From: Streptomyces sp. NBC_01571
GTDB taxonomy: Bacteria > Actinomycetota > Actinomycetes > Streptomycetales > Streptomycetaceae
Assembly (NCBI RefSeq): GCF_026339875.1
Contig: NZ_JAPEPZ010000007.1
Coordinates: forward strand, 1 to 51,133
Direction of reading: 5' to 3'
Length of the DNA stretch: 51,133 bases
Below the pieces are notes generated by a model. The model ran no database searches and was not told the DNA's origin. It saw only the letters and a list, made by a program, of their open reading frames with translations. Both the position numbers and the translations under genes were made by a program. Below, piece by piece: positions 1 through 51,133 of this stretch; within the stretch, counting starts at the first letter, position 1, and each line of letters opens with the position of its first letter.

Positions 1-1447
1 CCCCACCACCCCACAACCAGCCCCCACACAACCCCACCCCACCACCGGCCCACCACCCCCACCCGACACACCCACCACCACCCACCAACCACCCACCCAG
101 AACACACCCGACCAGCCACCCCCACACCACCCGCAACCGAAACCGCACCAGCCCCAGCGCCGACGCCGGGGCCAGCAGGCCGAGGAAACCCAACAAGACC
201 GCCCGAAGCACCGCAAAATTAAGTGGACGGATGAACTGATCCTGGCCGCCATCGACGCGTGGCGCGACAGCGAACGCCCCGACGAAGAAAACTGCACCAA
301 AATCCCCCCAAAGGGGGGCATGGTGCGCGTCCGTATCCCGAACACCGGCAGGTGCGAACGTGTCCCCATTGGTACGAAAATAAAACAACTGATAAGTGTG
401 GGTGTGGAATACGCATCTCCCTACCTGATCGAGGGACTGGAAGAGCGCAACATCCACATGGAGGAAGTGGACGGCTTCCACAGGATTGTCCGCCAGGCAG
501 GCCAAACACGTCGACACGAGTGGCCGATCGAACAGTTTGTGGCCGGTCTCCTGCACTGGCGAAGCGAAGACCGCAGCAATACACTCCCCAAACCGCGAAA
601 CACGGCGGTTCTTGCCGTTCCTGGCAGCGACACCCCTTCCACCGTCCCCATCGGCAAAATTCTGTACAATATGCTGCGCGGCCAAAGAAAGCTGGCGGAG
701 GCCGATATCGCCCTGCTGCGACAGCACGGCATTCACCTGTCGGAACCCGACAATGACGGCCGTCGCAGACTCCTGCAAAACCCTGCACCGACCGCCTCCG
801 GCAGCGGGACCGGGCCTGACCCGGAAGCCCAGCCACGCCACACACACCAGGACGGCACCGACCAGCCCCGGCGCCAGCGCCGGCGCCGGGACCAGCAGGC
901 CGAGGAAACCCAACAAGACGCAGGCCCGCCTCCGCAGCCCGACAAATCCGCCCGACGCCGCCGCGCGCCCACCCCCACCTCGCCCCCACCGGTCCGAAAG
1001 CGGCCCCGCCCCACCCCCGCAGGCACCCCTCGCCACTCCGTCCCGCAAGGCGCCCCCACCCCACAGCCCGCGCAGCAGCCAGCCGCCGAGACCAGCCGCC
1101 CCGGCACCACCACACCGGAACAAGAACAGCAACAGGACCCGGCACGCGACGCGGCGACCTGGCCCGGCGACCACGCCGACGAGCCAGCCGGACAGGACCC
1201 CGAAGGCCTCGGCGACAAGCCCGCCGCGCACCCTGCCACAGGCCCGACACACGAGAGCGAGGAGAGCACAACAAGGACGGCCGGCACACCGCCCGCCGAC
1301 GGCCCGCCCCCGCCCCCGCACACGGCCACCCGCGCAGCCCCTCCCGCAGGCACGCCCGCAGACACCGGCACCGCAGAGCATCAAGCCATGTCGGTGGAGG
1401 ACTACATCCTGGACCAGATGAGAGGCCGGCCCCGAACCGCCGAGTAA
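1..1447 (+). CDS. C-terminal part of a helicase-associated-domain protein (TtrA-like), 5' end outside window
   Basis: The reading frame is open from base 2 to TAA at 1445-1447, so about 480 C-terminal codons are visible and the start lies outside the window. The protein alternates Pro/His/Gln-rich low-complexity stretches with short helical units such as WTDELILAAIDAW, VPIGTKIKQLISVG and KILYNMLRGQRKL followed by LLRQHGI. These resemble the helicase-associated repeats (G-x-W-L-x-x-Q-R, then LxxLGI) at the ends of large helicases coded near Streptomyces telomeres. No helicase motor motif is in view, so the helicase assignment is inference. It ends with SVEDYILDQM. A nearby broken tpg gene supports a telomere-proximal setting. 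Confidence 0.6.
   Translation, partial: PTTPQPAPTQPHPTTGPPPPPDTPTTTHQPPTQNTPDQPPPHHPQPKPHQPQRRRRGQQAEETQQDRPKHRKIKWTDELILAAIDAWRDSERPDEENCTKIPPKGGMVRVRIPNTGRCERVPIGTKIKQLISVGVEYASPYLIEGLEERNIHMEEVDGFHRIVRQAGQTRRHEWPIEQFVAGLLHWRSEDRSNTLPKPRNTAVLAVPGSDTPSTVPIGKILYNMLRGQRKLAEADIALLRQHGIHLSEPDNDGRRRLLQNPAPTASGSGTGPDPEAQPRHTHQDGTDQPRRQRRRRDQQAEETQQDAGPPPQPDKSARRRRAPTPTSPPPVRKRPRPTPAGTPRHSVPQGAPTPQPAQQPAAETSRPGTTTPEQEQQQDPARDAATWPGDHADEPAGQDPEGLGDKPAAHPATGPTHESEESTTRTAGTPPADGPPPPPHTATRAAPPAGTPADTGTAEHQAMSVEDYILDQMRGRPRTAE
172..919. repeat. 28-bp direct repeat inside the helicase-associated gene (172-199 and 892-919)
   Basis: Bases 172-199 recur exactly at 892-919. Both copies code for QQAEETQQD after an arginine-rich stretch. 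The spacing is 720 bp, exactly 240 codons, so it looks like an in-frame internal duplication that marks module boundaries of the protein. Confidence 0.8.
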
Positions 1448-1482
1448 TTGTCAAAACGTGTGGATCAGTTGAGGCGGTTCAT

Positions 1483-1835
1483 ACACGGCAGCTGTAGACA
1501 GCTCTGTCGGTGTTCGTCACGGCTGGTCAGCGGTGTGACGGGGGTGGCAGCGGGCGCGAGGTCGGCCGCCTTGATCATGACGTGGACTGACACGACATCA
1601 GAACGAGACGGCCGCATCGGTCACGGTGGACCATGAAGGCCACGACCTCGCGTTGGAGGGTTTGCCGGCCTCGGTGGCCGGCTGTTTCGCCCGCTCCGAA
1701 ACCCGGGAGACGTTCGCGCGGATGGCTCGGGCCATGCTGATGGAGCTCGAGGACGTCAACTGCTGGAACCTGGCCGAAGCGATCTCGCCGACACCACACC
1801 ATGATCAGCCCCGCAGCTATCTACAGCTGCCGTGT
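1483..1835. mobile_element. MITE-like deletion derivative of an IS701-family element
   Basis: A 16-bp perfect inverted repeat (ACACGGCAGCTGTAGA at 1483-1498, its complement at 1820-1835) extends to 21 bp with one mismatch (1483-1503 and 1815-1835). It encloses only 353 bp. Inside is the N-terminal part of an IS701-type transposase that stops abruptly and runs straight into the right repeat. Ends kept and middle lost is the structure of a non-autonomous miniature element. No clear target duplication is seen. The IS701 label rests on the remembered N-terminal family signature. Confidence 0.6.
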
Positions 1836-1841
1836 CGATGA
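1626..1841 (+). pseudogene. IS701-family transposase, N-terminal fragment
   Basis: The fragment contains ASVAGCFARSETRETFARM and LMELEDVNCWNLAEAI, the conserved start of IS701-family transposases. The family normally continues with a segment like GHRTPHRLQHLLSR and a DDE catalytic core of several hundred residues. Here the match ends after EAI, and the remaining codons read through the right inverted repeat to a stop. The GTG at 1626 is the first usable start; the frame is closed by TGA codons at 1572 and 1578. The product would have no catalytic residues, so it is a remnant. Confidence 0.7.
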
Positions 1842-1861
1842 GCGTGACGTGCTCGACCTCC

Positions 1862-3544
1862 CCTCAGCCCGGATCCACCGGCTGATGCCTGTGGATAGTT
1901 CTTCCGGAAACGAAGAAGTGCCTTGCGACCTGCGATGATGGGGTTTCTCTAGGACCACATCAGGCACGATCAGCAAGGCACTTCCGAGATGCAATCTTCC
2001 CATGCCGCGGCGGCGGTCTCATCCGCGTTTGATGATCCGAACCTGATCGCGTACGGCGGGCTGGAGCCGGTGGTGCGGCTGGCCGAGCGGTGCGGTCTGC
2101 CGGCTCTGGCCGGGGAGCACATCCGTCTGCCGGCCTCGAAGGACGGCACCGGTGCCTTCCCCGCGGCGAAGCTGATGTCGCTGGTGGGCGGCATGGTCGC
2201 GGGCGCCGACAGCATCGAGGACATGGACCGGCTGCGGCACGGCGCGATGGGCCGCCTGTTCTGCGGAGTGCGGGCCCCCTCCACGCTGGGGTCGTTCCTG
2301 CGCTCCTTCACGCACGGGCATGTGAAGCAACTGCACGCCGTGGCCCGCCGGTTCCTGCCCGAACTGGCCCGTCACACCCCACTGCTGCCCGGCGCGGACC
2401 AGGCCGCCTACGTGGACATCGACGACACCATCCGCCGCACCTACGGCTACGCCAAACAAGGCACCGGGTACGGATACAGCAAGGTCAAGGGCCTGAACGC
2501 ACTGCTCGGTATCGTCTCCACACCCCTGTCCGCCCCCGTGATCGCCGCCACCAGGCTGCGCAAAGGGCCCTCGAACTCCGCACGCGGGGCGGCGGCGTTC
2601 GTGGCCGAGACCATCCGCACCGCCCGTGCCTGCGGCGCCAGTGGCCTGCTGGTGATGCGCGCGGACTCCGCGTTCTACGGCGCCGACGTCATCAATGCCT
2701 GCCGGACGCTGGGCGCCCGTTTCTCGGTCACGGTGCGGATGAACGCTTCCGTCAAGGCCGCCATCGCCCGCATCGACGAGGACGCCTGGACGCCGATCAA
2801 ATACCCCAAGGCGGTCTGGGACGAGGAGGGCCAGTGCTGGATCTCCGACGCCGAGATAGCCGAGGTCCCCTACACCGCCTTCACTTCCAAACCGAAGAAG
2901 CAGCAGGTCACCGCCCGTCTGATCGTACGCCGCGTCAAACGCCTGAACGCCGGTGGCGTCCCCGCCGGGCAGGGCACGCTCTTCGATACCTGGCGCTACC
3001 ACGCCGCGTTCACCGACTCCCCACTCTCCTTGGCCGATGCCGAGCGCGATCACCGACGGCACGCTGTCGTCGAGCAGGTGATCGCCGATGTCAAGAACAG
3101 CGCCTTCGCCCACGCGCCGTCCGGTCATTTCCAGGCCAATGCCGCCTGGCTCGCCCTGGCAGCCCTGGCACACAACCTCACCCGCGCCGCCGGCGCCCTG
3201 GCCTCCACGTTCCACGCCAAAGCGACCACCGCCACCATCCGTGACCACCTGATCAACGTGCCCGCCCGCCTGGCCCGCTCCGCCCGCCGCCTCACCCTGC
3301 ACCTGCCCGAACGCTGGCCCTGGAGGGAGGACTTCGCCCAGCTCTTCAGCATCGTGCACGCACCACCAGTCCTCTGACGCTCCCTGACCGACCTGCCCGA
3401 ATGGGCCCGAGACCCGTGGACAAAGTGGAAGAGCTGGGCAGACCAGCGGCCGCCCCATGCCCGAATCCGCAACTCAGCCCCGACACAGCCTGCACGACCC
3501 CGAAACGATCAACCCGGAATCAAGCCGGTGGATCCGGGCTCAGG
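1862..3544 (+). mobile_element. IS1380-family insertion sequence, complete
   Basis: The terminal inverted repeats are 22 bp with one mismatch: AGCCCGGATCCACCGGCT at 1866-1883 and its complement at 3523-3540, extended outward to CCT at 1862 and AGG at 3544. The element is 1683 bp with one transposase gene, normal for the family. The four bases outside each end (CTCC left, AACC right) do not match. Either no target duplication was kept or the flanks were rearranged after insertion. It lies 27 bp from the IS701-derived remnant. Confidence 0.85.
1989..3377 (+). CDS. IS1380-family transposase
   Basis: This 462-residue DDE transposase is full length for the family. Candidate catalytic residues are Asp in YVDIDDTIRRTYG, Asp in VMRADSAFYG and Glu in VVEQVIADVKN, the IS1380 arrangement with a long insertion before the glutamate. 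The N-terminal segment (about residues 20-110) carries the conserved SLVGGMVAGADSIEDMDRLR pattern. It lies between matched inverted repeats with no internal stop or frameshift, so the element may still be active. Confidence 0.9.
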   Translation: MQSSHAAAAVSSAFDDPNLIAYGGLEPVVRLAERCGLPALAGEHIRLPASKDGTGAFPAAKLMSLVGGMVAGADSIEDMDRLRHGAMGRLFCGVRAPSTLGSFLRSFTHGHVKQLHAVARRFLPELARHTPLLPGADQAAYVDIDDTIRRTYGYAKQGTGYGYSKVKGLNALLGIVSTPLSAPVIAATRLRKGPSNSARGAAAFVAETIRTARACGASGLLVMRADSAFYGADVINACRTLGARFSVTVRMNASVKAAIARIDEDAWTPIKYPKAVWDEEGQCWISDAEIAEVPYTAFTSKPKKQQVTARLIVRRVKRLNAGGVPAGQGTLFDTWRYHAAFTDSPLSLADAERDHRRHAVVEQVIADVKNSAFAHAPSGHFQANAAWLALAALAHNLTRAAGALASTFHAKATTATIRDHLINVPARLARSARRLTLHLPERWPWREDFAQLFSIVHAPPVL

Positions 3545-3548
3545 AACC

Positions 3549-3701
3549 CGGGAAGCCGCCCTCAACGAGTTGGCCTTCCACGCGTCGGCCCAGCTCCCTG
3601 CCGACGCGCCTTTGGGTGCACACGAGGCGGCGGTGCGAACGGCGGCAAACTGCAAGCAGGCACTCGCCCGTCTCCTGCCGCTCCTCGAGACACCCTCGTA
3701 G
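3549..3701 (+). pseudogene. C-terminal remnant of an unidentified gene cut by the IS1380 element
   Basis: From the IS1380 right end a frame stays open to TAG at 3699-3701. It codes for about 50 residues including AALNELAFHASAQL and AHEAAVRTAANCKQALARLL. Codon use is strongly Streptomyces-like and the composition suggests an alpha-helical C-terminus. No start or 5' part remains. I do not recognise the family; the call rests only on the codon pattern and the position against the element boundary. Confidence 0.4.
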
Positions 3702-3743
3702 GCCAGAGCAGTGAGCCGGTGGCCGGGACCGGTCGGATGGTTG

Positions 3744-4157
3744 CTACAGGTCGAAGTCGAGCTGTTCGACGTCGGTGAACTCCACCATCAGGCCCTGGGC
3801 GCGGCGGCCGCCGTCGCGGAAGTACGTCTCCCCGAGGCCTTCGGCGGTGATCGCGCGCAGCTCGTTCTCGCCTGCGCCGGCAGCCTGGGCGTCTGGGAGG
3901 CGGGCGGCCCAGGCGGGTGGCAGGGCGAGGGTGAGATGGCGCAGGCGGGCGTCGTCGGTGGTGCCGGGGGCGGCGGTGAACCCGAACCGGGCCCGGGTGT
4001 CGATGATGATGCCCGTGGTGGTGGCGGCCTGTCGGCGGGCCTGTTCGCGGACGCGGGGCTGCCAGCGGGCGCGGACGGCGTCCGCCAGGCGCCCGGCGAG
4101 CTCCGGGCGGGGCCGGCGGATCTGGTCTTTGACGTACCGTTCGACCCTGTTGCCCAT
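3744..4157 (-). pseudogene. tpg: Terminal protein Tpg of linear replicons, N-terminus removed by an IS1182-family element
   Basis: Tpg is the protein that caps the 5' ends of Streptomyces linear chromosomes and plasmids and primes end patching. The frame has the family's hallmark order: VERYVKDQIRRPRPELA (tail of the helix-turn-helix), RWQPRVREQARRQAATTTG, TRARFGFTAAPGTTDDAR, then YFRDGGRRAQGL and VEFTDVEQLDFDL at the C-terminus. Intact Tpg is about 185 residues; only about 132 host-derived residues remain. The IS1182 end starts at 4143, and its bases supply an in-frame ATG (4157) giving MGNR before the Tpg sequence. Most of the DNA-binding region is lost. The partner gene tap, normally just upstream, is not here. 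Confidence 0.8.
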
Positions 4158-4400
4158 TCGGGTTGTGGGCTGACAGCGGCTTGATTGTGCTGGCACGGTT
4201 GGTGCTGCGGCCGGTTCCTTCCTGATCCCCGGTCGCGGGGTGGGAGTGGTCGTGTCGTTGGAGCCGCGGTCGTGGCCGGAGCCGGATCCCGTGGTGACGC
4301 GGGCGGTCCGGGCGAAGAACTACGGACGCGCGGTGCCGTTGCCGGTGGCGGTGCGCGACCGGCTCGGGGAACTGTTCCCGGACGAGGAGTTCGCGGCTGC
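4143..4400 (+). mobile_element. Truncated IS1182-family element (first 258 bp only)
   Basis: These bases match 49236-49493, the beginning of the full element near the right end of the window, with about one difference (GGGGTGGGA here, GGGGTGAGA there). They include the left inverted repeat GACCCTGTTGCCCATTCGG and the first codons of the transposase from the GTG at 4240. Identity stops sharply after GCGGCTGC at 4400. What follows is unrelated coding sequence of the kinase gene, so a deletion or recombination removed the rest of this copy. Confidence 0.9.
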
Positions 4401-4447
4401 CATCCGAGGCTCTACGGCGGGCCTTCCTTGGCTGGCACGGGGTCGGC

Positions 4448-6952
4448 GTGTGGACCGGCCAGTCGGCGCAGGGCCGGGCGTACAGCTTCGGGCCAATGGC
4501 CCTTCGGGCACACACACGGTGCGTGGAGAGCGGGTGCGTCCCGACGGGTATGAGCGCGGCCGCGGTGGCTCGGCACCTGGTGGCGCAGCACCGGGTGCCG
4601 CTGGCCGGGCCACGGCCGGGGCTGGTTCCCTGGCAGGTCGGCGAGATGCGGGCGCGGCTGCTCCTGGGCGGCAAGGACGTATCGCTGCGGAGGCTGGCGC
4701 CGCTGCTGGCCGGGGTCCGGGTGGACGCTGGGCTGTCGGTGCTCTGGCAGCGGTGGGAGCAGGATTCCCACCAGGTCATCGCCGAGGTGTCCGCCCAGTA
4801 CCCGGGGCGGGCGGTGATCGTTCGGTCCTGCTCGGACGGAGAGGACGGGTGGGAGCAGTCGGGTGCGGGCGCTTACCTGAGCGTGCCCGTGCCCATGCCC
4901 GCGGCCCCCGGCGCGATCGCCGACGCGGTGCGGGAGGTGTTCGCCTCTTACTGTGCCCACGGGCCTGACGCCCGGGTCCTGGTCCAGGAGTGGCTGGATC
5001 CGGTGCAGGCGGCCGGGGTGGTCACCACCCGGACTTTGGCGGGCGCCCCGTACTACACGGCGACCCTCGATCTGGTCTCGGGCCGCACGGACACTGTGAC
5101 CGCGGGGACGGCCCAGGGGGCACAGACCTGGTACGTACGGCGCCCACAGGGCCGTGTGCGCGGGCCTCGGCCCGGTATGCCGTCTGCCGGGCGGCAGTTG
5201 CTGGACGCGGCTGTAGAGACCGAGCGGTGCGCGGGGACAAGCCGTCTCGATGTGGAGCTCGCGCTCGCCGACGGTGCGGTGCACCTGCTCCAGGCCCGTC
5301 CGCTGGCGGCAGCACGAGCTGTCGGGGACGAGCGTGTGCACGCGATGGTCGACGCCGCACAGCGTCAGCTCGCCGACTTGGCCGGCCGTCGGGCTCTCGC
5401 CCCGGGTGGGCCCGGGGTGGTGTTGTCGACGATGGCGGACTGGAACCCGGCCGAGATGCTCGGCCGCCGCCCATCCCCGCTGGCCGCATCGCTGTACGCC
5501 GCGCTGATCACCGACCGGACCTGGGCCGAACAGCGCGCCGCCTACGGCTACCGGGATCTGCGGGGCACCCGGCTGATGCACATGGTTGCGGGATCCCCGT
5601 ACGTCGACGCGCTCGCGAGTCTCGCCTCGTTCGTCCCGGCCGGGTTGGACGAGCCCCTTGCGGCCGCGGTGCTACGGGCGATGGGCGAGCGGCTGGTGAC
5701 GGATCCGGGGGCGCACGACAAGGTCGAATTCGAGATCGCGGCGACGTGCTGGACTCCGCGGGTCGCGGACCGGACGGCATACCTGGCCGGGGCTGGGATC
5801 GGCAGCAGCGCGCGGCGGCGGCTGCACGAGCAGCTGCTGGCCGTCACGCGCGGCGGGGTCCAGCGTCTCTTGGACGATGCCGCGTGGCTGGAGCAAGCGG
5901 CCGCACCCACGCGGGCTGACGCCGGCGCGGGGCGGCTCGCGGCGACGCTGAACGGAGCCCGGACGGCGGCGTTGAGGTTCGCGCACCTGGCCCGGGCGGG
6001 ATTCGTGGCCACCGACCTGCTGCGTGTCCTGGAGGCAGAGGGGCTGGCCGACCGTCGAGAGGAGTGGATGCACGGTCTGGGCACCCCGGCCGCGGCGCTG
6101 CGGCGCGACGCCTGCGAGGTCACGGTCGGGCGGCTGGACTGGGAGGCGTTCGTGGACCGCTACCGGTGGATCCGGCCGGGCACGTACGACCTGGCTGTGC
6201 CCGCATACGGCGACGACCCGGAGGGCTACCTGCGGCCCTTGCTCACCGTCCCTTGGGACGAGCCGAGCGCGGCCGCGGCGCCGTGGAGCGGCAGGAACTC
6301 CGGTGCAGTCACGCGCGCGGTGGCGCCGCTGGGGCTGGACGCGAACGGGCTGGAAGCGTTCTGCCGCGCCGGGATCACCGGCCGGGAGTACGGCAAGGCG
6401 CTGTACGCGCAGTGGGTCAGTGCGGTGCTGGAGGCCGCTCGCGCCCACGGCCGGACAAATGGGCTGCCCAGCGGGGACGTCCGGTTCCTGCGCATCGGTG
6501 ACCTTCTCGCGGGCGCCCCGGGCCGGTGGCCGGGCCTGGTCACCCGGCGCCGGGCGAACGCCGCGGTGTGCGCCCTCGTTGAACTGCCTGACCTGGTCAC
6601 CGCTCCGCAGGCGCTCGACTGCTTCGTGCGGGGGCCGGGCCGGGCCAATTTCGTCACCAGCGGGCAGGCCTCCGGGCCCGTGCACACCAACCCGGCCCCG
6701 TCGTATCCACCCCCGCCCGGGGTGGTGATCGTTCTGGAGGCGGCCGACCCGGGATACGACTGGGTCTTCGCCCACCGGCCCGGGGCTCTGGTCACCGCCT
6801 ACGGCGGCGCCAACTCCCATATGGCGATCCGGTGCGCCGAACTCGGCGTCCCGGCCGCGATCGGCGTCGGCACAGCCACCCACGCCCTGGTGGCCGCGGC
6901 CCGCTCGGTGGCCGTGGACGCGGCGGCCGGGCGTGTGGACGTGCTGTCGTGA
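4448..6952 (+). CDS. PEP-synthase-like ATP-grasp/swivelling-His kinase; candidate L-glutamine kinase (Cj1418-like)
   Basis: The 834 residues have the pyruvate-phosphate-dikinase layout. An N-terminal ATP-grasp half has RSCSDGEDG near residue 126, VLVQEWLDP near 177 and LLQARPL near 281. A helical middle follows, then a C-terminal phosphohistidine domain with GGANSHMAIRCAELGVPA, where His791 would carry the phosphate. Such enzymes phosphorylate pyruvate, rifampicin or, in Campylobacter Cj1418, the amide nitrogen of glutamine. Immediately downstream are an amidotransferase and a nucleotidyltransferase in the Cj1417-Cj1416 order, so the glutamine kinase role is inferred from context. The frame is open back to the IS junction at 4401 and the start (GTG 4448; ATG 4496 or 4550 also possible) is uncertain. 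The native 5' end may be missing. Confidence 0.8.
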   Translation: MWTGQSAQGRAYSFGPMALRAHTRCVESGCVPTGMSAAAVARHLVAQHRVPLAGPRPGLVPWQVGEMRARLLLGGKDVSLRRLAPLLAGVRVDAGLSVLWQRWEQDSHQVIAEVSAQYPGRAVIVRSCSDGEDGWEQSGAGAYLSVPVPMPAAPGAIADAVREVFASYCAHGPDARVLVQEWLDPVQAAGVVTTRTLAGAPYYTATLDLVSGRTDTVTAGTAQGAQTWYVRRPQGRVRGPRPGMPSAGRQLLDAAVETERCAGTSRLDVELALADGAVHLLQARPLAAARAVGDERVHAMVDAAQRQLADLAGRRALAPGGPGVVLSTMADWNPAEMLGRRPSPLAASLYAALITDRTWAEQRAAYGYRDLRGTRLMHMVAGSPYVDALASLASFVPAGLDEPLAAAVLRAMGERLVTDPGAHDKVEFEIAATCWTPRVADRTAYLAGAGIGSSARRRLHEQLLAVTRGGVQRLLDDAAWLEQAAAPTRADAGAGRLAATLNGARTAALRFAHLARAGFVATDLLRVLEAEGLADRREEWMHGLGTPAAALRRDACEVTVGRLDWEAFVDRYRWIRPGTYDLAVPAYGDDPEGYLRPLLTVPWDEPSAAAAPWSGRNSGAVTRAVAPLGLDANGLEAFCRAGITGREYGKALYAQWVSAVLEAARAHGRTNGLPSGDVRFLRIGDLLAGAPGRWPGLVTRRRANAAVCALVELPDLVTAPQALDCFVRGPGRANFVTSGQASGPVHTNPAPSYPPPPGVVIVLEAADPGYDWVFAHRPGALVTAYGGANSHMAIRCAELGVPAAIGVGTATHALVAAARSVAVDAAAGRVDVLS

Positions 6953-7608
6953 CCCGGCCGGGCGGCTGGATCGCCGTCACCCAGCGGCGGGTGCGGTTCG
7001 CCGAGCGCGGCGAGGAGGGCGACTACCTGGACGCGCGGTGGATGCCGCTGCTGGCCGGTCACCGGGTGGCGCTGGTGCCCAACGACGTCGGCGCGGCCCG
7101 CGCGCTGCTGGCCGGGCTGCCGTTGACCGCGATCGTCCTGTCCGGCGGCAACGACCTACCATCCGCCCCGGGCGCCACCGACCACGCGCCGACCCGCGAC
7201 GCGGTCGAGGACTGGCTGCTCCACCACGCCGAACAACACGGCACCACGGTCATCGGGATCTGTCGCGGAGCGCAAGCGATCGCGATGCGTGCCGGTGCCC
7301 GTCTGACCGACGACGCACCACGGCACGCCGGAACCCGGCACCAGGTCACCGCCGTTCGAGCCACTGCGTGGAGCTGGCCGGCAGCGTTCACCGTGACCTC
7401 CCACCACCGCCACGTCCTGCCCACCGGCTCCTGGCCCGCCGTGCTGCCGGTGATCGCCGTAGCCGACGGCGGCGACACCGTGGAGGCGTTCACCCACGCA
7501 TGTCTGCCCTGGTGGGGGCTGATGTGGCACCCCGAGCGTGAGCAGCCGCCGGGGCCCGCGACCCGCGCCCTGTCCCACCTGCTCACGCACGCTCCCCAAT
7601 CCGTCTGA
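6949..7608 (+). CDS. Class I glutamine amidotransferase; candidate gamma-glutamyl-CDP-amidate hydrolase (Cj1417-like)
   Basis: The 219-residue protein has the class I GATase triad: nucleophile Cys105 in GICRGAQAIAM and the His194/Glu196 pair in WHPEREQ. It resembles the PuuD-type hydrolases that cleave gamma-glutamyl amides. Its GTG start overlaps the stop of the kinase gene by four bases (GTGA), so the two are translationally coupled. With the adjacent kinase and nucleotidyltransferase, the likely substrate is a gamma-glutamyl amide carrying phosphate or CMP on nitrogen, hydrolysed to glutamate and a phosphoramidate. The fold is clear; the substrate is inference. Confidence 0.8.
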   Translation: MTRPGGWIAVTQRRVRFAERGEEGDYLDARWMPLLAGHRVALVPNDVGAARALLAGLPLTAIVLSGGNDLPSAPGATDHAPTRDAVEDWLLHHAEQHGTTVIGICRGAQAIAMRAGARLTDDAPRHAGTRHQVTAVRATAWSWPAAFTVTSHHRHVLPTGSWPAVLPVIAVADGGDTVEAFTHACLPWWGLMWHPEREQPPGPATRALSHLLTHAPQSV

Positions 7609-7628
7609 CCCGAGAGGGGCGTCTCGTC

Positions 7629-8441
7629 ATGCGCGCTGTCATCCTTGCTGCGGGCCGGGGCTCACGCCTGGGCTCCCTGAGCGACTCCCGTCCGAAACCG
7701 CTGCTGCCGCTCGCCGGGGTTCCGCTGCTGACCCGGCTCCTGCACAGCCTCAACGCGGCCGGGTGCGACCCGGTCACGCTCGTCACCGGCTACCGTCCGG
7801 CCGAACTGGCCGCCCACGCCAGCGGCGCCCGCACCGTGCACAACCCCCGCTGGGAGCACACCAGCATCGCCGCCAGCCTCCTGGCCGCCGCCGACGCGGG
7901 AGCCCTCGACCACGGCGCCGTCATCACCTACGGGGACATCGTCGTGGAACCCCGCGTGTTCGCCGCCCTGCTCGCGGCGCCCGCTGCGGACGTGTGCCTC
8001 CCGGTGAACACCGGGTGGCTGACGCTGTGGCAGGCCCGGATGAGCGATCCGCTCGACGACTGCGAGCGGATCCTGATCGACCCGCAGGGGCTGCTGGTGG
8101 ACATCGGCGGCACCCCGGCCGCACTGGACGAGGTCCATGCCCAGTTCATGGGCATCCTGCGTCTCAGCGCCGCCGGTGCCGCTGACCTCACCGGCTTCTA
8201 CCGCCGATCCCTGCACACGGACACGGCCGCGGCCCGGTGGGACACCACCGCCCTGCTTGCCGCCTGGCTCGCGGCCGGCGGCCGCGCGACGACCGTGCCC
8301 GTCGACGGCGGCTGGCTGGAGATCGACACCGCCCACGACCGGGACATCTACGAGCACCTGCACACCGCCGGACAACTCACCGGCCTGTGCGACCTGGCCA
8401 CCACCCTGCCCACCGACCAAGGAGACACCACCCATGCCTGA
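7629..8441 (+). CDS. NTP-transferase-fold nucleotidyltransferase; candidate CTP:phosphoglutamine cytidylyltransferase (Cj1416-like)
   Basis: The 270 residues begin with the nucleotide-binding signature AVILAAGRGSRLG (residues 3-15) and the lysine of RPKPLLPL (Lys23), as in sugar-phosphate, phosphocholine and phosphonate cytidylyltransferases. Length and motifs suit small CTP-using members better than the larger glucose-1-phosphate enzymes. It starts 20 bp after the amidotransferase. In the Campylobacter phosphoramidate route the matching enzyme (Cj1416) couples CTP to glutamine phosphate before the amidotransferase acts. Base preference cannot be read from sequence. Confidence 0.8.
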   Translation: MRAVILAAGRGSRLGSLSDSRPKPLLPLAGVPLLTRLLHSLNAAGCDPVTLVTGYRPAELAAHASGARTVHNPRWEHTSIAASLLAAADAGALDHGAVITYGDIVVEPRVFAALLAAPAADVCLPVNTGWLTLWQARMSDPLDDCERILIDPQGLLVDIGGTPAALDEVHAQFMGILRLSAAGAADLTGFYRRSLHTDTAAARWDTTALLAAWLAAGGRATTVPVDGGWLEIDTAHDRDIYEHLHTAGQLTGLCDLATTLPTDQGDTTHA

Positions 8442-9825
8442 CACCCTGCGCCCGCTCGCCGGTCGGCACGTCCACTTCAACGGCATCGGCGGCAAGGGCA
8501 TCGCCCCCGCCGCCGCCCTCGCCCACCAGGCCCAGATGCGCGTCACCGGCGACGACCTCGAACCCAACCACCGCACCCACGCCTTCGCCGCCGAAGGCAT
8601 CAACGTCACCCTTGGCACCAATACCGTCCCCGAGGGCGCCGAGTACCTCGTCGCCACCGGCGCTCTCCCGCGCCAGTCGAGCGGCCCACAGCCGATGGCC
8701 CGCCTGGAGTTCGTCCAGCACCTCCTGGCCGCCCACGACAAGAAGCTGATCGCGGTTGCCGGATCTCTCGGCAAGTCCACCGCCGCCGCCCTGCTCCACC
8801 AGATCCTCAGCCCGCTGGACCCCTCCGCTTACATCGGCGCCGACGTCCCCGGACTGTTCTGCGGCGGCCAGCTCGCGGCCGGTGAGTGGGCCGTCGTCGA
8901 GGCGTGCGAGTACCAGGGCGCCTACCGGGCACTCACCCCGGAAATCGTCATCGCCCTGAACCTGGTCCAAAACCACGAGGACCTCTTCGGACCCGGCACC
9001 GCCGGGTTCGAGCGCAGCCTCGCCGCCTTCCTCACCGAGACGTCCACCCCGCCGAGCATGGTCGTGCTCCCCGACGACGTCGCCGCCCTGCTCACCCCGC
9101 GCCTTACCGGAACGGCGGGAATGACGGTGCAGACCGTGGGCGAGGACGCCGACTGGAACGTCGACGTCACCTCCATCGACCCCACCGGCACCACGTTCCG
9201 CCTCGCCCAGCACGGCACCTACGCCGGCACATGGACCGTTCCCGCCCCGGGCCGTCACCTGGTCACCGCCGCCGCCTGCTCCCTGGTCACCTCCCTGCAC
9301 CTGGGCGTCAGCCACGCCGACAGCGCCGAGGCACTCGTCGGCTTCCGGCTCCCGCGCCGCCGGATGAGCACCATGCACCACGACGACCGGCTGGTCCTCG
9401 TCGATGACAACGCGCGCCAGCCCGGCCAGGCCGCCGCCCTCCTCCAGGCCCTGCGCCAGGCCCACCCCGACCGGCACCTCGTCATTGCCGTCGCCCCCTG
9501 GGGCCGCAAGAACCGGCGCGACCTCGCCGCATGGGCGCTCGGCCTGTCCGAGGCGGACACCGTGTGGATCCTGCCCGTCGGTGACGCCGCAGTCCCCGGC
9601 GGTGAAGCGCCCGACGCCGATGCCCGTCTCGCCGAACTGATCCGTCTGGAGGGCACCCCCGCCTACACCGTCCGCCCTGACGGCGATCTGCCACTCCCGG
9701 CCGGCCCGGACACCACGGCCCTGCTGGTGGCCACCGCCGGGTACGACGGGAGTCTGAAAACTTTCTCCGCCCTGCACGACCAGACCATCGCCCGCTTCGG
9801 CGCCGACCCCGCCCCGGCCGCATGA
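8434..9825 (+). CDS. Divergent Mur-type ATP-dependent amino acid ligase
   Basis: At 463 residues this has the three-domain Mur ligase plan. The N-terminal Rossmann segment is HVHFNGIGGKGIAPAAAL, the ATP loop is GSLGKSTAAALL (G110-S115), and the C-terminal Rossmann domain begins near residue 310. It is related to MurC, which adds L-Ala to UDP-MurNAc. The C-terminal signature DDYAHHP of MurC is replaced by DDNARQP (324-330), so the acceptor or amino acid is probably different. Its ATG overlaps the preceding gene by 8 bp. I infer it joins an amino acid to an intermediate of this pathway rather than serving the cell wall. Confidence 0.75.
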   Translation: MPDTLRPLAGRHVHFNGIGGKGIAPAAALAHQAQMRVTGDDLEPNHRTHAFAAEGINVTLGTNTVPEGAEYLVATGALPRQSSGPQPMARLEFVQHLLAAHDKKLIAVAGSLGKSTAAALLHQILSPLDPSAYIGADVPGLFCGGQLAAGEWAVVEACEYQGAYRALTPEIVIALNLVQNHEDLFGPGTAGFERSLAAFLTETSTPPSMVVLPDDVAALLTPRLTGTAGMTVQTVGEDADWNVDVTSIDPTGTTFRLAQHGTYAGTWTVPAPGRHLVTAAACSLVTSLHLGVSHADSAEALVGFRLPRRRMSTMHHDDRLVLVDDNARQPGQAAALLQALRQAHPDRHLVIAVAPWGRKNRRDLAAWALGLSEADTVWILPVGDAAVPGGEAPDADARLAELIRLEGTPAYTVRPDGDLPLPAGPDTTALLVATAGYDGSLKTFSALHDQTIARFGADPAPAA

Positions 9826-10763
9826 GCCGCGGCACCCTCACCCTGCTCGCGGCCCGGGCAGACGGCAGCGTCACCATCGGCCCCGATGACTCCCCGCCCA
9901 CCACCACCCTGACAACCGGGAGCAATCTCGACACAGCCGTACACGCCATGAACGACGCCCTCCGTCTCGACCCCGGCGCCACGCTCCTGGCCGTCGCCGA
10001 CACCACGACCCAAGGACTCGTTCATCACGTCGCGTGGCACGGGACTCTCCCAGCTTCCTGGAACCCGCCTGCCCCGTGGCGGACGGTCCCCTTCGGCGAG
10101 GTCCTGGCGACGCTTGCTCCCACGGTCGCCGGGCGGCTGAGGGCAGCGAGCCGCGCCGGCATCCTCGGCAAGAGGACTGTGCATCTCCACGACGGCCTTC
10201 GTCCCGGCGCTCGGCCGACCAAGTCCGAACGCACGGCCGCCCAGTTCACCTGGCACGCCCGAACACCCACCGCCGAGGAGGACGAGCGGGTGCGGCAGGT
10301 GTGGGGGTGGCTGACCGACGCGTGCGGCAGGGTCCTGGTCGTCGTCGACCGCCACGGCGCCCCCGGTCTGCCCGGCGGCTGTCCCGAGCCCGGCGAGAGC
10401 CGGTCCGCCACTCTGGCCCGGGAGACCCTGGAGGAAGCCGCCGCCCACCACGGACAGCCTGCCGTCCTCGGCTTCCAGCACGTCACCGAGGCCGGGCGCG
10501 CACCGTACCTGCAACTGCGGATGACCGCGCCGCTCCTGGACGTCGGGCCCGCCGCACCCGATCCGGACAACGGGGAGATCTACCAGCGCGTCCTTGTCCC
10601 CGCCGCCCAGGCAAACCTGCTGCTCGGCTGGGGCCCGGAAGGCGACGCCCAAGCCGCCGCCGTCGCCTCGGCGTTCCCGCGGGCACACGACTGCGCCCTC
10701 CGGCACGTCCCCGAACACGGGTGGATGCCGGAGGGCGCATGCCAGGCGGGAAGCGTCAGCTGA
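9822..10763 (+). CDS. Nudix hydrolase with an N-terminal extension
   Basis: The 313-residue protein has a Nudix box near residues 186-207: GCPEPGE, seven residues, then RETLEEAA, with the metal-binding glutamates present. About 150 residues precede it without a fold I recognise. Its ATG overlaps the Mur ligase stop by four bases, the fourth coupled junction in the operon. Nudix enzymes cleave nucleoside diphosphates linked to another moiety. Here a CDP-linked phosphoramidate would be a fitting substrate, but sequence alone does not show it. The 3' end overlaps the convergent murC-like gene by 8 bp. Confidence 0.8.
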   Translation: MSRGTLTLLAARADGSVTIGPDDSPPTTTLTTGSNLDTAVHAMNDALRLDPGATLLAVADTTTQGLVHHVAWHGTLPASWNPPAPWRTVPFGEVLATLAPTVAGRLRAASRAGILGKRTVHLHDGLRPGARPTKSERTAAQFTWHARTPTAEEDERVRQVWGWLTDACGRVLVVVDRHGAPGLPGGCPEPGESRSATLARETLEEAAAHHGQPAVLGFQHVTEAGRAPYLQLRMTAPLLDVGPAAPDPDNGEIYQRVLVPAAQANLLLGWGPEGDAQAAAVASAFPRAHDCALRHVPEHGWMPEGACQAGSVS

Positions 10764-12087
10764 TCAGGGCCTCGGCGGAGGCGTTGACGTCGCCGGCGCC
10801 GATCAGCATCACCACGTCGGCGTCGGCGGCCTCGTCCAGCAGCAGCCGGACGAGGTCCGCCCGGCCGGGCGACATCCGCGTCTGCGGCGCCCGGCCGGCG
10901 ACGTCGGCAACGAGCTGTTCGGCGACGTGCGTCCACTCCTCGGGGATCTCCCGGGCCGGGTAAACCGGCTCGACCCATGCGAGGTCCGCTGCGGCCAGCG
11001 CGTCAAGGAACTGGGCCTGGAACTGCTCGGTCCGGGAGAACAGGTGCGGCTGGAACACCGCCAGAACCCGGCCCTCACCCGCGACCTGCCGGGCCGCGGC
11101 CAGCGCCGCCGCCACCTCAGCGGGATGGTGGGCGTAGTCGTCGTACACCCGCGCACCCCCCGCAGTCCGGCCGCGCAGCTCGAACCGCCGCGCCAGCCCG
11201 GGGAAGGTCAGCAGCGCCGCCCGGATCTCCTCGGGTACACACCCCCGGGTGAGGGCGACCTCTACGACCAGAGCGGCGTTGTGAAGCTGGTGTTCACCCG
11301 GCTGGTTGACCTCGTAGTCCTCGCCGTGGAGGCGGAACCGCATCGGCTCACCGTCGACCAGCTCCGGCCGCACGAGGGTCATCCCGGTCACGAACGGCCC
11401 AAGGTGCTCGGCGGCCTGGGCGGAGACGATCGCGGTCTTCGCGCTGGTGGCGAACTCTCCCAGCACCTTCGCGACGTCGGTGATGTCCTGGTAGGCGCCG
11501 GTGTCCCCGACATGATCGAGGTCGACATTGGTGACGACCGCGGTGTTCACGCGGTAGCTCAGCAGGCTCCTGTCGGACTCATCCGCCTCGATCACCAGCG
11601 TGCCGCCCGTGCCGGCCGCCGCGTGCACCCCCGGCGGACGCAGCAGCGCGCCCACCACGTAGCTCGGATCCTGCCCGCAGGTGGTCAGAACGTGCGCGAG
11701 GAGCGCGGCGGTGGACGACTTGCCGTGCGCGCCACCGACCGCGATCGTCTCGTGCAGCGCCGTGAACTCGGTCAGCAACACGGAGCGGTGCAGCTCCCTC
11801 AAGCCCCGACGGCGGGCCTCCACCCGCTCGACGTTGTCGGACCGTACCGCGCCGGAGAACACGACCTCGGCCGGGGCATCGGGGACGTTCGCTGGGTCGT
11901 GGCCGACGACCACACCGCCCACGCCGTTCCGGACCAGGGACTCGGTGTAGATCGTCTTCTTGGCGTCGCTGCCGGTGACGTGCGCGCCCAACTCCCGGGC
12001 CACAAGGGCCAGTCCGGACATACCGCAGCCCCCGATTCCGATGAAGTGAAGACGACGACCGGCTAAAGGCTTAGGGGCATCTGGCAT
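10756..12087 (-). CDS. MurC-type ligase (UDP-N-acetylmuramate--L-alanine ligase paralogue)
   Basis: The 443-residue product is a complete MurC-type ligase: UDP-binding FIGIGGCGMSG (15-25), ATP loop GGAHGKSSTAALL near 115-127, the acidic EADESDRS, VTNVDLDHVG, and the C-terminal DDYAHHP and FQPHLFSRT motifs. Unlike its neighbour it keeps the classical residues. The usual GTHGKTT of chromosomal MurC is GAHGKSS here. Streptomyces has its housekeeping murC in the chromosome, so this is likely an accessory copy: either a tailoring ligase or a resistant MurC protecting the producer. It faces the phosphoramidate-like operon tail to tail. Confidence 0.85.
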   Translation of the reverse strand: MPDAPKPLAGRRLHFIGIGGCGMSGLALVARELGAHVTGSDAKKTIYTESLVRNGVGGVVVGHDPANVPDAPAEVVFSGAVRSDNVERVEARRRGLRELHRSVLLTEFTALHETIAVGGAHGKSSTAALLAHVLTTCGQDPSYVVGALLRPPGVHAAAGTGGTLVIEADESDRSLLSYRVNTAVVTNVDLDHVGDTGAYQDITDVAKVLGEFATSAKTAIVSAQAAEHLGPFVTGMTLVRPELVDGEPMRFRLHGEDYEVNQPGEHQLHNAALVVEVALTRGCVPEEIRAALLTFPGLARRFELRGRTAGGARVYDDYAHHPAEVAAALAAARQVAGEGRVLAVFQPHLFSRTEQFQAQFLDALAAADLAWVEPVYPAREIPEEWTHVAEQLVADVAGRAPQTRMSPGRADLVRLLLDEAADADVVMLIGAGDVNASAEALIS

Positions 12088-12616
12088 AGCCCGGATTCTA
12101 GCGGCGCGCCCCTTACCTCCGGCGGAGGTCTACGCACCTGTTTCGTAACCGCAGCGTCGTACATGGCACCCTCGGCGAGGCCGTCGGCCATGCTGAGCAG
12201 GCTCACCAGGTTCACGTCGCCGCGCTGGCGGGGCGGGGCAGTTCGTCGGGGTAGCTCTCCAGCGGTTCCAGGGGGTTCGTGCAGGTCGGTCTCAAGGTTC
12301 CTCCCCGTGCCAGGTGCCACCGCCCCCGATTCTCAGTCCGGGTCGCCGGAACTCGCGACACGGCCCGAGCAGTGGAGCGAGGTGATGCGGGCGCTCTACG
12401 GCGACGAACTGACTCCGTCGTGCGAATGCTGCGCTGACCGGCTCAAGTGCACACCAGTGTCAGCAACTTGGGGTCTCGTTGCTGACAACGGGGTGCGTCG
12501 AAGTCACCGTCGTTGATGCTCGTTCGTGTTGTCAGGTGCCGGTCGCCCCTAGATTCCGGGCTTCCTGTCGATACTCTTCCCTCCGTGACTTGGGCGTATC
12601 GACTGAAGGTTCTGAC
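12088..12616. other. Gene-poor interval between murC-like gene and parA
   Basis: No convincing gene is seen. A stretch around 12340-12450 has coding-like codon use (frame with EQWSEVMRALYGDEL and CECCADRLKC) but no supported start or homologue, so it may be a decayed gene. The right part holds the repeated GTTGTCAG motifs described separately and must carry the parA promoter and probably that of the murC-like gene. Confidence 0.5.
12456..12539. promoter_or_regulatory. Repeated GTTGTCAGCAAC-like motifs upstream of parA
   Basis: Three related sites: AGTGTCAGCAAC at 12456-12467 (plus), GTTGTCAGCAAC on the minus strand at 12478-12489, and GTTGTCAGGTGC at 12528-12539 (plus). The first two form a 9-bp perfect inverted repeat (GTCAGCAAC/GTTGCTGAC) with a 10-bp spacer. 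The position 80-160 bp upstream of parA suggests an operator or partition site, but no binding data support this. Confidence 0.5.
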
Positions 12617-13417
12617 ATGAGCAGAGTGCTGGCGGTGTACAGCGAGAAGGGCGGTGTGGGCAAAAGCGCCCTATCCGCGGGCCTTGTTGCGGCCGCACGG
12701 AAACGGAAGCTCGGTGTCATCGCGGGGGACCTCGATCCGCGAGGAACCTTCACGGCAGAGCTGGGCATTTCCACCGACGAGGCTCCGGCATTCTCCATGA
12801 ACGACCTGCTGGCGCTGGATCCGCAGGGAGAGACCGGCCTGGCCGCGGATGCGTTCGCCGAAGCTGGGAAGGCTTGGTCAGGCGTGCAGGTCATCGCTGC
12901 GGAGCGGGCTCTCGCGAACCGGGAGACAGACAACGTGGCTGTCGGCCTGGAGTTCCGGCTGCGCCTGGGTCTAAAGGGCGTAATCGGGCCGGACATGGTC
13001 GGCGTTCTGGACCTGCCGCCTCGAGCCGGCGGGAAGCTGGTGACGTCTGCTCTCGTGGCGGCCACCGACGTGCTCATCCCGGCGACGCTGGACGAGGACG
13101 GCCGTATCGGCGCAGCGGAAGCGCTGAACACGATCAAGCTCGTCAAGGACTTGGGCATGAACCCGGACTTGAGGGTGGTCGGGATCATCCCTTCGATAGT
13201 GCCGGGCGGCCGCAGCACGCTGAAGGACGCCATAGGGGAGTTCCTGGCGGACACCTACGGGTCTCTCTATCGGGACGACCTGGTGATCCCCCGCCACTCG
13301 GTGCGCCAGCAGACACGGTTCGCATGTGTGCCGATCACCGATGCGTCGGGCCGTGAGGCGCAGGCACTCAGCGAGGCATACGACCGGATCCTTACGGCGT
13401 CAGGAGTGGAAGCGTGA
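12617..13417 (+). CDS. parA: ParA-family partition ATPase
   Basis: The 266-residue protein has the deviant Walker A box EKGGVGKSA at residues 10-18 and a Walker A' segment VIAGDLDPRGTF near 35-45. MVGVLDLPPRAG fills the Walker B place and differs from the usual D-x-P-P. It is the motor that positions plasmid copies before division or sporulation. The ATG at 12617 begins directly at the conserved N-terminal strand (MSRVLAVYSEKGG); upstream codons in frame do not look coding. It overlaps the next gene by four bases, as par operons do. Confidence 0.88.
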   Translation: MSRVLAVYSEKGGVGKSALSAGLVAAARKRKLGVIAGDLDPRGTFTAELGISTDEAPAFSMNDLLALDPQGETGLAADAFAEAGKAWSGVQVIAAERALANRETDNVAVGLEFRLRLGLKGVIGPDMVGVLDLPPRAGGKLVTSALVAATDVLIPATLDEDGRIGAAEALNTIKLVKDLGMNPDLRVVGIIPSIVPGGRSTLKDAIGEFLADTYGSLYRDDLVIPRHSVRQQTRFACVPITDASGREAQALSEAYDRILTASGVEA

Positions 13418-14334
13418 GCGGCAACAAGCTGATCAAGGCGGGCAACAGCCGTCTGAAGAAGGCTGCGGACGCGTCCGTGGACCCAGCAGTCCCAGCTGAG
13501 CTGCAAAAGCGCGCAGCGTCGGACGTCGCGAAGCAGGATTCGGTCGACGGCCGGGAGTCCAGCGTCTTCGCTCGTGGCCGTGTTCTCAGTGGCGGCGACA
13601 TCACTGGCACTCCTGAGGAGCAGTTGGCGTACGTCACCGAGCGGCTGCACGAGATCGACCTCGCCGGTAAGCGTGCCGAGGACTTCACCGTCCTGAACAA
13701 GGCGGTGCTGCTGGAGGTCTCCCAGGAGCGCGAGTTGCACCTGGTGGCTGGCCACACCAACTTCTCACTGTGGGCGGCGGGCGTACTCGAAGTCGAGCCG
13801 AAGTACGTGTTCGAGCTACTGCAGGACGCGGCACGTATCCGGGCCGTCAGCGAACTGGGGCCCGATCTCGCGCAGCACCTGACGCGGGCGTCGGCCCGCA
13901 AGGTGATGGCGGAGGTGATCGCCATCCAGGGCCTGGAGGCTGCTCAGGCTGTGGTGAGCGAGGCCTTGGCGCAGGCTGCGGAGCAGGGCAGGAAGCGGCC
14001 GACTGCCTCACTGCTTGCCTCGATCGCGAAGGACCTGACCACGCCGTCGATTCCTGCGCAGGAGCAGAGGTCAGAAATTTCTGACCTTCCGACGGCACCA
14101 CCGGCACCTGCCGCGATCACGGCCCTTGAGCGTGCGACCGCGTCACTCAAAGAGCGTGTCTACTTGCCTTTGGCGCCAGCTGCGGTACAGGCCGCCCTGG
14201 AAGCCGACCCGGCCGCGACTCGCGAGCATCTGGAGCGCTTGGAAACCGAGATGCAGCGTGTCGTGAAGCGGCTTGCCGCTGCCCACCGTGCCGGTGCCGC
14301 AGCCTCGGAGCAGACCGGAGCCGCCACCAACTGA
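13414..14334 (+). CDS. parB: ParB-like centromere-binding partner of ParA
   Basis: This 306-residue protein starts with GTG overlapping the parA stop (GTGA). It opens with a basic segment (KLIKAGNSRLKKAADA). A helical central region of roughly residues 75-190 contains LLEVSQERELHLVAGHTNFSLW and a helix-turn-helix-like RASARKVMAEVIA. A coiled C-terminus follows (LEHLERLETEMQRVVKRLAAAH region). It lacks an obvious canonical ParB CTPase box, so it is assigned from position, size and composition. Two near-identical palindromes, one within and one just after its 3' end, are candidate binding sites. Confidence 0.7.
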   Translation: MSGNKLIKAGNSRLKKAADASVDPAVPAELQKRAASDVAKQDSVDGRESSVFARGRVLSGGDITGTPEEQLAYVTERLHEIDLAGKRAEDFTVLNKAVLLEVSQERELHLVAGHTNFSLWAAGVLEVEPKYVFELLQDAARIRAVSELGPDLAQHLTRASARKVMAEVIAIQGLEAAQAVVSEALAQAAEQGRKRPTASLLASIAKDLTTPSIPAQEQRSEISDLPTAPPAPAAITALERATASLKERVYLPLAPAAVQAALEADPAATREHLERLETEMQRVVKRLAAAHRAGAAASEQTGAATN

Positions 14335-14367
14335 GAGTTAGCAGCAGAGGTCAGAAATTCTGACCTC
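14068..14367. promoter_or_regulatory. Paired palindromes in and after parB (candidate parS centromere sites)
   Basis: AGGTCAGAAATTTCTGACCT at 14068-14087 is a perfect 20-bp palindrome inside the parB-like gene. At 14347-14367 half-sites GAGGTCAGAA and TTCTGACCTC flank a single A. Two AT-centred copies 279 bp apart, one in coding and one in non-coding DNA, are hard to explain by coding constraint. They fit a ParB recognition site. The chromosomal Streptomyces parS (GTTTCACGTGAAAC) is different, as expected for a plasmid system. Confidence 0.65.
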
Positions 14368-14398
14368 CCGCCCTCGGTCGCGACGCCTGGAACACAAA

Positions 14399-14440
14399 AA
14401 GGCCCGCACCCCCTGCACGTACGCGGGGAGTGCGGGCCTT
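14399..14440 (+). terminator. Hairpin terminator after parAB
   Basis: AAGGCCCGCA (14399-14408) pairs with TGCGGGCCTT (14431-14440), and an inner CCCC/GGGG pairing shortens the loop. It follows the parB stop by 65 bp and lies between parB and the convergent nucleotidyltransferase gene, so it could serve both strands. Confidence 0.8.
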
Positions 14441-14529
14441 CACCGTGCTCGGTCGTACGCCGCGTCACTGTCGGGGTTCTGGATGTTCCGCCAGCCGTGA
14501 AGGTGGGCCATGGACACCATGCGCATGGC

Positions 14530-15627
14530 TCAGCGGGTCAGGTTGGCGAGGAAGGACGCGGCTGCCGACCATGGGGTCAGTTCGATGCCGAAGCCGCTGT
14601 GTGCGTCGGGTCCTTGGATGTGGACCAGTCGGCCGGAGAGGTAGACGACGTCGCCGGTGCGGAATGCCCCGGTGTACGCACCGAGGTAGGAGCGGAGGTG
14701 GGTGATCCGGCGCGCGAACACGGATGGTTCGTCGACCGTTGACTCGGTGACGGTGTCCACCTCGATTCCGTAGAGCGCCGGCGTGACCAGGCCCTCGGAG
14801 TGATCCGTGATCCGGGCGAGGACGGAGATCGCCCCTACCTCTTTGGCAACCACTCCGGCGAACGTCTTGTCGCCGTCGGCCCTCAGTGGCTCACAGTTGA
14901 TGTGCGCCCCCGCACCGGCTGTCAGGCCCTGAAGTTTGCGGGCCTCCTGGCGCATGAGCGCGTCGAAGCTTCCTCCCACCATGTACTTGGCGCGCCGCAC
15001 GTAGAGCCGGGTGAGGGTCTCGCCCTCGTAGGGGTGGATGAGGGCGCGTTCGGCGAACAGTGCTTGCGCCGCTTCGTAGCCGCGCGGCCCGTAGCAGACG
15101 AGGTCGATGTCGGAGCGGGCGTTGCAGGCGCCGACCAGGAAGGACCCGGTCACGCCGATGACGTCCGCGGCGCCGGCTGCGACGATCCACTTGATGATGG
15201 CGATCAGGTCTTCGCTGACCGCTGTTTGGTCCAGGAGGCCGGGGGCCTGGTGCAGTGCGGTGAGGGTCTGGCGGCAGGAGTAGTGGGTGACGATGTCCTC
15301 GCGGGGCACGCCGGTGATGACGCACCCCACGGCGGGGGAGTAGATGTAGCACTCGGGCCGGTCGGCGAGGATCCCGAACGCTTTGGACACGACGCTGTTC
15401 TGCCGGTACGTGCGGCCGAACAGCACCCGGTCGCCGCGGGCGTCCGGGTAGTACTTGACGTATCCGAGGAAGTGCGTGCCGGGGTGGACGTCGCCGATGA
15501 CTTTGAAGATGACCCCGGAGCGGTCCAGGAGGTAGTCGCGGTCACGGATGGTCGCCAGCGCGGTGCCCAGCGGCGAAGTCGTTGAGGCTGGGGAAGAGGG
15601 CGGTATCGACCGTCCCGGTGCGCTCAT
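14530..15627 (-). CDS. Polymerase-beta-type nucleotidyltransferase
   Basis: This protein of about 365 residues has the minimal nucleotidyltransferase signature VTGSFLVGACNARSDIDLV: GS, then a spaced S-D-I-D that would hold the metal pair. The flanking regions (FLGYVKYYPDARGD near the N-terminus, a C-terminal beta-rich part) are unfamiliar. It is last in a minus-strand operon with a kinase, a zinc-ribbon protein and a histidine phosphatase. The ATG at 15627 gives an 86-bp overlap with the kinase gene; a later start is possible, but I saw no better one. The substrate is unknown. DNA, tRNA or small-molecule nucleotidyl transfer are all open. Confidence 0.7.
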   Translation of the reverse strand: MSAPGRSIPPSSPASTTSPLGTALATIRDRDYLLDRSGVIFKVIGDVHPGTHFLGYVKYYPDARGDRVLFGRTYRQNSVVSKAFGILADRPECYIYSPAVGCVITGVPREDIVTHYSCRQTLTALHQAPGLLDQTAVSEDLIAIIKWIVAAGAADVIGVTGSFLVGACNARSDIDLVCYGPRGYEAAQALFAERALIHPYEGETLTRLYVRRAKYMVGGSFDALMRQEARKLQGLTAGAGAHINCEPLRADGDKTFAGVVAKEVGAISVLARITDHSEGLVTPALYGIEVDTVTESTVDEPSVFARRITHLRSYLGAYTGAFRTGDVVYLSGRLVHIQGPDAHSGFGIELTPWSAAASFLANLTR

Positions 15628-16489
15628 GCTGCTCGAGTCCCTTCGTGAAGAGGTGACGGCGGTACTGCCACTTCAGGTGCTTGTCCGTGCGGGAGGGGTC
15701 GGTGGGCCGCATCAGGGCGAGGAAGAACAGGGCCTTGACGAGCAGGTAGGCGCCCAGGTTCTGGCTGACCGGCTGTCCGGTTGCGTTCAGGCTCGCGTCG
15801 TCCAGCGCTGCGAGGTAGCGGCGCCGCTGGCCGGGGCTGGCGGTGTAGCCCTTGTTGCCGCCCTTGAAGGCGATGATTTCCAGGGCAGGAAGGACGTCGT
15901 ATCCGAGTGGCACGAGGCCGTGGTGCTGCCAGTCGATGACTCCGGCCGACAGGACGTTGGGCAGGCCGTAGTCGAGGTGGCCGGCCACCAGCGGGACCGT
16001 GCCCAGGCGGTCCAGCGCGTGATCGAGCGCGGCGTGCGTGCGGGTGTTGTCCAGGTCGGGGTTCTCCTGGAAGACGTTCTGGGTGAACCCGGCGCTGTCC
16101 AGCCACTGCCGCAACGCGCCGGGCGTGGGCTGGACAAGATGGGCGGCCTGGGCGAGCAGCAGCCGGGCGGCGACCTGCCCGGCGGTGTCGACGATGTCGT
16201 CGTGCAGGTCGCGGCTGCCGTCCAGTGACGCCACCGCACGGTCGTGGAGGGTCTGGTCGCCCAGGGATTCCTCCACGACGTAGTAGTGGCCGTCGTCAGT
16301 GAAGCCCTCCTCCAGGACGTGCGGCACCGGGTAGTCCAGGTCTGCGATCCGGCGCTGGAATGCGGCCTCCCCTTGGAGCTCGGCTCCGCCGGTACGCCGG
16401 TAGCGCGTGTTGTCGGCGGAGACGTACACCGCGCCGTCGGCGGCGGTCCGCTTCTTGACGAACCGCCAGCCGTTCTCGTTCTCGTTCAT
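15542..16489 (-). CDS. Aminoglycoside/choline-kinase-fold phosphotransferase
   Basis: The 315-residue protein has the APH kinase motifs: GHLDYGLPNVL (catalytic Asp and metal-binding Asn) followed by VIDWQHHG (the second metal site, usually I-D-W/F). An N-terminal lobe includes GEAAFQRRIADL. These enzymes phosphorylate hydroxyls of small molecules such as aminoglycosides, homoserine, choline or nucleosides. Its start overlaps the preceding gene's stop (TGATG). It could belong to the nearby phosphoramidate-like pathway or modify a product for self-protection; sequence does not decide. Confidence 0.75.
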   Translation of the reverse strand: MNENENGWRFVKKRTAADGAVYVSADNTRYRRTGGAELQGEAAFQRRIADLDYPVPHVLEEGFTDDGHYYVVEESLGDQTLHDRAVASLDGSRDLHDDIVDTAGQVAARLLLAQAAHLVQPTPGALRQWLDSAGFTQNVFQENPDLDNTRTHAALDHALDRLGTVPLVAGHLDYGLPNVLSAGVIDWQHHGLVPLGYDVLPALEIIAFKGGNKGYTASPGQRRRYLAALDDASLNATGQPVSQNLGAYLLVKALFFLALMRPTDPSRTDKHLKWQYRRHLFTKGLEQHERTGTVDTALFPSLNDFAAGHRAGDHP

Positions 16490-17640
16490 CAGCTCGCTCC
16501 TTCCGGCTCCTTGGCGGAACCGTGGGTGACCGGGTACTCGGGGATGGCCCGGGACAGGGTCCGGACGTCCATGACCCAGCGCATATCACCGGCCGCGACG
16601 CTGCGCCGCAGTTCGGCGGGGACGTCACTCCCGGGTGTGTCGGGCCGGGCCAGGTGGGCGCGGCGCCAGAATTTCAGGAGGCCCGGGAGTTGTGCCGCGG
16701 TGATGCCCGCCCGGAGGTGCAGTGAGCACAGTGGCAGGAACCAGGTGAGGAACAGCTCTCGTAGCGCCGGGTTGACGCGGTGTACCTCGCACAGCCGCTG
16801 CAGCGTCGCGGTGTCGTCGTACGGGATGCGCCCGTGCAGCGCGTACCGCAGCCGTGTTCCGTCGTGCCGCCGGAAGGGGGCCCCGTAGGCGGCGACGTTC
16901 GCTGCGGCGTTCTCGGTGACCGTCATCACCGGCTGCCCGGCGTTGGACCGGGCGGCGGCGGCCAGCACGGCGATGTGCAGGCCGGCCCGCGGGTCCAGGA
17001 CCAGGCCGTCGAGCCCGAGCGGCGCGAGGCTGATGCCGTGGTCGCGAGTGCGGGAGAGGATCAGTCGCTGAGGGACGTTCTGGGCGATGGTCAGCAGATG
17101 TCCTGGTGGCCGGGCCTGGTGGGCGTGGAAGTCATCGCGGGCGAGCACTGGTGTGCCTGGGGCCCGGTCCCAGACCAGCAGCCGCCGGGTGTGAGACCGG
17201 GAGCCCTGGTGCCCGCACGCCCGGCAGGCGTGGGCGACGGCGCCGGTCATGTGACCGCAGCGGGCGCAGAGATGGACTGCGGTGGGAACGACCGCCAGGG
17301 CGCCTTCCCGCAGGAGGCGTTCGGTCATCTCCAGCGCGAGGGCAGCCACGATGGGCGCGGTGTCGGTGAGAACGCCACCGGCCGGGGCCGCGCCCGGCGC
17401 GTACTTGGCGGCGATCGCGCGTTCCTCCCGCTCCTGCCGGCCGACGGTCTCCCGGTCGGGGGCGTCACGGTGGCGAAGGTCTCCGGCCAGAGTGACGGTG
17501 TTCCACAGATGCGGGACCGGCCCGGCGTCAAGGAGGGTGTTGAGCGCTTCGGCCGCGCGGATACCGGCCGCCTTGCCCGGTCGTTCGGCGAAGGTGAAGG
17601 GGCCGTTCTGCACGGGCCCGTTGATGTACAGGACGTTCAT
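16489..17640 (-). CDS. Zinc-ribbon protein with weak resemblance to class I tRNA synthetases
   Basis: The 383-residue product has a clear CxxC...CxxC knuckle (LCARCGHMTGAVAHACRACG, about residues 123-142). It starts with VLYINGPVQNGPFTF, reminiscent of the first strand of class I aminoacyl-tRNA synthetases but without the HIGH motif. A later SRTRDHGISLAPL resembles the segment after the zinc insertion in methionyl-tRNA synthetase. I see no KMSKS signature. I treat it as a possible degenerate synthetase-like enzyme of unknown role. It is 12 bp downstream of the histidine phosphatase and overlaps the kinase. Confidence 0.5.
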   Translation of the reverse strand: MNVLYINGPVQNGPFTFAERPGKAAGIRAAEALNTLLDAGPVPHLWNTVTLAGDLRHRDAPDRETVGRQEREERAIAAKYAPGAAPAGGVLTDTAPIVAALALEMTERLLREGALAVVPTAVHLCARCGHMTGAVAHACRACGHQGSRSHTRRLLVWDRAPGTPVLARDDFHAHQARPPGHLLTIAQNVPQRLILSRTRDHGISLAPLGLDGLVLDPRAGLHIAVLAAAARSNAGQPVMTVTENAAANVAAYGAPFRRHDGTRLRYALHGRIPYDDTATLQRLCEVHRVNPALRELFLTWFLPLCSLHLRAGITAAQLPGLLKFWRRAHLARPDTPGSDVPAELRRSVAAGDMRWVMDVRTLSRAIPEYPVTHGSAKEPEGAS

Positions 17641-17652
17641 GGCCGCCTCTCC

Positions 17653-18318
17653 TCAGCAGTCCGGTTCGGCGGTGCCGCGGGCGTGGAACAGGCCGTCGAC
17701 CTGTTCGTAGAGCAGGACGGCGGCGTTGGGTGTCTTGCGCGCACGGGCTTCGTCGACCAGTTCGGTCACCGGCCGGCGCTCCAGGACTGCGCGCAGCGCG
17801 AGGATCGCGGTGTGGTGCGTGAACGCCACGACATCCGTCGCGGGCGCGGTGTGCAGGCCGTCGATGAACGCCGTGGCCCGCCGCAGGACTCCGGAGGCGA
17901 GGGACTCTCCGTCATCGCCGGGGGGCGTCCACAGGTGCTTGCGGGTCTGTCGGTCCTCCGCCCCCTCGGGATAGGTGGCATACAGCTCTCGTTTGGTCAT
18001 GTAGGTGGCCGCGCCGTAGTGCTGCTCGTTGAGGAGTTCGGTCACCTCAAGGGGCAGGCCGGGCAGAGCAAGCGCGGCGGTGTCCCGGGCGCGGCGGTAC
18101 TGCGAAGTGCGGACCGCCGGGTCGGGTCCGGCCAGGTCCCGCAGCGTCTTGCGCAGCCACAGGCACTGGAGGAAGCCACGGGGCGTCAGGCCGACAACGT
18201 CCCGGGACAGCGCATGCGCGGCCGGCCCGGTCCACGGACGGGGATCCTCGTAGAAGCCGGTGTACTTGGTGGCGTTCTCGATGGATTCGGCGTGGCGAAC
18301 GAGGAAGAGCATCTTCAT
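17653..18318 (-). CDS. Histidine phosphatase (phosphoglycerate-mutase-like) family protein
   Basis: At 221 residues it begins MKMLFLVRHAES, the RHG/RHA phosphohistidine signature. It has the second-half histidine in VVAFTHHTAILAL and supporting arginine in TSQYRRARDTA. Members hydrolyse phosphomonoesters or act as mutases. It is the first gene of the 18.3-14.5 kb minus-strand operon; a strong hairpin lies just upstream of its start, ending the preceding transfer-block transcript. A phosphatase beside a kinase and nucleotidyltransferase suggests processing of a phosphorylated small molecule. Confidence 0.8.
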   Translation of the reverse strand: MKMLFLVRHAESIENATKYTGFYEDPRPWTGPAAHALSRDVVGLTPRGFLQCLWLRKTLRDLAGPDPAVRTSQYRRARDTAALALPGLPLEVTELLNEQHYGAATYMTKRELYATYPEGAEDRQTRKHLWTPPGDDGESLASGVLRRATAFIDGLHTAPATDVVAFTHHTAILALRAVLERRPVTELVDEARARKTPNAAVLLYEQVDGLFHARGTAEPDC

Positions 18319-18343
18319 CCTCTCTGTGAAGGTGTCGTGCCAG

Positions 18344-18382
18344 ACAGCGCCGTGCCCGCACGGGAGGCGGGCACGGCGCTGT
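18344..18382 (-). terminator. Strong hairpin terminator
   Basis: ACAGCGCCGTGCCCGC (18344-18359) and its exact complement (18367-18382) form a 16-bp stem with a 7-nt loop. It separates the end of the minus-strand transfer block from the histidine-phosphatase operon. Confidence 0.85.
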
Positions 18383-18395
18383 ATGTACGCGGGTG

Positions 18396-18572
18396 CTACT
18401 GGGGAGTGGTGTCGGCGACTACGAGGAACTGGTCGCTGCCGAGGTCCATCACGACCTGCGCCGGTGTGCCCTGGGCGCGCTGGGCGGCGGCGTACTCGTC
18501 GGCGGGCCAGGAGCCGCGGGGGCCGCCGGCGGGGAAGCGCTCCAGGACGGTGCGCGTGGGCTGGTCGGGCAT
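18396..18572 (-). CDS. Small protein of unknown function (58 aa)
   Basis: It starts MPDQPTRTVLERFPAG and ends VVADTTPQ. The ATG overlaps the HNH gene's stop by one base (TGATG), and the coding pattern is consistent. It contains RGSWPADEYAAAQRAQG, predicted helical. It is the last gene before the terminator at 18344. I do not recognise a family; its position suggests a plasmid accessory function. Confidence 0.55.
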   Translation of the reverse strand: MPDQPTRTVLERFPAGGPRGSWPADEYAAAQRAQGTPAQVVMDLGSDQFLVVADTTPQ

Positions 18573-19033
18573 CAGGATGCCTCCTGGTCGGTGAAGGAGA
18601 GCTGGAGTGCGGGGCGTGCTGTGCGGGGCGCGGACGGCCGGGGCGGGGCCGGCGGCTCGATGCGCTCGAGGTCGGCGTCGGCGAGGAAGCCGAGCTGTCC
18701 GGCGGCGGCCGCGCGGGCGGCGAGGGTGATCGAGCGGGTGATCCGGTGGTGCCCGTGGTCGATGCGCAGGTGGCACAGCTGGCAGGCGGCGAGCAGGTTC
18801 TCGTCTCGCACGTCTTCGGGTGTGTGGTTGAGGTGGGCGGTGGTGAGGCCGACCACGGAGCCGGTGTCGGGGTGGATCTGCTCGTGGACGGCCGGGCAGC
18901 GGCCGCCCGGGTGCGTCAGGCCGCAGTGGCCCGTGCACTCGCAGCGGCCGCGGGCCCGCTCGAACCGGATCCGCGCGCTGATCTCGTTCCAGTCGCGCGG
19001 GTAGCGGTGCTGGTTCTCGGGACGGATGGGCAC
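18572..19033 (-). CDS. HNH endonuclease-like protein
   Basis: The 153-residue frame from GTG 19033 (PIRPENQHRYPRDWNE) has a paired cysteine knuckle (RCECTGHCG and later CQLC). The HNH core reads AHLNHTPEDVRDENLLAACQ followed by CHLRIDHGHH. HNH nucleases with two zinc-binding CxxC pairs are common on actinobacterial plasmids and phages. Upstream codons in the same frame overlap the neighbouring gene and do not look coding, so the GTG is preferred. It could be a packaging, homing or defence nuclease; no partner gene is adjacent to decide. Confidence 0.75.
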   Translation of the reverse strand: MPIRPENQHRYPRDWNEISARIRFERARGRCECTGHCGLTHPGGRCPAVHEQIHPDTGSVVGLTTAHLNHTPEDVRDENLLAACQLCHLRIDHGHHRITRSITLAARAAAAGQLGFLADADLERIEPPAPPRPSAPRTARPALQLSFTDQEAS

Positions 19034-19043
19034 GGCGGCTCCG

Positions 19044-19532
19044 CTACTCGCCGCCGGCGGCCTGGCGGTGCTCGAAAGCTTCGAGCAGTTCGCCCAGCTC
19101 GTTCGGCTCGGGTGCGGTGCCGACCCACGTGCCCCGCTCGGTGAACACCTCCACGCCGGTGGTGTCGGCGTCGAACCAGCAGACGTACGGCCCGTACCGC
19201 TCGATGACCGCCGTGGCGGCGGCGGCCGGGTCGGACAACAGGGGCGCGGTCTCCAGTACGGCGAGCGTGGTGACGACCATCCACATCGGCTCGTCCGGCG
19301 TGCGGGGGAGCCGGAGGTAGCCGGTGACACGCAGCTGGTCGCCGGGGACGAGCTCGTGGAGCACGGTGTGCGCGAGCTCCGAGTCGGCGACGCTGCAGGG
19401 CAGGATCATCTCGTCCGCGCGCTCGTCCGTCGGGGAGACGGTGAGCCGGAATCGGGCCGTCGATCCGTGCAGGTCGCCGGGCACGGTCTCTTCGTCCAGG
19501 TACCCGTCCAGGGCTATCGCGTCGGTGTCCAC
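19044..19532 (-). CDS. OB-fold-like protein of unknown function
   Basis: This 162-residue acidic protein starts with GTG 19532. Its first 100 residues have the strand rhythm of an OB fold (STARFRLTVSP, ILPCSVADSELAHTVLHEL, GDQLRVTGYLRL, WMVVTTLAVLE), as in single-strand DNA-binding proteins. The tail is acidic. It lies four bases from the Lsr2-like gene and close to the HNH gene. A plasmid SSB-like role is plausible but not shown. Confidence 0.5.
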   Translation of the reverse strand: MDTDAIALDGYLDEETVPGDLHGSTARFRLTVSPTDERADEMILPCSVADSELAHTVLHELVPGDQLRVTGYLRLPRTPDEPMWMVVTTLAVLETAPLLSDPAAAATAVIERYGPYVCWFDADTTGVEVFTERGTWVGTAPEPNELGELLEAFEHRQAAGGE

Positions 19533-19535
19533 GGG

Positions 19536-20375
19536 TCAGCCGGCCTTGCGGACCGGCGCCTGGTGCGCGGCGTCGTACGCCTCCAGGACCGTCTTGCGCA
19601 TCATGCCCGCGTCGGCGACCTGGTGGCCGTTGGCCCGCGCCCACGTCCTGATGGCGGCGAGCTCCTCGCGGGTGCGGCCGCTGCCCAGGCCCGTACGGAT
19701 CGGGGTGGGCGCGGTCGCGGCCGCCGTGGTGCGGGTGCCGGCCTTCACGGTGCGCAGCTGCTCCTGCGCCTTCTCCAGTTCGGCCTTGGCCTTGGCGACC
19801 TTGTCTTCGGCCTCGCGCTGCGCGGCCTCGCTGTCGCGGCGCTCGGACAGCTCGCAGAGGTCAGCGGTGATGCGGGTGGCGCGGCTGCGGACCGATGCGG
19901 CCGGGTGCGCGGCCGCCCAGGCGAGCAGCTTCTGCACCGCGGTGGAGACGGCCAGCGGGATGACCGGCACGTCGATAACCCGGGCGTCGGCGGCCGTGCG
20001 GGGCAGTCCGAGGACCTGGTCGGCGATGAGGTCGCTGAGCTCGCTCTCGTTCAGGCCGGTGGCCTCGCGGATGGCCTGCTCGCTGTCGCCGTTGTTGTGC
20101 ATGGAGATCGCCATGGCCTCGTGCGCGGACAGGGCCGGGGCGGCGGGGGTGCTCGTCATAGTGGGTGCGTCTCCGGATTCCGGGAGGAGGGGGAGCAGAG
20201 CGGTGAGGGTGTCCGGGTCGGTGGGCAGCCCGAGGACGTCCAGGAGCAACGCCATGTCGTCCTTGTCGCGGGAGGCGCGGGCGGTGACCCGGGCCGCGGC
20301 GGCGAGCTGCTGCGCCGGGGTCGGTTCCAGGGGCAGCGACTCGGCTTCGAGCGCTTCGGTCCAGTCGGTGAACAC
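19536..20375 (-). CDS. Lsr2-type DNA-binding domain protein
   Basis: The 279-residue protein ends with REELAAIRTWARANGHQVA and VLEAYDAAH, which match the AT-hook-like C-terminal domain of the nucleoid protein Lsr2 (I-R-x-W-A-R-x-N-G). The N-terminal part is different from Lsr2. It has helix-turn-helix-like EQAIREATGLNESELSDLI near the middle and a coiled coil rich in A, E and K around 200-230. It likely binds AT-rich DNA and could silence plasmid or foreign genes. The GTG at 20375 is chosen because coding character stops upstream, at the WhiB-like gene's end. Confidence 0.75.
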   Translation of the reverse strand: MFTDWTEALEAESLPLEPTPAQQLAAAARVTARASRDKDDMALLLDVLGLPTDPDTLTALLPLLPESGDAPTMTSTPAAPALSAHEAMAISMHNNGDSEQAIREATGLNESELSDLIADQVLGLPRTAADARVIDVPVIPLAVSTAVQKLLAWAAAHPAASVRSRATRITADLCELSERRDSEAAQREAEDKVAKAKAELEKAQEQLRTVKAGTRTTAAATAPTPIRTGLGSGRTREELAAIRTWARANGHQVADAGMMRKTVLEAYDAAHQAPVRKAG

Positions 20376-20377
20376 GG

Positions 20378-20938
20378 CTACGCCGCCTTGCCGCTGGCGA
20401 CCAGCTCCAGCACGTGCCGGTTGGACGCCGCCTGGCGGGCGGTGATGGGTTCCTTCCAGCGGTTGTACGGCGTGGGCCGGGTGGGGATGTCCTCCAGCTC
20501 CAGGCGGGCGAGGGCCAGTTCGCGGACGGTCGGCGGCACGAAGCGCGCCGCGCGCTGCCGCTGCCTGCGGAGCCGGTCCTGTTCGGCCACCACGCCGACC
20601 CAGTCCGCACCGAGCCGCGCCACGAGTTCCTTGCGCAACTGCGTGCGGTCGCGCTTGGTGGTCGCCGCCCACACCCCCGTCTTGGTCAGGCCGGGGTTGG
20701 CCAGCGCCCACTTCAGGCAGCCCTGGACGATCGGGCAGCCGGAGCAGGCGTGCTTGGCCTGGGCGAGTGCCTTCTCGCGGGCGCGGGGTTCCTTGTCGGT
20801 GTTGTGGATGTCCTCGATGGCGAACAGGCCGGGCTCAGTGCGGCAGCGCAGGGCCTGGTCGGTGTGAGGGAAGGGGATCCGGTCGTCGGCCGCGATGAAC
20901 GTCGGCGGCTGCGGGACGCCGGTGCGGTTGCCGCTCAT
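20378..20938 (-). CDS. WhiB-like transcription factor, long form
   Basis: At 186 residues it carries the four cysteines of the iron-sulfur cluster (C32, C65, C68, C74 in ACSGCPIVQGC) and a GVWA turn in place of the usual G-V/I-W-G. A long basic tail (RLRRQRQRAARF) could bind DNA. Wbl proteins act with sigma factors in actinomycetes and are frequent on Streptomyces plasmids. The start ATGA at 20938 overlaps the upstream ASCH gene. Confidence 0.85.
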   Translation of the reverse strand: MSGNRTGVPQPPTFIAADDRIPFPHTDQALRCRTEPGLFAIEDIHNTDKEPRAREKALAQAKHACSGCPIVQGCLKWALANPGLTKTGVWAATTKRDRTQLRKELVARLGADWVGVVAEQDRLRRQRQRAARFVPPTVRELALARLELEDIPTRPTPYNRWKEPITARQAASNRHVLELVASGKAA

Positions 20939-21393
20939 GAGGTGGCCTCCGGAGCGAGGTGGGGGAGTTGGAGGAGGACCTGGTCCACGAGGTCCTGCGG
21001 GGGGCGCCACGGTCCGAGCTGGCCGTGCAGCCACGGGATGGGGAGCGCGAGCTCCTGGACGTCGGCGAGGACCAGGTGGAACGCGTCGGGCTGCGCCCAG
21101 CGGGAGCAGGGGGCGGTGCCGGCGGCGTCCTGGTGGCAGTCGGTGAGGCGGGCGACGCCGATGACGGCCCGGGTGGGCAGGGCGCGGCCGCGGATCGCGG
21201 TGGCGACCAGCGGGTCGCGCATCGGGGCCCGTTCGGTGGCCTGTCCGGCGTGCAGTAGTAGCCAGCCGCGCCAGGACCAGGGGGCCGGCCTGTTCTCCAC
21301 GTCCTTCCCGGCGAGAATGCAGGTCGTCCAGGGCTGGCGGATCGTGATGCCCCGGATCCAGGTGCCCGGGTCGGCGGTGGTGGTCTCGCTCAT
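20935..21393 (-). CDS. ASCH-domain protein
   Basis: The 152 residues contain GITIRQPWTTCILAGKDVE followed by NRPAPWSWRGWLLLHAG, the strand-helix-strand core of ASCH domains. These have an RNA- or modified-nucleotide-binding fold related to PUA. The second half is proline- and leucine-rich. Its stop overlaps the WhiB-like gene, and its own start overlaps a 29-codon frame. Plasmid and phage ASCH proteins are often of unknown role; RNA binding is the known family property. Confidence 0.75.
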   Translation of the reverse strand: MSETTTADPGTWIRGITIRQPWTTCILAGKDVENRPAPWSWRGWLLLHAGQATERAPMRDPLVATAIRGRALPTRAVIGVARLTDCHQDAAGTAPCSRWAQPDAFHLVLADVQELALPIPWLHGQLGPWRPPQDLVDQVLLQLPHLAPEATS

Positions 21394-21479
21394 GCCGCCC
21401 GCCCCAAGCCGGTCAGCGGCACGGCGAGCGACAGGGCGCGTTGCCTGATCGGGGCATGTACGCGCACGGTGGAGGCCAT
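21390..21479 (-). CDS. Putative 29-residue peptide
   Basis: A short frame reads MASTVRVHAPIRQRALSLAV and ends GLGRAA. It has a good ribosome-binding site (AAGGGAG about 9 bp before the ATG) and a four-base ATGA overlap with the ASCH gene. The overlap and site suggest translation, perhaps as a coupling leader. No family is recognised. Confidence 0.4.
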   Translation of the reverse strand: MASTVRVHAPIRQRALSLAVPLTGLGRAA

Positions 21480-21569
21480 ACTGGTGGCTCCCTTCTCGTC
21501 TTGTACGGGTTGGGTGGCCCGGGGCGGCCGACTGGTTTTCCGGCCTTTGGCGGCCGTCCCGGGGCGGAC

Positions 21570-21872
21570 CTACAGCTCGAAGGGCTCGTGGTTGAGCCAG
21601 CTGTAGGGGTCGTGCCAGGGGCCGGCCTTCGCGGCCTGCCAGTCGAGCGCCCAGTCGGGCCGAAGCCCTCGCGCTCCCCAGCCCCCGGCCTGTTTGCCGG
21701 GGACCTCGAGTCCGGCCTGCTGCGCGGCGAGCGCCGCGTCGTACACCTCGTGTGCGATGCGCAGGGCCTCGCTCTTGGACGACGCCTCGCCGGTGAAGAC
21801 GTGTACGCCCTTCAGTTGGCGGTTGGTGGTGTGGTGTATCGGGACGCCAACTTCGAAGTAGCGAAGCGGCAC
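21570..21872 (-). CDS. Conserved-looking plasmid protein, unknown function (100 aa)
   Basis: It starts at GTG 21872 (MPLRYFEVGVPIHHTT) behind a GGAGGG site and ends SWLNHEPFEL. The N-terminal strand and SKSEALRIAHEVYDAALAAQ helix suggest a small compact fold. High third-position GC supports coding. Nothing identifies its job; it sits in the run of small minus-strand plasmid genes. Confidence 0.6.
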   Translation of the reverse strand: MPLRYFEVGVPIHHTTNRQLKGVHVFTGEASSKSEALRIAHEVYDAALAAQQAGLEVPGKQAGGWGARGLRPDWALDWQAAKAGPWHDPYSWLNHEPFEL

Positions 21873-21909
21873 TGACGGCCCTCCCTCCGTCGCTGGTCGG
21901 TCCCGGCGC

Positions 21910-22290
21910 TCAGTGGCCGGTCGCGTGGGCGGCGGTGATGTGGACGGTGTCCGCGAGCAGCACGGTCAGCTCGTGGCCGTGGTCGACGGCGTCCTCCAGG
22001 CGCTCGATGAGCTCCGGGGGCAGGTCGCGGTTGCGGGCGCCGGTCAGGAGGCCCTCCAGGTAGAGGACGTCGGCCAGGACGCGGCCGCGGACGTCCAGGA
22101 CGCAGGGCTGCACGGTGAGGACGTCGGTGTTCTTGGCGGTGGCCAGCTGCGCGTGGTCGGCGGCTTCGGTGTAGGCGGTCTCGGTCTGCTCGGTGAGCAG
22201 CTCGTCGACCTGTGTGGTGTCGCCGTAGGCGCGGCGCCAGCCGAAGCGGGCGGCGGCGGCTTCCATGAGGGGACGACGGGCGAGGGACAC
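21910..22290 (-). CDS. Small helical protein, unknown function (126 aa)
   Basis: Mostly alpha-helical by composition, with TEQTETAYTEAADHAQLATA and LIERLEDAVDHGHELTVLLA. The GTG at 22290 is the first start; ATG 22266 (MEAAAARFGWRRAY) is an alternative. No family signature is recognised. It is separated by short spacers from its neighbours and reads in the same direction as the transfer block. Confidence 0.6.
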   Translation of the reverse strand: MSLARRPLMEAAAARFGWRRAYGDTTQVDELLTEQTETAYTEAADHAQLATAKNTDVLTVQPCVLDVRGRVLADVLYLEGLLTGARNRDLPPELIERLEDAVDHGHELTVLLADTVHITAAHATGH

Positions 22291-22410
22291 GGTGACCTCC
22301 AGGAGAGGGCCGGTCGTCCGGTCTCGGCTGACCGGACGGACACCGCACGGCCCCGCCGTCGCCCGCCTGGGGGGCGGTGCGGCGAACGGGGGCGTACGGA
22401 GAGCGTCCGG

Positions 22411-23172
22411 TCAGGCGGCGGGGGAGTCGAGGCCGGTGCCGCGGAGCGCGTCCAGGACGTACGCGTCGAAGCGGGCCTGGTGCTGGGCGGCGACCGCATG
22501 GCCGGTGGCGCGGCCGTAGGCGTAGCTGTACGCGTACATGCTGGCGTCGGTGTCAGCGAGGGCCTGGTCGACGGCGCGGCGCGCGAGGTGCTCGATCCAG
22601 GTCTGGGCGGCGGACTCGCGGCGGGCGTGCGAGGTCGTGAAGGCCACCGACTCCGCCCATCGTCCGCTGCCGCAGGCGCGGCCGCCGCACTGCGCCCAGT
22701 TCCACTGCCGCTGGCGCATGCCCTCGGGGTCGGCGTCCCAGTCCGCAGCCCAGCGGACGGCCTGCTCGGGGATCTCCTGCTGGATGACGTCCAGGACGTC
22801 GCGGCCGGCAGCGCCGAGCGCACGGTGGGCGTCGGTCTCCTCGAGGACTCGGATCTGGTGGGAGAGCAGCCGGTAAGGGTAGTGGCGCTGGCCCCAGTTG
22901 CCGGTCTCGCCCAGCGGTTCCACGATCCACAGCCGCACGGGCCAGGTGATGGGCCAGATGCCGGTGTCCTCCAGCGCCTCGCCGACGCGCTTGACCATGC
23001 GGAAGTACGAGAAGGGGCCCTCGTCGAACCACAGGTTGGTGCAGGGCTGGGGGTGGTCGACGACCTGGCCGACGGACGCGGCGAGGTTCACCGGGGTGCC
23101 GGCGTGCCGGGACATCTCGATGATGCCGTCGGCGGGGGTGGCGATGTACCAGGTGACAGGCTTGCGGGCCAT
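22411..23172 (-). CDS. Plasmid protein of unknown function (253 aa)
   Basis: It starts MARKPVTWYIATPADGIIEM at an ATG with a perfect GGAGG site five bases upstream. The frame stays open upstream to a GTG at 23286 that overlaps the previous stop by four bases and would include a TTA codon (23215-23217), so a longer form of 291 residues is possible. Recognisable features are an aromatic-rich core (LWFDEGPFSYFRMVKR, WAADWDADPEGMRQRQW) and a C-terminal helical part. I do not know the family. Confidence 0.6.
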   Translation of the reverse strand: MARKPVTWYIATPADGIIEMSRHAGTPVNLAASVGQVVDHPQPCTNLWFDEGPFSYFRMVKRVGEALEDTGIWPITWPVRLWIVEPLGETGNWGQRHYPYRLLSHQIRVLEETDAHRALGAAGRDVLDVIQQEIPEQAVRWAADWDADPEGMRQRQWNWAQCGGRACGSGRWAESVAFTTSHARRESAAQTWIEHLARRAVDQALADTDASMYAYSYAYGRATGHAVAAQHQARFDAYVLDALRGTGLDSPAA

Positions 23173-23282
23173 GCGGTCCTCCACGAAGGGGTGTTGGCGG
23201 CCGGGGCCGCTCGATAACTGGGTGTTGGTCGGGGTGCGCACGTCGGCCTCCTGGTCGATGCCGTCGGCGCGGGGGCGTCCGG

Positions 23283-23789
23283 TCACGGGGTCGTCGCCCC
23301 GGTGGTGGCGACCAGCGCGGCGGCCGTCTCCCAGCCGTGGTGCCAGGCGCTGTCCAGGCAGTACGCGCCGTTGATTCCGTGCGAGGTGAGACGCCAGAAG
23401 TTGCCCTTGCCGGTCTTCGTGGCGAGCGTCTCCAGAAGCCCGCCCGGCACCCGGCGGTCCGCGGCGTAGTGCGTGACGAACGACAGGGCGAGCGCGGCCG
23501 CAGCGGCACCGGGGTGCAGCCGGATGCCCAGGATGCGGGCGCCGACCCCGACCGCGAGGGCCTGGGTGGCGGTATAGGTCAGGCAGTGCCAGGCGCATGC
23601 CTTGATGCCGTCGGCCGTGCCGTGGACGGTCGGTTCATCGTCCGGGGTGGCCGCGAAGTGGACGGGCTTGTCGTCGGTGGCGCCCTTGACCCGAGCACAG
23701 TAGTCGGACTGAACGAAATGATCACCGATGTTCGACCCGGCGCGGCCCAGTCCAAGGACGGCGGCGAAAAGGGCGGAGCGATGCGTCAT
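23283..23789 (-). CDS. DUF3307-like membrane protein
   Basis: The 168 residues include GSNIGDHFVQSDYCARVKG, HCLTYTATQALAVGVGARIL and ALSFVTHYAADRR. This matches the pattern of DUF3307 integral membrane proteins (H-x-x-x-D-F-x-x-Q near the start, H in the second helix, an H-x-x-x-D near the third). About three membrane segments are expected. The ATG at 23789 has AGGAG upstream. The conserved His/Asp suggest metal binding, but the family's function is not known to me. Confidence 0.6.
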   Translation of the reverse strand: MTHRSALFAAVLGLGRAGSNIGDHFVQSDYCARVKGATDDKPVHFAATPDDEPTVHGTADGIKACAWHCLTYTATQALAVGVGARILGIRLHPGAAAAALALSFVTHYAADRRVPGGLLETLATKTGKGNFWRLTSHGINGAYCLDSAWHHGWETAAALVATTGATTP

Positions 23790-23871
23790 GCTGGGTTTCT
23801 CCTGATCTCGCAGGGTGAAGGAGCGGGCGTCCGGCCTCTTGCCGATGCTGCGGACGCCCCTGTGGTGCCTT

Positions 23872-23900
23872 CGCCCCCGGCCGATCTCCGGCCGGGGGCG
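23872..23900 (-). terminator. Hairpin terminator
   Basis: CGCCCCCGGCCG (23872-23883) and its complement (23889-23900) form a 12-bp GC stem with a 5-nt loop. It follows the stop of the minus-strand gene at 23909. Confidence 0.75.
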
Positions 23901-23908
23901 GTGGTGCT

Positions 23909-24199
23909 TCAGAACGGCGGCTCGTTCCAGGCCGGGATGGGCAGGAGCCGGATGCGCAGCTCTCGCCGGTCGGCCCAGCAGCCGCACGCCTCCATCTCCG
24001 GGAAGGCGCCGCCAACCCACCAGCCGCCCTCGCCGTGGCAGCGCGGGCAGCCCGATCGGGACCGGGCGGTGAACTCGATGCGGTGCCGGTCGGCGTAGAA
24101 CTTGAGGTGGCCAGCCCTGAGCGCGGCGGCGGCCGTCACCGCGACGAGCGGGACGGCGGTGGCCAGCAGCAGGGCGACGCGCAGGCGGCGGGCGCTCAC
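23909..24199 (-). CDS. Small membrane protein with a cysteine-rich segment (96 aa)
   Basis: From GTG 24199 the protein starts with a basic patch and a hydrophobic helix (RVALLLATAVPLVAVTAAAA). A short zinc-knuckle-like part follows: SGCPRCHGEGGWW and later EACGCW. It would sit in the membrane with the cysteine region on one face. The GTG overlaps the stop of the broken Nudix gene (GTGA). Function unknown. Confidence 0.55.
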   Translation of the reverse strand: MSARRLRVALLLATAVPLVAVTAAAALRAGHLKFYADRHRIEFTARSRSGCPRCHGEGGWWVGGAFPEMEACGCWADRRELRIRLLPIPAWNEPPF

Positions 24200-24629
24200 G
24201 TCAGGGCTGCGGCGGCCGCGAGGATGTCGGCGTGGTCGAACGCGAGGTCGGGGAGCGCGTCCAGGGGCCACCAGCGGGCGGCCGTGGCGTCGTCTCCTGC
24301 CGTCGACGCAACGGGCGCGGGCAGGGTGGCCGTGTAGGCGACGCTGACGTACCGGCCGCGCGGGTCGCGGCCGGGGGCGTCGAAGGCGCCCACCTGCCGC
24401 AGCTCCGCCACCGGAACAGCGATACCGGCCTCCTCCTCGAGCTCGCGCGCGGCGGCGACAACGCTCGTCTCTCCGGCGTCCACATGACCGCTCGCACTCC
24501 AGTTAGCGCCCAGCAGCCCTCGTACGGGTCCCAGCCCCGCTCGATCAGCAGCACGTGGCCGGCGGCGAACAGGACGACGTCGGCGGTGTAGCGAATCGCC
24601 TCGTCGGCGGTGGTGGTGTCGGTGGTCAT
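24196..24629 (-). pseudogene. Nudix hydrolase disrupted by a frameshift
   Basis: The N-terminal half (MTTDTTTADEAIRYTADVVL to EGCWALTG) and the Nudix half (HVDAGETSVVAAARELEEEAG) lie in different frames. At the junction (near 24484-24500), removing eight bases (TGCGAGCG on the coding strand) restores the expected WALxGGHVDAGE. The gene therefore looks broken by an 8-bp insertion. The intact protein would be about 141 residues, normal for a small Nudix enzyme. Re-initiation at GTG 24483 would give only the Nudix half. Confidence 0.65.
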
Positions 24630-24649
24630 GGGGCGGTGGTCCTCTCGGA

Positions 24650-25078
24650 TCAGGCGGCCAGCAAGTGCTTGGCCGGGGGAGCGATGTAGGAGGCGGGGTC
24701 GGCGGGCGTGCCGTCGAAGCACTCCAAGCACGAACCCAAGGTCTTCAAGGGGATGCAGTGGAAATAGCGCCGGCGGCAGGTGCCGCATGTCTGGCGAGCT
24801 GCCATGGCCTTGTCGAGCGCGGCTTCCTTCGCGAGGGTCATCGGGATCTTCGGCTTCGCCAGGTCGATCCGGTACAACCACGCCCACCGCTTCCCGCCGC
24901 GGCATTCGATCCGGGCGACAGGCTCGTGACCCCCGGGGCGCAGCCCCATCTCCCGCAACTGGCGGCGGGTCGCAAGGGCCTCGCGCCCGGCCTGCCTCCA
25001 CCGAAAGACCGTTAAGGAGCCGTCGCCGGGGTCGTACGGGTCGACGTCGACCAGGTCCTCGTCCTGGCCGGCCATCAC
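24650..25078 (-). CDS. RRQRL-motif zinc-binding protein (conserved plasmid/ICE protein)
   Basis: The 142 residues show ATRRQLREMGLRPGG, then WAWLYRIDLAKPKIPMT, and two CxxC pairs (CGTCRRRYFHCI and GSCLEC). This is the layout of the family annotated in Streptomyces mobile elements as RRQRL-motif zinc-binding proteins, whose role is unknown. It contains a TTA leucine codon (complement of 25012-25014), so translation may depend on the developmental tRNA bldA. Two in-frame ATGs open the gene (25078, 25075). Confidence 0.75.
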   Translation of the reverse strand: MMAGQDEDLVDVDPYDPGDGSLTVFRWRQAGREALATRRQLREMGLRPGGHEPVARIECRGGKRWAWLYRIDLAKPKIPMTLAKEAALDKAMAARQTCGTCRRRYFHCIPLKTLGSCLECFDGTPADPASYIAPPAKHLLAA

Positions 25079-25351
25079 CTGCTCCAGGGACCAGGGAGCC
25101 GGGCGGGACGCTGCGGGTAACGGAGGCCGGGGCGCTGCGGACGCGGGCGCCCGATCCGGCGGCGCGGACGGGGTACGAGCACGGGTTGTCCTCCAGCAGG
25201 TGTGAGGGCGGGCAGTGCTGCGCCCCGTCGACGGACGATCCGTCGACGGGGCGTGAGGTGAGAGCGGGTGGCCGGTCGGCCTGCCCGGTCACCGGAACCA
25301 GCCGCCCCTGGACGGGGGCGGTGGTGCCGGTGGCCGGACGGGGTGACCGGA

Positions 25352-25684
25352 TCAGCTGGTGGCCGGGCCGACGGCGAGCGCGGGGTTGGTCAGGGCGGGC
25401 GCCTGGTCCGGGGTGTCGGGGCTGTCCTGGGGCGTGGTCTCGTCGGGGTACTGGGTGACGAGCTGGTCCAGGGTCTGGCGGATGCGGTCGGCGTTGCCGC
25501 GGATCCACTCGGGGACGAGGTGCTGGATGCTGGCGCCGGTGTAGAAGGCGGCGGTGTCGCGGGGGTCTGCGGCGAGCGCCTCCTCCAGGTACCTCATGGC
25601 CGCGACCATCGCGGTGATGGCGCGGGCTTCGATACGACCGGGCAGGGTGCTGTGCTCGCAGTGCTGGGTCTGGGCGGTGTTCAC
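25352..25684 (-). CDS. Helical protein of unknown function (110 aa)
   Basis: Starts at GTG 25684 (NTAQTQHCEHSTLPGRIEA) and has a helical body (MVAAMRYLEEALAADPRD, LDQLVTQYPDETT) and a disordered Pro/Asp tail. It reads with its neighbours and has typical codon use. The 273 bp between it and the RRQRL gene hold no gene I can support. Confidence 0.55.
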   Translation of the reverse strand: MNTAQTQHCEHSTLPGRIEARAITAMVAAMRYLEEALAADPRDTAAFYTGASIQHLVPEWIRGNADRIRQTLDQLVTQYPDETTPQDSPDTPDQAPALTNPALAVGPATS

Positions 25685-25729
25685 GGGTCTGTCTCCTTCG
25701 TGGACAACAAGGGCGGTCGGAGCCGGGGG

Positions 25730-26065
25730 TCAGAGGGCGGAGGCGACGAGGAGGAGGGCGAGGGTGGCCGTCCCGCCGATCAGGAGGGTGGCGCTGGTGC
25801 TGGCCCACCAGTAGTGGCCCAGGGTCTTGATGTCGCGCAGGTCGCTGAGGGCGTCAGCGATGCGGGCGTGGAGCGCGGTCAGCGGGGGCAGGGTGGCGTA
25901 CCAGCGGCCGAGGCGGTCTATCTGGCCGGCCATTTCGTCGTCGGGGAAGTGGCCGCCGTGGAGGGTCTGGCGGTGGGCCTCGCCCACGGCGGCCAGTGCC
26001 TCGATCTCGGTCACGACGGGGCTGGTGGTGCGGCAGACGGTGCAGCGGTAGCGGTATCGGCGCAC
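25730..26065 (-). CDS. Small membrane protein with an N-terminal zinc knuckle (111 aa)
   Basis: The start GTG 26065 gives RRYRYRCTVCRTTSPVV, a short CxxC knuckle with a basic lead. Helical segments follow, then a C-terminal membrane helix (ATLLIGGTATLALLLVASAL). Typical of tail-anchored accessory proteins of conjugative plasmids. No family is recognised. Confidence 0.6.
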   Translation of the reverse strand: MRRYRYRCTVCRTTSPVVTEIEALAAVGEAHRQTLHGGHFPDDEMAGQIDRLGRWYATLPPLTALHARIADALSDLRDIKTLGHYWWASTSATLLIGGTATLALLLVASAL

Positions 26066-26113
26066 GTTGGTCGGTCTCCCGAGGGATGGGTGAGCGCGGG
26101 CAGGGAACAGCGA

Positions 26114-26144
26114 CGCCCCGCCCGGAAGGGGTCCGGGCGGGGCG
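26114..26144 (-). terminator. Hairpin terminator
   Basis: CGCCCCGCCCGGA (26114-26126) pairs with its complement at 26132-26144, giving a 13-bp stem and 5-nt loop. It follows the minus-strand gene ending at 26195 and precedes the next at 26065. Confidence 0.8.
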
Positions 26145-26194
26145 CGATGCCGAGTTGGCTGTTGGTGCCTCCGCGTTCTGAGCGGAGGAGGCGG

Positions 26195-26404
26195 TCAGGT
26201 GTTGATCTGACTGCGGACGTTCGCGACGAGGCGGAGGATCTCGGTGGCCATGTCGGTGATCGTCTGGAGCTGCCTGTCGATGTCGGCCGGGTCCGAGCCG
26301 GTGAACGAGAACGAACGGCCGTCGTCCCGGGCCGGCTGCGAGCCGGTGAAGGAGAACGACCGGTCGTCACGGTCCGGTTCGGGGGTGGTGAACGAGAACG
26401 ACAC
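26195..26404 (-). CDS. Small protein with triplicated FSFT repeats (69 aa)
   Basis: From GTG 26404 the first half is three copies of a 14-15 residue unit: SFSFTTPEPDRDD, SFSFTGSQPARDDG and SFSFTGSDPADID. A helix follows (LQTITDMATEILRLVANV). The N-terminal repeats could form beta strands or bind a partner; the C-terminal helix is amphipathic. It lies between a terminator and the DUF6197-like gene. Unknown function; the internal repetition is the notable trait. Confidence 0.55.
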   Translation of the reverse strand: MSFSFTTPEPDRDDRSFSFTGSQPARDDGRSFSFTGSDPADIDRQLQTITDMATEILRLVANVRSQINT

Positions 26405-26421
26405 GGGCAACTCCAACCGGG

Positions 26422-26883
26422 TCAGATGTTCATGTGGTGGGCGCGCCGGATGGCGGCCTCCCACACGCTACGCACCTGAGTTCCGGTGTGGGAGTCGTTC
26501 CAGGAGGGGATCGTCTCCCACTTCTTGCCGTGCTGGCGGCGGGCCTCGTCCAGGAGGAGGTTCCCGGCGTCGCAGTAGGCGGCGTTGCGGGCGCCGGCCG
26601 CGGCGCGCAGGGCGCCGATGGAGCACCGGGCGCCCTCGGGGTGGACGAGGGCGTGCCTGGCCCAGCCGTGGGTGTCGAGGAACGCGAGCGCGTCGGTGAG
26701 GGTCTCCTCCACCGGGCCGGTCAAACGCACCGGCGGGGCGGTGGGGCGGGGGACCGGCACGGGAGCCGCCGAGGCCGCGGGGGCGGTGGGCTCCGGGGTG
26801 GGGTCGGGGTCGAGGAGCTGGAACGCTTTCGCGTACAGGTCCTGGTCGACGGGGGTGAAGTCGGTCTCGGTACGGGTGTTCAT
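26422..26883 (-). CDS. DUF6197-like protein
   Basis: The C-terminal 85 residues (ALAFLDTHGWARHAL, GARCSIGALRAAAGA, WETIPSWNDSHTGTQVRSVW) match the pattern of DUF6197: G-W, a conserved C-S-x-G-A, and W-N-D. The first 65 residues are a Pro/Ala-rich linker after MNTRTETDF. The ATG at 26883 overlaps the traB stop by four bases (ATGA), so it is coupled to the transfer gene. The domain's function is not known. Confidence 0.65.
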   Translation of the reverse strand: MNTRTETDFTPVDQDLYAKAFQLLDPDPTPEPTAPAASAAPVPVPRPTAPPVRLTGPVEETLTDALAFLDTHGWARHALVHPEGARCSIGALRAAAGARNAAYCDAGNLLLDEARRQHGKKWETIPSWNDSHTGTQVRSVWEAAIRRAHHMNI

Positions 26884-29093
26884 GCTGCCCTCCACAGGCC
26901 ATTCTCGTTGGTGACCTCGTCCCGCTTCTTCAGCTCGGACAGGCGCGGCTTGATGTTCTTGGCGGATGTGCCCAGCTTTCGGGCGATGGTCTCGGCGGTC
27001 ATCGGGATGGACTGCTCCCGAAGGAGCTCGAGGATGCGCGGCTTGATCAGCTCCTGTCCGTCGGGCGCCCCCGCGGCTACGCCAGGAGCACCGGGCCTGC
27101 TGGATCCGGCGATCACCTGGAGGCCGCCGGGGTTGTGGTGGGGTGCCTCCTGCGAGGAGGCGGCGCCCTCGGCTGCGGCGAGGAGGTCGGCGAGGCTGCC
27201 GATCAGGTTCTTGCCGCGCTTGTCGACCATCGGGGTCTGGGTGACCGCGTCGCGCTCGCGCCAGGCGTCACAGTCCTCGATCCCGACCGGCCGCTCGCCT
27301 CCGGCGAGGGAGACCGGCGGCACATCCAGGTGCAGGGAGCGGAACTGCACGGCCTGCGAGCCGGGAGTGAGGAGGTAGCCCAGACCGAAGGTGCCGTCCT
27401 CGGGAGCAGCGGCGGCCTCGGTGGCCAGACCGCTCATGTCCCGGTTGCTGACCTTGGCGTACTGGCCCGGCCACTGCGAGGGGATCATCGACAGGTCGAT
27501 GCCCTCCGCGCCCTCGACGGCGTTCGCGCCGACCAGGGAGCCCTGGCCCTTGGCGCAGCGCAGGAACACTGCGCCGCCGCCGATGAGGAGCTGGGAGCGG
27601 ATGACGGTGGAGTTGCCGAGGTCTTCGGCCAGCGGGGTCTGGGTGGCCAGGACGACGCCGATGCCCCGCTTGAGGGAGCGTCGGGTCAGCTGCTCCACGA
27701 TCGCCTTGGCCTCCAGGTGGTACGGGGAGGAGGCCGACAGCAGCATGTGCGCCTCGTCGATGACGACCAGGACCAGCGGGTCGGTGAAGGGGAAGGCGGG
27801 GGAGCGGTAGCGGGCCTCGCGGTCGAGCATCATCGCGTAGGCCAGGCGCAGCGCGCCCATCGCCTCGTCCAGGCCGTCCCCGAGGTAGGCGGACAGAGAG
27901 GCGCCGGCGATGGTCCCGGCCTGCGGCGAGGCGAGGACCACCGCGATACCCGAGCGGTGGGCGGAGAGCAGGATCTGCTCCAGCAGCCCCGACTTGCCCG
28001 ACCGTGACCCGCCGACCAGGTAGAGGTGGCGGGCGCCGGAGCCGGGCTGCGCCAGCGGCAGCAGCGCGGGGCGGCCGTCGACGTAGGTGCCGGCGCGGAC
28101 GTAGCCGCGTGAGTCCATCGACAGTTCGTCCACGACCGAGGAGAGCATCGTGCCGTGCATCAGCGCGTGCTCCCGCATCACCCGGATCCCCATCTGCGAC
28201 GGCTTGTCGCCAGGGGCCAGGGCGATCTGGATCGTCTCCAGGTCCAAGTTGCCCGCGAGGTCCTGGAGATTGACGGTCCCGATCGCCCGGCGGTCGCGGG
28301 TGGCGATCCCCTCCCAGTCCAGCGGCCCGTCGTAGCGGGTGAGGGTCAAGGTGGTGCCGGGCATCGCCCCTTCCGGCACGCCGACGTAGGCGTCCCACAG
28401 CTCCTCGGGAGCCGTCGGGGCGCCGGACGCGATCTGCGGCTGCTCCGCCGGCACCCTCAACTGCACGGTGACGGGCAGCGCGTTCGGCGCATAGTGCTTG
28501 GGGTCACCCAGATCGACCTGCGAGACGGGGACCCGGTAGACGGAGGCGATGTCAGCCGCCTTCACCCGCACCTGCTGCCCCTGCGGCAGGGTGATGATCC
28601 CGGTGAACGCCACGTGATCGCCGTCGGCCTCGAGGGCGAAGTGCTCCAGGTTCGCCCCGGCCTGGATGAGGGCGCGCCCCTCGGTCTGGGTCGGGCCGGA
28701 GATGAACTCCTTCCAATAGGCGGTGATGAGCTGTTCCTGCGACGTCAGCCCGCCCGCCGTCCCCGCGCCCGTGGCCGCGGGTACGAGGGCGGGGGTGTGG
28801 CCGGTGATGTTGCGGTGGTGGGCCAGGGCGGCCGCCCCGGCCGGTACCGCGAGGCCGAGGGCGATCAGCGGGTTCCCGCCCGCGGCGAGGACCTCGTGCG
28901 CGGCGATGCCGCACCCGGTGGCCGTGAACCCGCACCCGATCAACGACCGCAGTACCGGGGCGGAGACGTTGACGGCCCACGCCCCGGCTCCGGCCGCCGC
29001 GGCGGCGAGGGCGGACCAGGGGCCGGCCACGAGAGGCACCACCGCGAGCGCGGCGGGCGCGTACTGGATGAACTGTGCTCGGGTCGGCCCCAC
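26880..29093 (-). CDS. traB: FtsK/SpoIIIE-type conjugal DNA translocase (TraB-like)
   Basis: This is the motor that moves double-stranded plasmid DNA between hyphae in Streptomyces conjugation. The 737 residues start with several membrane helices (up to about residue 95). Middle domains follow, then a RecA-like motor with Walker A GGSRSGKSG (about 362-370) and Walker B LVLVVIDEAHMLL (about 437-449). A C-terminal winged helix (MTAETIARKLGTSAKNIKPR) would read DNA sequence. It is followed by a coupled DUF6197-like gene and preceded by two paralogous helical proteins. This gene identifies the block as a transfer operon. Confidence 0.88.
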   Translation of the reverse strand: MGPTRAQFIQYAPAALAVVPLVAGPWSALAAAAAGAGAWAVNVSAPVLRSLIGCGFTATGCGIAAHEVLAAGGNPLIALGLAVPAGAAALAHHRNITGHTPALVPAATGAGTAGGLTSQEQLITAYWKEFISGPTQTEGRALIQAGANLEHFALEADGDHVAFTGIITLPQGQQVRVKAADIASVYRVPVSQVDLGDPKHYAPNALPVTVQLRVPAEQPQIASGAPTAPEELWDAYVGVPEGAMPGTTLTLTRYDGPLDWEGIATRDRRAIGTVNLQDLAGNLDLETIQIALAPGDKPSQMGIRVMREHALMHGTMLSSVVDELSMDSRGYVRAGTYVDGRPALLPLAQPGSGARHLYLVGGSRSGKSGLLEQILLSAHRSGIAVVLASPQAGTIAGASLSAYLGDGLDEAMGALRLAYAMMLDREARYRSPAFPFTDPLVLVVIDEAHMLLSASSPYHLEAKAIVEQLTRRSLKRGIGVVLATQTPLAEDLGNSTVIRSQLLIGGGAVFLRCAKGQGSLVGANAVEGAEGIDLSMIPSQWPGQYAKVSNRDMSGLATEAAAAPEDGTFGLGYLLTPGSQAVQFRSLHLDVPPVSLAGGERPVGIEDCDAWRERDAVTQTPMVDKRGKNLIGSLADLLAAAEGAASSQEAPHHNPGGLQVIAGSSRPGAPGVAAGAPDGQELIKPRILELLREQSIPMTAETIARKLGTSAKNIKPRLSELKKRDEVTNENGLWRAA

Positions 29094-29107
29094 GGTCCTG
29101 AACTCCT

Positions 29108-29500
29108 TTACTGCTGGGTGTAGAAGGCCGCTTCGGCCATGTCGACGGGGGAGGAGTCGACCGCGTCGGCGATGCCGCCGTGGTCGTTCTCGGTGGTGGT
29201 CTTCGCGTCGTCGGCTGCCGCGGAGGCGCTGTCGGCGGCGGAGGTGTAGGCGCCGGCCGCGTCCTTGACGCCGGTCATGGTCAGCGCGGCGTCGGCGAAC
29301 TCGGAGGTCGTCGCGTCGTCGACGGCCAGCGCCTTCATCGTCTCGGAGGCGTCCAGCATCTGTTCGGCGGCGTCATCGACGTCGGAGGCGAGCTTGGTGA
29401 CGGTCTGTGCGTGCGCGTGGACCTTGTGCGTGAGCCAGGCCAGCTTGGTGCGCAGGGCCGCGTAGTTCGCGGCGTCCTTCAGGGTCTCGGTGGCGCTCAT
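29108..29500 (-). CDS. Helical transfer-operon protein, short paralogue (130 aa)
   Basis: The acidic, entirely helical protein begins MSATETLKDAANYAALRTKL and ends DHGGIADAVDSSPVDMAEAA then FYTQQ. The ending matches the C-terminus of the next protein (RHGGIFRAVADSPL ... AERDFYNAR), so the two are paralogues. Length and helical composition recall WXG-type exported proteins, although no WXG is present. It lies 14 bp upstream of traB and may work at the transfer pore. Confidence 0.65.
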   Translation of the reverse strand: MSATETLKDAANYAALRTKLAWLTHKVHAHAQTVTKLASDVDDAAEQMLDASETMKALAVDDATTSEFADAALTMTGVKDAAGAYTSAADSASAAADDAKTTTENDHGGIADAVDSSPVDMAEAAFYTQQ

Positions 29501-29517
29501 GCGGGGCTGCTCCTCTT

Positions 29518-30531
29518 CTATCGGGCGTTGTAGAAGTCGCGTTCGGCGGGCTTGGTCAGGGGGGAGTCGGCGACGGCCCGAAAGATGCCGCCGTGCCGCA
29601 GCTCCGCGTTCGCCGAGGCGGTGCGGCACGCCTCCTCGCCGCCCTGGATCTTGTCGTGGACGTCCTTGGCGGCGGCGGCCTGGAGGTCGAGCTGCTCCTT
29701 GAGCACCTCGCACTTGGCGATGAGGTTCGCGCCGACGCCCTTCGCGGTGATGTCGGCGATGAGCGTGTCGCAGTCGGTGGCCAGCTCCGTGGACTCGTCC
29801 ATGAGTTCCAGGGCGGTGTCGGTGCTGGCCTGGCACAGGGTGGCCGAGCCCTCGGCGAGGTCGATGACCTGGGTGAGGGTCATGACCTCGCCGCCGCTGT
29901 AGGTGCGGGTCTTCCCGGCGGCGGTCGTGACGTGGATGCCCTTGTCGTCGACGGTCGCGGCGTGCGGTACGGGCGGGTTGGGCTGCATCGCGGGGTCCTT
30001 CCTGATGTGCTCGGGCAGCGGGACGGTGCGGGGCGGCGGGACCGTGCCCGCCGGGGGCACTGCGGTTCCCGGCGTCGTCGGCGGGGTCGTCGGGGGCGGG
30101 GGAGCCGTCGGCGGCGGAGGTGCGGTCGGCGGCGCCGTCGGGGGCGGGGTGCCCGGAGGCGGGGCCGCCGTCGGTGCGGTCGGCGGGGTAGTCGGGGGTG
30201 CGGTGGGCTTGGGCGGCACGGTGGTCGCGGAGGGCCCTGGAGTGGGCCCGGCAGAAGTGGAAACGGAAGGCTTCCCGCTCGGCTTTTTGAGGTAGGCAGA
30301 GCGCCAGCCGTCGCGCAGGCCACCGGCGATATGGGCACCCGCCAGAAGCCCGTAATGCGTTTTCGCCGCGATGTTGTACGGCGTGTTTCGGAATGTTTCC
30401 GGAGCCCGGGTCGGATTCCATTTATCTTTCGGTTTGGCGGGAGGTTTCTTGATTCCCGCCTGTTCGTATTTCCCATGCGTCTTTTCCACGCCGAACAGGT
30501 AGCTGATGGCGAGGAGTACGAGGATTTCCAC
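29518..30531 (-). CDS. Membrane-anchored, proline-rich protein with C-terminal helical domain (337 aa)
   Basis: An N-terminal hydrophobic helix (MEILVLLAISYLFGVEKTHG) is followed by a basic segment. About 85 residues of Pro/Thr repeats follow (coding the GC-rich tract near 30030-30240), then a helical C-terminal domain ending HGGIFRAVADSPL. The same domain forms the neighbouring 130-residue protein. The design, an anchor, an extended spacer across the wall and a helical head, fits a cell-envelope part of the transfer apparatus. This is inference from architecture. Confidence 0.65.
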   Translation of the reverse strand: MEILVLLAISYLFGVEKTHGKYEQAGIKKPPAKPKDKWNPTRAPETFRNTPYNIAAKTHYGLLAGAHIAGGLRDGWRSAYLKKPSGKPSVSTSAGPTPGPSATTVPPKPTAPPTTPPTAPTAAPPPGTPPPTAPPTAPPPPTAPPPPTTPPTTPGTAVPPAGTVPPPRTVPLPEHIRKDPAMQPNPPVPHAATVDDKGIHVTTAAGKTRTYSGGEVMTLTQVIDLAEGSATLCQASTDTALELMDESTELATDCDTLIADITAKGVGANLIAKCEVLKEQLDLQAAAAKDVHDKIQGGEEACRTASANAELRHGGIFRAVADSPLTKPAERDFYNAR

Positions 30532-30566
30532 GGCCCTCCCTTCTGTGACTCTGTGTGGTTCCGGAC

Positions 30567-30667
30567 GGTTACCGGTTACCGGTTACAGGCCCCTGAGACA
30601 CCGGTTCGCGCCGCCCGGGGGGCGGTTCCGGGGGTGTCCTGGGGGCTGTAACCGGTAACCGGTAACC
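30567..30667. repeat. Inverted arrays of GGTTACC heptamers between transfer genes
   Basis: GGTTACC is repeated in tandem almost three times at 30567-30586. The exact complement of all 20 bases lies at 30648-30667, reading GTAACC-GGTAACC-GGTAACC. Similarity continues inward (AGGCCCCTGAGACACC against AGCCCCCAGGACACC on the other strand), making an imperfect arm of about 36 bp. It sits in a 148-bp gap upstream of the proline-rich protein gene. It could be an operator of the transfer operon or the DNA site read by TraB. Confidence 0.8.
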
Positions 30668-30679
30668 CATGGCATGCAC

Positions 30680-30898
30680 TCAGCGTGACGACGAGCTGAT
30701 GTTGTTCACGGTCGTGTTCGCCGTGTTGAACACCGACTCCAGCGTGGTCCGGATCTGCTCGCTGAACGGCGTGTACGGCAGGAAGATCCCGGACACGATC
30801 AGCATGATGCAGATCACCATCTGCTTCCCCTTCGTCTTCTTGAAGGTGAAGAACAGCGCCCAGCAGAACAGGGCAAGAGCGAAGAACTGAAGCGTCAT
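30680..30898 (-). CDS. Small two-helix membrane protein (72 aa)
   Basis: Begins MTLQFFALALFCWALFFTF, a membrane helix, then basic KKTKGKQ and a second helix (MVICIMLIVSGIFL), with a polar tail ending NNISSSSR. The ATG at 30898 is separated from the upstream stop by one base (TGACATG). Streptomyces conjugation operons commonly carry such Spd-like small membrane proteins for plasmid spreading; the assignment is by type, not sequence. Confidence 0.65.
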   Translation of the reverse strand: MTLQFFALALFCWALFFTFKKTKGKQMVICIMLIVSGIFLPYTPFSEQIRTTLESVFNTANTTVNNISSSSR

Positions 30899-30899
30899 G

Positions 30900-31550
30900 T
30901 CACGCACCCTTCTCGAAGGTGAATCCCTTGTCGTTCATGGGGGTTACCGCACCCGAACCGGAGGGCGCGGAGAGCTTTTTGTAGGCGATGAATCCGCCGC
31001 CTCCGACGAGCGCCACCCACAGCCACGGGCTGGAGGTGAGGCCGCCGACACCGCCGCCGGAACCAGCCGACTCCTGGGACTTGGAGGCCGTGCCGCCGAG
31101 GGTCGGGGCGTCGCAGTTGGGGATCCTCGCGATGTCGTACGAGGCCGCCTTGGCGACCGCCGCCGCGCGGGACTTCATGCACTCGCGGTAGACGGTCATC
31201 TCCCGCTCGTACACGGTCTTGGCCGCGGCCTCCTCGGTCTGCGCCCGCTGCTTGTCGGCCTCCGCCTCCACCAGGGCGTTCGCGGCCTTCTCCTTGGCCC
31301 GCGCCCGCTCCTGGGCGGCCTGGTCGGCCTGCATGCTGGTGACGGCGACGACCGTGCCGCACACAGCGACCACGGCGATCGTGCCGCACACGGCGAGCGC
31401 CGCCGTGTTGCGGCGCATCCCGCCGACCGCGACGGACAAACGCGAGGTCACGGGCTTCTCCGGCTTCTCCGGAGTCTCGGGCGTCGGGGTGTGCGGGGGC
31501 GTCTGGGGGTCCATGAGGCTGAACTCCTTGTCCCAGTCGATGCCGGACAT
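30900..31550 (-). CDS. Membrane protein with coiled coil (216 aa)
   Basis: The N-terminal 40 residues are Pro/Thr-rich (MSGIDWDKEFSLMDP then repeats of PETPEKPEKP). A membrane helix follows (AALAVCGTIAVVAVCGTVVA), then an Ala/Glu coiled coil of about 70 residues with two cysteines (RECMK, PNCD), then a second membrane helix (WLWVALVGGGGFIAY). It probably spans the membrane twice with an external coiled coil. Its neighbours are other membrane proteins of the transfer block. Confidence 0.65.
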   Translation of the reverse strand: MSGIDWDKEFSLMDPQTPPHTPTPETPEKPEKPVTSRLSVAVGGMRRNTAALAVCGTIAVVAVCGTVVAVTSMQADQAAQERARAKEKAANALVEAEADKQRAQTEEAAAKTVYEREMTVYRECMKSRAAAVAKAASYDIARIPNCDAPTLGGTASKSQESAGSGGGVGGLTSSPWLWVALVGGGGFIAYKKLSAPSGSGAVTPMNDKGFTFEKGA

Positions 31551-31662
31551 GGCTGCTGACTCCTTCTCGGTGTGGTTCGGGCCCGTCCAGGCATGCCGGA
31601 AGCGGGTTCTGATCAGGGGAAACGTGCTGTACTGAACGGGTCGGCTGCTTCCGGCAGTCGCG

Positions 31663-31699
31663 AGGAGGGCCAGCCCGAATCCCGCGGGCTGGCCCTCCT
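31663..31699 (-). terminator. Strong hairpin terminator
   Basis: AGGAGGGCCAGCCCG (31663-31677) and its exact complement (31685-31699) form a 15-bp stem with a 7-nt loop, downstream of the 684-residue protein gene. Confidence 0.85.
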
Positions 31700-31806
31700 T
31701 GATGTGTGCCGGACGGTGCGGTGCGCCGGCCTTTCCGGCGGTCCGCTGAGTGGTGCGGTGCGTCAGGGCGCGAGGCCCGTCGGCGGTCGGTTGCCGCCCT
31801 GCGATC

Positions 31807-33861
31807 TCACGAGACCTTGCGGAAGCGGGTCCGTGCGATCTCAAGGCGGCGGCCGGCGGTGGCGCGTGAGACGCCGAGGACGTCCTTGGCTTCGTCCACT
31901 GAGACGGTCTCCGCTCCCTGGCGCCGGTACATGAGACTGAGCAGCGAGGTGATCTGCCCCTCGATCTCAGCGTCCCGGGCGAGCGCGGGGCGGCCGGTCT
32001 CACCGGAGCGCAGCGGAACCGGGGTCACGCCGTTGTCCGAGGAGTCCGTCTCACCGTCTGACCTGCGCGTCTCACTCGCGTGAGGCGTCGTCTCAGTCAG
32101 GCTCACCGGGCCGCTCATCTCAGCGGGACCGGTCTCAAGCTCCCGGCGGGTCTCACCCTCACCCGTCTCGGCAACGAGTGCCGGGGCGGTGCGCGGGTGG
32201 GGAACCGTCTCACCGAAGCCGCTGGGATCGGCGGCCCGGGTGTGCTCGGTCTCACCGGCGGGCGCGGTGCGCGTGGTCTCATCCGGTCCGGCGCCGCCCG
32301 TGGTGCCGGTCTCACCGGAGTCCGTCTCACCGGGCTCCTTGGTGATCTGGTGGATGCGCCACATCACCCACGGGGCGATGGCGGCGACGCCGACGATGAG
32401 CCACCACAGCGGGTTGCCCTTCTTGTCGACGCCAACCAGTCCGGCGTCCGCGAGGTGGTAGATCGCGTTCGCGGCGACCATGAGGATCAGCGCGCCCGCG
32501 ACGTCGCGGTGCCGGCGGAACGCCTGCACGACGTAGACGTCGATCGCCAGCGGCAGCGCCCAGGCGACCTCTGCGGGCCAGCCGCTCAGCTTGGCCAGGG
32601 CGAACTCGCCGGAGGCGGTGAGGACGATCGTCGCGCCCAGGGCCACGCGCGGCCCCCAGGTGTTGACGAAGTTCTTCCTCTTCTCCTGCTTCGCGATGAG
32701 CGCCTGGGCGGCGGTGACCTCCGCGCGGGTGGCCTCCAGCTCCGCCCGTGCCCGCTGTTCCTCGGCACGGCCGCGGTTGCGGACCTGCTCGGCTTCCCGC
32801 TTGGCGTCGGCGACCAGGCGGCCCGCTTCCTTCTCAGCCGCCGTGATCCGCTCGGATGCGGCGGCCTCCGCGCTGGAGATGGCGCCGGCCGCCTTGGCCT
32901 CCGCGATCGAGCGGACCTTCAGGACGTCCTCTTCCGCCTGCGCCTGCGCGGCCTCGAGGACCTGCTGCGCCTCGCCGCGCGTGTCGTCGGCGTCCTGCTC
33001 CGCCTCGCGGAGCACTTCGGCGGCCTGGCCGCGGGCCTGGTCCAGGATCCTCGCCGCGTCCTCTTCGGCCGTGGCGACGTCCTCGCGGGCCTGGGTGCGC
33101 AGCTGCTCGGAGTCCTTCTCCGCCTGCTGGCGCATCTCGGTCGCGGCCTCGCGGCGCGCGCGGGCGTCGTCCTCGGCAACTGCCACCAGGTCGGCGGCCC
33201 GCTGCTTGGCCTCCTCCACCAGGTGCGCGGCGTGCGCGGCGGTGGCGTCGGCCTCGGCCTGGACGCGGTCCTTGTCCCGCTCCGCCTCGGTACGCAGCTG
33301 CGCCGCGCGGGCGCGGGCGGCCTCCACGATCCGGGCGGCCTCCGCTTCGGCCTCGGCCTGGAGCTTCTCCGCGGCCTGACGGCGGCGGGCGAGGGTCTGC
33401 TCGGCCGCCGCCAGGTCGCCGTCGGCGATCGTGCGGGCCCGCTGCACGGTCTCCTCCGCCGACGCGATCTGCTCCTCGGTGAGCTTGCGCATCCGCATCG
33501 CCTGGTCCTTGGCGACGGCGAGGATGCTGTCCGCCTCCGCCTGCGCCTTCTGCGCCGCGGTGTCGGCGTCGGCGCTCTGCCGACGGGCCTGCTCGATCAG
33601 GGCCTCCGCCTCGGTGCGCGCGGCGGCCAGCAGCTGGTCGGCCTCCGCACGGGCGGCGGTCACGATCGCCTCGGTGTCGACCTCCGGCACCGGCACCGGC
33701 ACCGACGCCGGCGCGGGGGCGGGGGCGGGCTCGGTGGCCACCGTCGTGTCGGCGGCCTCGCTCGGGCCGGCCGTCGCGGTCGTGGTGGCCGGGGTGGTCT
33801 TGGCCCTGGTCGTCGTCTTCTTGGCGGGAGCCTTGCGGGCGGGCTGGCGTCGGGTGCTCAC
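31807..33861 (-). CDS. Large coiled-coil, membrane and helix-turn-helix protein (684 aa) with DUF2637-like core
   Basis: Four parts in order: a basic Lys/Thr-rich head (KAPAKKTTTRAKTTPA); about 330 residues of Ala/Glu/Arg coiled coil; a membrane segment near 405-500 (LGATIVLTASGEFALAKLSG, IDVYVVQAFRRHRDVAGALI, LWWLIVGVAAIAPWVMW) like the DUF2637/SpdB-type domain of Streptomyces spread proteins; a linker with many GET tripeptides; and a C-terminal helix-turn-helix (VDEAKDVLGVSRATAGRRLE). A DNA-binding end tied to a membrane protein suggests it anchors the plasmid at the membrane for transfer or spreading. GTG start at 33861. Confidence 0.7.
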   Translation of the reverse strand: MSTRRQPARKAPAKKTTTRAKTTPATTTATAGPSEAADTTVATEPAPAPAPASVPVPVPEVDTEAIVTAARAEADQLLAAARTEAEALIEQARRQSADADTAAQKAQAEADSILAVAKDQAMRMRKLTEEQIASAEETVQRARTIADGDLAAAEQTLARRRQAAEKLQAEAEAEAARIVEAARARAAQLRTEAERDKDRVQAEADATAAHAAHLVEEAKQRAADLVAVAEDDARARREAATEMRQQAEKDSEQLRTQAREDVATAEEDAARILDQARGQAAEVLREAEQDADDTRGEAQQVLEAAQAQAEEDVLKVRSIAEAKAAGAISSAEAAASERITAAEKEAGRLVADAKREAEQVRNRGRAEEQRARAELEATRAEVTAAQALIAKQEKRKNFVNTWGPRVALGATIVLTASGEFALAKLSGWPAEVAWALPLAIDVYVVQAFRRHRDVAGALILMVAANAIYHLADAGLVGVDKKGNPLWWLIVGVAAIAPWVMWRIHQITKEPGETDSGETGTTGGAGPDETTRTAPAGETEHTRAADPSGFGETVPHPRTAPALVAETGEGETRRELETGPAEMSGPVSLTETTPHASETRRSDGETDSSDNGVTPVPLRSGETGRPALARDAEIEGQITSLLSLMYRRQGAETVSVDEAKDVLGVSRATAGRRLEIARTRFRKVS
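31997..32331 (-). repeat. Cluster of GGTGAGAC octamers
   Basis: On the minus strand GGTGAGAC occurs at 31997, 32048, 32150, 32207, 32249, 32309 and 32324 (plus-strand start positions). TGAGAC relatives lie at 32069, 32090, 32132 and 32276. All are in the linker of the 684-residue gene and mostly encode Gly-Glu-Thr. The Gly codon is always GGT in the seven full copies, although GGC is preferred in Streptomyces. Confidence 0.75.
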
Positions 33862-33941
33862 AGGCGGGGTCCTTTCTGGTGTGCGCTGGCCGGGCCGCCG
33901 TCTCGGGGGGCGGCGGCCCGGCCGGGCTTGAGGGGGGTGGG

Positions 33942-34313
33942 TCAGTGGGGCGGCAGCTCCGGGCGCCGGTTGGCGGTGGCGGCCTGCTGGGTGAGCCAGG
34001 CCATCGCGGCCGCGGTCATGCCGTCGGCGGCGTCGTCGCCGTTCAGCGGGGCGGTGTCGATGTCGCGCATCGCGTCGGCCGGCGGCAGCAGCCGCATGTA
34101 GTCGCCCTGGACCTCGCGGACCAGGCCGCCCGTCACCGGCAGCAGGTTGTAGCGGGCCTCGCCGTTGGTGAAGCGCACCACGTTGCTGACGCGGCAGACG
34201 ATCGTGTGGCCCGGCTCGCCGCGCCAGAACCGCTCGGGGTCGCGGTACAGCACGAAGTCGTCGACCTTGAACGCGGTGGCCGCCGCGGTGGCGGCCGGAG
34301 TGGAGAAGGGCAT
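33942..34313 (-). CDS. Plasmid protein of unknown function (123 aa)
   Basis: From ATG 34313 (MPFSTPAATAAATAFKVDDF) the centre looks beta-rich (FVLYRDPERFWRGEPGHTIV, FTNGEARYNLLPV). The tail is Pro-rich. No family is recognised. It lies 80 bp upstream of the coiled-coil protein gene in the same direction. Confidence 0.55.
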   Translation of the reverse strand: MPFSTPAATAAATAFKVDDFVLYRDPERFWRGEPGHTIVCRVSNVVRFTNGEARYNLLPVTGGLVREVQGDYMRLLPPADAMRDIDTAPLNGDDAADGMTAAAMAWLTQQAATANRRPELPPH

Positions 34314-34424
34314 CCGTAGCTCCTTACGGATCACGCGGTCCGGACTGTCCGGCTCCCCTCGGCCCCGTCCGTCCCAGCACACGGTGGAGACGGGCGGAGG
34401 AGGCAACCGCCAGGCAGGAAGGGG

Positions 34425-34748
34425 TCACTTGACGCCGATGAAGCGGAACGCCGCGAAGGCGGTCGTGCGCGGGTCGGGGGTGGCCTGGACGATGCGGTCG
34501 GCCGCTTCGACGTCGCCGCGGTTGACGGCGTCGGCGGCCTCCCGGGCTGCGTCCCAGTCGATACACGGGGTCGTCTCCGGGGCCCGACGGTGCAGCCGGG
34601 TACGCAGGGTGCGCCAGGCCCGGCGGACCGGGTGCCAGCGGCGGGCCCGGTTGACGCGGGCGGCGGCGTCGCGGTGCCCGAGCTCGTGAAGGATCTGCTC
34701 GGAGTCGTAGTCGGCGGCGGTCCAGCCGTCGCGGCGGATGGTGCGCAT
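34425..34748 (-). CDS. Basic helical protein of unknown function (107 aa)
   Basis: Starts MRTIRRDGWTAADYDSEQIL and carries a strongly basic centre (RVNRARRWHPVRRAWRTLR, TRLHRR) and a helical C-terminus (AAREAADAVNRGDVEAADRI). The positive charge suggests nucleic acid contact. The family is unknown. Confidence 0.55.
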   Translation of the reverse strand: MRTIRRDGWTAADYDSEQILHELGHRDAAARVNRARRWHPVRRAWRTLRTRLHRRAPETTPCIDWDAAREAADAVNRGDVEAADRIVQATPDPRTTAFAAFRFIGVK

Positions 34749-34804
34749 GGCGCCTCCTGAGATGGACGTCGAGCCGGGACGATGCCCGGATCCGGGGATG
34801 CGAA

Positions 34805-34837
34805 AGGTCGGCCGCCCGTGGTGCGGGCGGCCGACCT
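34805..34837 (-). terminator. Hairpin terminator
   Basis: AGGTCGGCCGCCCG (34805-34818) and its complement (34824-34837) form a 14-bp stem with a TGGTG loop. It ends the WhiB-like operon at 34895-35465. Confidence 0.85.
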
Positions 34838-34894
34838 GAACGAACAGCGTGGTACGGGAGTGGAGTTGGGTTTGCGTCCTGGGGGGCGGGACGC

Positions 34895-34981
34895 TCAGCC
34901 GTGAGCGCGACGACCGAAGTCGTGCTGCTCGTTGGTCCGGCGGAGGGCGTCCTCCAGGCGCTTGTGGTCGGCGTCCGTCAT
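34895..34981 (-). CDS. Putative 28-residue peptide
   Basis: Reads MTDADHKRLEDALRRTNEQH and ends DFGRRAHG. Its ATG overlaps the WhiB-like gene's stop by four bases, and it is followed by a terminator, so it is the last cistron of a coupled unit. Charged and helical; unknown. Confidence 0.4.
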   Translation of the reverse strand: MTDADHKRLEDALRRTNEQHDFGRRAHG

Positions 34982-35247
34982 GCCGACACCGCCTGCCGAG
35001 CCCGGTTGCGGGCGGCGCGGCGCCTCAGCGCCCGCCGCTCGTCCTCGGACAGCCCGCCCCACACGCCGTCGTCCTGACCGGACTCCAGCGCCCAGGTCAA
35101 GCACTGCTCCATGACCGGGCAGCGGCGGCAGACCGCCTTGGCCTCCTCGATCTGCAGGAGCGCCGGGCCGGTCGTGCCGATGGGGAAGAACAGCTCGGGG
35201 TCCTCGTCGCGGCACGAAGCCCGGTGGCGCCAGTCCATCCCGCTCAC
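34978..35247 (-). CDS. WhiB-like transcription factor, short form
   Basis: This 89-residue Wbl protein has C12, C40, C43 and C49 (AVCRRCPVMEQC) for the iron-sulfur cluster, the DGVWGG turn near 60-65 and a basic tail (RRALRRRAARNRARQ). Its GTG overlaps the upstream gene's stop (GTGA). It is the second Wbl of the plasmid block. Such plasmid Wbls can imitate or compete with chromosomal WhiB-type regulators of differentiation. Confidence 0.88.
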   Translation of the reverse strand: MSGMDWRHRASCRDEDPELFFPIGTTGPALLQIEEAKAVCRRCPVMEQCLTWALESGQDDGVWGGLSEDERRALRRRAARNRARQAVSA

Positions 35248-35465
35248 CGCCTCTGTCCGACGACGGTCATCTCGGCGAGCGTGCGGCGGGCCTTGCGGCC
35301 GGCCCTGGCCGCGCGGCGGTCGCCGTCGGCGATGAGGTGGCGGACGAGCTGGTGGAACACGGTGAGGTCGTCGGGCTCGAAGCCCTTCTCATTGTCCGCG
35401 TCCTCGATGTCGTCGATGATCCCGGCGTTCGTTCGGGGCACCACGCGTGTCATGCTGAGCTGCAT
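35244..35465 (-). CDS. Small protein upstream of the WhiB-like gene (73 aa)
   Basis: The ATG at 35465 (MQLSMTRVVPRTNAG) is preferred because GGAGG lies five bases upstream; ATG 35477 would add MEAL. The body (IIDDIEDADNEKGFEPDDL, TVFHQLVRHLIADGDR) is acidic then basic. It overlaps the Wbl gene by four bases. The family is not recognised. Confidence 0.5.
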   Translation of the reverse strand: MQLSMTRVVPRTNAGIIDDIEDADNEKGFEPDDLTVFHQLVRHLIADGDRRAARAGRKARRTLAEMTVVGQRR

Positions 35466-35487
35466 CAGGGCCTCCATACAGGTCCTG

Positions 35488-36188
35488 GACAGCCCCGGGG
35501 GCCTCATCCCTGGGGCTGTCGCGGTTGATAGAGCCGGTGTCCACCGCGCTCTCCACCGCCCACCGACCAACCCGGAAGCCGGGCGGCGGGCGACTGGGCA
35601 GCGCGGGGCTGCGAAATGCTTGGGGTGTTGCGGCGCGCGGCCTGCTGCCTTCCGCGCTGACCACCTTTCGACCGGGAGGTGGAGTGCCCGCGACCACTGG
35701 CTCACCCGCCGGGTCGTGCGATGTTCCGTATACCGGCTGGGGGCTGTCATCGCGCTACCGCCGCAAGATGCTGCGGGGGAGGGTGATCGCTCGGCCCACG
35801 CGACAGCCGAAACAGACCGAAGTCCGTCTTGCTGCCGCTCCGTGGCACGAAGAAGGGTCGCTCTCACTTCCCCGCCTCGCACCGCCGTTCACGGTGACCG
35901 GGATTCTGGCTCCGGTCGTGCCCTTCTGACGCATCCGACAGCCCCGCAAGGACTGGAGTCCGGTCACCCTTACGCGCAACACCCGGCCAGTTGCCTGGTC
36001 AGGGGCGGCAGTCGTCACCCGGCGTAGCGTCTTCGATTCTCAAGGAACGGTCACTCCCCGGTCCGGCCGCGACGCCAGTCGCAAAAGACCTTCTCCGGGG
36101 GCTAGGCGGTCGGTGAATCTGGCCGCTTCGACCGCCGCCACTCGAGGTGGCGACGATGGGAGCCGTCAGAGCCGAAGGGCTGGGGGAA
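35488..36188. other. About 700 bp without a supported gene; inverted repeat at its left end
   Basis: GACAGCCCC at 35488-35496 is inverted at 35512-35520 (9-bp stem, 15-nt loop), just upstream of the minus-strand gene starting at 35465. It may be an upstream terminator or a leader hairpin. The rest (35521-36188) has open frames on both strands, but none has a good start, matching codon pattern or recognisable product. Confidence 0.5.
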
Positions 36189-36593
36189 TCAGGCCGCGAT
36201 CGACAGGGGCGCCGCGACGGCCGGCCGACGCGCGATGCGCAGCTGCGTGGCATAGGGGAGGAGCATGTCGACCAGGCGCTCCCGGACCAGTGCGGTGATC
36301 GACGGGTCGGCCGCGAGGATGTCCCGCGCCGCCTCCCACCGCGCCCCGGACGCCGCGACGACCTCGTCGCGGGCCTTGGTCTTGCCCTTCTTCACCGCGG
36401 ACGCGGCGTCCCATCGGGCCAGCTCGTCCGTGGTCACCAGGTCGTACATCTCCAGCGGCGTACCGAAGGCGACGTCCAGGTCGATGCCGGCGAAGTCGGG
36501 GAGCGGCACCTCCACCGCCTCCAGGAGCGCGAGCGTCTCAGCGTCGAAGTTCTCGGTGGCGAGGCCGGCGGTGGGGCGGCTGGTGGCATTCAT
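36189..36593 (-). CDS. Plasmid protein of unknown function divergent from the GntR gene (134 aa)
   Basis: From ATG 36593 (MNATSRPTAGLATENFDAET) the protein is acidic and helical (LALLEAVEVPLPDFAGIDLD, LVRERLVDMLLPYATQLRIA). It is the first gene on the minus side of the divergent region that carries three GntR operator-like sites. It is probably under the control of that repressor. Family unknown. Confidence 0.6.
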   Translation of the reverse strand: MNATSRPTAGLATENFDAETLALLEAVEVPLPDFAGIDLDVAFGTPLEMYDLVTTDELARWDAASAVKKGKTKARDEVVAASGARWEAARDILAADPSITALVRERLVDMLLPYATQLRIARRPAVAAPLSIAA

Positions 36594-36673
36594 GGGGTGG
36601 CACTCCTCTCCCGCGTTCCGCAGAACGCGGGTTGGCAATGACAGTCCGTCAGGGGACCGACTCCCGGAAGGAG

Positions 36674-36763
36674 TTTGTCCCGGCACAGAACGAGACTTTG
36701 TCATGGGACAGAGAGCGCGTCAAGGGCCTATCCCGAGACGGTCATGTTTTTTGTCCTGGGACA
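36674..36763. promoter_or_regulatory. Three TTTGTCnYGGnACA operator-like repeats in the divergent gntR promoter region
   Basis: TTTGTCCCGGCACA at 36674-36687, TTTGTCATGGGACA at 36697-36710 and TTTGTCCTGGGACA at 36750-36763 share TTTGTC and ACA around a near-palindromic TGTCC/GGGACA. The last is 40 bp upstream of the gntR start, so autoregulation is likely. The other two lie toward the divergent gene. This is the layout of KorA/TraR-type plasmid repressors. Confidence 0.7.
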
Positions 36764-36802
36764 CTGCTTGCGTCGGTGCCACTGGGGTGAGATCGTTCAG
36801 GC

Positions 36803-37603
36803 ATGCCGAGCCCGACTAAGTACCTCGACCTGGCCGAGACACTGACTCGCCGCATCAACGCCGCGATGAAGCCTGGCGACCAGTTCCTCACCGTCCGCGA
36901 GATCGCCGAGCAGTTCGACGTCGGCAAGAACACCGCCAGCCGAGTAGTGCAGGTCCTCAAGGAGCGCGGTGTCATCTCCGGAAAGCCGAACGGCAAGACG
37001 TGGGTCCGTGTCCCTCCAAAGCGCACCGAGCGCAGCAACGAGCGCTACTTCGAGGAGAAGCAGCTCGTCCGGGAGCCGGAGGAGGTACGCAGCCAGAACG
37101 GTTCGGCCGAACGTGACCAGGGCGTCTCCCTGCGCGATCTCGCGGAAGATGTCGCTCTTCACGAGGTCGTGGTGTGCCCTGACGACATCGCCAGCGTGAT
37201 GGGGCTGGCTCCGGGCACGAGGGTTCTGCGCCGCTCCAGGGTCCGCCGCGTCGACAGGAGTGCGGGGGCTGGCAGCTCGGTGTCCTACGTGCCGCTCGAC
37301 ATCGTCGAGCGCGACCCCTCAGTCTTCGACGAGGCCAACGACCCCTGGCCTGGCGGTATGCAGCACCAGCTGTACACCGTCGGCGTCGAGCTCGCGAAGA
37401 TCATCGACTACGTCGCAGCGACGATGCCGACGGAAGAGGAAGCCGAGGAGCAGGACATTCCGCCGGGTGTTCCGATCTTCCGCATCCGGAAGGTCTCGTA
37501 CGCCACCACCGGGCGTGTTGCGGAGGTCACCGACATCCCGCTGCCCGCCGACCGCTCAGCCCTTGTCTATGTCACCGAACTTCCGAAGTGGAGCGACTCC
37601 TGA
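36803..37603 (+). CDS. GntR-family repressor with UTRA ligand domain (KorA/TraR-like)
   Basis: The 266-residue protein has an N-terminal winged helix (LTVREIAEQFDVGKNTASRV, about residues 29-48) and a C-terminal UTRA-like domain (VLRRSRVRRVDR, VSYVPLDIVE, ALVYVTELP). Streptomyces conjugative plasmids use such GntR/HutC proteins to keep transfer genes off. It diverges from the transfer block with repeated sites between. Its stop overlaps the glycosyltransferase start (TGATG), tying the two genes together. Confidence 0.82.
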   Translation: MPSPTKYLDLAETLTRRINAAMKPGDQFLTVREIAEQFDVGKNTASRVVQVLKERGVISGKPNGKTWVRVPPKRTERSNERYFEEKQLVREPEEVRSQNGSAERDQGVSLRDLAEDVALHEVVVCPDDIASVMGLAPGTRVLRRSRVRRVDRSAGAGSSVSYVPLDIVERDPSVFDEANDPWPGGMQHQLYTVGVELAKIIDYVAATMPTEEEAEEQDIPPGVPIFRIRKVSYATTGRVAEVTDIPLPADRSALVYVTELPKWSDS

Positions 37604-38355
37604 TGCCGACGATCACCGTTCTGACGCCCGTGTACGAGGGCGGGTACGCCTATCTGCACGAGCTGCACGAGTGCCTCTCCGGTCAGAAGCTCCCCGCCGG
37701 CTGGCAGCTCGAGTGGGTGATGCAAGAGGACGGACGGACGGGCAAGCCGCTGGAGGCAGTTCCGGACGCCCCGTGGATCTCGAAGAGCGCCGGCCGCTGG
37801 GGTGGAGCCGCCCAGGCCCGCACCCTGGGCTTGGCGCGCGCCACCGGAACCTTGCTGCGCTGCGTTGATGCCGACGATCTCCTCCCCGACCAGGAGACTC
37901 TCGCCCGCGACATCGAGATCCTGGAGGCCAACCCGTCCTACGGCTGGACGGTTGCCCCGTGCCTGGACCTGCATCCTGATGGCCACCTGGAGCCCGGTCC
38001 GAACGACCCTGCCCCCGGGCTGCTGCCGGATCGGGCGCTCCTGGACGGCGCCAAGCGCGGTGAACTGCCAGTCATGGGCACCACACTCACCGCCCGCACG
38101 GACCTCGTGCGCCTATTGGGAGGCTGGCCCGCGATCCCCGCATTCGAGGACGCCGGCGTCGTCCTGTTCTGCGAGGCAGTCAGCCGGGGGTGGATGCAGG
38201 CCAAGCCGGGCGAGATCTACCGCAAGCACCCCGGCCAGCACACCGTCACCGCGGCCTACCACGACGACGAAGAGAAGAGGCTGCGCCAGGAGATCGTCAT
38301 TGACAGGGCCGAAGCGCTGCATGCCTCCAGTTGGCGCTGGTCGCCGACGGCGTAG
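37603..38355 (+). CDS. Family 2 glycosyltransferase
   Basis: At 250 residues it has the GT-A opening PTITVLTPVYEGGYAYL, a nucleotide-sugar-binding DADDLLPD (aspartates for metal) and a C-terminal acceptor region (AFEDAGVVLFCEAVSRGW). It starts at ATG 37603, overlapping the gntR stop. No membrane helices are seen, so it is probably cytoplasmic. Its coupling to a plasmid-type repressor is unusual; the acceptor could be a small molecule or protein. Confidence 0.8.
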   Translation: MPTITVLTPVYEGGYAYLHELHECLSGQKLPAGWQLEWVMQEDGRTGKPLEAVPDAPWISKSAGRWGGAAQARTLGLARATGTLLRCVDADDLLPDQETLARDIEILEANPSYGWTVAPCLDLHPDGHLEPGPNDPAPGLLPDRALLDGAKRGELPVMGTTLTARTDLVRLLGGWPAIPAFEDAGVVLFCEAVSRGWMQAKPGEIYRKHPGQHTVTAAYHDDEEKRLRQEIVIDRAEALHASSWRWSPTA

Positions 38356-38415
38356 CGCGCCGCCGGCGAGATGAGCTCAACGTCCCATTTCACCTGGTAG
38401 ATCAAGGAGTGGCAG

Positions 38416-39339
38416 ATGGATGGCCTCGGATCCGTGATGTGGCTGGGCGGCGCACCGGGGGTGGGCAAGACCACCGTTGCCCGGCTGCTCGCTCGGCGCC
38501 ACGGCCTGCGTTGGTACAACGCCGACGCTCACACTTGGGAGCACCGCGACCGAGCAATCGCCGCAGGCCATCCAGCCGCAATCCGGTACGAGGAATCGCC
38601 AATCCCGGACCGCTGGTCAGCCCCCATGGAGGAGCGGCTCGCGATGTCGCTGCACCACGAGCGCGGGCCCATGGTCCAGGACGACCTCCTAGCACTGCCG
38701 ACTTCACCGCTGACGCTCGCCGAAGGCACGCCGATCACGCCGAAGGTGGTCGGCAGCGGTCAAGCTCTGTGGCTGATCCCGACCCCGGAACTGCAGCGCG
38801 ACCGTCTGGACGAACGTGATCTGCTTCCCGGCGTACGTGAGCTGTACCAGCGGTTGGGCGATGAGATCACGGCTGAGGTGAAGCGGTTCGGCGGCCAGAT
38901 GTTGGTAGTCGACGAATCGTGGAGCCTGGGGGAAGTCGTGACGAAGGTCGAAAGCCACTTCGCCGACCTACTTGCTCATGGACCTGTGGCAACAAGTCAG
39001 CTGGAGCGGCGCCAGCTGCTCCGCTACGCCAACCGCGCCTTCGTCGATCAGTACCAGACCTTCTTCACCCGGTCATGGGCGCGGGCTCTCGGGGCCACCT
39101 CGGATGTCGTGCTGTCCTTCTCCTGCGAGTGCGCACAGGCCGGATGCGAAAAGCAGATCGACCTTGCCGTATCCGACTTCCCTCAGCCTCCCGACGACGG
39201 CTCCCTTCCGCTCTTGGCCCCAGGCCACTACGCCATGCGGACGGTCCAAGTCAGTGCCGTCGATTCGGCGCGAGCGCAGCCGCCGGATCATCTCGGTGCC
39301 AGGACCAGCCAGTGGTCGTTGTATGGGCGGGAGGAGTGA
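38416..39339 (+). CDS. P-loop kinase-like NTPase with C-terminal cysteine motif
   Basis: The 307 residues open with GGAPGVGKTTVARLLARRHG (Walker A near residues 11-19), as in small-molecule or adenylate-type kinases. They also have acidic MLVVDESWSLG near the middle. The C-terminal part has SFSCECAQAGCEKQIDLAV and LLAPGHYAM, a CxC...C pattern found in other actinobacterial signalling and small-molecule proteins. It is 60 bp after the glycosyltransferase and likely co-transcribed. The phosphate acceptor is unknown. Confidence 0.7.
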   Translation: MDGLGSVMWLGGAPGVGKTTVARLLARRHGLRWYNADAHTWEHRDRAIAAGHPAAIRYEESPIPDRWSAPMEERLAMSLHHERGPMVQDDLLALPTSPLTLAEGTPITPKVVGSGQALWLIPTPELQRDRLDERDLLPGVRELYQRLGDEITAEVKRFGGQMLVVDESWSLGEVVTKVESHFADLLAHGPVATSQLERRQLLRYANRAFVDQYQTFFTRSWARALGATSDVVLSFSCECAQAGCEKQIDLAVSDFPQPPDDGSLPLLAPGHYAMRTVQVSAVDSARAQPPDHLGARTSQWSLYGREE

Positions 39340-39390
39340 CGTGCAGCAGGTATCCGCTCCCCGCAGGAGATCAAACGGTGTATGTTTCAG

Positions 39391-39404
39391 AGATCGATCG
39401 ATCT
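39391..39404. promoter_or_regulatory. 14-bp palindrome upstream of the XRE gene
   Basis: AGATCGATCGATCT is a perfect palindrome ending 14 bp before the start of the XRE-type regulator, just after a TATGTT sequence that could be a -10 element. It is a candidate autoregulatory operator. Confidence 0.5.
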
Positions 39405-39418
39405 TGAGAGGCTGCGCT

Positions 39419-39724
39419 ATGTCCGACCCGGACCGCTTGAAGCAGGTCGATGCCCTGCTGGACGGCCTGGAAGATGTCCTCCCGCCGCCGCGCGTGCGCG
39501 CGCAGTTGCGTCTTGCTGCGAACCTCACGCAGCAGGACGTCGCGGACGCGGTGGGCGTGAAGCGACTCGCCGTAGTGCGTTGGGAGCTGGGGAAGAGCAC
39601 CCCCCGGCGCCCGCAGCGCGACGCCTACATTCACCTGCTCAAGCGACTCGCGGAGCGTTTCCCTGCGGCCGCTGAGCTGAATGAGGGCAGCGCGACGCCG
39701 TCCTCCGAAGGGGGATCGGGATGA
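39419..39724 (+). CDS. XRE-family helix-turn-helix regulator (101 aa)
   Basis: The ATG at 39419 gives MSDPDRLKQVDALLDGLEDV. The helix-turn-helix LAANLTQQDVADAVGVKRLA spans about residues 32-51 and is followed by VVRWELGKSTP, the usual XRE continuation. It closes the plus-strand gntR set and lies directly before the origin-like region, so it could control copy number or the rep gene. Confidence 0.82.
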   Translation: MSDPDRLKQVDALLDGLEDVLPPPRVRAQLRLAANLTQQDVADAVGVKRLAVVRWELGKSTPRRPQRDAYIHLLKRLAERFPAAAELNEGSATPSSEGGSG

Positions 39725-40090
39725 CCTAGCGGCCATCGGCCGCGCGCGCCAAGAAGCGGACTAACCTCCCGCTGGCCTCGCGCGGCCCGTCTCCGACCGG
39801 GCTCATAGCCCGAGTCGGTCGCTCAGATCCCAGTTCGCGCTGGTCCTGAGCCGCGGCCTATCAAGCCGCTCATCTGTACCCGGCCCCTTATCAGGGCCAC
39901 TTGCACCACCGGCTACTAACCACGGCCACCACAGCCAGATCAGTACCGACTCGCTTCACCGCGTGGCCCCCACCACAGGGGCTTCGCACTTCACGAGAAC
40001 CGGGAGGGACGGAGAAATCTCCCCCCACCCGATCGGTGTCCGCCCTCTCCTCACGAAGGGGGCGGCCCCTGACACATCCGCACACCTGGA

Positions 40091-40127
40091 GGTCGGTCCA
40101 GCCCCGAGGGGCTCTGGTCGGTCCAGC
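40091..40127. repeat. Iteron-like direct repeats with an internal palindrome
   Basis: GGTCGGTCCAGC occurs at 40091-40102 and 40116-40127, 25 bp apart. Between them is the perfect palindrome AGCCCCGAGGGGCT (40101-40114). Candidate initiator-binding iterons or a copy-control hairpin. Confidence 0.6.
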
Positions 40128-40267
40128 TATATGGAAGGCAGGTCGTTCTCATAGTGCCCGAAGTGGTGTCCCTCTGTCAGCTTGACCTTGTCCGTTTCAC
40201 CCCGGTTCAGGCGTGGCGGTCGTCCCGTGTGACGGGATCGGCGTACGGTTCATCCGCCTTTCTCCGG

Positions 40268-40298
40268 TTCGTACCGGAAGTTGGATTTCCGGTACGAA
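40268..40298. promoter_or_regulatory. 12-bp inverted repeat upstream of rep
   Basis: TTCGTACCGGAA (40268-40279) is followed after 7 bp by its exact complement (40287-40298). Centred about 235 bp before the rep start, it may bind the initiator or form a cruciform at the origin. Confidence 0.65.
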
Positions 40299-40394
40299 GC
40301 TACAACTGCGGCGCTTTCGGGATGGGATCGCGGAGCGAAGCCGCAACGTCTGCCGCTCCCTCGGACGACGCTCACCGATCTGTCTCCGCTCTCG

Positions 40395-40435
40395 TTATCC
40401 ACAGGTCCGCCGCTGATCGCCGGACTCTGTCCACA
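40395..40435 (+). promoter_or_regulatory. DnaA boxes in the putative origin
   Basis: TTATCCACA at 40395-40403 matches the classical DnaA box. CTGTCCACA at 40427-40435 differs by one base from the Streptomyces form TTGTCCACA. Both lie on the plus strand, 32 bp apart, about 90-120 bp before rep. Confidence 0.7.
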
Positions 40436-40518
40436 GGGGAAGTCCCCGAGGCTGCCGGGATGATCGTTCGCGCCTGCCCGCCTGTGTCCGCCCACCACTC
40501 TGTCGCGGCGGTGGGCCG

Positions 40519-43125
40519 ATGAGCGCCGTGGCGGCGCGGGCCGCTTCGCTGGACCACAGCTTCTGGGACGTCGTCGACAACTCCGTCGACGAAGCGCCGG
40601 GCGGGAGCTCGCGGCGTCGGCTTCGGTCGGTCCAGGCCGGACCGGTGCCGGACCGGGTCGCGGGCCACCCGCTGTCGCTCGGTCGGGACGCACGCGCCCG
40701 TCTGGGTGGAGCGGTGCGCGCGCTGCTGGACGTGGCCGGCCTGGATGGTGCGTCGGACGCGGTGCGCCTGGCGGTGCTGGTGCTGGCGTCGCGTACGCCG
40801 TCGGAGACCGGCGTGGTGAAGATCCGTACGAGTGAGCTCGGGCGGTGGATCGGGGTGTCCGCGTCGTACACGGCCTCCGACGTCCTGCCGGTACTGCGCC
40901 GCTCGGGCGTCGTCTCCGTCGACACGGCGGAGGGCGAGTACGGCCAGGACGACGGGCTGGAGTGCAAGGTGCTGCCGCTGTGGGCGGCGCAGGACGTGGT
41001 CGGGCACCCGCTGAACCTGGCGAAGAAGGAGTACGCAACGCTGCAGCGGCTGCTGGAGGCCGTGATGGCGCCGGGCTGGAAGCACAAGGATGGGCGAGTC
41101 ACTCCGGCCGGGCTGATCGGTACGCGTACCGGTCGGGGCGCGGCGACGGACCGCCTCGCGCTGCTGCTGCTGGTGCTGGAGGCGCGGGAGACCGGGCGGG
41201 TACGGCAGTGCGGCGGGGCGGTGGACACCAAGCGCGGCCGGGCGGCGGCGACGCTGGCCCGGCTGATGGGGTGCACGGCAGCAGCGGCGGCGGGGATCAT
41301 CGGGCGACTGGAGGAGCGGGAGCTCGTGATCCGGGTGCGTCTGCGGACGGCGTCCGGGCTCGCGAACCGGTCGCGGCTGATGGTGCCGGCGGTCGCCGCC
41401 GCGCACGGCCGTACGGTCGCCGACGACGTCCAGGAGGACGGTGCGGAGGCCCCTGAGCCCGAGTTTTCAGAGCGCGGCGTTACGGCAGGGGCTGGTGAGC
41501 CGTCGGAACTGGAGGAGGAAACGCAGGTCAGCGGCGTGCCGGTGACGGATGTGGCGGATGTTGCAGAGCACGGCGTTGCGGCAGCCCTTCACACTGACCA
41601 CCCTCACCTGGTTACTCCCGTCGTTCCTCAGCAGCTTGATTGTGGTTTTTCCGGCGAAGGCCGTGGTGGGTTCGGTGATCTGCCGGACCGCGTGTGCGTG
41701 CGCGAGGGCCAGGCCGTCGACGGCGAGACCGGCGCTGCCGAGTCGGCGTCGCCGGTGGCTAAGGGCGGCCCGCTGCGCGGGGAAAAGCCGAAGGAGTCCC
41801 CGGTCGATGAGCGGGTGGGGCAGCGCGCTGCCGTTGCTGGCGCCGGTGGCCGGCCGAAGGCCGCAGGGTGGGAAAAGGCGCAGCAGCAGCGGAGGGTGGC
41901 CCTTCCGGCTGATCTTGGTCTGCGGGTGGCTCTGGGGCCGGTGTCGTGGCTGTGGGAGCGGCTGTCCGGCTGGCAGCAGGACCGGGTGGAAGAGGCCGCG
42001 AAGGCGGAGCTGGCCAGCCTGGAGGGCCTGCTGGCGCTGCCGGGTGGTGCGCCGCGGCTGCTGGCCGACCGGCTTGCTGACCGCCTGGCGGAGACCGGCG
42101 GCGAGGCCCTGGTCGACAAGCCGTTCGGGTGGCTGATCGGCCGGGGTCTGGTGCGGCGGCCGTCGTGCTCGGACCGGCGCTGCGACGACGGGATCCGCCT
42201 GGACACCGGCAGCGAGTGCGAGAACTGCGGCAACGTGGTGCACATCCGGCGGGCCCGGCGGGCGAAGATCGCGGCGCAGATCGACCGGGAGCTGCCCGGC
42301 CTGGGCGACGATGAGCGCCGGCGCGTCCTCGAGGAGCGGCTGCGCGAGCAGGCGGCCATCGAGGCGGAGGACCTCGTGTGGCGCCAGGAGCAGGCCCGCG
42401 CGAAGAAGGCCCGGCGCGAGGCGGCCCGTGCGGAAGCGGCGGAGCGGGCGGAGTGCGAGCGCGCGGCCGCGGCGGCCGCCGATGCGGTCCGTCAGGCGCT
42501 GGCGTGCGAGGACTGCGGGCAGCAGCAGGCCGGTGGGCTGTGCGAGGCGTGCGGGTACGAACGCCGGACGGAGGCGCTGACGATGGAGGCCGCCCTGGTC
42601 GCCGCGACCTGGGCCGCCGACCTGGAAGACCAGGCCGCGGTCGACGCCGTCGCCGCCGATGTCCGGGCCTCGCTGGCGGCCGACATCGAGCGCGCCCGGC
42701 GGGTGTTCCTGGACTCGGCGCCGCTCAGTGAGTTGGACGCCGACCCGATCGGCACGGCGTCCGTGCTCGCCTTCGGCGCGCTGCGGGCGGTGGAGGAGGC
42801 GCTGCCGGAGTTCCGCCGCAGTGCGCTGGTGCGGCTGGCCCGGACCGAGGAAGCCGACGCGGAGGCCCGGCGGGCCTACAAGACCGAGCAGGGGCGGCGC
42901 TGGTTCCGGCACAACCCGAACGGTGCGGACGCTGTCGCCGCGGCGACGAAGGCCGCCGACACCGCCCGCGAGCGCGCTGCCGAGTACCTGCTCGCGACGC
43001 GGCTGCAGCAGCTGCGCGAGCAGGCCGCCGCCCGGACCGAGCAGGCCGGCGCCGCGCCGTGGACGGACCGGCTGCCCGAGCTTGCCGCCCGCCCGCTGAA
43101 CGACGACACGGCGGTGATCGCATGA
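40519..43125 (+). CDS. rep: Replication initiator-like protein (868 aa)
   Basis: I infer a Rep because the gene follows an origin-like region with DnaA boxes and is coupled to a DciA-like loader. An N-terminal helical/winged part (VRLAVLVLASRTPSETGVVK, IRTSELGRWIGVSASYTASD) and a second HTH-like domain (ATLARLMGCTAAAAAGIIGR) are followed by a linker. Then come two cysteine ribbons (CSDRRCDDGIR ... CENCG near 550-573 and CEDCGQQQAGGLCEACG near 664-680) with Ala/Glu/Arg coiled coil between and after. Paired winged helices are typical of theta-type initiators. I recognise no helicase or primase motif. Its stop overlaps the next gene by four bases. Confidence 0.65.
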   Translation: MSAVAARAASLDHSFWDVVDNSVDEAPGGSSRRRLRSVQAGPVPDRVAGHPLSLGRDARARLGGAVRALLDVAGLDGASDAVRLAVLVLASRTPSETGVVKIRTSELGRWIGVSASYTASDVLPVLRRSGVVSVDTAEGEYGQDDGLECKVLPLWAAQDVVGHPLNLAKKEYATLQRLLEAVMAPGWKHKDGRVTPAGLIGTRTGRGAATDRLALLLLVLEARETGRVRQCGGAVDTKRGRAAATLARLMGCTAAAAAGIIGRLEERELVIRVRLRTASGLANRSRLMVPAVAAAHGRTVADDVQEDGAEAPEPEFSERGVTAGAGEPSELEEETQVSGVPVTDVADVAEHGVAAALHTDHPHLVTPVVPQQLDCGFSGEGRGGFGDLPDRVCVREGQAVDGETGAAESASPVAKGGPLRGEKPKESPVDERVGQRAAVAGAGGRPKAAGWEKAQQQRRVALPADLGLRVALGPVSWLWERLSGWQQDRVEEAAKAELASLEGLLALPGGAPRLLADRLADRLAETGGEALVDKPFGWLIGRGLVRRPSCSDRRCDDGIRLDTGSECENCGNVVHIRRARRAKIAAQIDRELPGLGDDERRRVLEERLREQAAIEAEDLVWRQEQARAKKARREAARAEAAERAECERAAAAAADAVRQALACEDCGQQQAGGLCEACGYERRTEALTMEAALVAATWAADLEDQAAVDAVAADVRASLAADIERARRVFLDSAPLSELDADPIGTASVLAFGALRAVEEALPEFRRSALVRLARTEEADAEARRAYKTEQGRRWFRHNPNGADAVAAATKAADTARERAAEYLLATRLQQLREQAAARTEQAGAAPWTDRLPELAARPLNDDTAVIA

Positions 43126-43955
43126 CCACCGAGCTGAGCGGCGTCGACCTCGCGCGCCAGGCCCTGCTCGCTGCACGCGAAGCAGCGAAGAAGAACGGCG
43201 CACCGACGAAGAAGCCCAAGCGGCGCACCGGCAGCGCCGTACGACGAGACGGCCGCGAGCCACTCGGACTGGGGACCGCGATCGGGATGATGATGACGGA
43301 GCGTGGCATGGTCGCCCCCGCCGCCGGCGGAAGCGTTCTCGCTGACTTCGACGCCATCCTCGCCGCGGCCACGCCCGAGCTCGCCGGGCGCGTGAAGGCG
43401 GTGGCGTTCGACGCGGACACCGGGCGCCTGGACGTCGTCCCTGACGTCCAGGCCGTCGGCACGAAACTGCGCTGGAGCGCACCGCAGCTGATCGCAGCGA
43501 CCAATGAGCGCGTGCCGAACGCGAACGTTCAGACCCTCCAGGTCCTTGCGCCCAAGCCGGTGAAGACCGGCCCCACCCTGGCAGCCACCGACTTGCCCAC
43601 GCCCTCCGGGCCCACCCTGCGAGAGGAGCGCCGGCCGTCGCCGGACGGGTACCGCCGTGCGATTGAAGCCCACCGTCAGGCTGCGCCGTCGTCCCGGTTG
43701 GATCTGGGTGTCGCGGAAGCGGTGGAGCGGCAGACGAAGGCGATGCGGGAGCTGTCCCGCCGGGCGTTTCCCGAGTCCGATGTCGTCGCGGACGCTGTGC
43801 CGGCTCCGATCGAGCAGCGCCGGGTCCAGCGTCGCCGTCAGGCTGCAGTGACCGAAGCTGCCGCTTTGCGCCGGGCTCGGCAAGAGCGTGCAGCAGCGCG
43901 GGAAGCGGAAACCCCCACCAATGAGCCGGGGTCTGCCCTACGGACCACTGCCTGA
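43122..43955 (+). CDS. DUF721/DciA-like replicative helicase loader, plasmid-encoded
   Basis: The 277 residues begin TTELSGVDLARQALLAAREA and continue GREPLGLGTAIGMMMTERGM, VLADFDAILAAATPELAGRV and TKLRWSAPQLIAATNERVPN. This is the same order as the chromosomal DUF721 protein encoded between recF and gyrB in Streptomyces (GVDLAR, then D-G-R-x-P-x-x-L-G, then the KH-like core ending LRxLAPxLVARLNE). That family includes DciA, which loads DnaB helicase in most bacteria. It is translationally coupled to the putative rep (ATGA), and its long C-terminal tail (residues 160-277) is additional and helical. Confidence 0.8.
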   Translation: MTTELSGVDLARQALLAAREAAKKNGAPTKKPKRRTGSAVRRDGREPLGLGTAIGMMMTERGMVAPAAGGSVLADFDAILAAATPELAGRVKAVAFDADTGRLDVVPDVQAVGTKLRWSAPQLIAATNERVPNANVQTLQVLAPKPVKTGPTLAATDLPTPSGPTLREERRPSPDGYRRAIEAHRQAAPSSRLDLGVAEAVERQTKAMRELSRRAFPESDVVADAVPAPIEQRRVQRRRQAAVTEAAALRRARQERAAAREAETPTNEPGSALRTTA

Positions 43956-44068
43956 GTCACAGCGCGGTAGATCAGCAGTTCCCTGTTCCAGGTGGTGGTC
44001 CCGGCGTAGCGTGACGGGTACACGCTTGGTGCACCGTGCGTTGCTGTGCGTACGGGAAGGGGGGAGTC

Positions 44069-45226
44069 GTGCAGGAAGGGACCGTGCTGGACGGCCGCTA
44101 CCGGCTGATCCAGTCGATCGGTGCAGGCGGGTTCGGTCAGGTCTGGGCAGCACACGATCCCAAGATCGACCGCCTGGTCGCGGTCAAGGTCCTCACCGGT
44201 CACGCGAGCAGCAGCCGGCAGGTCGCTCGGTTCGCCCGTGAGGCCGCAGTCGCCGGCGGCCTCGCCCACCCGAACATCGTCACCGTCCACGACTTCGGCT
44301 CCGCGACGCATAAGGGGCAGGCGTGCGCCTACCTGGTGATGGAGCTCCTGCCCGGCAAACCGCTCAGCGACGTCCTGAAAACCGGGAGACTGCCCCTGCC
44401 CAAGGCCCTGCACGTGGCGGCCTGCGTCGCGGACGCCCTCACAGCCGCACACGGCGAGGGCCTCACACACCGGGACATCAAACCGTCCAACATCATCATC
44501 AGGTCCAGAGGCCAGGCGACGGTCGTCGACTTCGGCATCACCAAAAGCAGCGACGAACGGCATGACATCACCACCACCGGCGTCCTGATCGGCACCCCGG
44601 CGTACATGGCGCCCGAAGCACTCGCCGGCACCTTCGACCACCCCTCCGACCTGTACTCCCTCGGCTGCGTCCTTTTCGAAATGGTCACCGGCCGCCACCC
44701 CTTCACCGGCAGCTCCTGGCAGATGGCCAACCAGCACATCAACGAGCAGCCCGCCCCGCTGCGCACACTGCGCCCCGACACTCCCGCTGAACTGGAGCGG
44801 CTGGTCACCCAGCTCCTGGCCAAAGACCCGGCTCAGCGGCCGGCCTCCGCCAGGAGAGTTCGGGACATCCTCAAAGAGATCAACGACCGGCACTTCGGGG
44901 CCACACCGCCCAGTCGCGGCCGGGACCTCGCGCACCACATACAGGTCAGCGGAGCGGAAGCCGCAGCAGGCGCGATCATCCCCGTGCGGATCACCTCCCG
45001 CAAGGCCTGCCCCGCCTGCGCCACACGGACCGATGAGACCGCGGCACGGTCCTGCACCGCGTGCAAGGGTGAAGGCCAGGTGATCCGAGAGCAGCACACC
45101 CACAAGGTCCGCCTTCCCGCCGGCATCAAGGACAGCCAGAAGGTCCGGCTCCGCGAACTCGGAGGTCCCGGCCAACACGGCGGCGCACCGGGGGACATGT
45201 ACCTCACCGTGCACGTTGACGCCTGA
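44069..45226 (+). CDS. Ser/Thr protein kinase fused to a DnaJ C-terminal domain
   Basis: From GTG 44069 the 385 residues hold a complete Hanks-type kinase. Glycine loop GAGGFGQV is at 18-25, Lys40 in VAVKVL, HRDIKPSN at 134-141, DFG at 154-156 and APE at 181-183. After residue 285 the sequence is DnaJ-like: RGRDLAHHIQVSGAEAAAG (start of the J-protein C-terminal domain). A single pair of zinc motifs follows (CPAC, CTACKGEG) instead of the usual four, then KVRLPAGIKDSQKVRLRELG and GDMYLTVHVDA. No J domain and no transmembrane helix. It may phosphorylate clients or chaperone partners. GTG 44084 is an alternative start. Confidence 0.88.
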   Translation: MQEGTVLDGRYRLIQSIGAGGFGQVWAAHDPKIDRLVAVKVLTGHASSSRQVARFAREAAVAGGLAHPNIVTVHDFGSATHKGQACAYLVMELLPGKPLSDVLKTGRLPLPKALHVAACVADALTAAHGEGLTHRDIKPSNIIIRSRGQATVVDFGITKSSDERHDITTTGVLIGTPAYMAPEALAGTFDHPSDLYSLGCVLFEMVTGRHPFTGSSWQMANQHINEQPAPLRTLRPDTPAELERLVTQLLAKDPAQRPASARRVRDILKEINDRHFGATPPSRGRDLAHHIQVSGAEAAAGAIIPVRITSRKACPACATRTDETAARSCTACKGEGQVIREQHTHKVRLPAGIKDSQKVRLRELGGPGQHGGAPGDMYLTVHVDA

Positions 45227-45478
45227 ACGCACCCCGCACCACCAAGTCCAGAGTCTCTTCCGGGAGACGACCACGCCCCGGGCACGCGCCCGCTTCTGCC
45301 GGAACGTGATGTCTGCCTATGCCACCGCTCTTACGGGCTGGGCGCAGGCGCGGCCCATACGTTCCGGTCGACGCAGCAACGGCCAGCCTCAACTGTCCAC
45401 AGCGTCGGCAGGCTTGATTGTCAGTGCCGTCGTACACAATGACAGCGTGTTACCTGAAAGTCGTTCTCAGGGGGTGCT

Positions 45479-47155
45479 GTGGACAGGCGCTTGATTCGCA
45501 CCGCGGTGTTCGGCAGTCCGGGTTCCGACGATCCGGCTCTCTGCCCGGAGACGCCGGATGAACTGGACGCGTTCCGTCTCGAGCACGCCGACGTCACCAT
45601 CTGGTGCGGCACGATGTTCGAAGGCGGCTGCGGTCGGCGGCTCACCACCCGGCGATGCACAGACAAGATCTGCCATTTCGCCCACTACGGCACCAGCGAC
45701 GAATCGGTGCGCTGCGCGCGGACCGGTCGCGGCAAGGACAGTGCCGACCACCTGTATGCCAAGGCGCACCTCGCGGCCTGGCTCCACGCCCAGGGCCTGA
45801 CAGCTCAGTTCACCTACCCTGAGCCGCTCGGCTCCGCCGTGCTTGTCCAGTTCGAGGACGGGCGCACTCTCCTGGTTCACCTCGACCGCAATCAGCCGGC
45901 GGACTGGAACGGCGACTTCTGGGAGATCATTCTCGGGCCGGGCGTCCGGGTGCCGGCGCACATCCTCAACGAGCGCGGCTACGTGCAACGCCTCCGCTTC
46001 GAAGACCGGCCCGGCGGCGGCCGTGTCATGCGGTTCGGCACCGAACACCCCAGCCAGGGCACCACCTGGGACAGTCTCGACAACGTCACGCTGACGCCCA
46101 AAGGCCTGAACACCACGACCCGGCCCGACGCGGTACGCGCCCCCTTGACCGACGATCCGCGCCCGCGCCAACCAGCCGCCCCCACCCGGCGCGCCATCAT
46201 CGACATCGCTCCACGCCCGAACGGGGCCAGCACTGCGCGTCAAGACGATGCCGTCAAGCTCGCCGTGATGCACCTCGACCGGGCCCTGCGCGAGCAGCCC
46301 GAGCTCCTCTACACCCGGGTGGGCGCCATCAAGCGGCTCCTGGAGAAGGACCACCTCCCGGAAAACGTCGCCCGCCTCCGACTGGCCCTCAAGCGCGGTC
46401 AAGAGGGACTGGACCAGCGCACTCGGGAGCGCGAGTCGCTGCTGCAGGAGCTGCAGCAGACGCCCACCTATGCGCTGTTGACCCAGGTCTCCAACCTGAT
46501 GAACGACGGGAACGTGTCAGCGGTAGAGCGCGAAGTGCATCGCCTCGCACGCGAAAAGGTCAATGCCGAACAGGCCGCCCGGCGCCGCCAGCAGCAGGAG
46601 CAGAACGCCGCACAACGCCGTCAGCGGGAGGCGGAGCAACGCGCGTGGCGAGAGCAGCGTGCGCGGGCCCACGAACAGGAGGAAGCGGAGCAGCGTGCGT
46701 TGTGGGAGCAACACGAGGTGGCCCGCGAGCACGAGGAAGCGGAGCGCCGTGAACGCGCCGAGCGGGCGGAGGCCCGGCTGAGGGCCGCGGCACAGCAGGC
46801 GGAGAATGAGCGCGCTGAGAAGATCGCCTACCTGGCTCCGTTCGTCTTGGGCGCGCTGAAGAAAGCGGCCCGCGAAGCGCGCGTCACCACCTGGCTGGAG
46901 ATACGAGAGCGCACCGGCCAGCGTGACCTGGTCCGCCTCAGCTACGAGGACCGGCTCAGCGTTCTGCAAGCCGTGGAGAAGAAGACCAAGCCTGATGCTC
47001 CCCTGTGGTCAACCATCCTCGCCGCGACAGGCACGCCGGAAGCGCTGCATCTGTACCGCGACCTCGCCGCACATCTCCGGCGCCCCGTCCCCGACGACGA
47101 CACCGAACTGCTGGCCCACGCGACCGCAGACTGCGCCCGGCTCCGCTGGCAGTAG
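45479..47155 (+). CDS. CoiA-like nuclease with long coiled coil (558 aa)
   Basis: The N-terminal 110 residues have a zinc ribbon (CGTMFEGGCGRRL, then C60 and CHFAHYG) and a nuclease-like segment GRGKDSADHLYAKAHLAAWL. This matches the CoiA family, where the ribbon precedes a restriction-endonuclease-fold domain (H-x-x-x-K, then Q/E-P-x-x). Residues about 360-440 are an Arg/Glu/Gln coiled coil; a helical C-terminus follows (TWLEIRERTGQRDLVRL). CoiA acts in competence; actinobacterial relatives are uncharacterised. GTG 45479 is the first good start. Confidence 0.7.
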   Translation: MDRRLIRTAVFGSPGSDDPALCPETPDELDAFRLEHADVTIWCGTMFEGGCGRRLTTRRCTDKICHFAHYGTSDESVRCARTGRGKDSADHLYAKAHLAAWLHAQGLTAQFTYPEPLGSAVLVQFEDGRTLLVHLDRNQPADWNGDFWEIILGPGVRVPAHILNERGYVQRLRFEDRPGGGRVMRFGTEHPSQGTTWDSLDNVTLTPKGLNTTTRPDAVRAPLTDDPRPRQPAAPTRRAIIDIAPRPNGASTARQDDAVKLAVMHLDRALREQPELLYTRVGAIKRLLEKDHLPENVARLRLALKRGQEGLDQRTRERESLLQELQQTPTYALLTQVSNLMNDGNVSAVEREVHRLAREKVNAEQAARRRQQQEQNAAQRRQREAEQRAWREQRARAHEQEEAEQRALWEQHEVAREHEEAERRERAERAEARLRAAAQQAENERAEKIAYLAPFVLGALKKAAREARVTTWLEIRERTGQRDLVRLSYEDRLSVLQAVEKKTKPDAPLWSTILAATGTPEALHLYRDLAAHLRRPVPDDDTELLAHATADCARLRWQ

Positions 47156-47193
47156 GAGAACGCGAAGACGGAGACAGGAGATCAGTCCGATAC

Positions 47194-47215
47194 GCGGTGA
47201 CCAGCTGGTCACCGC
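47194..47215. promoter_or_regulatory. 22-bp perfect palindrome between convergent genes
   Basis: Half-site GCGGTGACCAG and its complement CTGGTCACCGC abut with no spacer at 47194-47215, in the 111-bp gap between two convergent genes. With no loop it is a poor terminator and a good dimer-binding site. Confidence 0.65.
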
Positions 47216-47266
47216 CCTTCCTGATGTGACCGTACGCGTGTCGGCCGCCCACCGGTCAGCGTAGTC

Positions 47267-48331
47267 CTATTCGTCGTCGGGCTGCTCGAGGCCCTGGTTC
47301 AGTGCCCGCAGCAAGGCGTGGGCGAGGAGAATCGCCAGCAGAACGAACTCTGGGCGGTAAGTGTCGGGTGAGGCCTGGTGGGCTCCGAGGTGGCGGTTGA
47401 AGGTGTCCTGGGTGGTGTCGGGACCGAAGGTGTTCCTCATGCCGGCCAGCACCAGGTAGTGCTTGAACTGCAGGAGAGTGAGGTCGCTCCAATCGCCCGC
47501 GTCGTTGAGAGCACTGTCGATGACCCAGTGATGGCCGCCCTTTGTGTACGTCGCTTGGGGGAAAGAACGCCGGATCCAGGCGTTGCCGTGCCGCTTCATC
47601 GCCGTCTCGAGCACGTTGCCCGCCAGGGCCTGGGCGCCCTCGTTGAAGTCAGCCCGCGCGGTGCGGGTGGCAGCGTTCAAGATGGTGACCATGCCCGTGA
47701 GCTCCGGGTGGGTGACGATCTGGAGGCTGGCTTCGACGTCGTCAAGAACATCGTCCCGGTACTCGGCAAGAAGGGTGTAGCGCTCCAGACGGGTGCTGAG
47801 GGGGAGCAGAGCTTTGACGATCTCGGTCCGTGGTGCCCACGCGAGGGACAGCCCGTCGTCCTCACCCAGGCTCAGGATCGTGTAGAGGTCCTCGGTGTCG
47901 AGCCCGCTGAGGTTCTCGGGTAGGAAGAGAGCCGATGCCGCCCCGAGTTGTTCCAGCAGTGTGCGGGGGAGCGACACACTGCGCACAGCGTCGTTGATGC
48001 GGCTGTGCCAGTCGTATATGTCGCTGAGATCGCTTTGGAGTGCCAGGACGGGCGTGGCGATCGCCTGGTAACGGCGCTGGGCGTCCAGGGCAGCCTGGTA
48101 GACCGCGTTGGCCGGTCCCATGGCCTCCACCATTGAGCGACGCATGGACTCGATCGAGCGGAGTTGGCGGCGGATCGGCTCAACCTGCTTTTCGACGGAG
48201 TTGAACCAGGCGGCGTTCCTCCCGGCGGACTTCATGAGACCGGACAAGTCGATGTCGTCGCCTGCATCCTGCTGTGCCTCCACTTCTTGATCGAAGTCAT
48301 CTTCGGCGTCCGGGGCGTCCTCGTCTTTCAT
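47267..48331 (-). CDS. Protein of unknown function (354 aa)
   Basis: From ATG 48331 (MKDEDAPDAEDDFDQEVEAQ) an acidic head precedes helical segments (RRQLRSIESMRRSMVEAMGP) and a C-terminal half with ETAMKRHGNAWIRRSFPQA. It ends with a hydrophobic helix (FVLLAILLAHALLRALNQGL). The layout recalls uncharacterised plasmid proteins with a C-terminal abortive-infection-like helical domain, but no motif proves it. ATG 48370 would add 13 residues. It is transcribed toward the CoiA-like gene. Confidence 0.6.
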   Translation of the reverse strand: MKDEDAPDAEDDFDQEVEAQQDAGDDIDLSGLMKSAGRNAAWFNSVEKQVEPIRRQLRSIESMRRSMVEAMGPANAVYQAALDAQRRYQAIATPVLALQSDLSDIYDWHSRINDAVRSVSLPRTLLEQLGAASALFLPENLSGLDTEDLYTILSLGEDDGLSLAWAPRTEIVKALLPLSTRLERYTLLAEYRDDVLDDVEASLQIVTHPELTGMVTILNAATRTARADFNEGAQALAGNVLETAMKRHGNAWIRRSFPQATYTKGGHHWVIDSALNDAGDWSDLTLLQFKHYLVLAGMRNTFGPDTTQDTFNRHLGAHQASPDTYRPEFVLLAILLAHALLRALNQGLEQPDDE

Positions 48332-48627
48332 GCACTCATGATCCTGGCTTCGGCGCAAGATTGCAGTCACGCCGATGGCACCGCTCTGTTACCAACCCCC
48401 CGACATCTACCGAAAGCGGGCACGTAGACGTCGTGCGTCCCGAGACCGATTTGGACGGCGTCGCCTGCATCGAAGTGGTCGCGGATGTACTCGCTGGGCT
48501 ACGACGTCTTGAAGGCGCGGCGCCGCGGGCTCAAAGCTGCGTGACGTGGGCTGATTTTCGACGCGTGCCCCCTCGGTGTGCGGGCTAGCGTTCCTGCGAC
48601 CTGACACATCAGCATCGAGGGGGAAAC

Positions 48628-49235
48628 GTGTCTCGCATTCGGCCGGTTGCCAATGGCACCCGTACTGACCATCCCACCCCCGGGCTTCCGTTCGTCAACG
48701 ACGGCCGCCTGCCCCTGGACAACCCCGACGCCATCGAGCGCACCGGTCGGAACCAGGGAGAAGGCCTATGGGGGCGCACTGATGAAACACGCAATGGGGG
48801 CTGGGTAGCGTTCACGACCGAGCCCAAGAACCGGGCGTTTGCCTGGGCGGTGTACTACCACCCAGTGCACGGCCGGACCGTCCTGCTCATTCATGACCGT
48901 GACCTGGGAAGCCTGCACCACGCCTGGATGCACGAGCCCACGGGGATCCTGTATCGCCACGGTGGGTACTGGTGGGATGGAGAACGCTGGAATCGTCCTG
49001 CACAGGTGTGGGATGCCGCGTACGAGCACTACGACGTCCGGCCTGTCGCGCGCCAAGTGACCATCACGGCGGCCGACTTGCTCAGAGCTCCTTGCAGTGC
49101 AAGGCGCGCCAGCGTCGCCAAGATCGCCAGCTTCACTGTGCCCGACGGACCGGTCGACAACTGGCAGGATCACCTGGCGTTGTGGGCGGAGTTGCGCAGT
49201 TCGCAGGAGGCGGTCCGGTCTTTGGATGCCTGCGT
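48628..49235 (+). pseudogene. Unknown gene interrupted by the IS1182-family element
   Basis: GTG 48628 follows GAGGGGGAAAC and gives MSRIRPVANGTRTDHPTPGL. The middle is rich in aromatic residues (RAFAWAVYYHPVHGR, YRHGGYWWDGERWNRPA), suggesting a beta-rich fold. Coding sequence is joined to the IS left end at 49236; translation then runs ten codons into the element to TGA at 49264-49266. The 3' part is missing and does not obviously resume right of the element, so the original length is unknown. Confidence 0.65.
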
Positions 49236-51072
49236 GACCCTGTTGCCCATTCGGGTTGTGGGCTGACAGCGGCTTGATTGTGCTGGCACGGTTGGTGCTG
49301 CGGCCGGTTCCTTCCTGATCCCCGGTCGCGGGGTGAGAGTGGTCGTGTCGTTGGAGCCGCGGTCGTGGCCGGAGCCGGATCCCGTGGTGACGCGGGCGGT
49401 CCGGGCGAAGAACTACGGACGCGCGGTGCCGTTGCCGGTGGCGGTGCGCGACCGGCTCGGGGAACTGTTCCCGGACGAGGAGTTCGCGGCTGCATTCGGC
49501 AAGACGGGGCCGGCGGGTTGGTCTCCGGGGCGCCTGGCGTTGGTGACGGTGTTCCAGATGGCGGAGAACTTGACGGACCGCCAGGCCGCTGAGGCGGTGC
49601 GTGACCGGCTCTCGTGGGCCTACGCGTTGGGGCTGGGGCTGGAAGACACCGGCTTCGACTTCACCGTGCTGTCCCAGTTCCGCACTCGGGTAGTTGAGCA
49701 CGGTCTGGAGGAGAAGGTCCTGGACCTGCTGCTGACCCGTCTGAAAGCGCAGGGTCTGGTCGGGGCCGGGGGCAAGCAGCGCACCGACTCCACCCGTATC
49801 GTCTCCGCGGTGCGGGACCTGAACCGCCTGGAGCTGGCGGGTGAGTCGGTACGCGCGGCAGTGGAGGCGTTGACGGTGGCGGCCCCGCACTGGGTCGCCG
49901 GCGTGCTGGACGTGCCCGGCTGGTCGCGTCGCTACGACACCCGCATCGACACCTGGCGCATGCCCTCCTCCGCCACCAAGCGCGACCAGCTCGCGCTGAC
50001 CTACGCCCGCGACGGCCTCGCCCTGCTCAGCTCCGTCTACGATCCGCGCTCCGAACCCTGGCTGCGCGAGCTGCCCGCGGTGCAGACCCTGCGCACCGTG
50101 CTGCTGCAGAACTACACCCGCACCACCGCGCAGAACGGACGCGAGGCGGTGGCCCGCCGCACCAGGACCGAGGAGGGCGGCGACGGGCTGCCGCCCGGCC
50201 ATCTGCGCATCGCTTCCCCTACGACCTCGACGCCCGCTGGTCCGCCAAGCGCGACACCTTCTGGAACGGGTTCAAGCTGCATGTGAGTGAGAGCTGCACG
50301 GATGCGCCCGAGAAGGAGCGCACCGCCCCGAACCTGATCACGAACGTGGCCACCACCGCCTCCACCGTCCCCGACACCAAGGCCCTGGACGGCATCCACC
50401 AGCAGCTTCAGCGCCGCGGCCTGCCTCCGGGCGAGCACTACCTCGACTCCGGCTACCCCAGCGCCGAACTGATCGTGAAGTCCCGCAAGACCTACGGCAT
50501 CACGCTGATCACCCCGGTTCTGCTCGACCAGTCCCGCCAGACCCGCGCCGCCCAGAGCTTCCAGGCCGACGCGTTCACCATCGACTGGAAGTACCAGCAG
50601 GTCACATGCCCCCAGGGACAGACCAGCTCCTCCTGGAGCCCGTGCACCCAGCACGGCCACCCGATGATCGTGGTCGCCTTCACCAAGCCGACCTGCGGCC
50701 CCTGCCCGGTCCGCGAGTTATGCACCACCAGCCGCCGGGGCTTCCGGCAGCTCACCTTGAACCCTCGCCCGCTGACCGAGGCCCTGCGCACCGCACGCGC
50801 CGAACAGGCCGACCGGGACTGGCAGGACGCATACGCCCTACGCGCCGGTGTCGAGGGCACCATGCGACAAGCGATCGCCGTCACCGACAGCCGCCGGGCC
50901 CGCTACCGCGGCCTGGCCAAGACCCACCTCGAGCACGTCCACAGCGCCGTCGCCCTCAACCTTATCCGCCTGAACGCCTGGTGGAACGGCAGGCCACTCG
51001 ACCGCCGCCACACCAGCCACCTCGCCCGACTCGAACTCAGCCTCGCCGCGTAACCGAATGGGCAACAGGGTC
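49236..51072 (+). mobile_element. IS1182-family insertion sequence, full length
   Basis: The ends are inverted repeats GACCCTGTTGCCCATTCGG (49236-49254; the right arm is the complement of 51052-51072 with one base less near the inner end). Size is 1837 bp. It holds a single transposase gene broken by a one-base frameshift. No convincing target duplication is seen. The first 258 bp are repeated at 4143-4400. Confidence 0.85.
49333..51053 (+). pseudogene. IS1182-family transposase with a -1 frameshift
   Basis: The first frame (49333-50220) has the family N-terminus (AENLTDRQAAEAVRDRLSWA, LSQFRTRVVEHGLEE) and the first catalytic Asp in RTDSTRI. At a run of four C (50216-50219) it must shift by -1 to continue as PYDLDARWSAKRDTFWNGFK. 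That frame carries the second Asp (YLDSGYPS) and the Glu (GVEGTMRQAI). Restoring one C gives one frame of about 573 residues. A TTA codon lies at 50718-50720. The heptamer at the shift is not a standard slippery site, so mutation or sequencing error is more likely than programmed shifting. Confidence 0.82.
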
Positions 51073-51102
51073 TCGATCCTTCCAAAAGATCGAGTCTCGA
51101 TC
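51071..51102. repeat. Short hairpin and direct repeat next to the IS right end
   Basis: CTCGATC (51072-51078) is inverted as GATCGAG (51088-51094), and GTCTCGATC occurs at 51070-51078 and again at 51094-51102. This may be a terminator or the palindromic target used by the element. The last 31 bases of the window show nothing. Confidence 0.5.
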
Positions 51103-51133
51103 AAACGCGGAACGGTTCAGTCCGGCCCGTCCT

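Follow-up and report, generated by a model that had tools for sequence, protein, structure and literature searches.

A five-gene Streptomyces cassette with candidate enzymes of a glutamine kinase route to a small nitrogen-phosphorus compound

Does a group of five genes in Streptomyces sp. NBC_01571 encode the synthesis of a small compound with a nitrogen-phosphorus (N–P) bond? To our knowledge, natural products with such bonds are rare and few pathways to them are known. The DNA analyzed here (the window) is the entire contig NZ_JAPEPZ010000007.1, 51,133 bp from a genome of 11.5 Mb. An earlier note, made from the DNA letters, had matched the first three of the genes, which encode a kinase, an amidotransferase, and a nucleoside triphosphate (NTP) transferase, with Cj1418, Cj1417, and Cj1416 of Campylobacter jejuni; that order and assignment are taken from the note. 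Cj1418 is described as a glutamine kinase and Cj1416 as a phosphoglutamine cytidylyltransferase in the available excerpts of the published work. If the cassette follows the same route, then glutamine kinase chemistry that was characterized in the Campylobacter capsule also serves small-molecule synthesis in an actinomycete, and a Mur ligase has taken on a role outside cell-wall synthesis. Genome mining could then use the kinase and its partners as hooks.

Organization of the cassette

Genes were called with our own script. The five open reading frames (ORFs) that the earlier note had placed at 4448–10763 are there, all on one strand and tightly coupled, in the order kinase, amidotransferase, NTP transferase, Mur ligase, and Nudix protein (Table 1). 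The kinase and amidotransferase genes overlap by 4 nt, the NTP transferase and Mur genes by 8 nt, and the Mur and Nudix genes by 4 nt; a gap of 20 nt separates the amidotransferase gene from the NTP transferase gene. The residues that the note had singled out, His791 in the kinase and Cys105, His194, and Glu196 in the amidotransferase, are also at the positions it named.

Table 1. Features of the cassette and its immediate surroundings in the window
Feature	Coordinates	Strand	Evidence
IS element with DDE_Tnp_1_4 transposase (1989–3377)	1862–3544	+	PF13701; 22-nt inverted ends, 95% complementary
Remnant, front of a second IS, abutting the kinase gene	4143–4400	+	blastn 99.6% over 258 bp
PRK05849-family kinase	4448–6952	+	NF004508, 538.9 bits; 5' end truncated
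Class I amidotransferase, candidate gamma-glutamyl-CDP-amidate hydrolase	6949–7608	+	NF045546, 72 bits; triad
NTP transferase, candidate phosphoglutamine cytidylyltransferase	7629–8441	+	PF12804; profile best PDB 1jyk
Divergent MurC-fold ligase	8434–9825	+	P-loop GSLGKST
Nudix protein, intact Nudix box (from residue 186)	9822–10763	+	PF00293, 32 bits
Divergent MurC, convergent with the cassette	10756–12087	-	TIGR01082, 331 bits

The kinase

The kinase scored above the curated cut-off of 501 bits for NF004508 (PRK05849), and the region matching this model, 4655–6946, is whole. We take Cj1418 to be a member of the same family. The only Pfam match was PF00391, at the C terminus. The ATP-grasp model was not matched; this part of the protein was recognized by a profile match to the N domains of PEP synthases and by Foldseek (5hv6). 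The domain order is ATP-grasp, a central helical part, and a C-terminal swivel with His791, which is invariant across 20 aligned kinases. The PEP/pyruvate barrel (PF02896) is absent from the Pfam matches and the swivel is the end of the protein. Ordinary PEP synthase or PPDK was ruled out as the identity of the kinase because no barrel family was found in it. In a single-sequence search the best solved relatives were PEP synthases, over the swivel domain only. The best Foldseek match for the structure model (pLDDT 87.1) was rifampin phosphotransferase (RPH-Lm, 5fbs), with 14% identity and a TM score of about 0.4.

The start of the kinase gene is not native. Its 5' end has been replaced by the remnant of an insertion sequence (IS), and the native upstream region is lost. 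The remnant matches 49236–49493, where an IS transposase begins with its front part, and the tblastn alignment of the Streptomyces toxytricini kinase (981 amino acids, our own gene call) with the window starts at residue 127, at window position 4397. The ATG at 4550 is an alternative start. The frame from 4448 to 6949 is free of stops and the catalytic core is whole. The N-terminal region is not universal in these kinases, because 40 of 90 homologous kinase ORFs have no match there to the NTP transferase profile.

The kinases of the window, S. toxytricini, and Microbispora form a clade of their own (SH-aLRT 100, quick method). The tree and the locus counts leave out L045 (genome G310, 112 bits to the kinase profile) and L046 and L047 (G087). 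Among the matches listed, the closest kinase after that of S. toxytricini is from Microbispora bryophytorum (52%). Neither an amidotransferase nor an NTP transferase was found within 10 kb of it, and the genome is without an NTP transferase of the cassette type, its best match scoring 96 bits versus 351 and 361 bits in the two cassettes. Beside the Microbispora kinase lie a histidine phosphatase gene and a gene without a Pfam match that we read as putatively sulfotransferase-like.

Partner enzymes

The best NCBIfam model for the amidotransferase was NF045546, gamma-glutamyl-CDP-amidate hydrolase, at a score below the cut-off of 250 bits. PuuD- and GMP synthase-type amidotransferases were ruled out, with scores below that for NF045546. 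Ten trio amidotransferases from other loci scored 103 to 145 bits against NF045546, none of them reaching the cut-off. Matches below the cut-off were also present in all 14 control genomes, and two more (47 and 22 bits) lie elsewhere in the genome of the window. Thus, a match of this kind alone proves little. The Cys105/His194/Glu196 triad is invariant in nine aligned amidotransferases.

Among NCBIfam models, the NTP transferase scored best with one for sugar-1-phosphate enzymes, but its 57.2 bits are far under the cut-off of that model. Several single-sequence matches to models and structures favored a sugar-phosphate NTP transferase, but a nine-member profile put a CTP:phosphocholine cytidylyltransferase first among PDB structures, and the sugar-phosphate identity was rejected. 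Arg13, Lys23, and Asp103 are invariant in nine sequences. Arg, Lys, and Asp are residue types of the active site of COG1213 cytidylyltransferases in the excerpted text of PMC12275187, and the correspondence of the three positions is our own assignment. According to the same excerpts, COG1213-type enzymes accept various phosphates (PMC12275187). The cassette enzyme has in common with this set (LicC, CpgD, and Cj1416) an N-terminal NTP-binding motif as well as the Arg/Lys/Asp residues. It differs from the set in sitting within a trio, and phosphoglutamine is a candidate substrate.

The fourth protein has a MurC fold with an ATP P-loop (model mean pLDDT 72.4). It scored 140.8 bits against the MurC model TIGR01082, below the cut-off of 335.1 bits. 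It is only 20% identical to the MurC 1p3d, and the MurC motifs DDYxHHPTE and GGAGM(G/S)G are replaced with DDNARQPGQ and GGKGIAP. In 394 genomes of the class, a search at E ≤ 1e-70 returned only the window's own copy.

Conservation of the trio and of the five-gene unit

The genes for the kinase, amidotransferase, and NTP transferase are in this order on one strand in 66 of 78 genome loci, drawn from the best 80 of at least 579 loci. The 78 are the 80 fetched minus L092 (the same locus as L032) and L120 (a near copy of L064). An amidotransferase was counted within 6 kb and an NTP transferase within 7 kb; some loci end at contig ends. L044, which is the same as L050, was removed from the genus set, and six of the 14 plasmid records that the kinase matched were examined. 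The families and their order recur across phyla, which argues that the trio is more than chance. The kinase without a barrel, the best NCBIfam model of the amidotransferase, the profile match to a CTP enzyme, and the conserved order together support the earlier view that the trio consists of Campylobacter-type families.

An APS-kinase-like gene was also present in 14 of these 78 loci from the best 80 of at least 579, and some trio loci carry such a gene together with a methyltransferase gene. The profile for this count was built from L033, L036, L041, and L042, which match by construction and are the two of six loci with an APS kinase in each small set. The name comes from Pfam for L041, from the record annotation for L033 and L036, and from our own reading for L042.

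All five genes are found in the same order in S. toxytricini (NZ_BMTY01000001.1), with 49 to 62% identity. Among 90 loci examined, this is the only other one with the Mur and Nudix genes together at the trio. Retention of the five-gene order argues that the Mur and Nudix genes, which the earlier note had seen following the trio, belong to the unit.

Within the genus, 392 genomes were searched and 8, counting that of the window, have the kinase over the cut-off; in one of the eight, NRPS-type genes lie beside the trio. A search for the kinase family in 396 genomes of the phylum at E ≤ 1e-60 matched the window's genome and no other. A search of viral contigs returned one weak locus with the NTP transferase and no locus with the cassette Mur.

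Proposed pathway and alternatives

The evidence from families, residues, and module order supports assignment of the trio to a putative CDP-phosphoramidate (glutamine kinase) pathway. Compared at the family level, three enzyme families and their order are common to the cassette and the C. jejuni MeOPN pathway (cj1415-cj1418). In contrast to that pathway, the cassette has no Cj1415-type kinase ORF but adds a Nudix protein and a ligase of the MurC fold, and lies on an actinomycete plasmid with no adjoining capsule genes recognized. Cj1415 is presumably APS-kinase-like; no ORF of this type was found either in the window or in the 60 kb that surround the cassette of S. toxytricini, the search giving a single 30-residue P-loop match.

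We infer from families, residues, and module conservation that the kinase would place a phosphate on the amide nitrogen of glutamine, that the NTP transferase would convert N-phosphoglutamine and CTP to gamma-glutamyl-CDP-amidate and that the amidotransferase would remove the glutamyl group by hydrolysis, yielding CDP-phosphoramidate. Enzymes with the MurC fold hold a nucleotide-diphosphate substrate and make an amide through an acyl phosphate. From its fold and genetic linkage, the cassette ligase might attach an amino acid or peptide to the CDP-linked N–P intermediate, either adding an amino acid to the alpha-carboxylate of gamma-glutamyl-CDP-amidate, with the polarity of MurC, or adding an acyl group to the nitrogen of CDP-phosphoramidate. 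On the same grounds, the Nudix protein might cleave the pyrophosphate to give CMP and the free phosphoramidate product. Besides the low amidotransferase and NTP transferase scores, the PEP synthases found by single-sequence search, the Microbispora kinase without partners, and the lost kinase N terminus, two chemical points count against the pathway: a MurC-like reaction needs a carboxylate, which CDP-phosphoramidate lacks, and a ligase acting on gamma-glutamyl-CDP-amidate would face competition from the hydrolase. We consider the odds somewhat better than even (roughly 0.55) that the cassette directs the synthesis of a small N–P compound via the glutamine kinase route, through Mur ligation and Nudix release.

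It is possible that the trio makes CDP-phosphoramidate for a cell-surface polymer, as for the Campylobacter capsule, and that the Mur and Nudix proteins are editing or housekeeping partners. Such a role would be consistent with the trio at L032, which lies beside genes for a sugar transferase and a polysaccharide tyrosine autokinase, and with that at L033, beside glycosyltransferase and sugar O-methyltransferase genes. However, in addition to the missing Cj1415-type ORF, Pfam recognized no polysaccharide gene among 20 other window proteins scanned, barring one glycosyltransferase match below the cut-off at 37603–38355, or among the neighbors of the S. toxytricini cassette (five to the left, one to the right), and the Mur and Nudix order is conserved. 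Polymer decoration is quite improbable. The joining of the trio to a cell-wall-type ligase and a Nudix enzyme suggests that the product is a small molecule not yet described and not a decoration of the capsule.

Another explanation is that kinases of this clade phosphorylate some other amide or small molecule and that the cassette serves to make or alter something peptide-like that has nothing to do with glutamine N-phosphate. The separate clade of the three kinases and the nearest solved fold, that of an antibiotic phosphotransferase, fit with this explanation, and the Microbispora kinase, being without trio partners, indicates that the clade may have another function. Yet two of the three clade members keep the amidotransferase and NTP transferase in module order, and we regard a different substrate as unlikely. 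The cassette might also be decaying cargo, damaged by IS elements and nonfunctional in this strain, which would be compatible with the glutamine kinase route for the intact cassette of S. toxytricini. The fusion of the kinase gene to an IS remnant, with the N-terminal part and native upstream region gone, and the other IS element upstream fit with decay, but the remaining frame is stop-free and keeps the catalytic residues, the core starts past the lost part, and the lost region is not universal among homologous kinases. Decay in this strain is rather doubtful.

An extension of the glutamine kinase route, which we consider a long shot, is that the Mur ligase came from cell-wall synthesis and now acts on a CDP-bound phosphoramidate, so that peptide ligation on a nucleotide carrier would form a new class, with an N-acyl phosphoramidate released and the flanking MurC serving as the producer's drug-tolerant copy of the target. 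If so, the N-acyl phosphoramidate would stably mimic the acyl-phosphate intermediates formed by amide ligases, among them the Mur enzymes and glutamine synthetase. The Streptomyces pyrimidine nucleoside compounds EM2487, 1100-50, and K-563 are likewise described with a P–N link, according to excerpts of PMC6429109 and PMC6434342, and differ in containing a cyclopentane and an alkylamine.

The flanking MurC and the rest of the window

The 3' end of the flanking MurC gene overlaps the Nudix gene by 8 nt. Its product scored just under the TIGR01082 cut-off and is 36 to 39% identical to the chromosomal MurC; no match in other genomes was found among 295 of the genus at E ≤ 1e-90. This MurC is a candidate self-resistance or accessory ligase that may protect the producer. 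A literature search on MurC in self-resistance, or on Mur ligases with phosphoramidates, found nothing relevant among the papers listed.

Beyond the cassette, 204 plasmid records match the window at 12400–37000, none covering more than 80% of its length, and 199 of them are from Streptomyces. The phosphotransferase, histidine phosphatase, Lsr2, and WhiB genes at 14.5–21 kb were rejected as parts of the cassette because genes so named underlie matches in other Streptomyces plasmids.

Family assignment of the trio

The five ORFs claimed by the earlier note were found at the same place, tightly coupled, in our own gene calls, and the catalytic residues that it named (kinase His791; amidotransferase Cys105, His194, and Glu196) were present and invariant across the family alignments. 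The kinase passed the cutoff of PRK05849, the curated kinase family model (538.9 bits; cutoff, 501). Pfam recognized only its PEP-utilizer mobile domain, and the solved relatives found by single-sequence search were PEP synthases, matched across the swivel domain. Its structure model was confident (pLDDT 87.1), with rifampin phosphotransferase as the top match (TM, ∼0.4). The top NCBIfam model for the amidotransferase was gamma-glutamyl-CDP-amidate hydrolase, at 72 bits and under the cutoff of 250. Such matches under the cutoff were seen in 14 of 14 control genomes, and therefore the assignment rests on best-model rank and gene neighbors. For the NTP transferase, the top NCBIfam model was a sugar-1-phosphate model, far under its cutoff, and a nine-member profile gave CTP:phosphocholine cytidylyltransferase as the top solved relative. 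R13, K23, and D103, paired by motif, are the counterparts of the Arg, Lys, and Asp described as critical in cytidylyltransferases of this kind in excerpts of PMC12275187.

The S. toxytricini kinase (981 amino acids in our gene call) aligned with the window only from its residue 127, at window position 4397 (tblastn). This break, together with the IS copy at the same place, indicates that the kinase gene was truncated at its 5' end by an IS event, with loss of the native start and upstream region. Translation could start at either of two candidate codons, and the part that matches PRK05849 is complete. NTP transferase profile matches were within the same ORF in 50 of 90 homologous kinase ORFs, which we take to be an N-terminal domain.

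Conservation of the trio and of the five-gene form

A kinase-profile scan of species genomes yielded at least 579 loci. Among the best 80, which were fetched and reduced to 78 by removal of two repeats, an amidotransferase was nearby in 72, an NTP transferase in 70, and both in 69; 66 had the trio in the window's order and on one strand. Contig ends explain some of the misses. An APS-kinase-like gene, the kind to which Cj1415 presumably belongs, was within 10 kb in 14 of the 78. The ordered trio was found in five of six other loci of the genus and four of six plasmid loci; two of each six had an APS-kinase-like gene, and these four loci were the source of the profile. The gene content of locus L043 suggests a biosynthetic cluster for an N-P peptide.

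S. toxytricini JCM 4421 has the five genes in the same order (53, 55, 62, 60, and 49% identity). Beyond them, the only match between the 60 kb around its cassette and the called window genes was a 37-residue Lsr2-domain stretch, so these five constitute the unit. Among the 90 loci examined (78 + 6 + 6), Mur and Nudix genes were both present only in S. toxytricini. L039, with no Nudix match, no amidotransferase or NTP transferase found nearby, and a MurC-like gene that differs from that of the cassette, is, by the gene names read from translations, a second, different association of PRK05849 kinases with Mur ligases.

In a kinase tree (91 rows, quick method), the window, S. toxytricini, and Microbispora formed one clade (SH-aLRT, 100). 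No amidotransferase or NTP transferase was found near the Microbispora bryophytorum kinase, which argues against one function common to all clade members.

Window features and neighborhoods of related genes
Source	Position	Feature
Window	4143-4400	99.6% identical to 49236-49493
Window	49236-49493	Front of IS transposase gene, contig's other end
Window	4448	GTG, candidate kinase start
Window	4550	ATG, candidate kinase start
Window	4655-6946	PRK05849-matching part of kinase
L041 (G108, same genus)	4811-13258	Trio, APS-kinase-like gene, methyltransferase (Pfam); resembles MeOPN-type gene set
L042 (G197, same genus)	4728-12134	Trio, APS-kinase-like gene, methyltransferase (names read from sequence); resembles MeOPN-type gene set
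L043 (G387, same genus)	2928-14915	Trio adjoining adenylation enzyme, PCP-condensation protein, ATP-grasp ligase, MFS transporter
L037 (Agrobacterium vitis plasmid pRvVAT039a)	3348-13256	Trio with LysE translocators, CDP-alcohol phosphatidyltransferase, TauD-type dioxygenase, asparaginase, amino acid-tRNA ligase-related gene (record annotation)
L039 (G251, same genus)	4939-12927	murC-murE-murD-alanine racemase-PRK05849 kinase, immediately upstream of miaB-like gene
L051 (Microbispora bryophytorum)	9620-14012	Clade kinase adjoining sulfotransferase-like gene (own reading, no Pfam match) and histidine phosphatase gene
L146 (G000:C1)	6071-8860	Chromosomal MurC-like gene, matched piecewise in different frames, adjoining MurF-like gene (own reading)

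Proposed pathway and replicon

According to excerpts of the respective papers, Cj1415 to Cj1418 convert glutamine, ATP, and CTP to CDP-phosphoramidate 3'-phosphate (PMC11800397), Cj1418 is a glutamine kinase that earlier annotations named PEP synthase or pyruvate phosphate dikinase (PMC10971088), and cj1416-1418 orthologues occur in 13 of 30 Campylobacter strains (PMC3907429). The window trio resembles this route in enzyme families and gene order, and by that analogy its first three steps would be glutamine phosphorylation by the kinase, cytidylyl transfer, and hydrolysis. The MurC-type fold suggests a ligase for the fourth step. MurC binds a nucleotide diphosphate bearing a carboxylate. Gamma-glutamyl-CDP-amidate, a candidate substrate, is such a compound; were the substrate CDP-phosphoramidate, the polarity would have to be reversed. 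The Nudix box points to a Nudix enzyme as the putative fifth step.

The portions of PMC6429109 and PMC10971088 retrieved for glutamine kinase and Streptomyces describe no such cassette, an absence that, among open-licence papers, is weak evidence. A Borg element is reported, in an excerpt of PMC12660748, to have O-methyl phosphoramidate genes, so carriage of the module by extrachromosomal elements is not in itself new. The window, 51,133-bp contig C7, belongs to an 11.5-Mb genome, and its positions 12400 to 37000 matched 204 plasmid records, 199 of them from Streptomyces and none across more than 80% of this segment.
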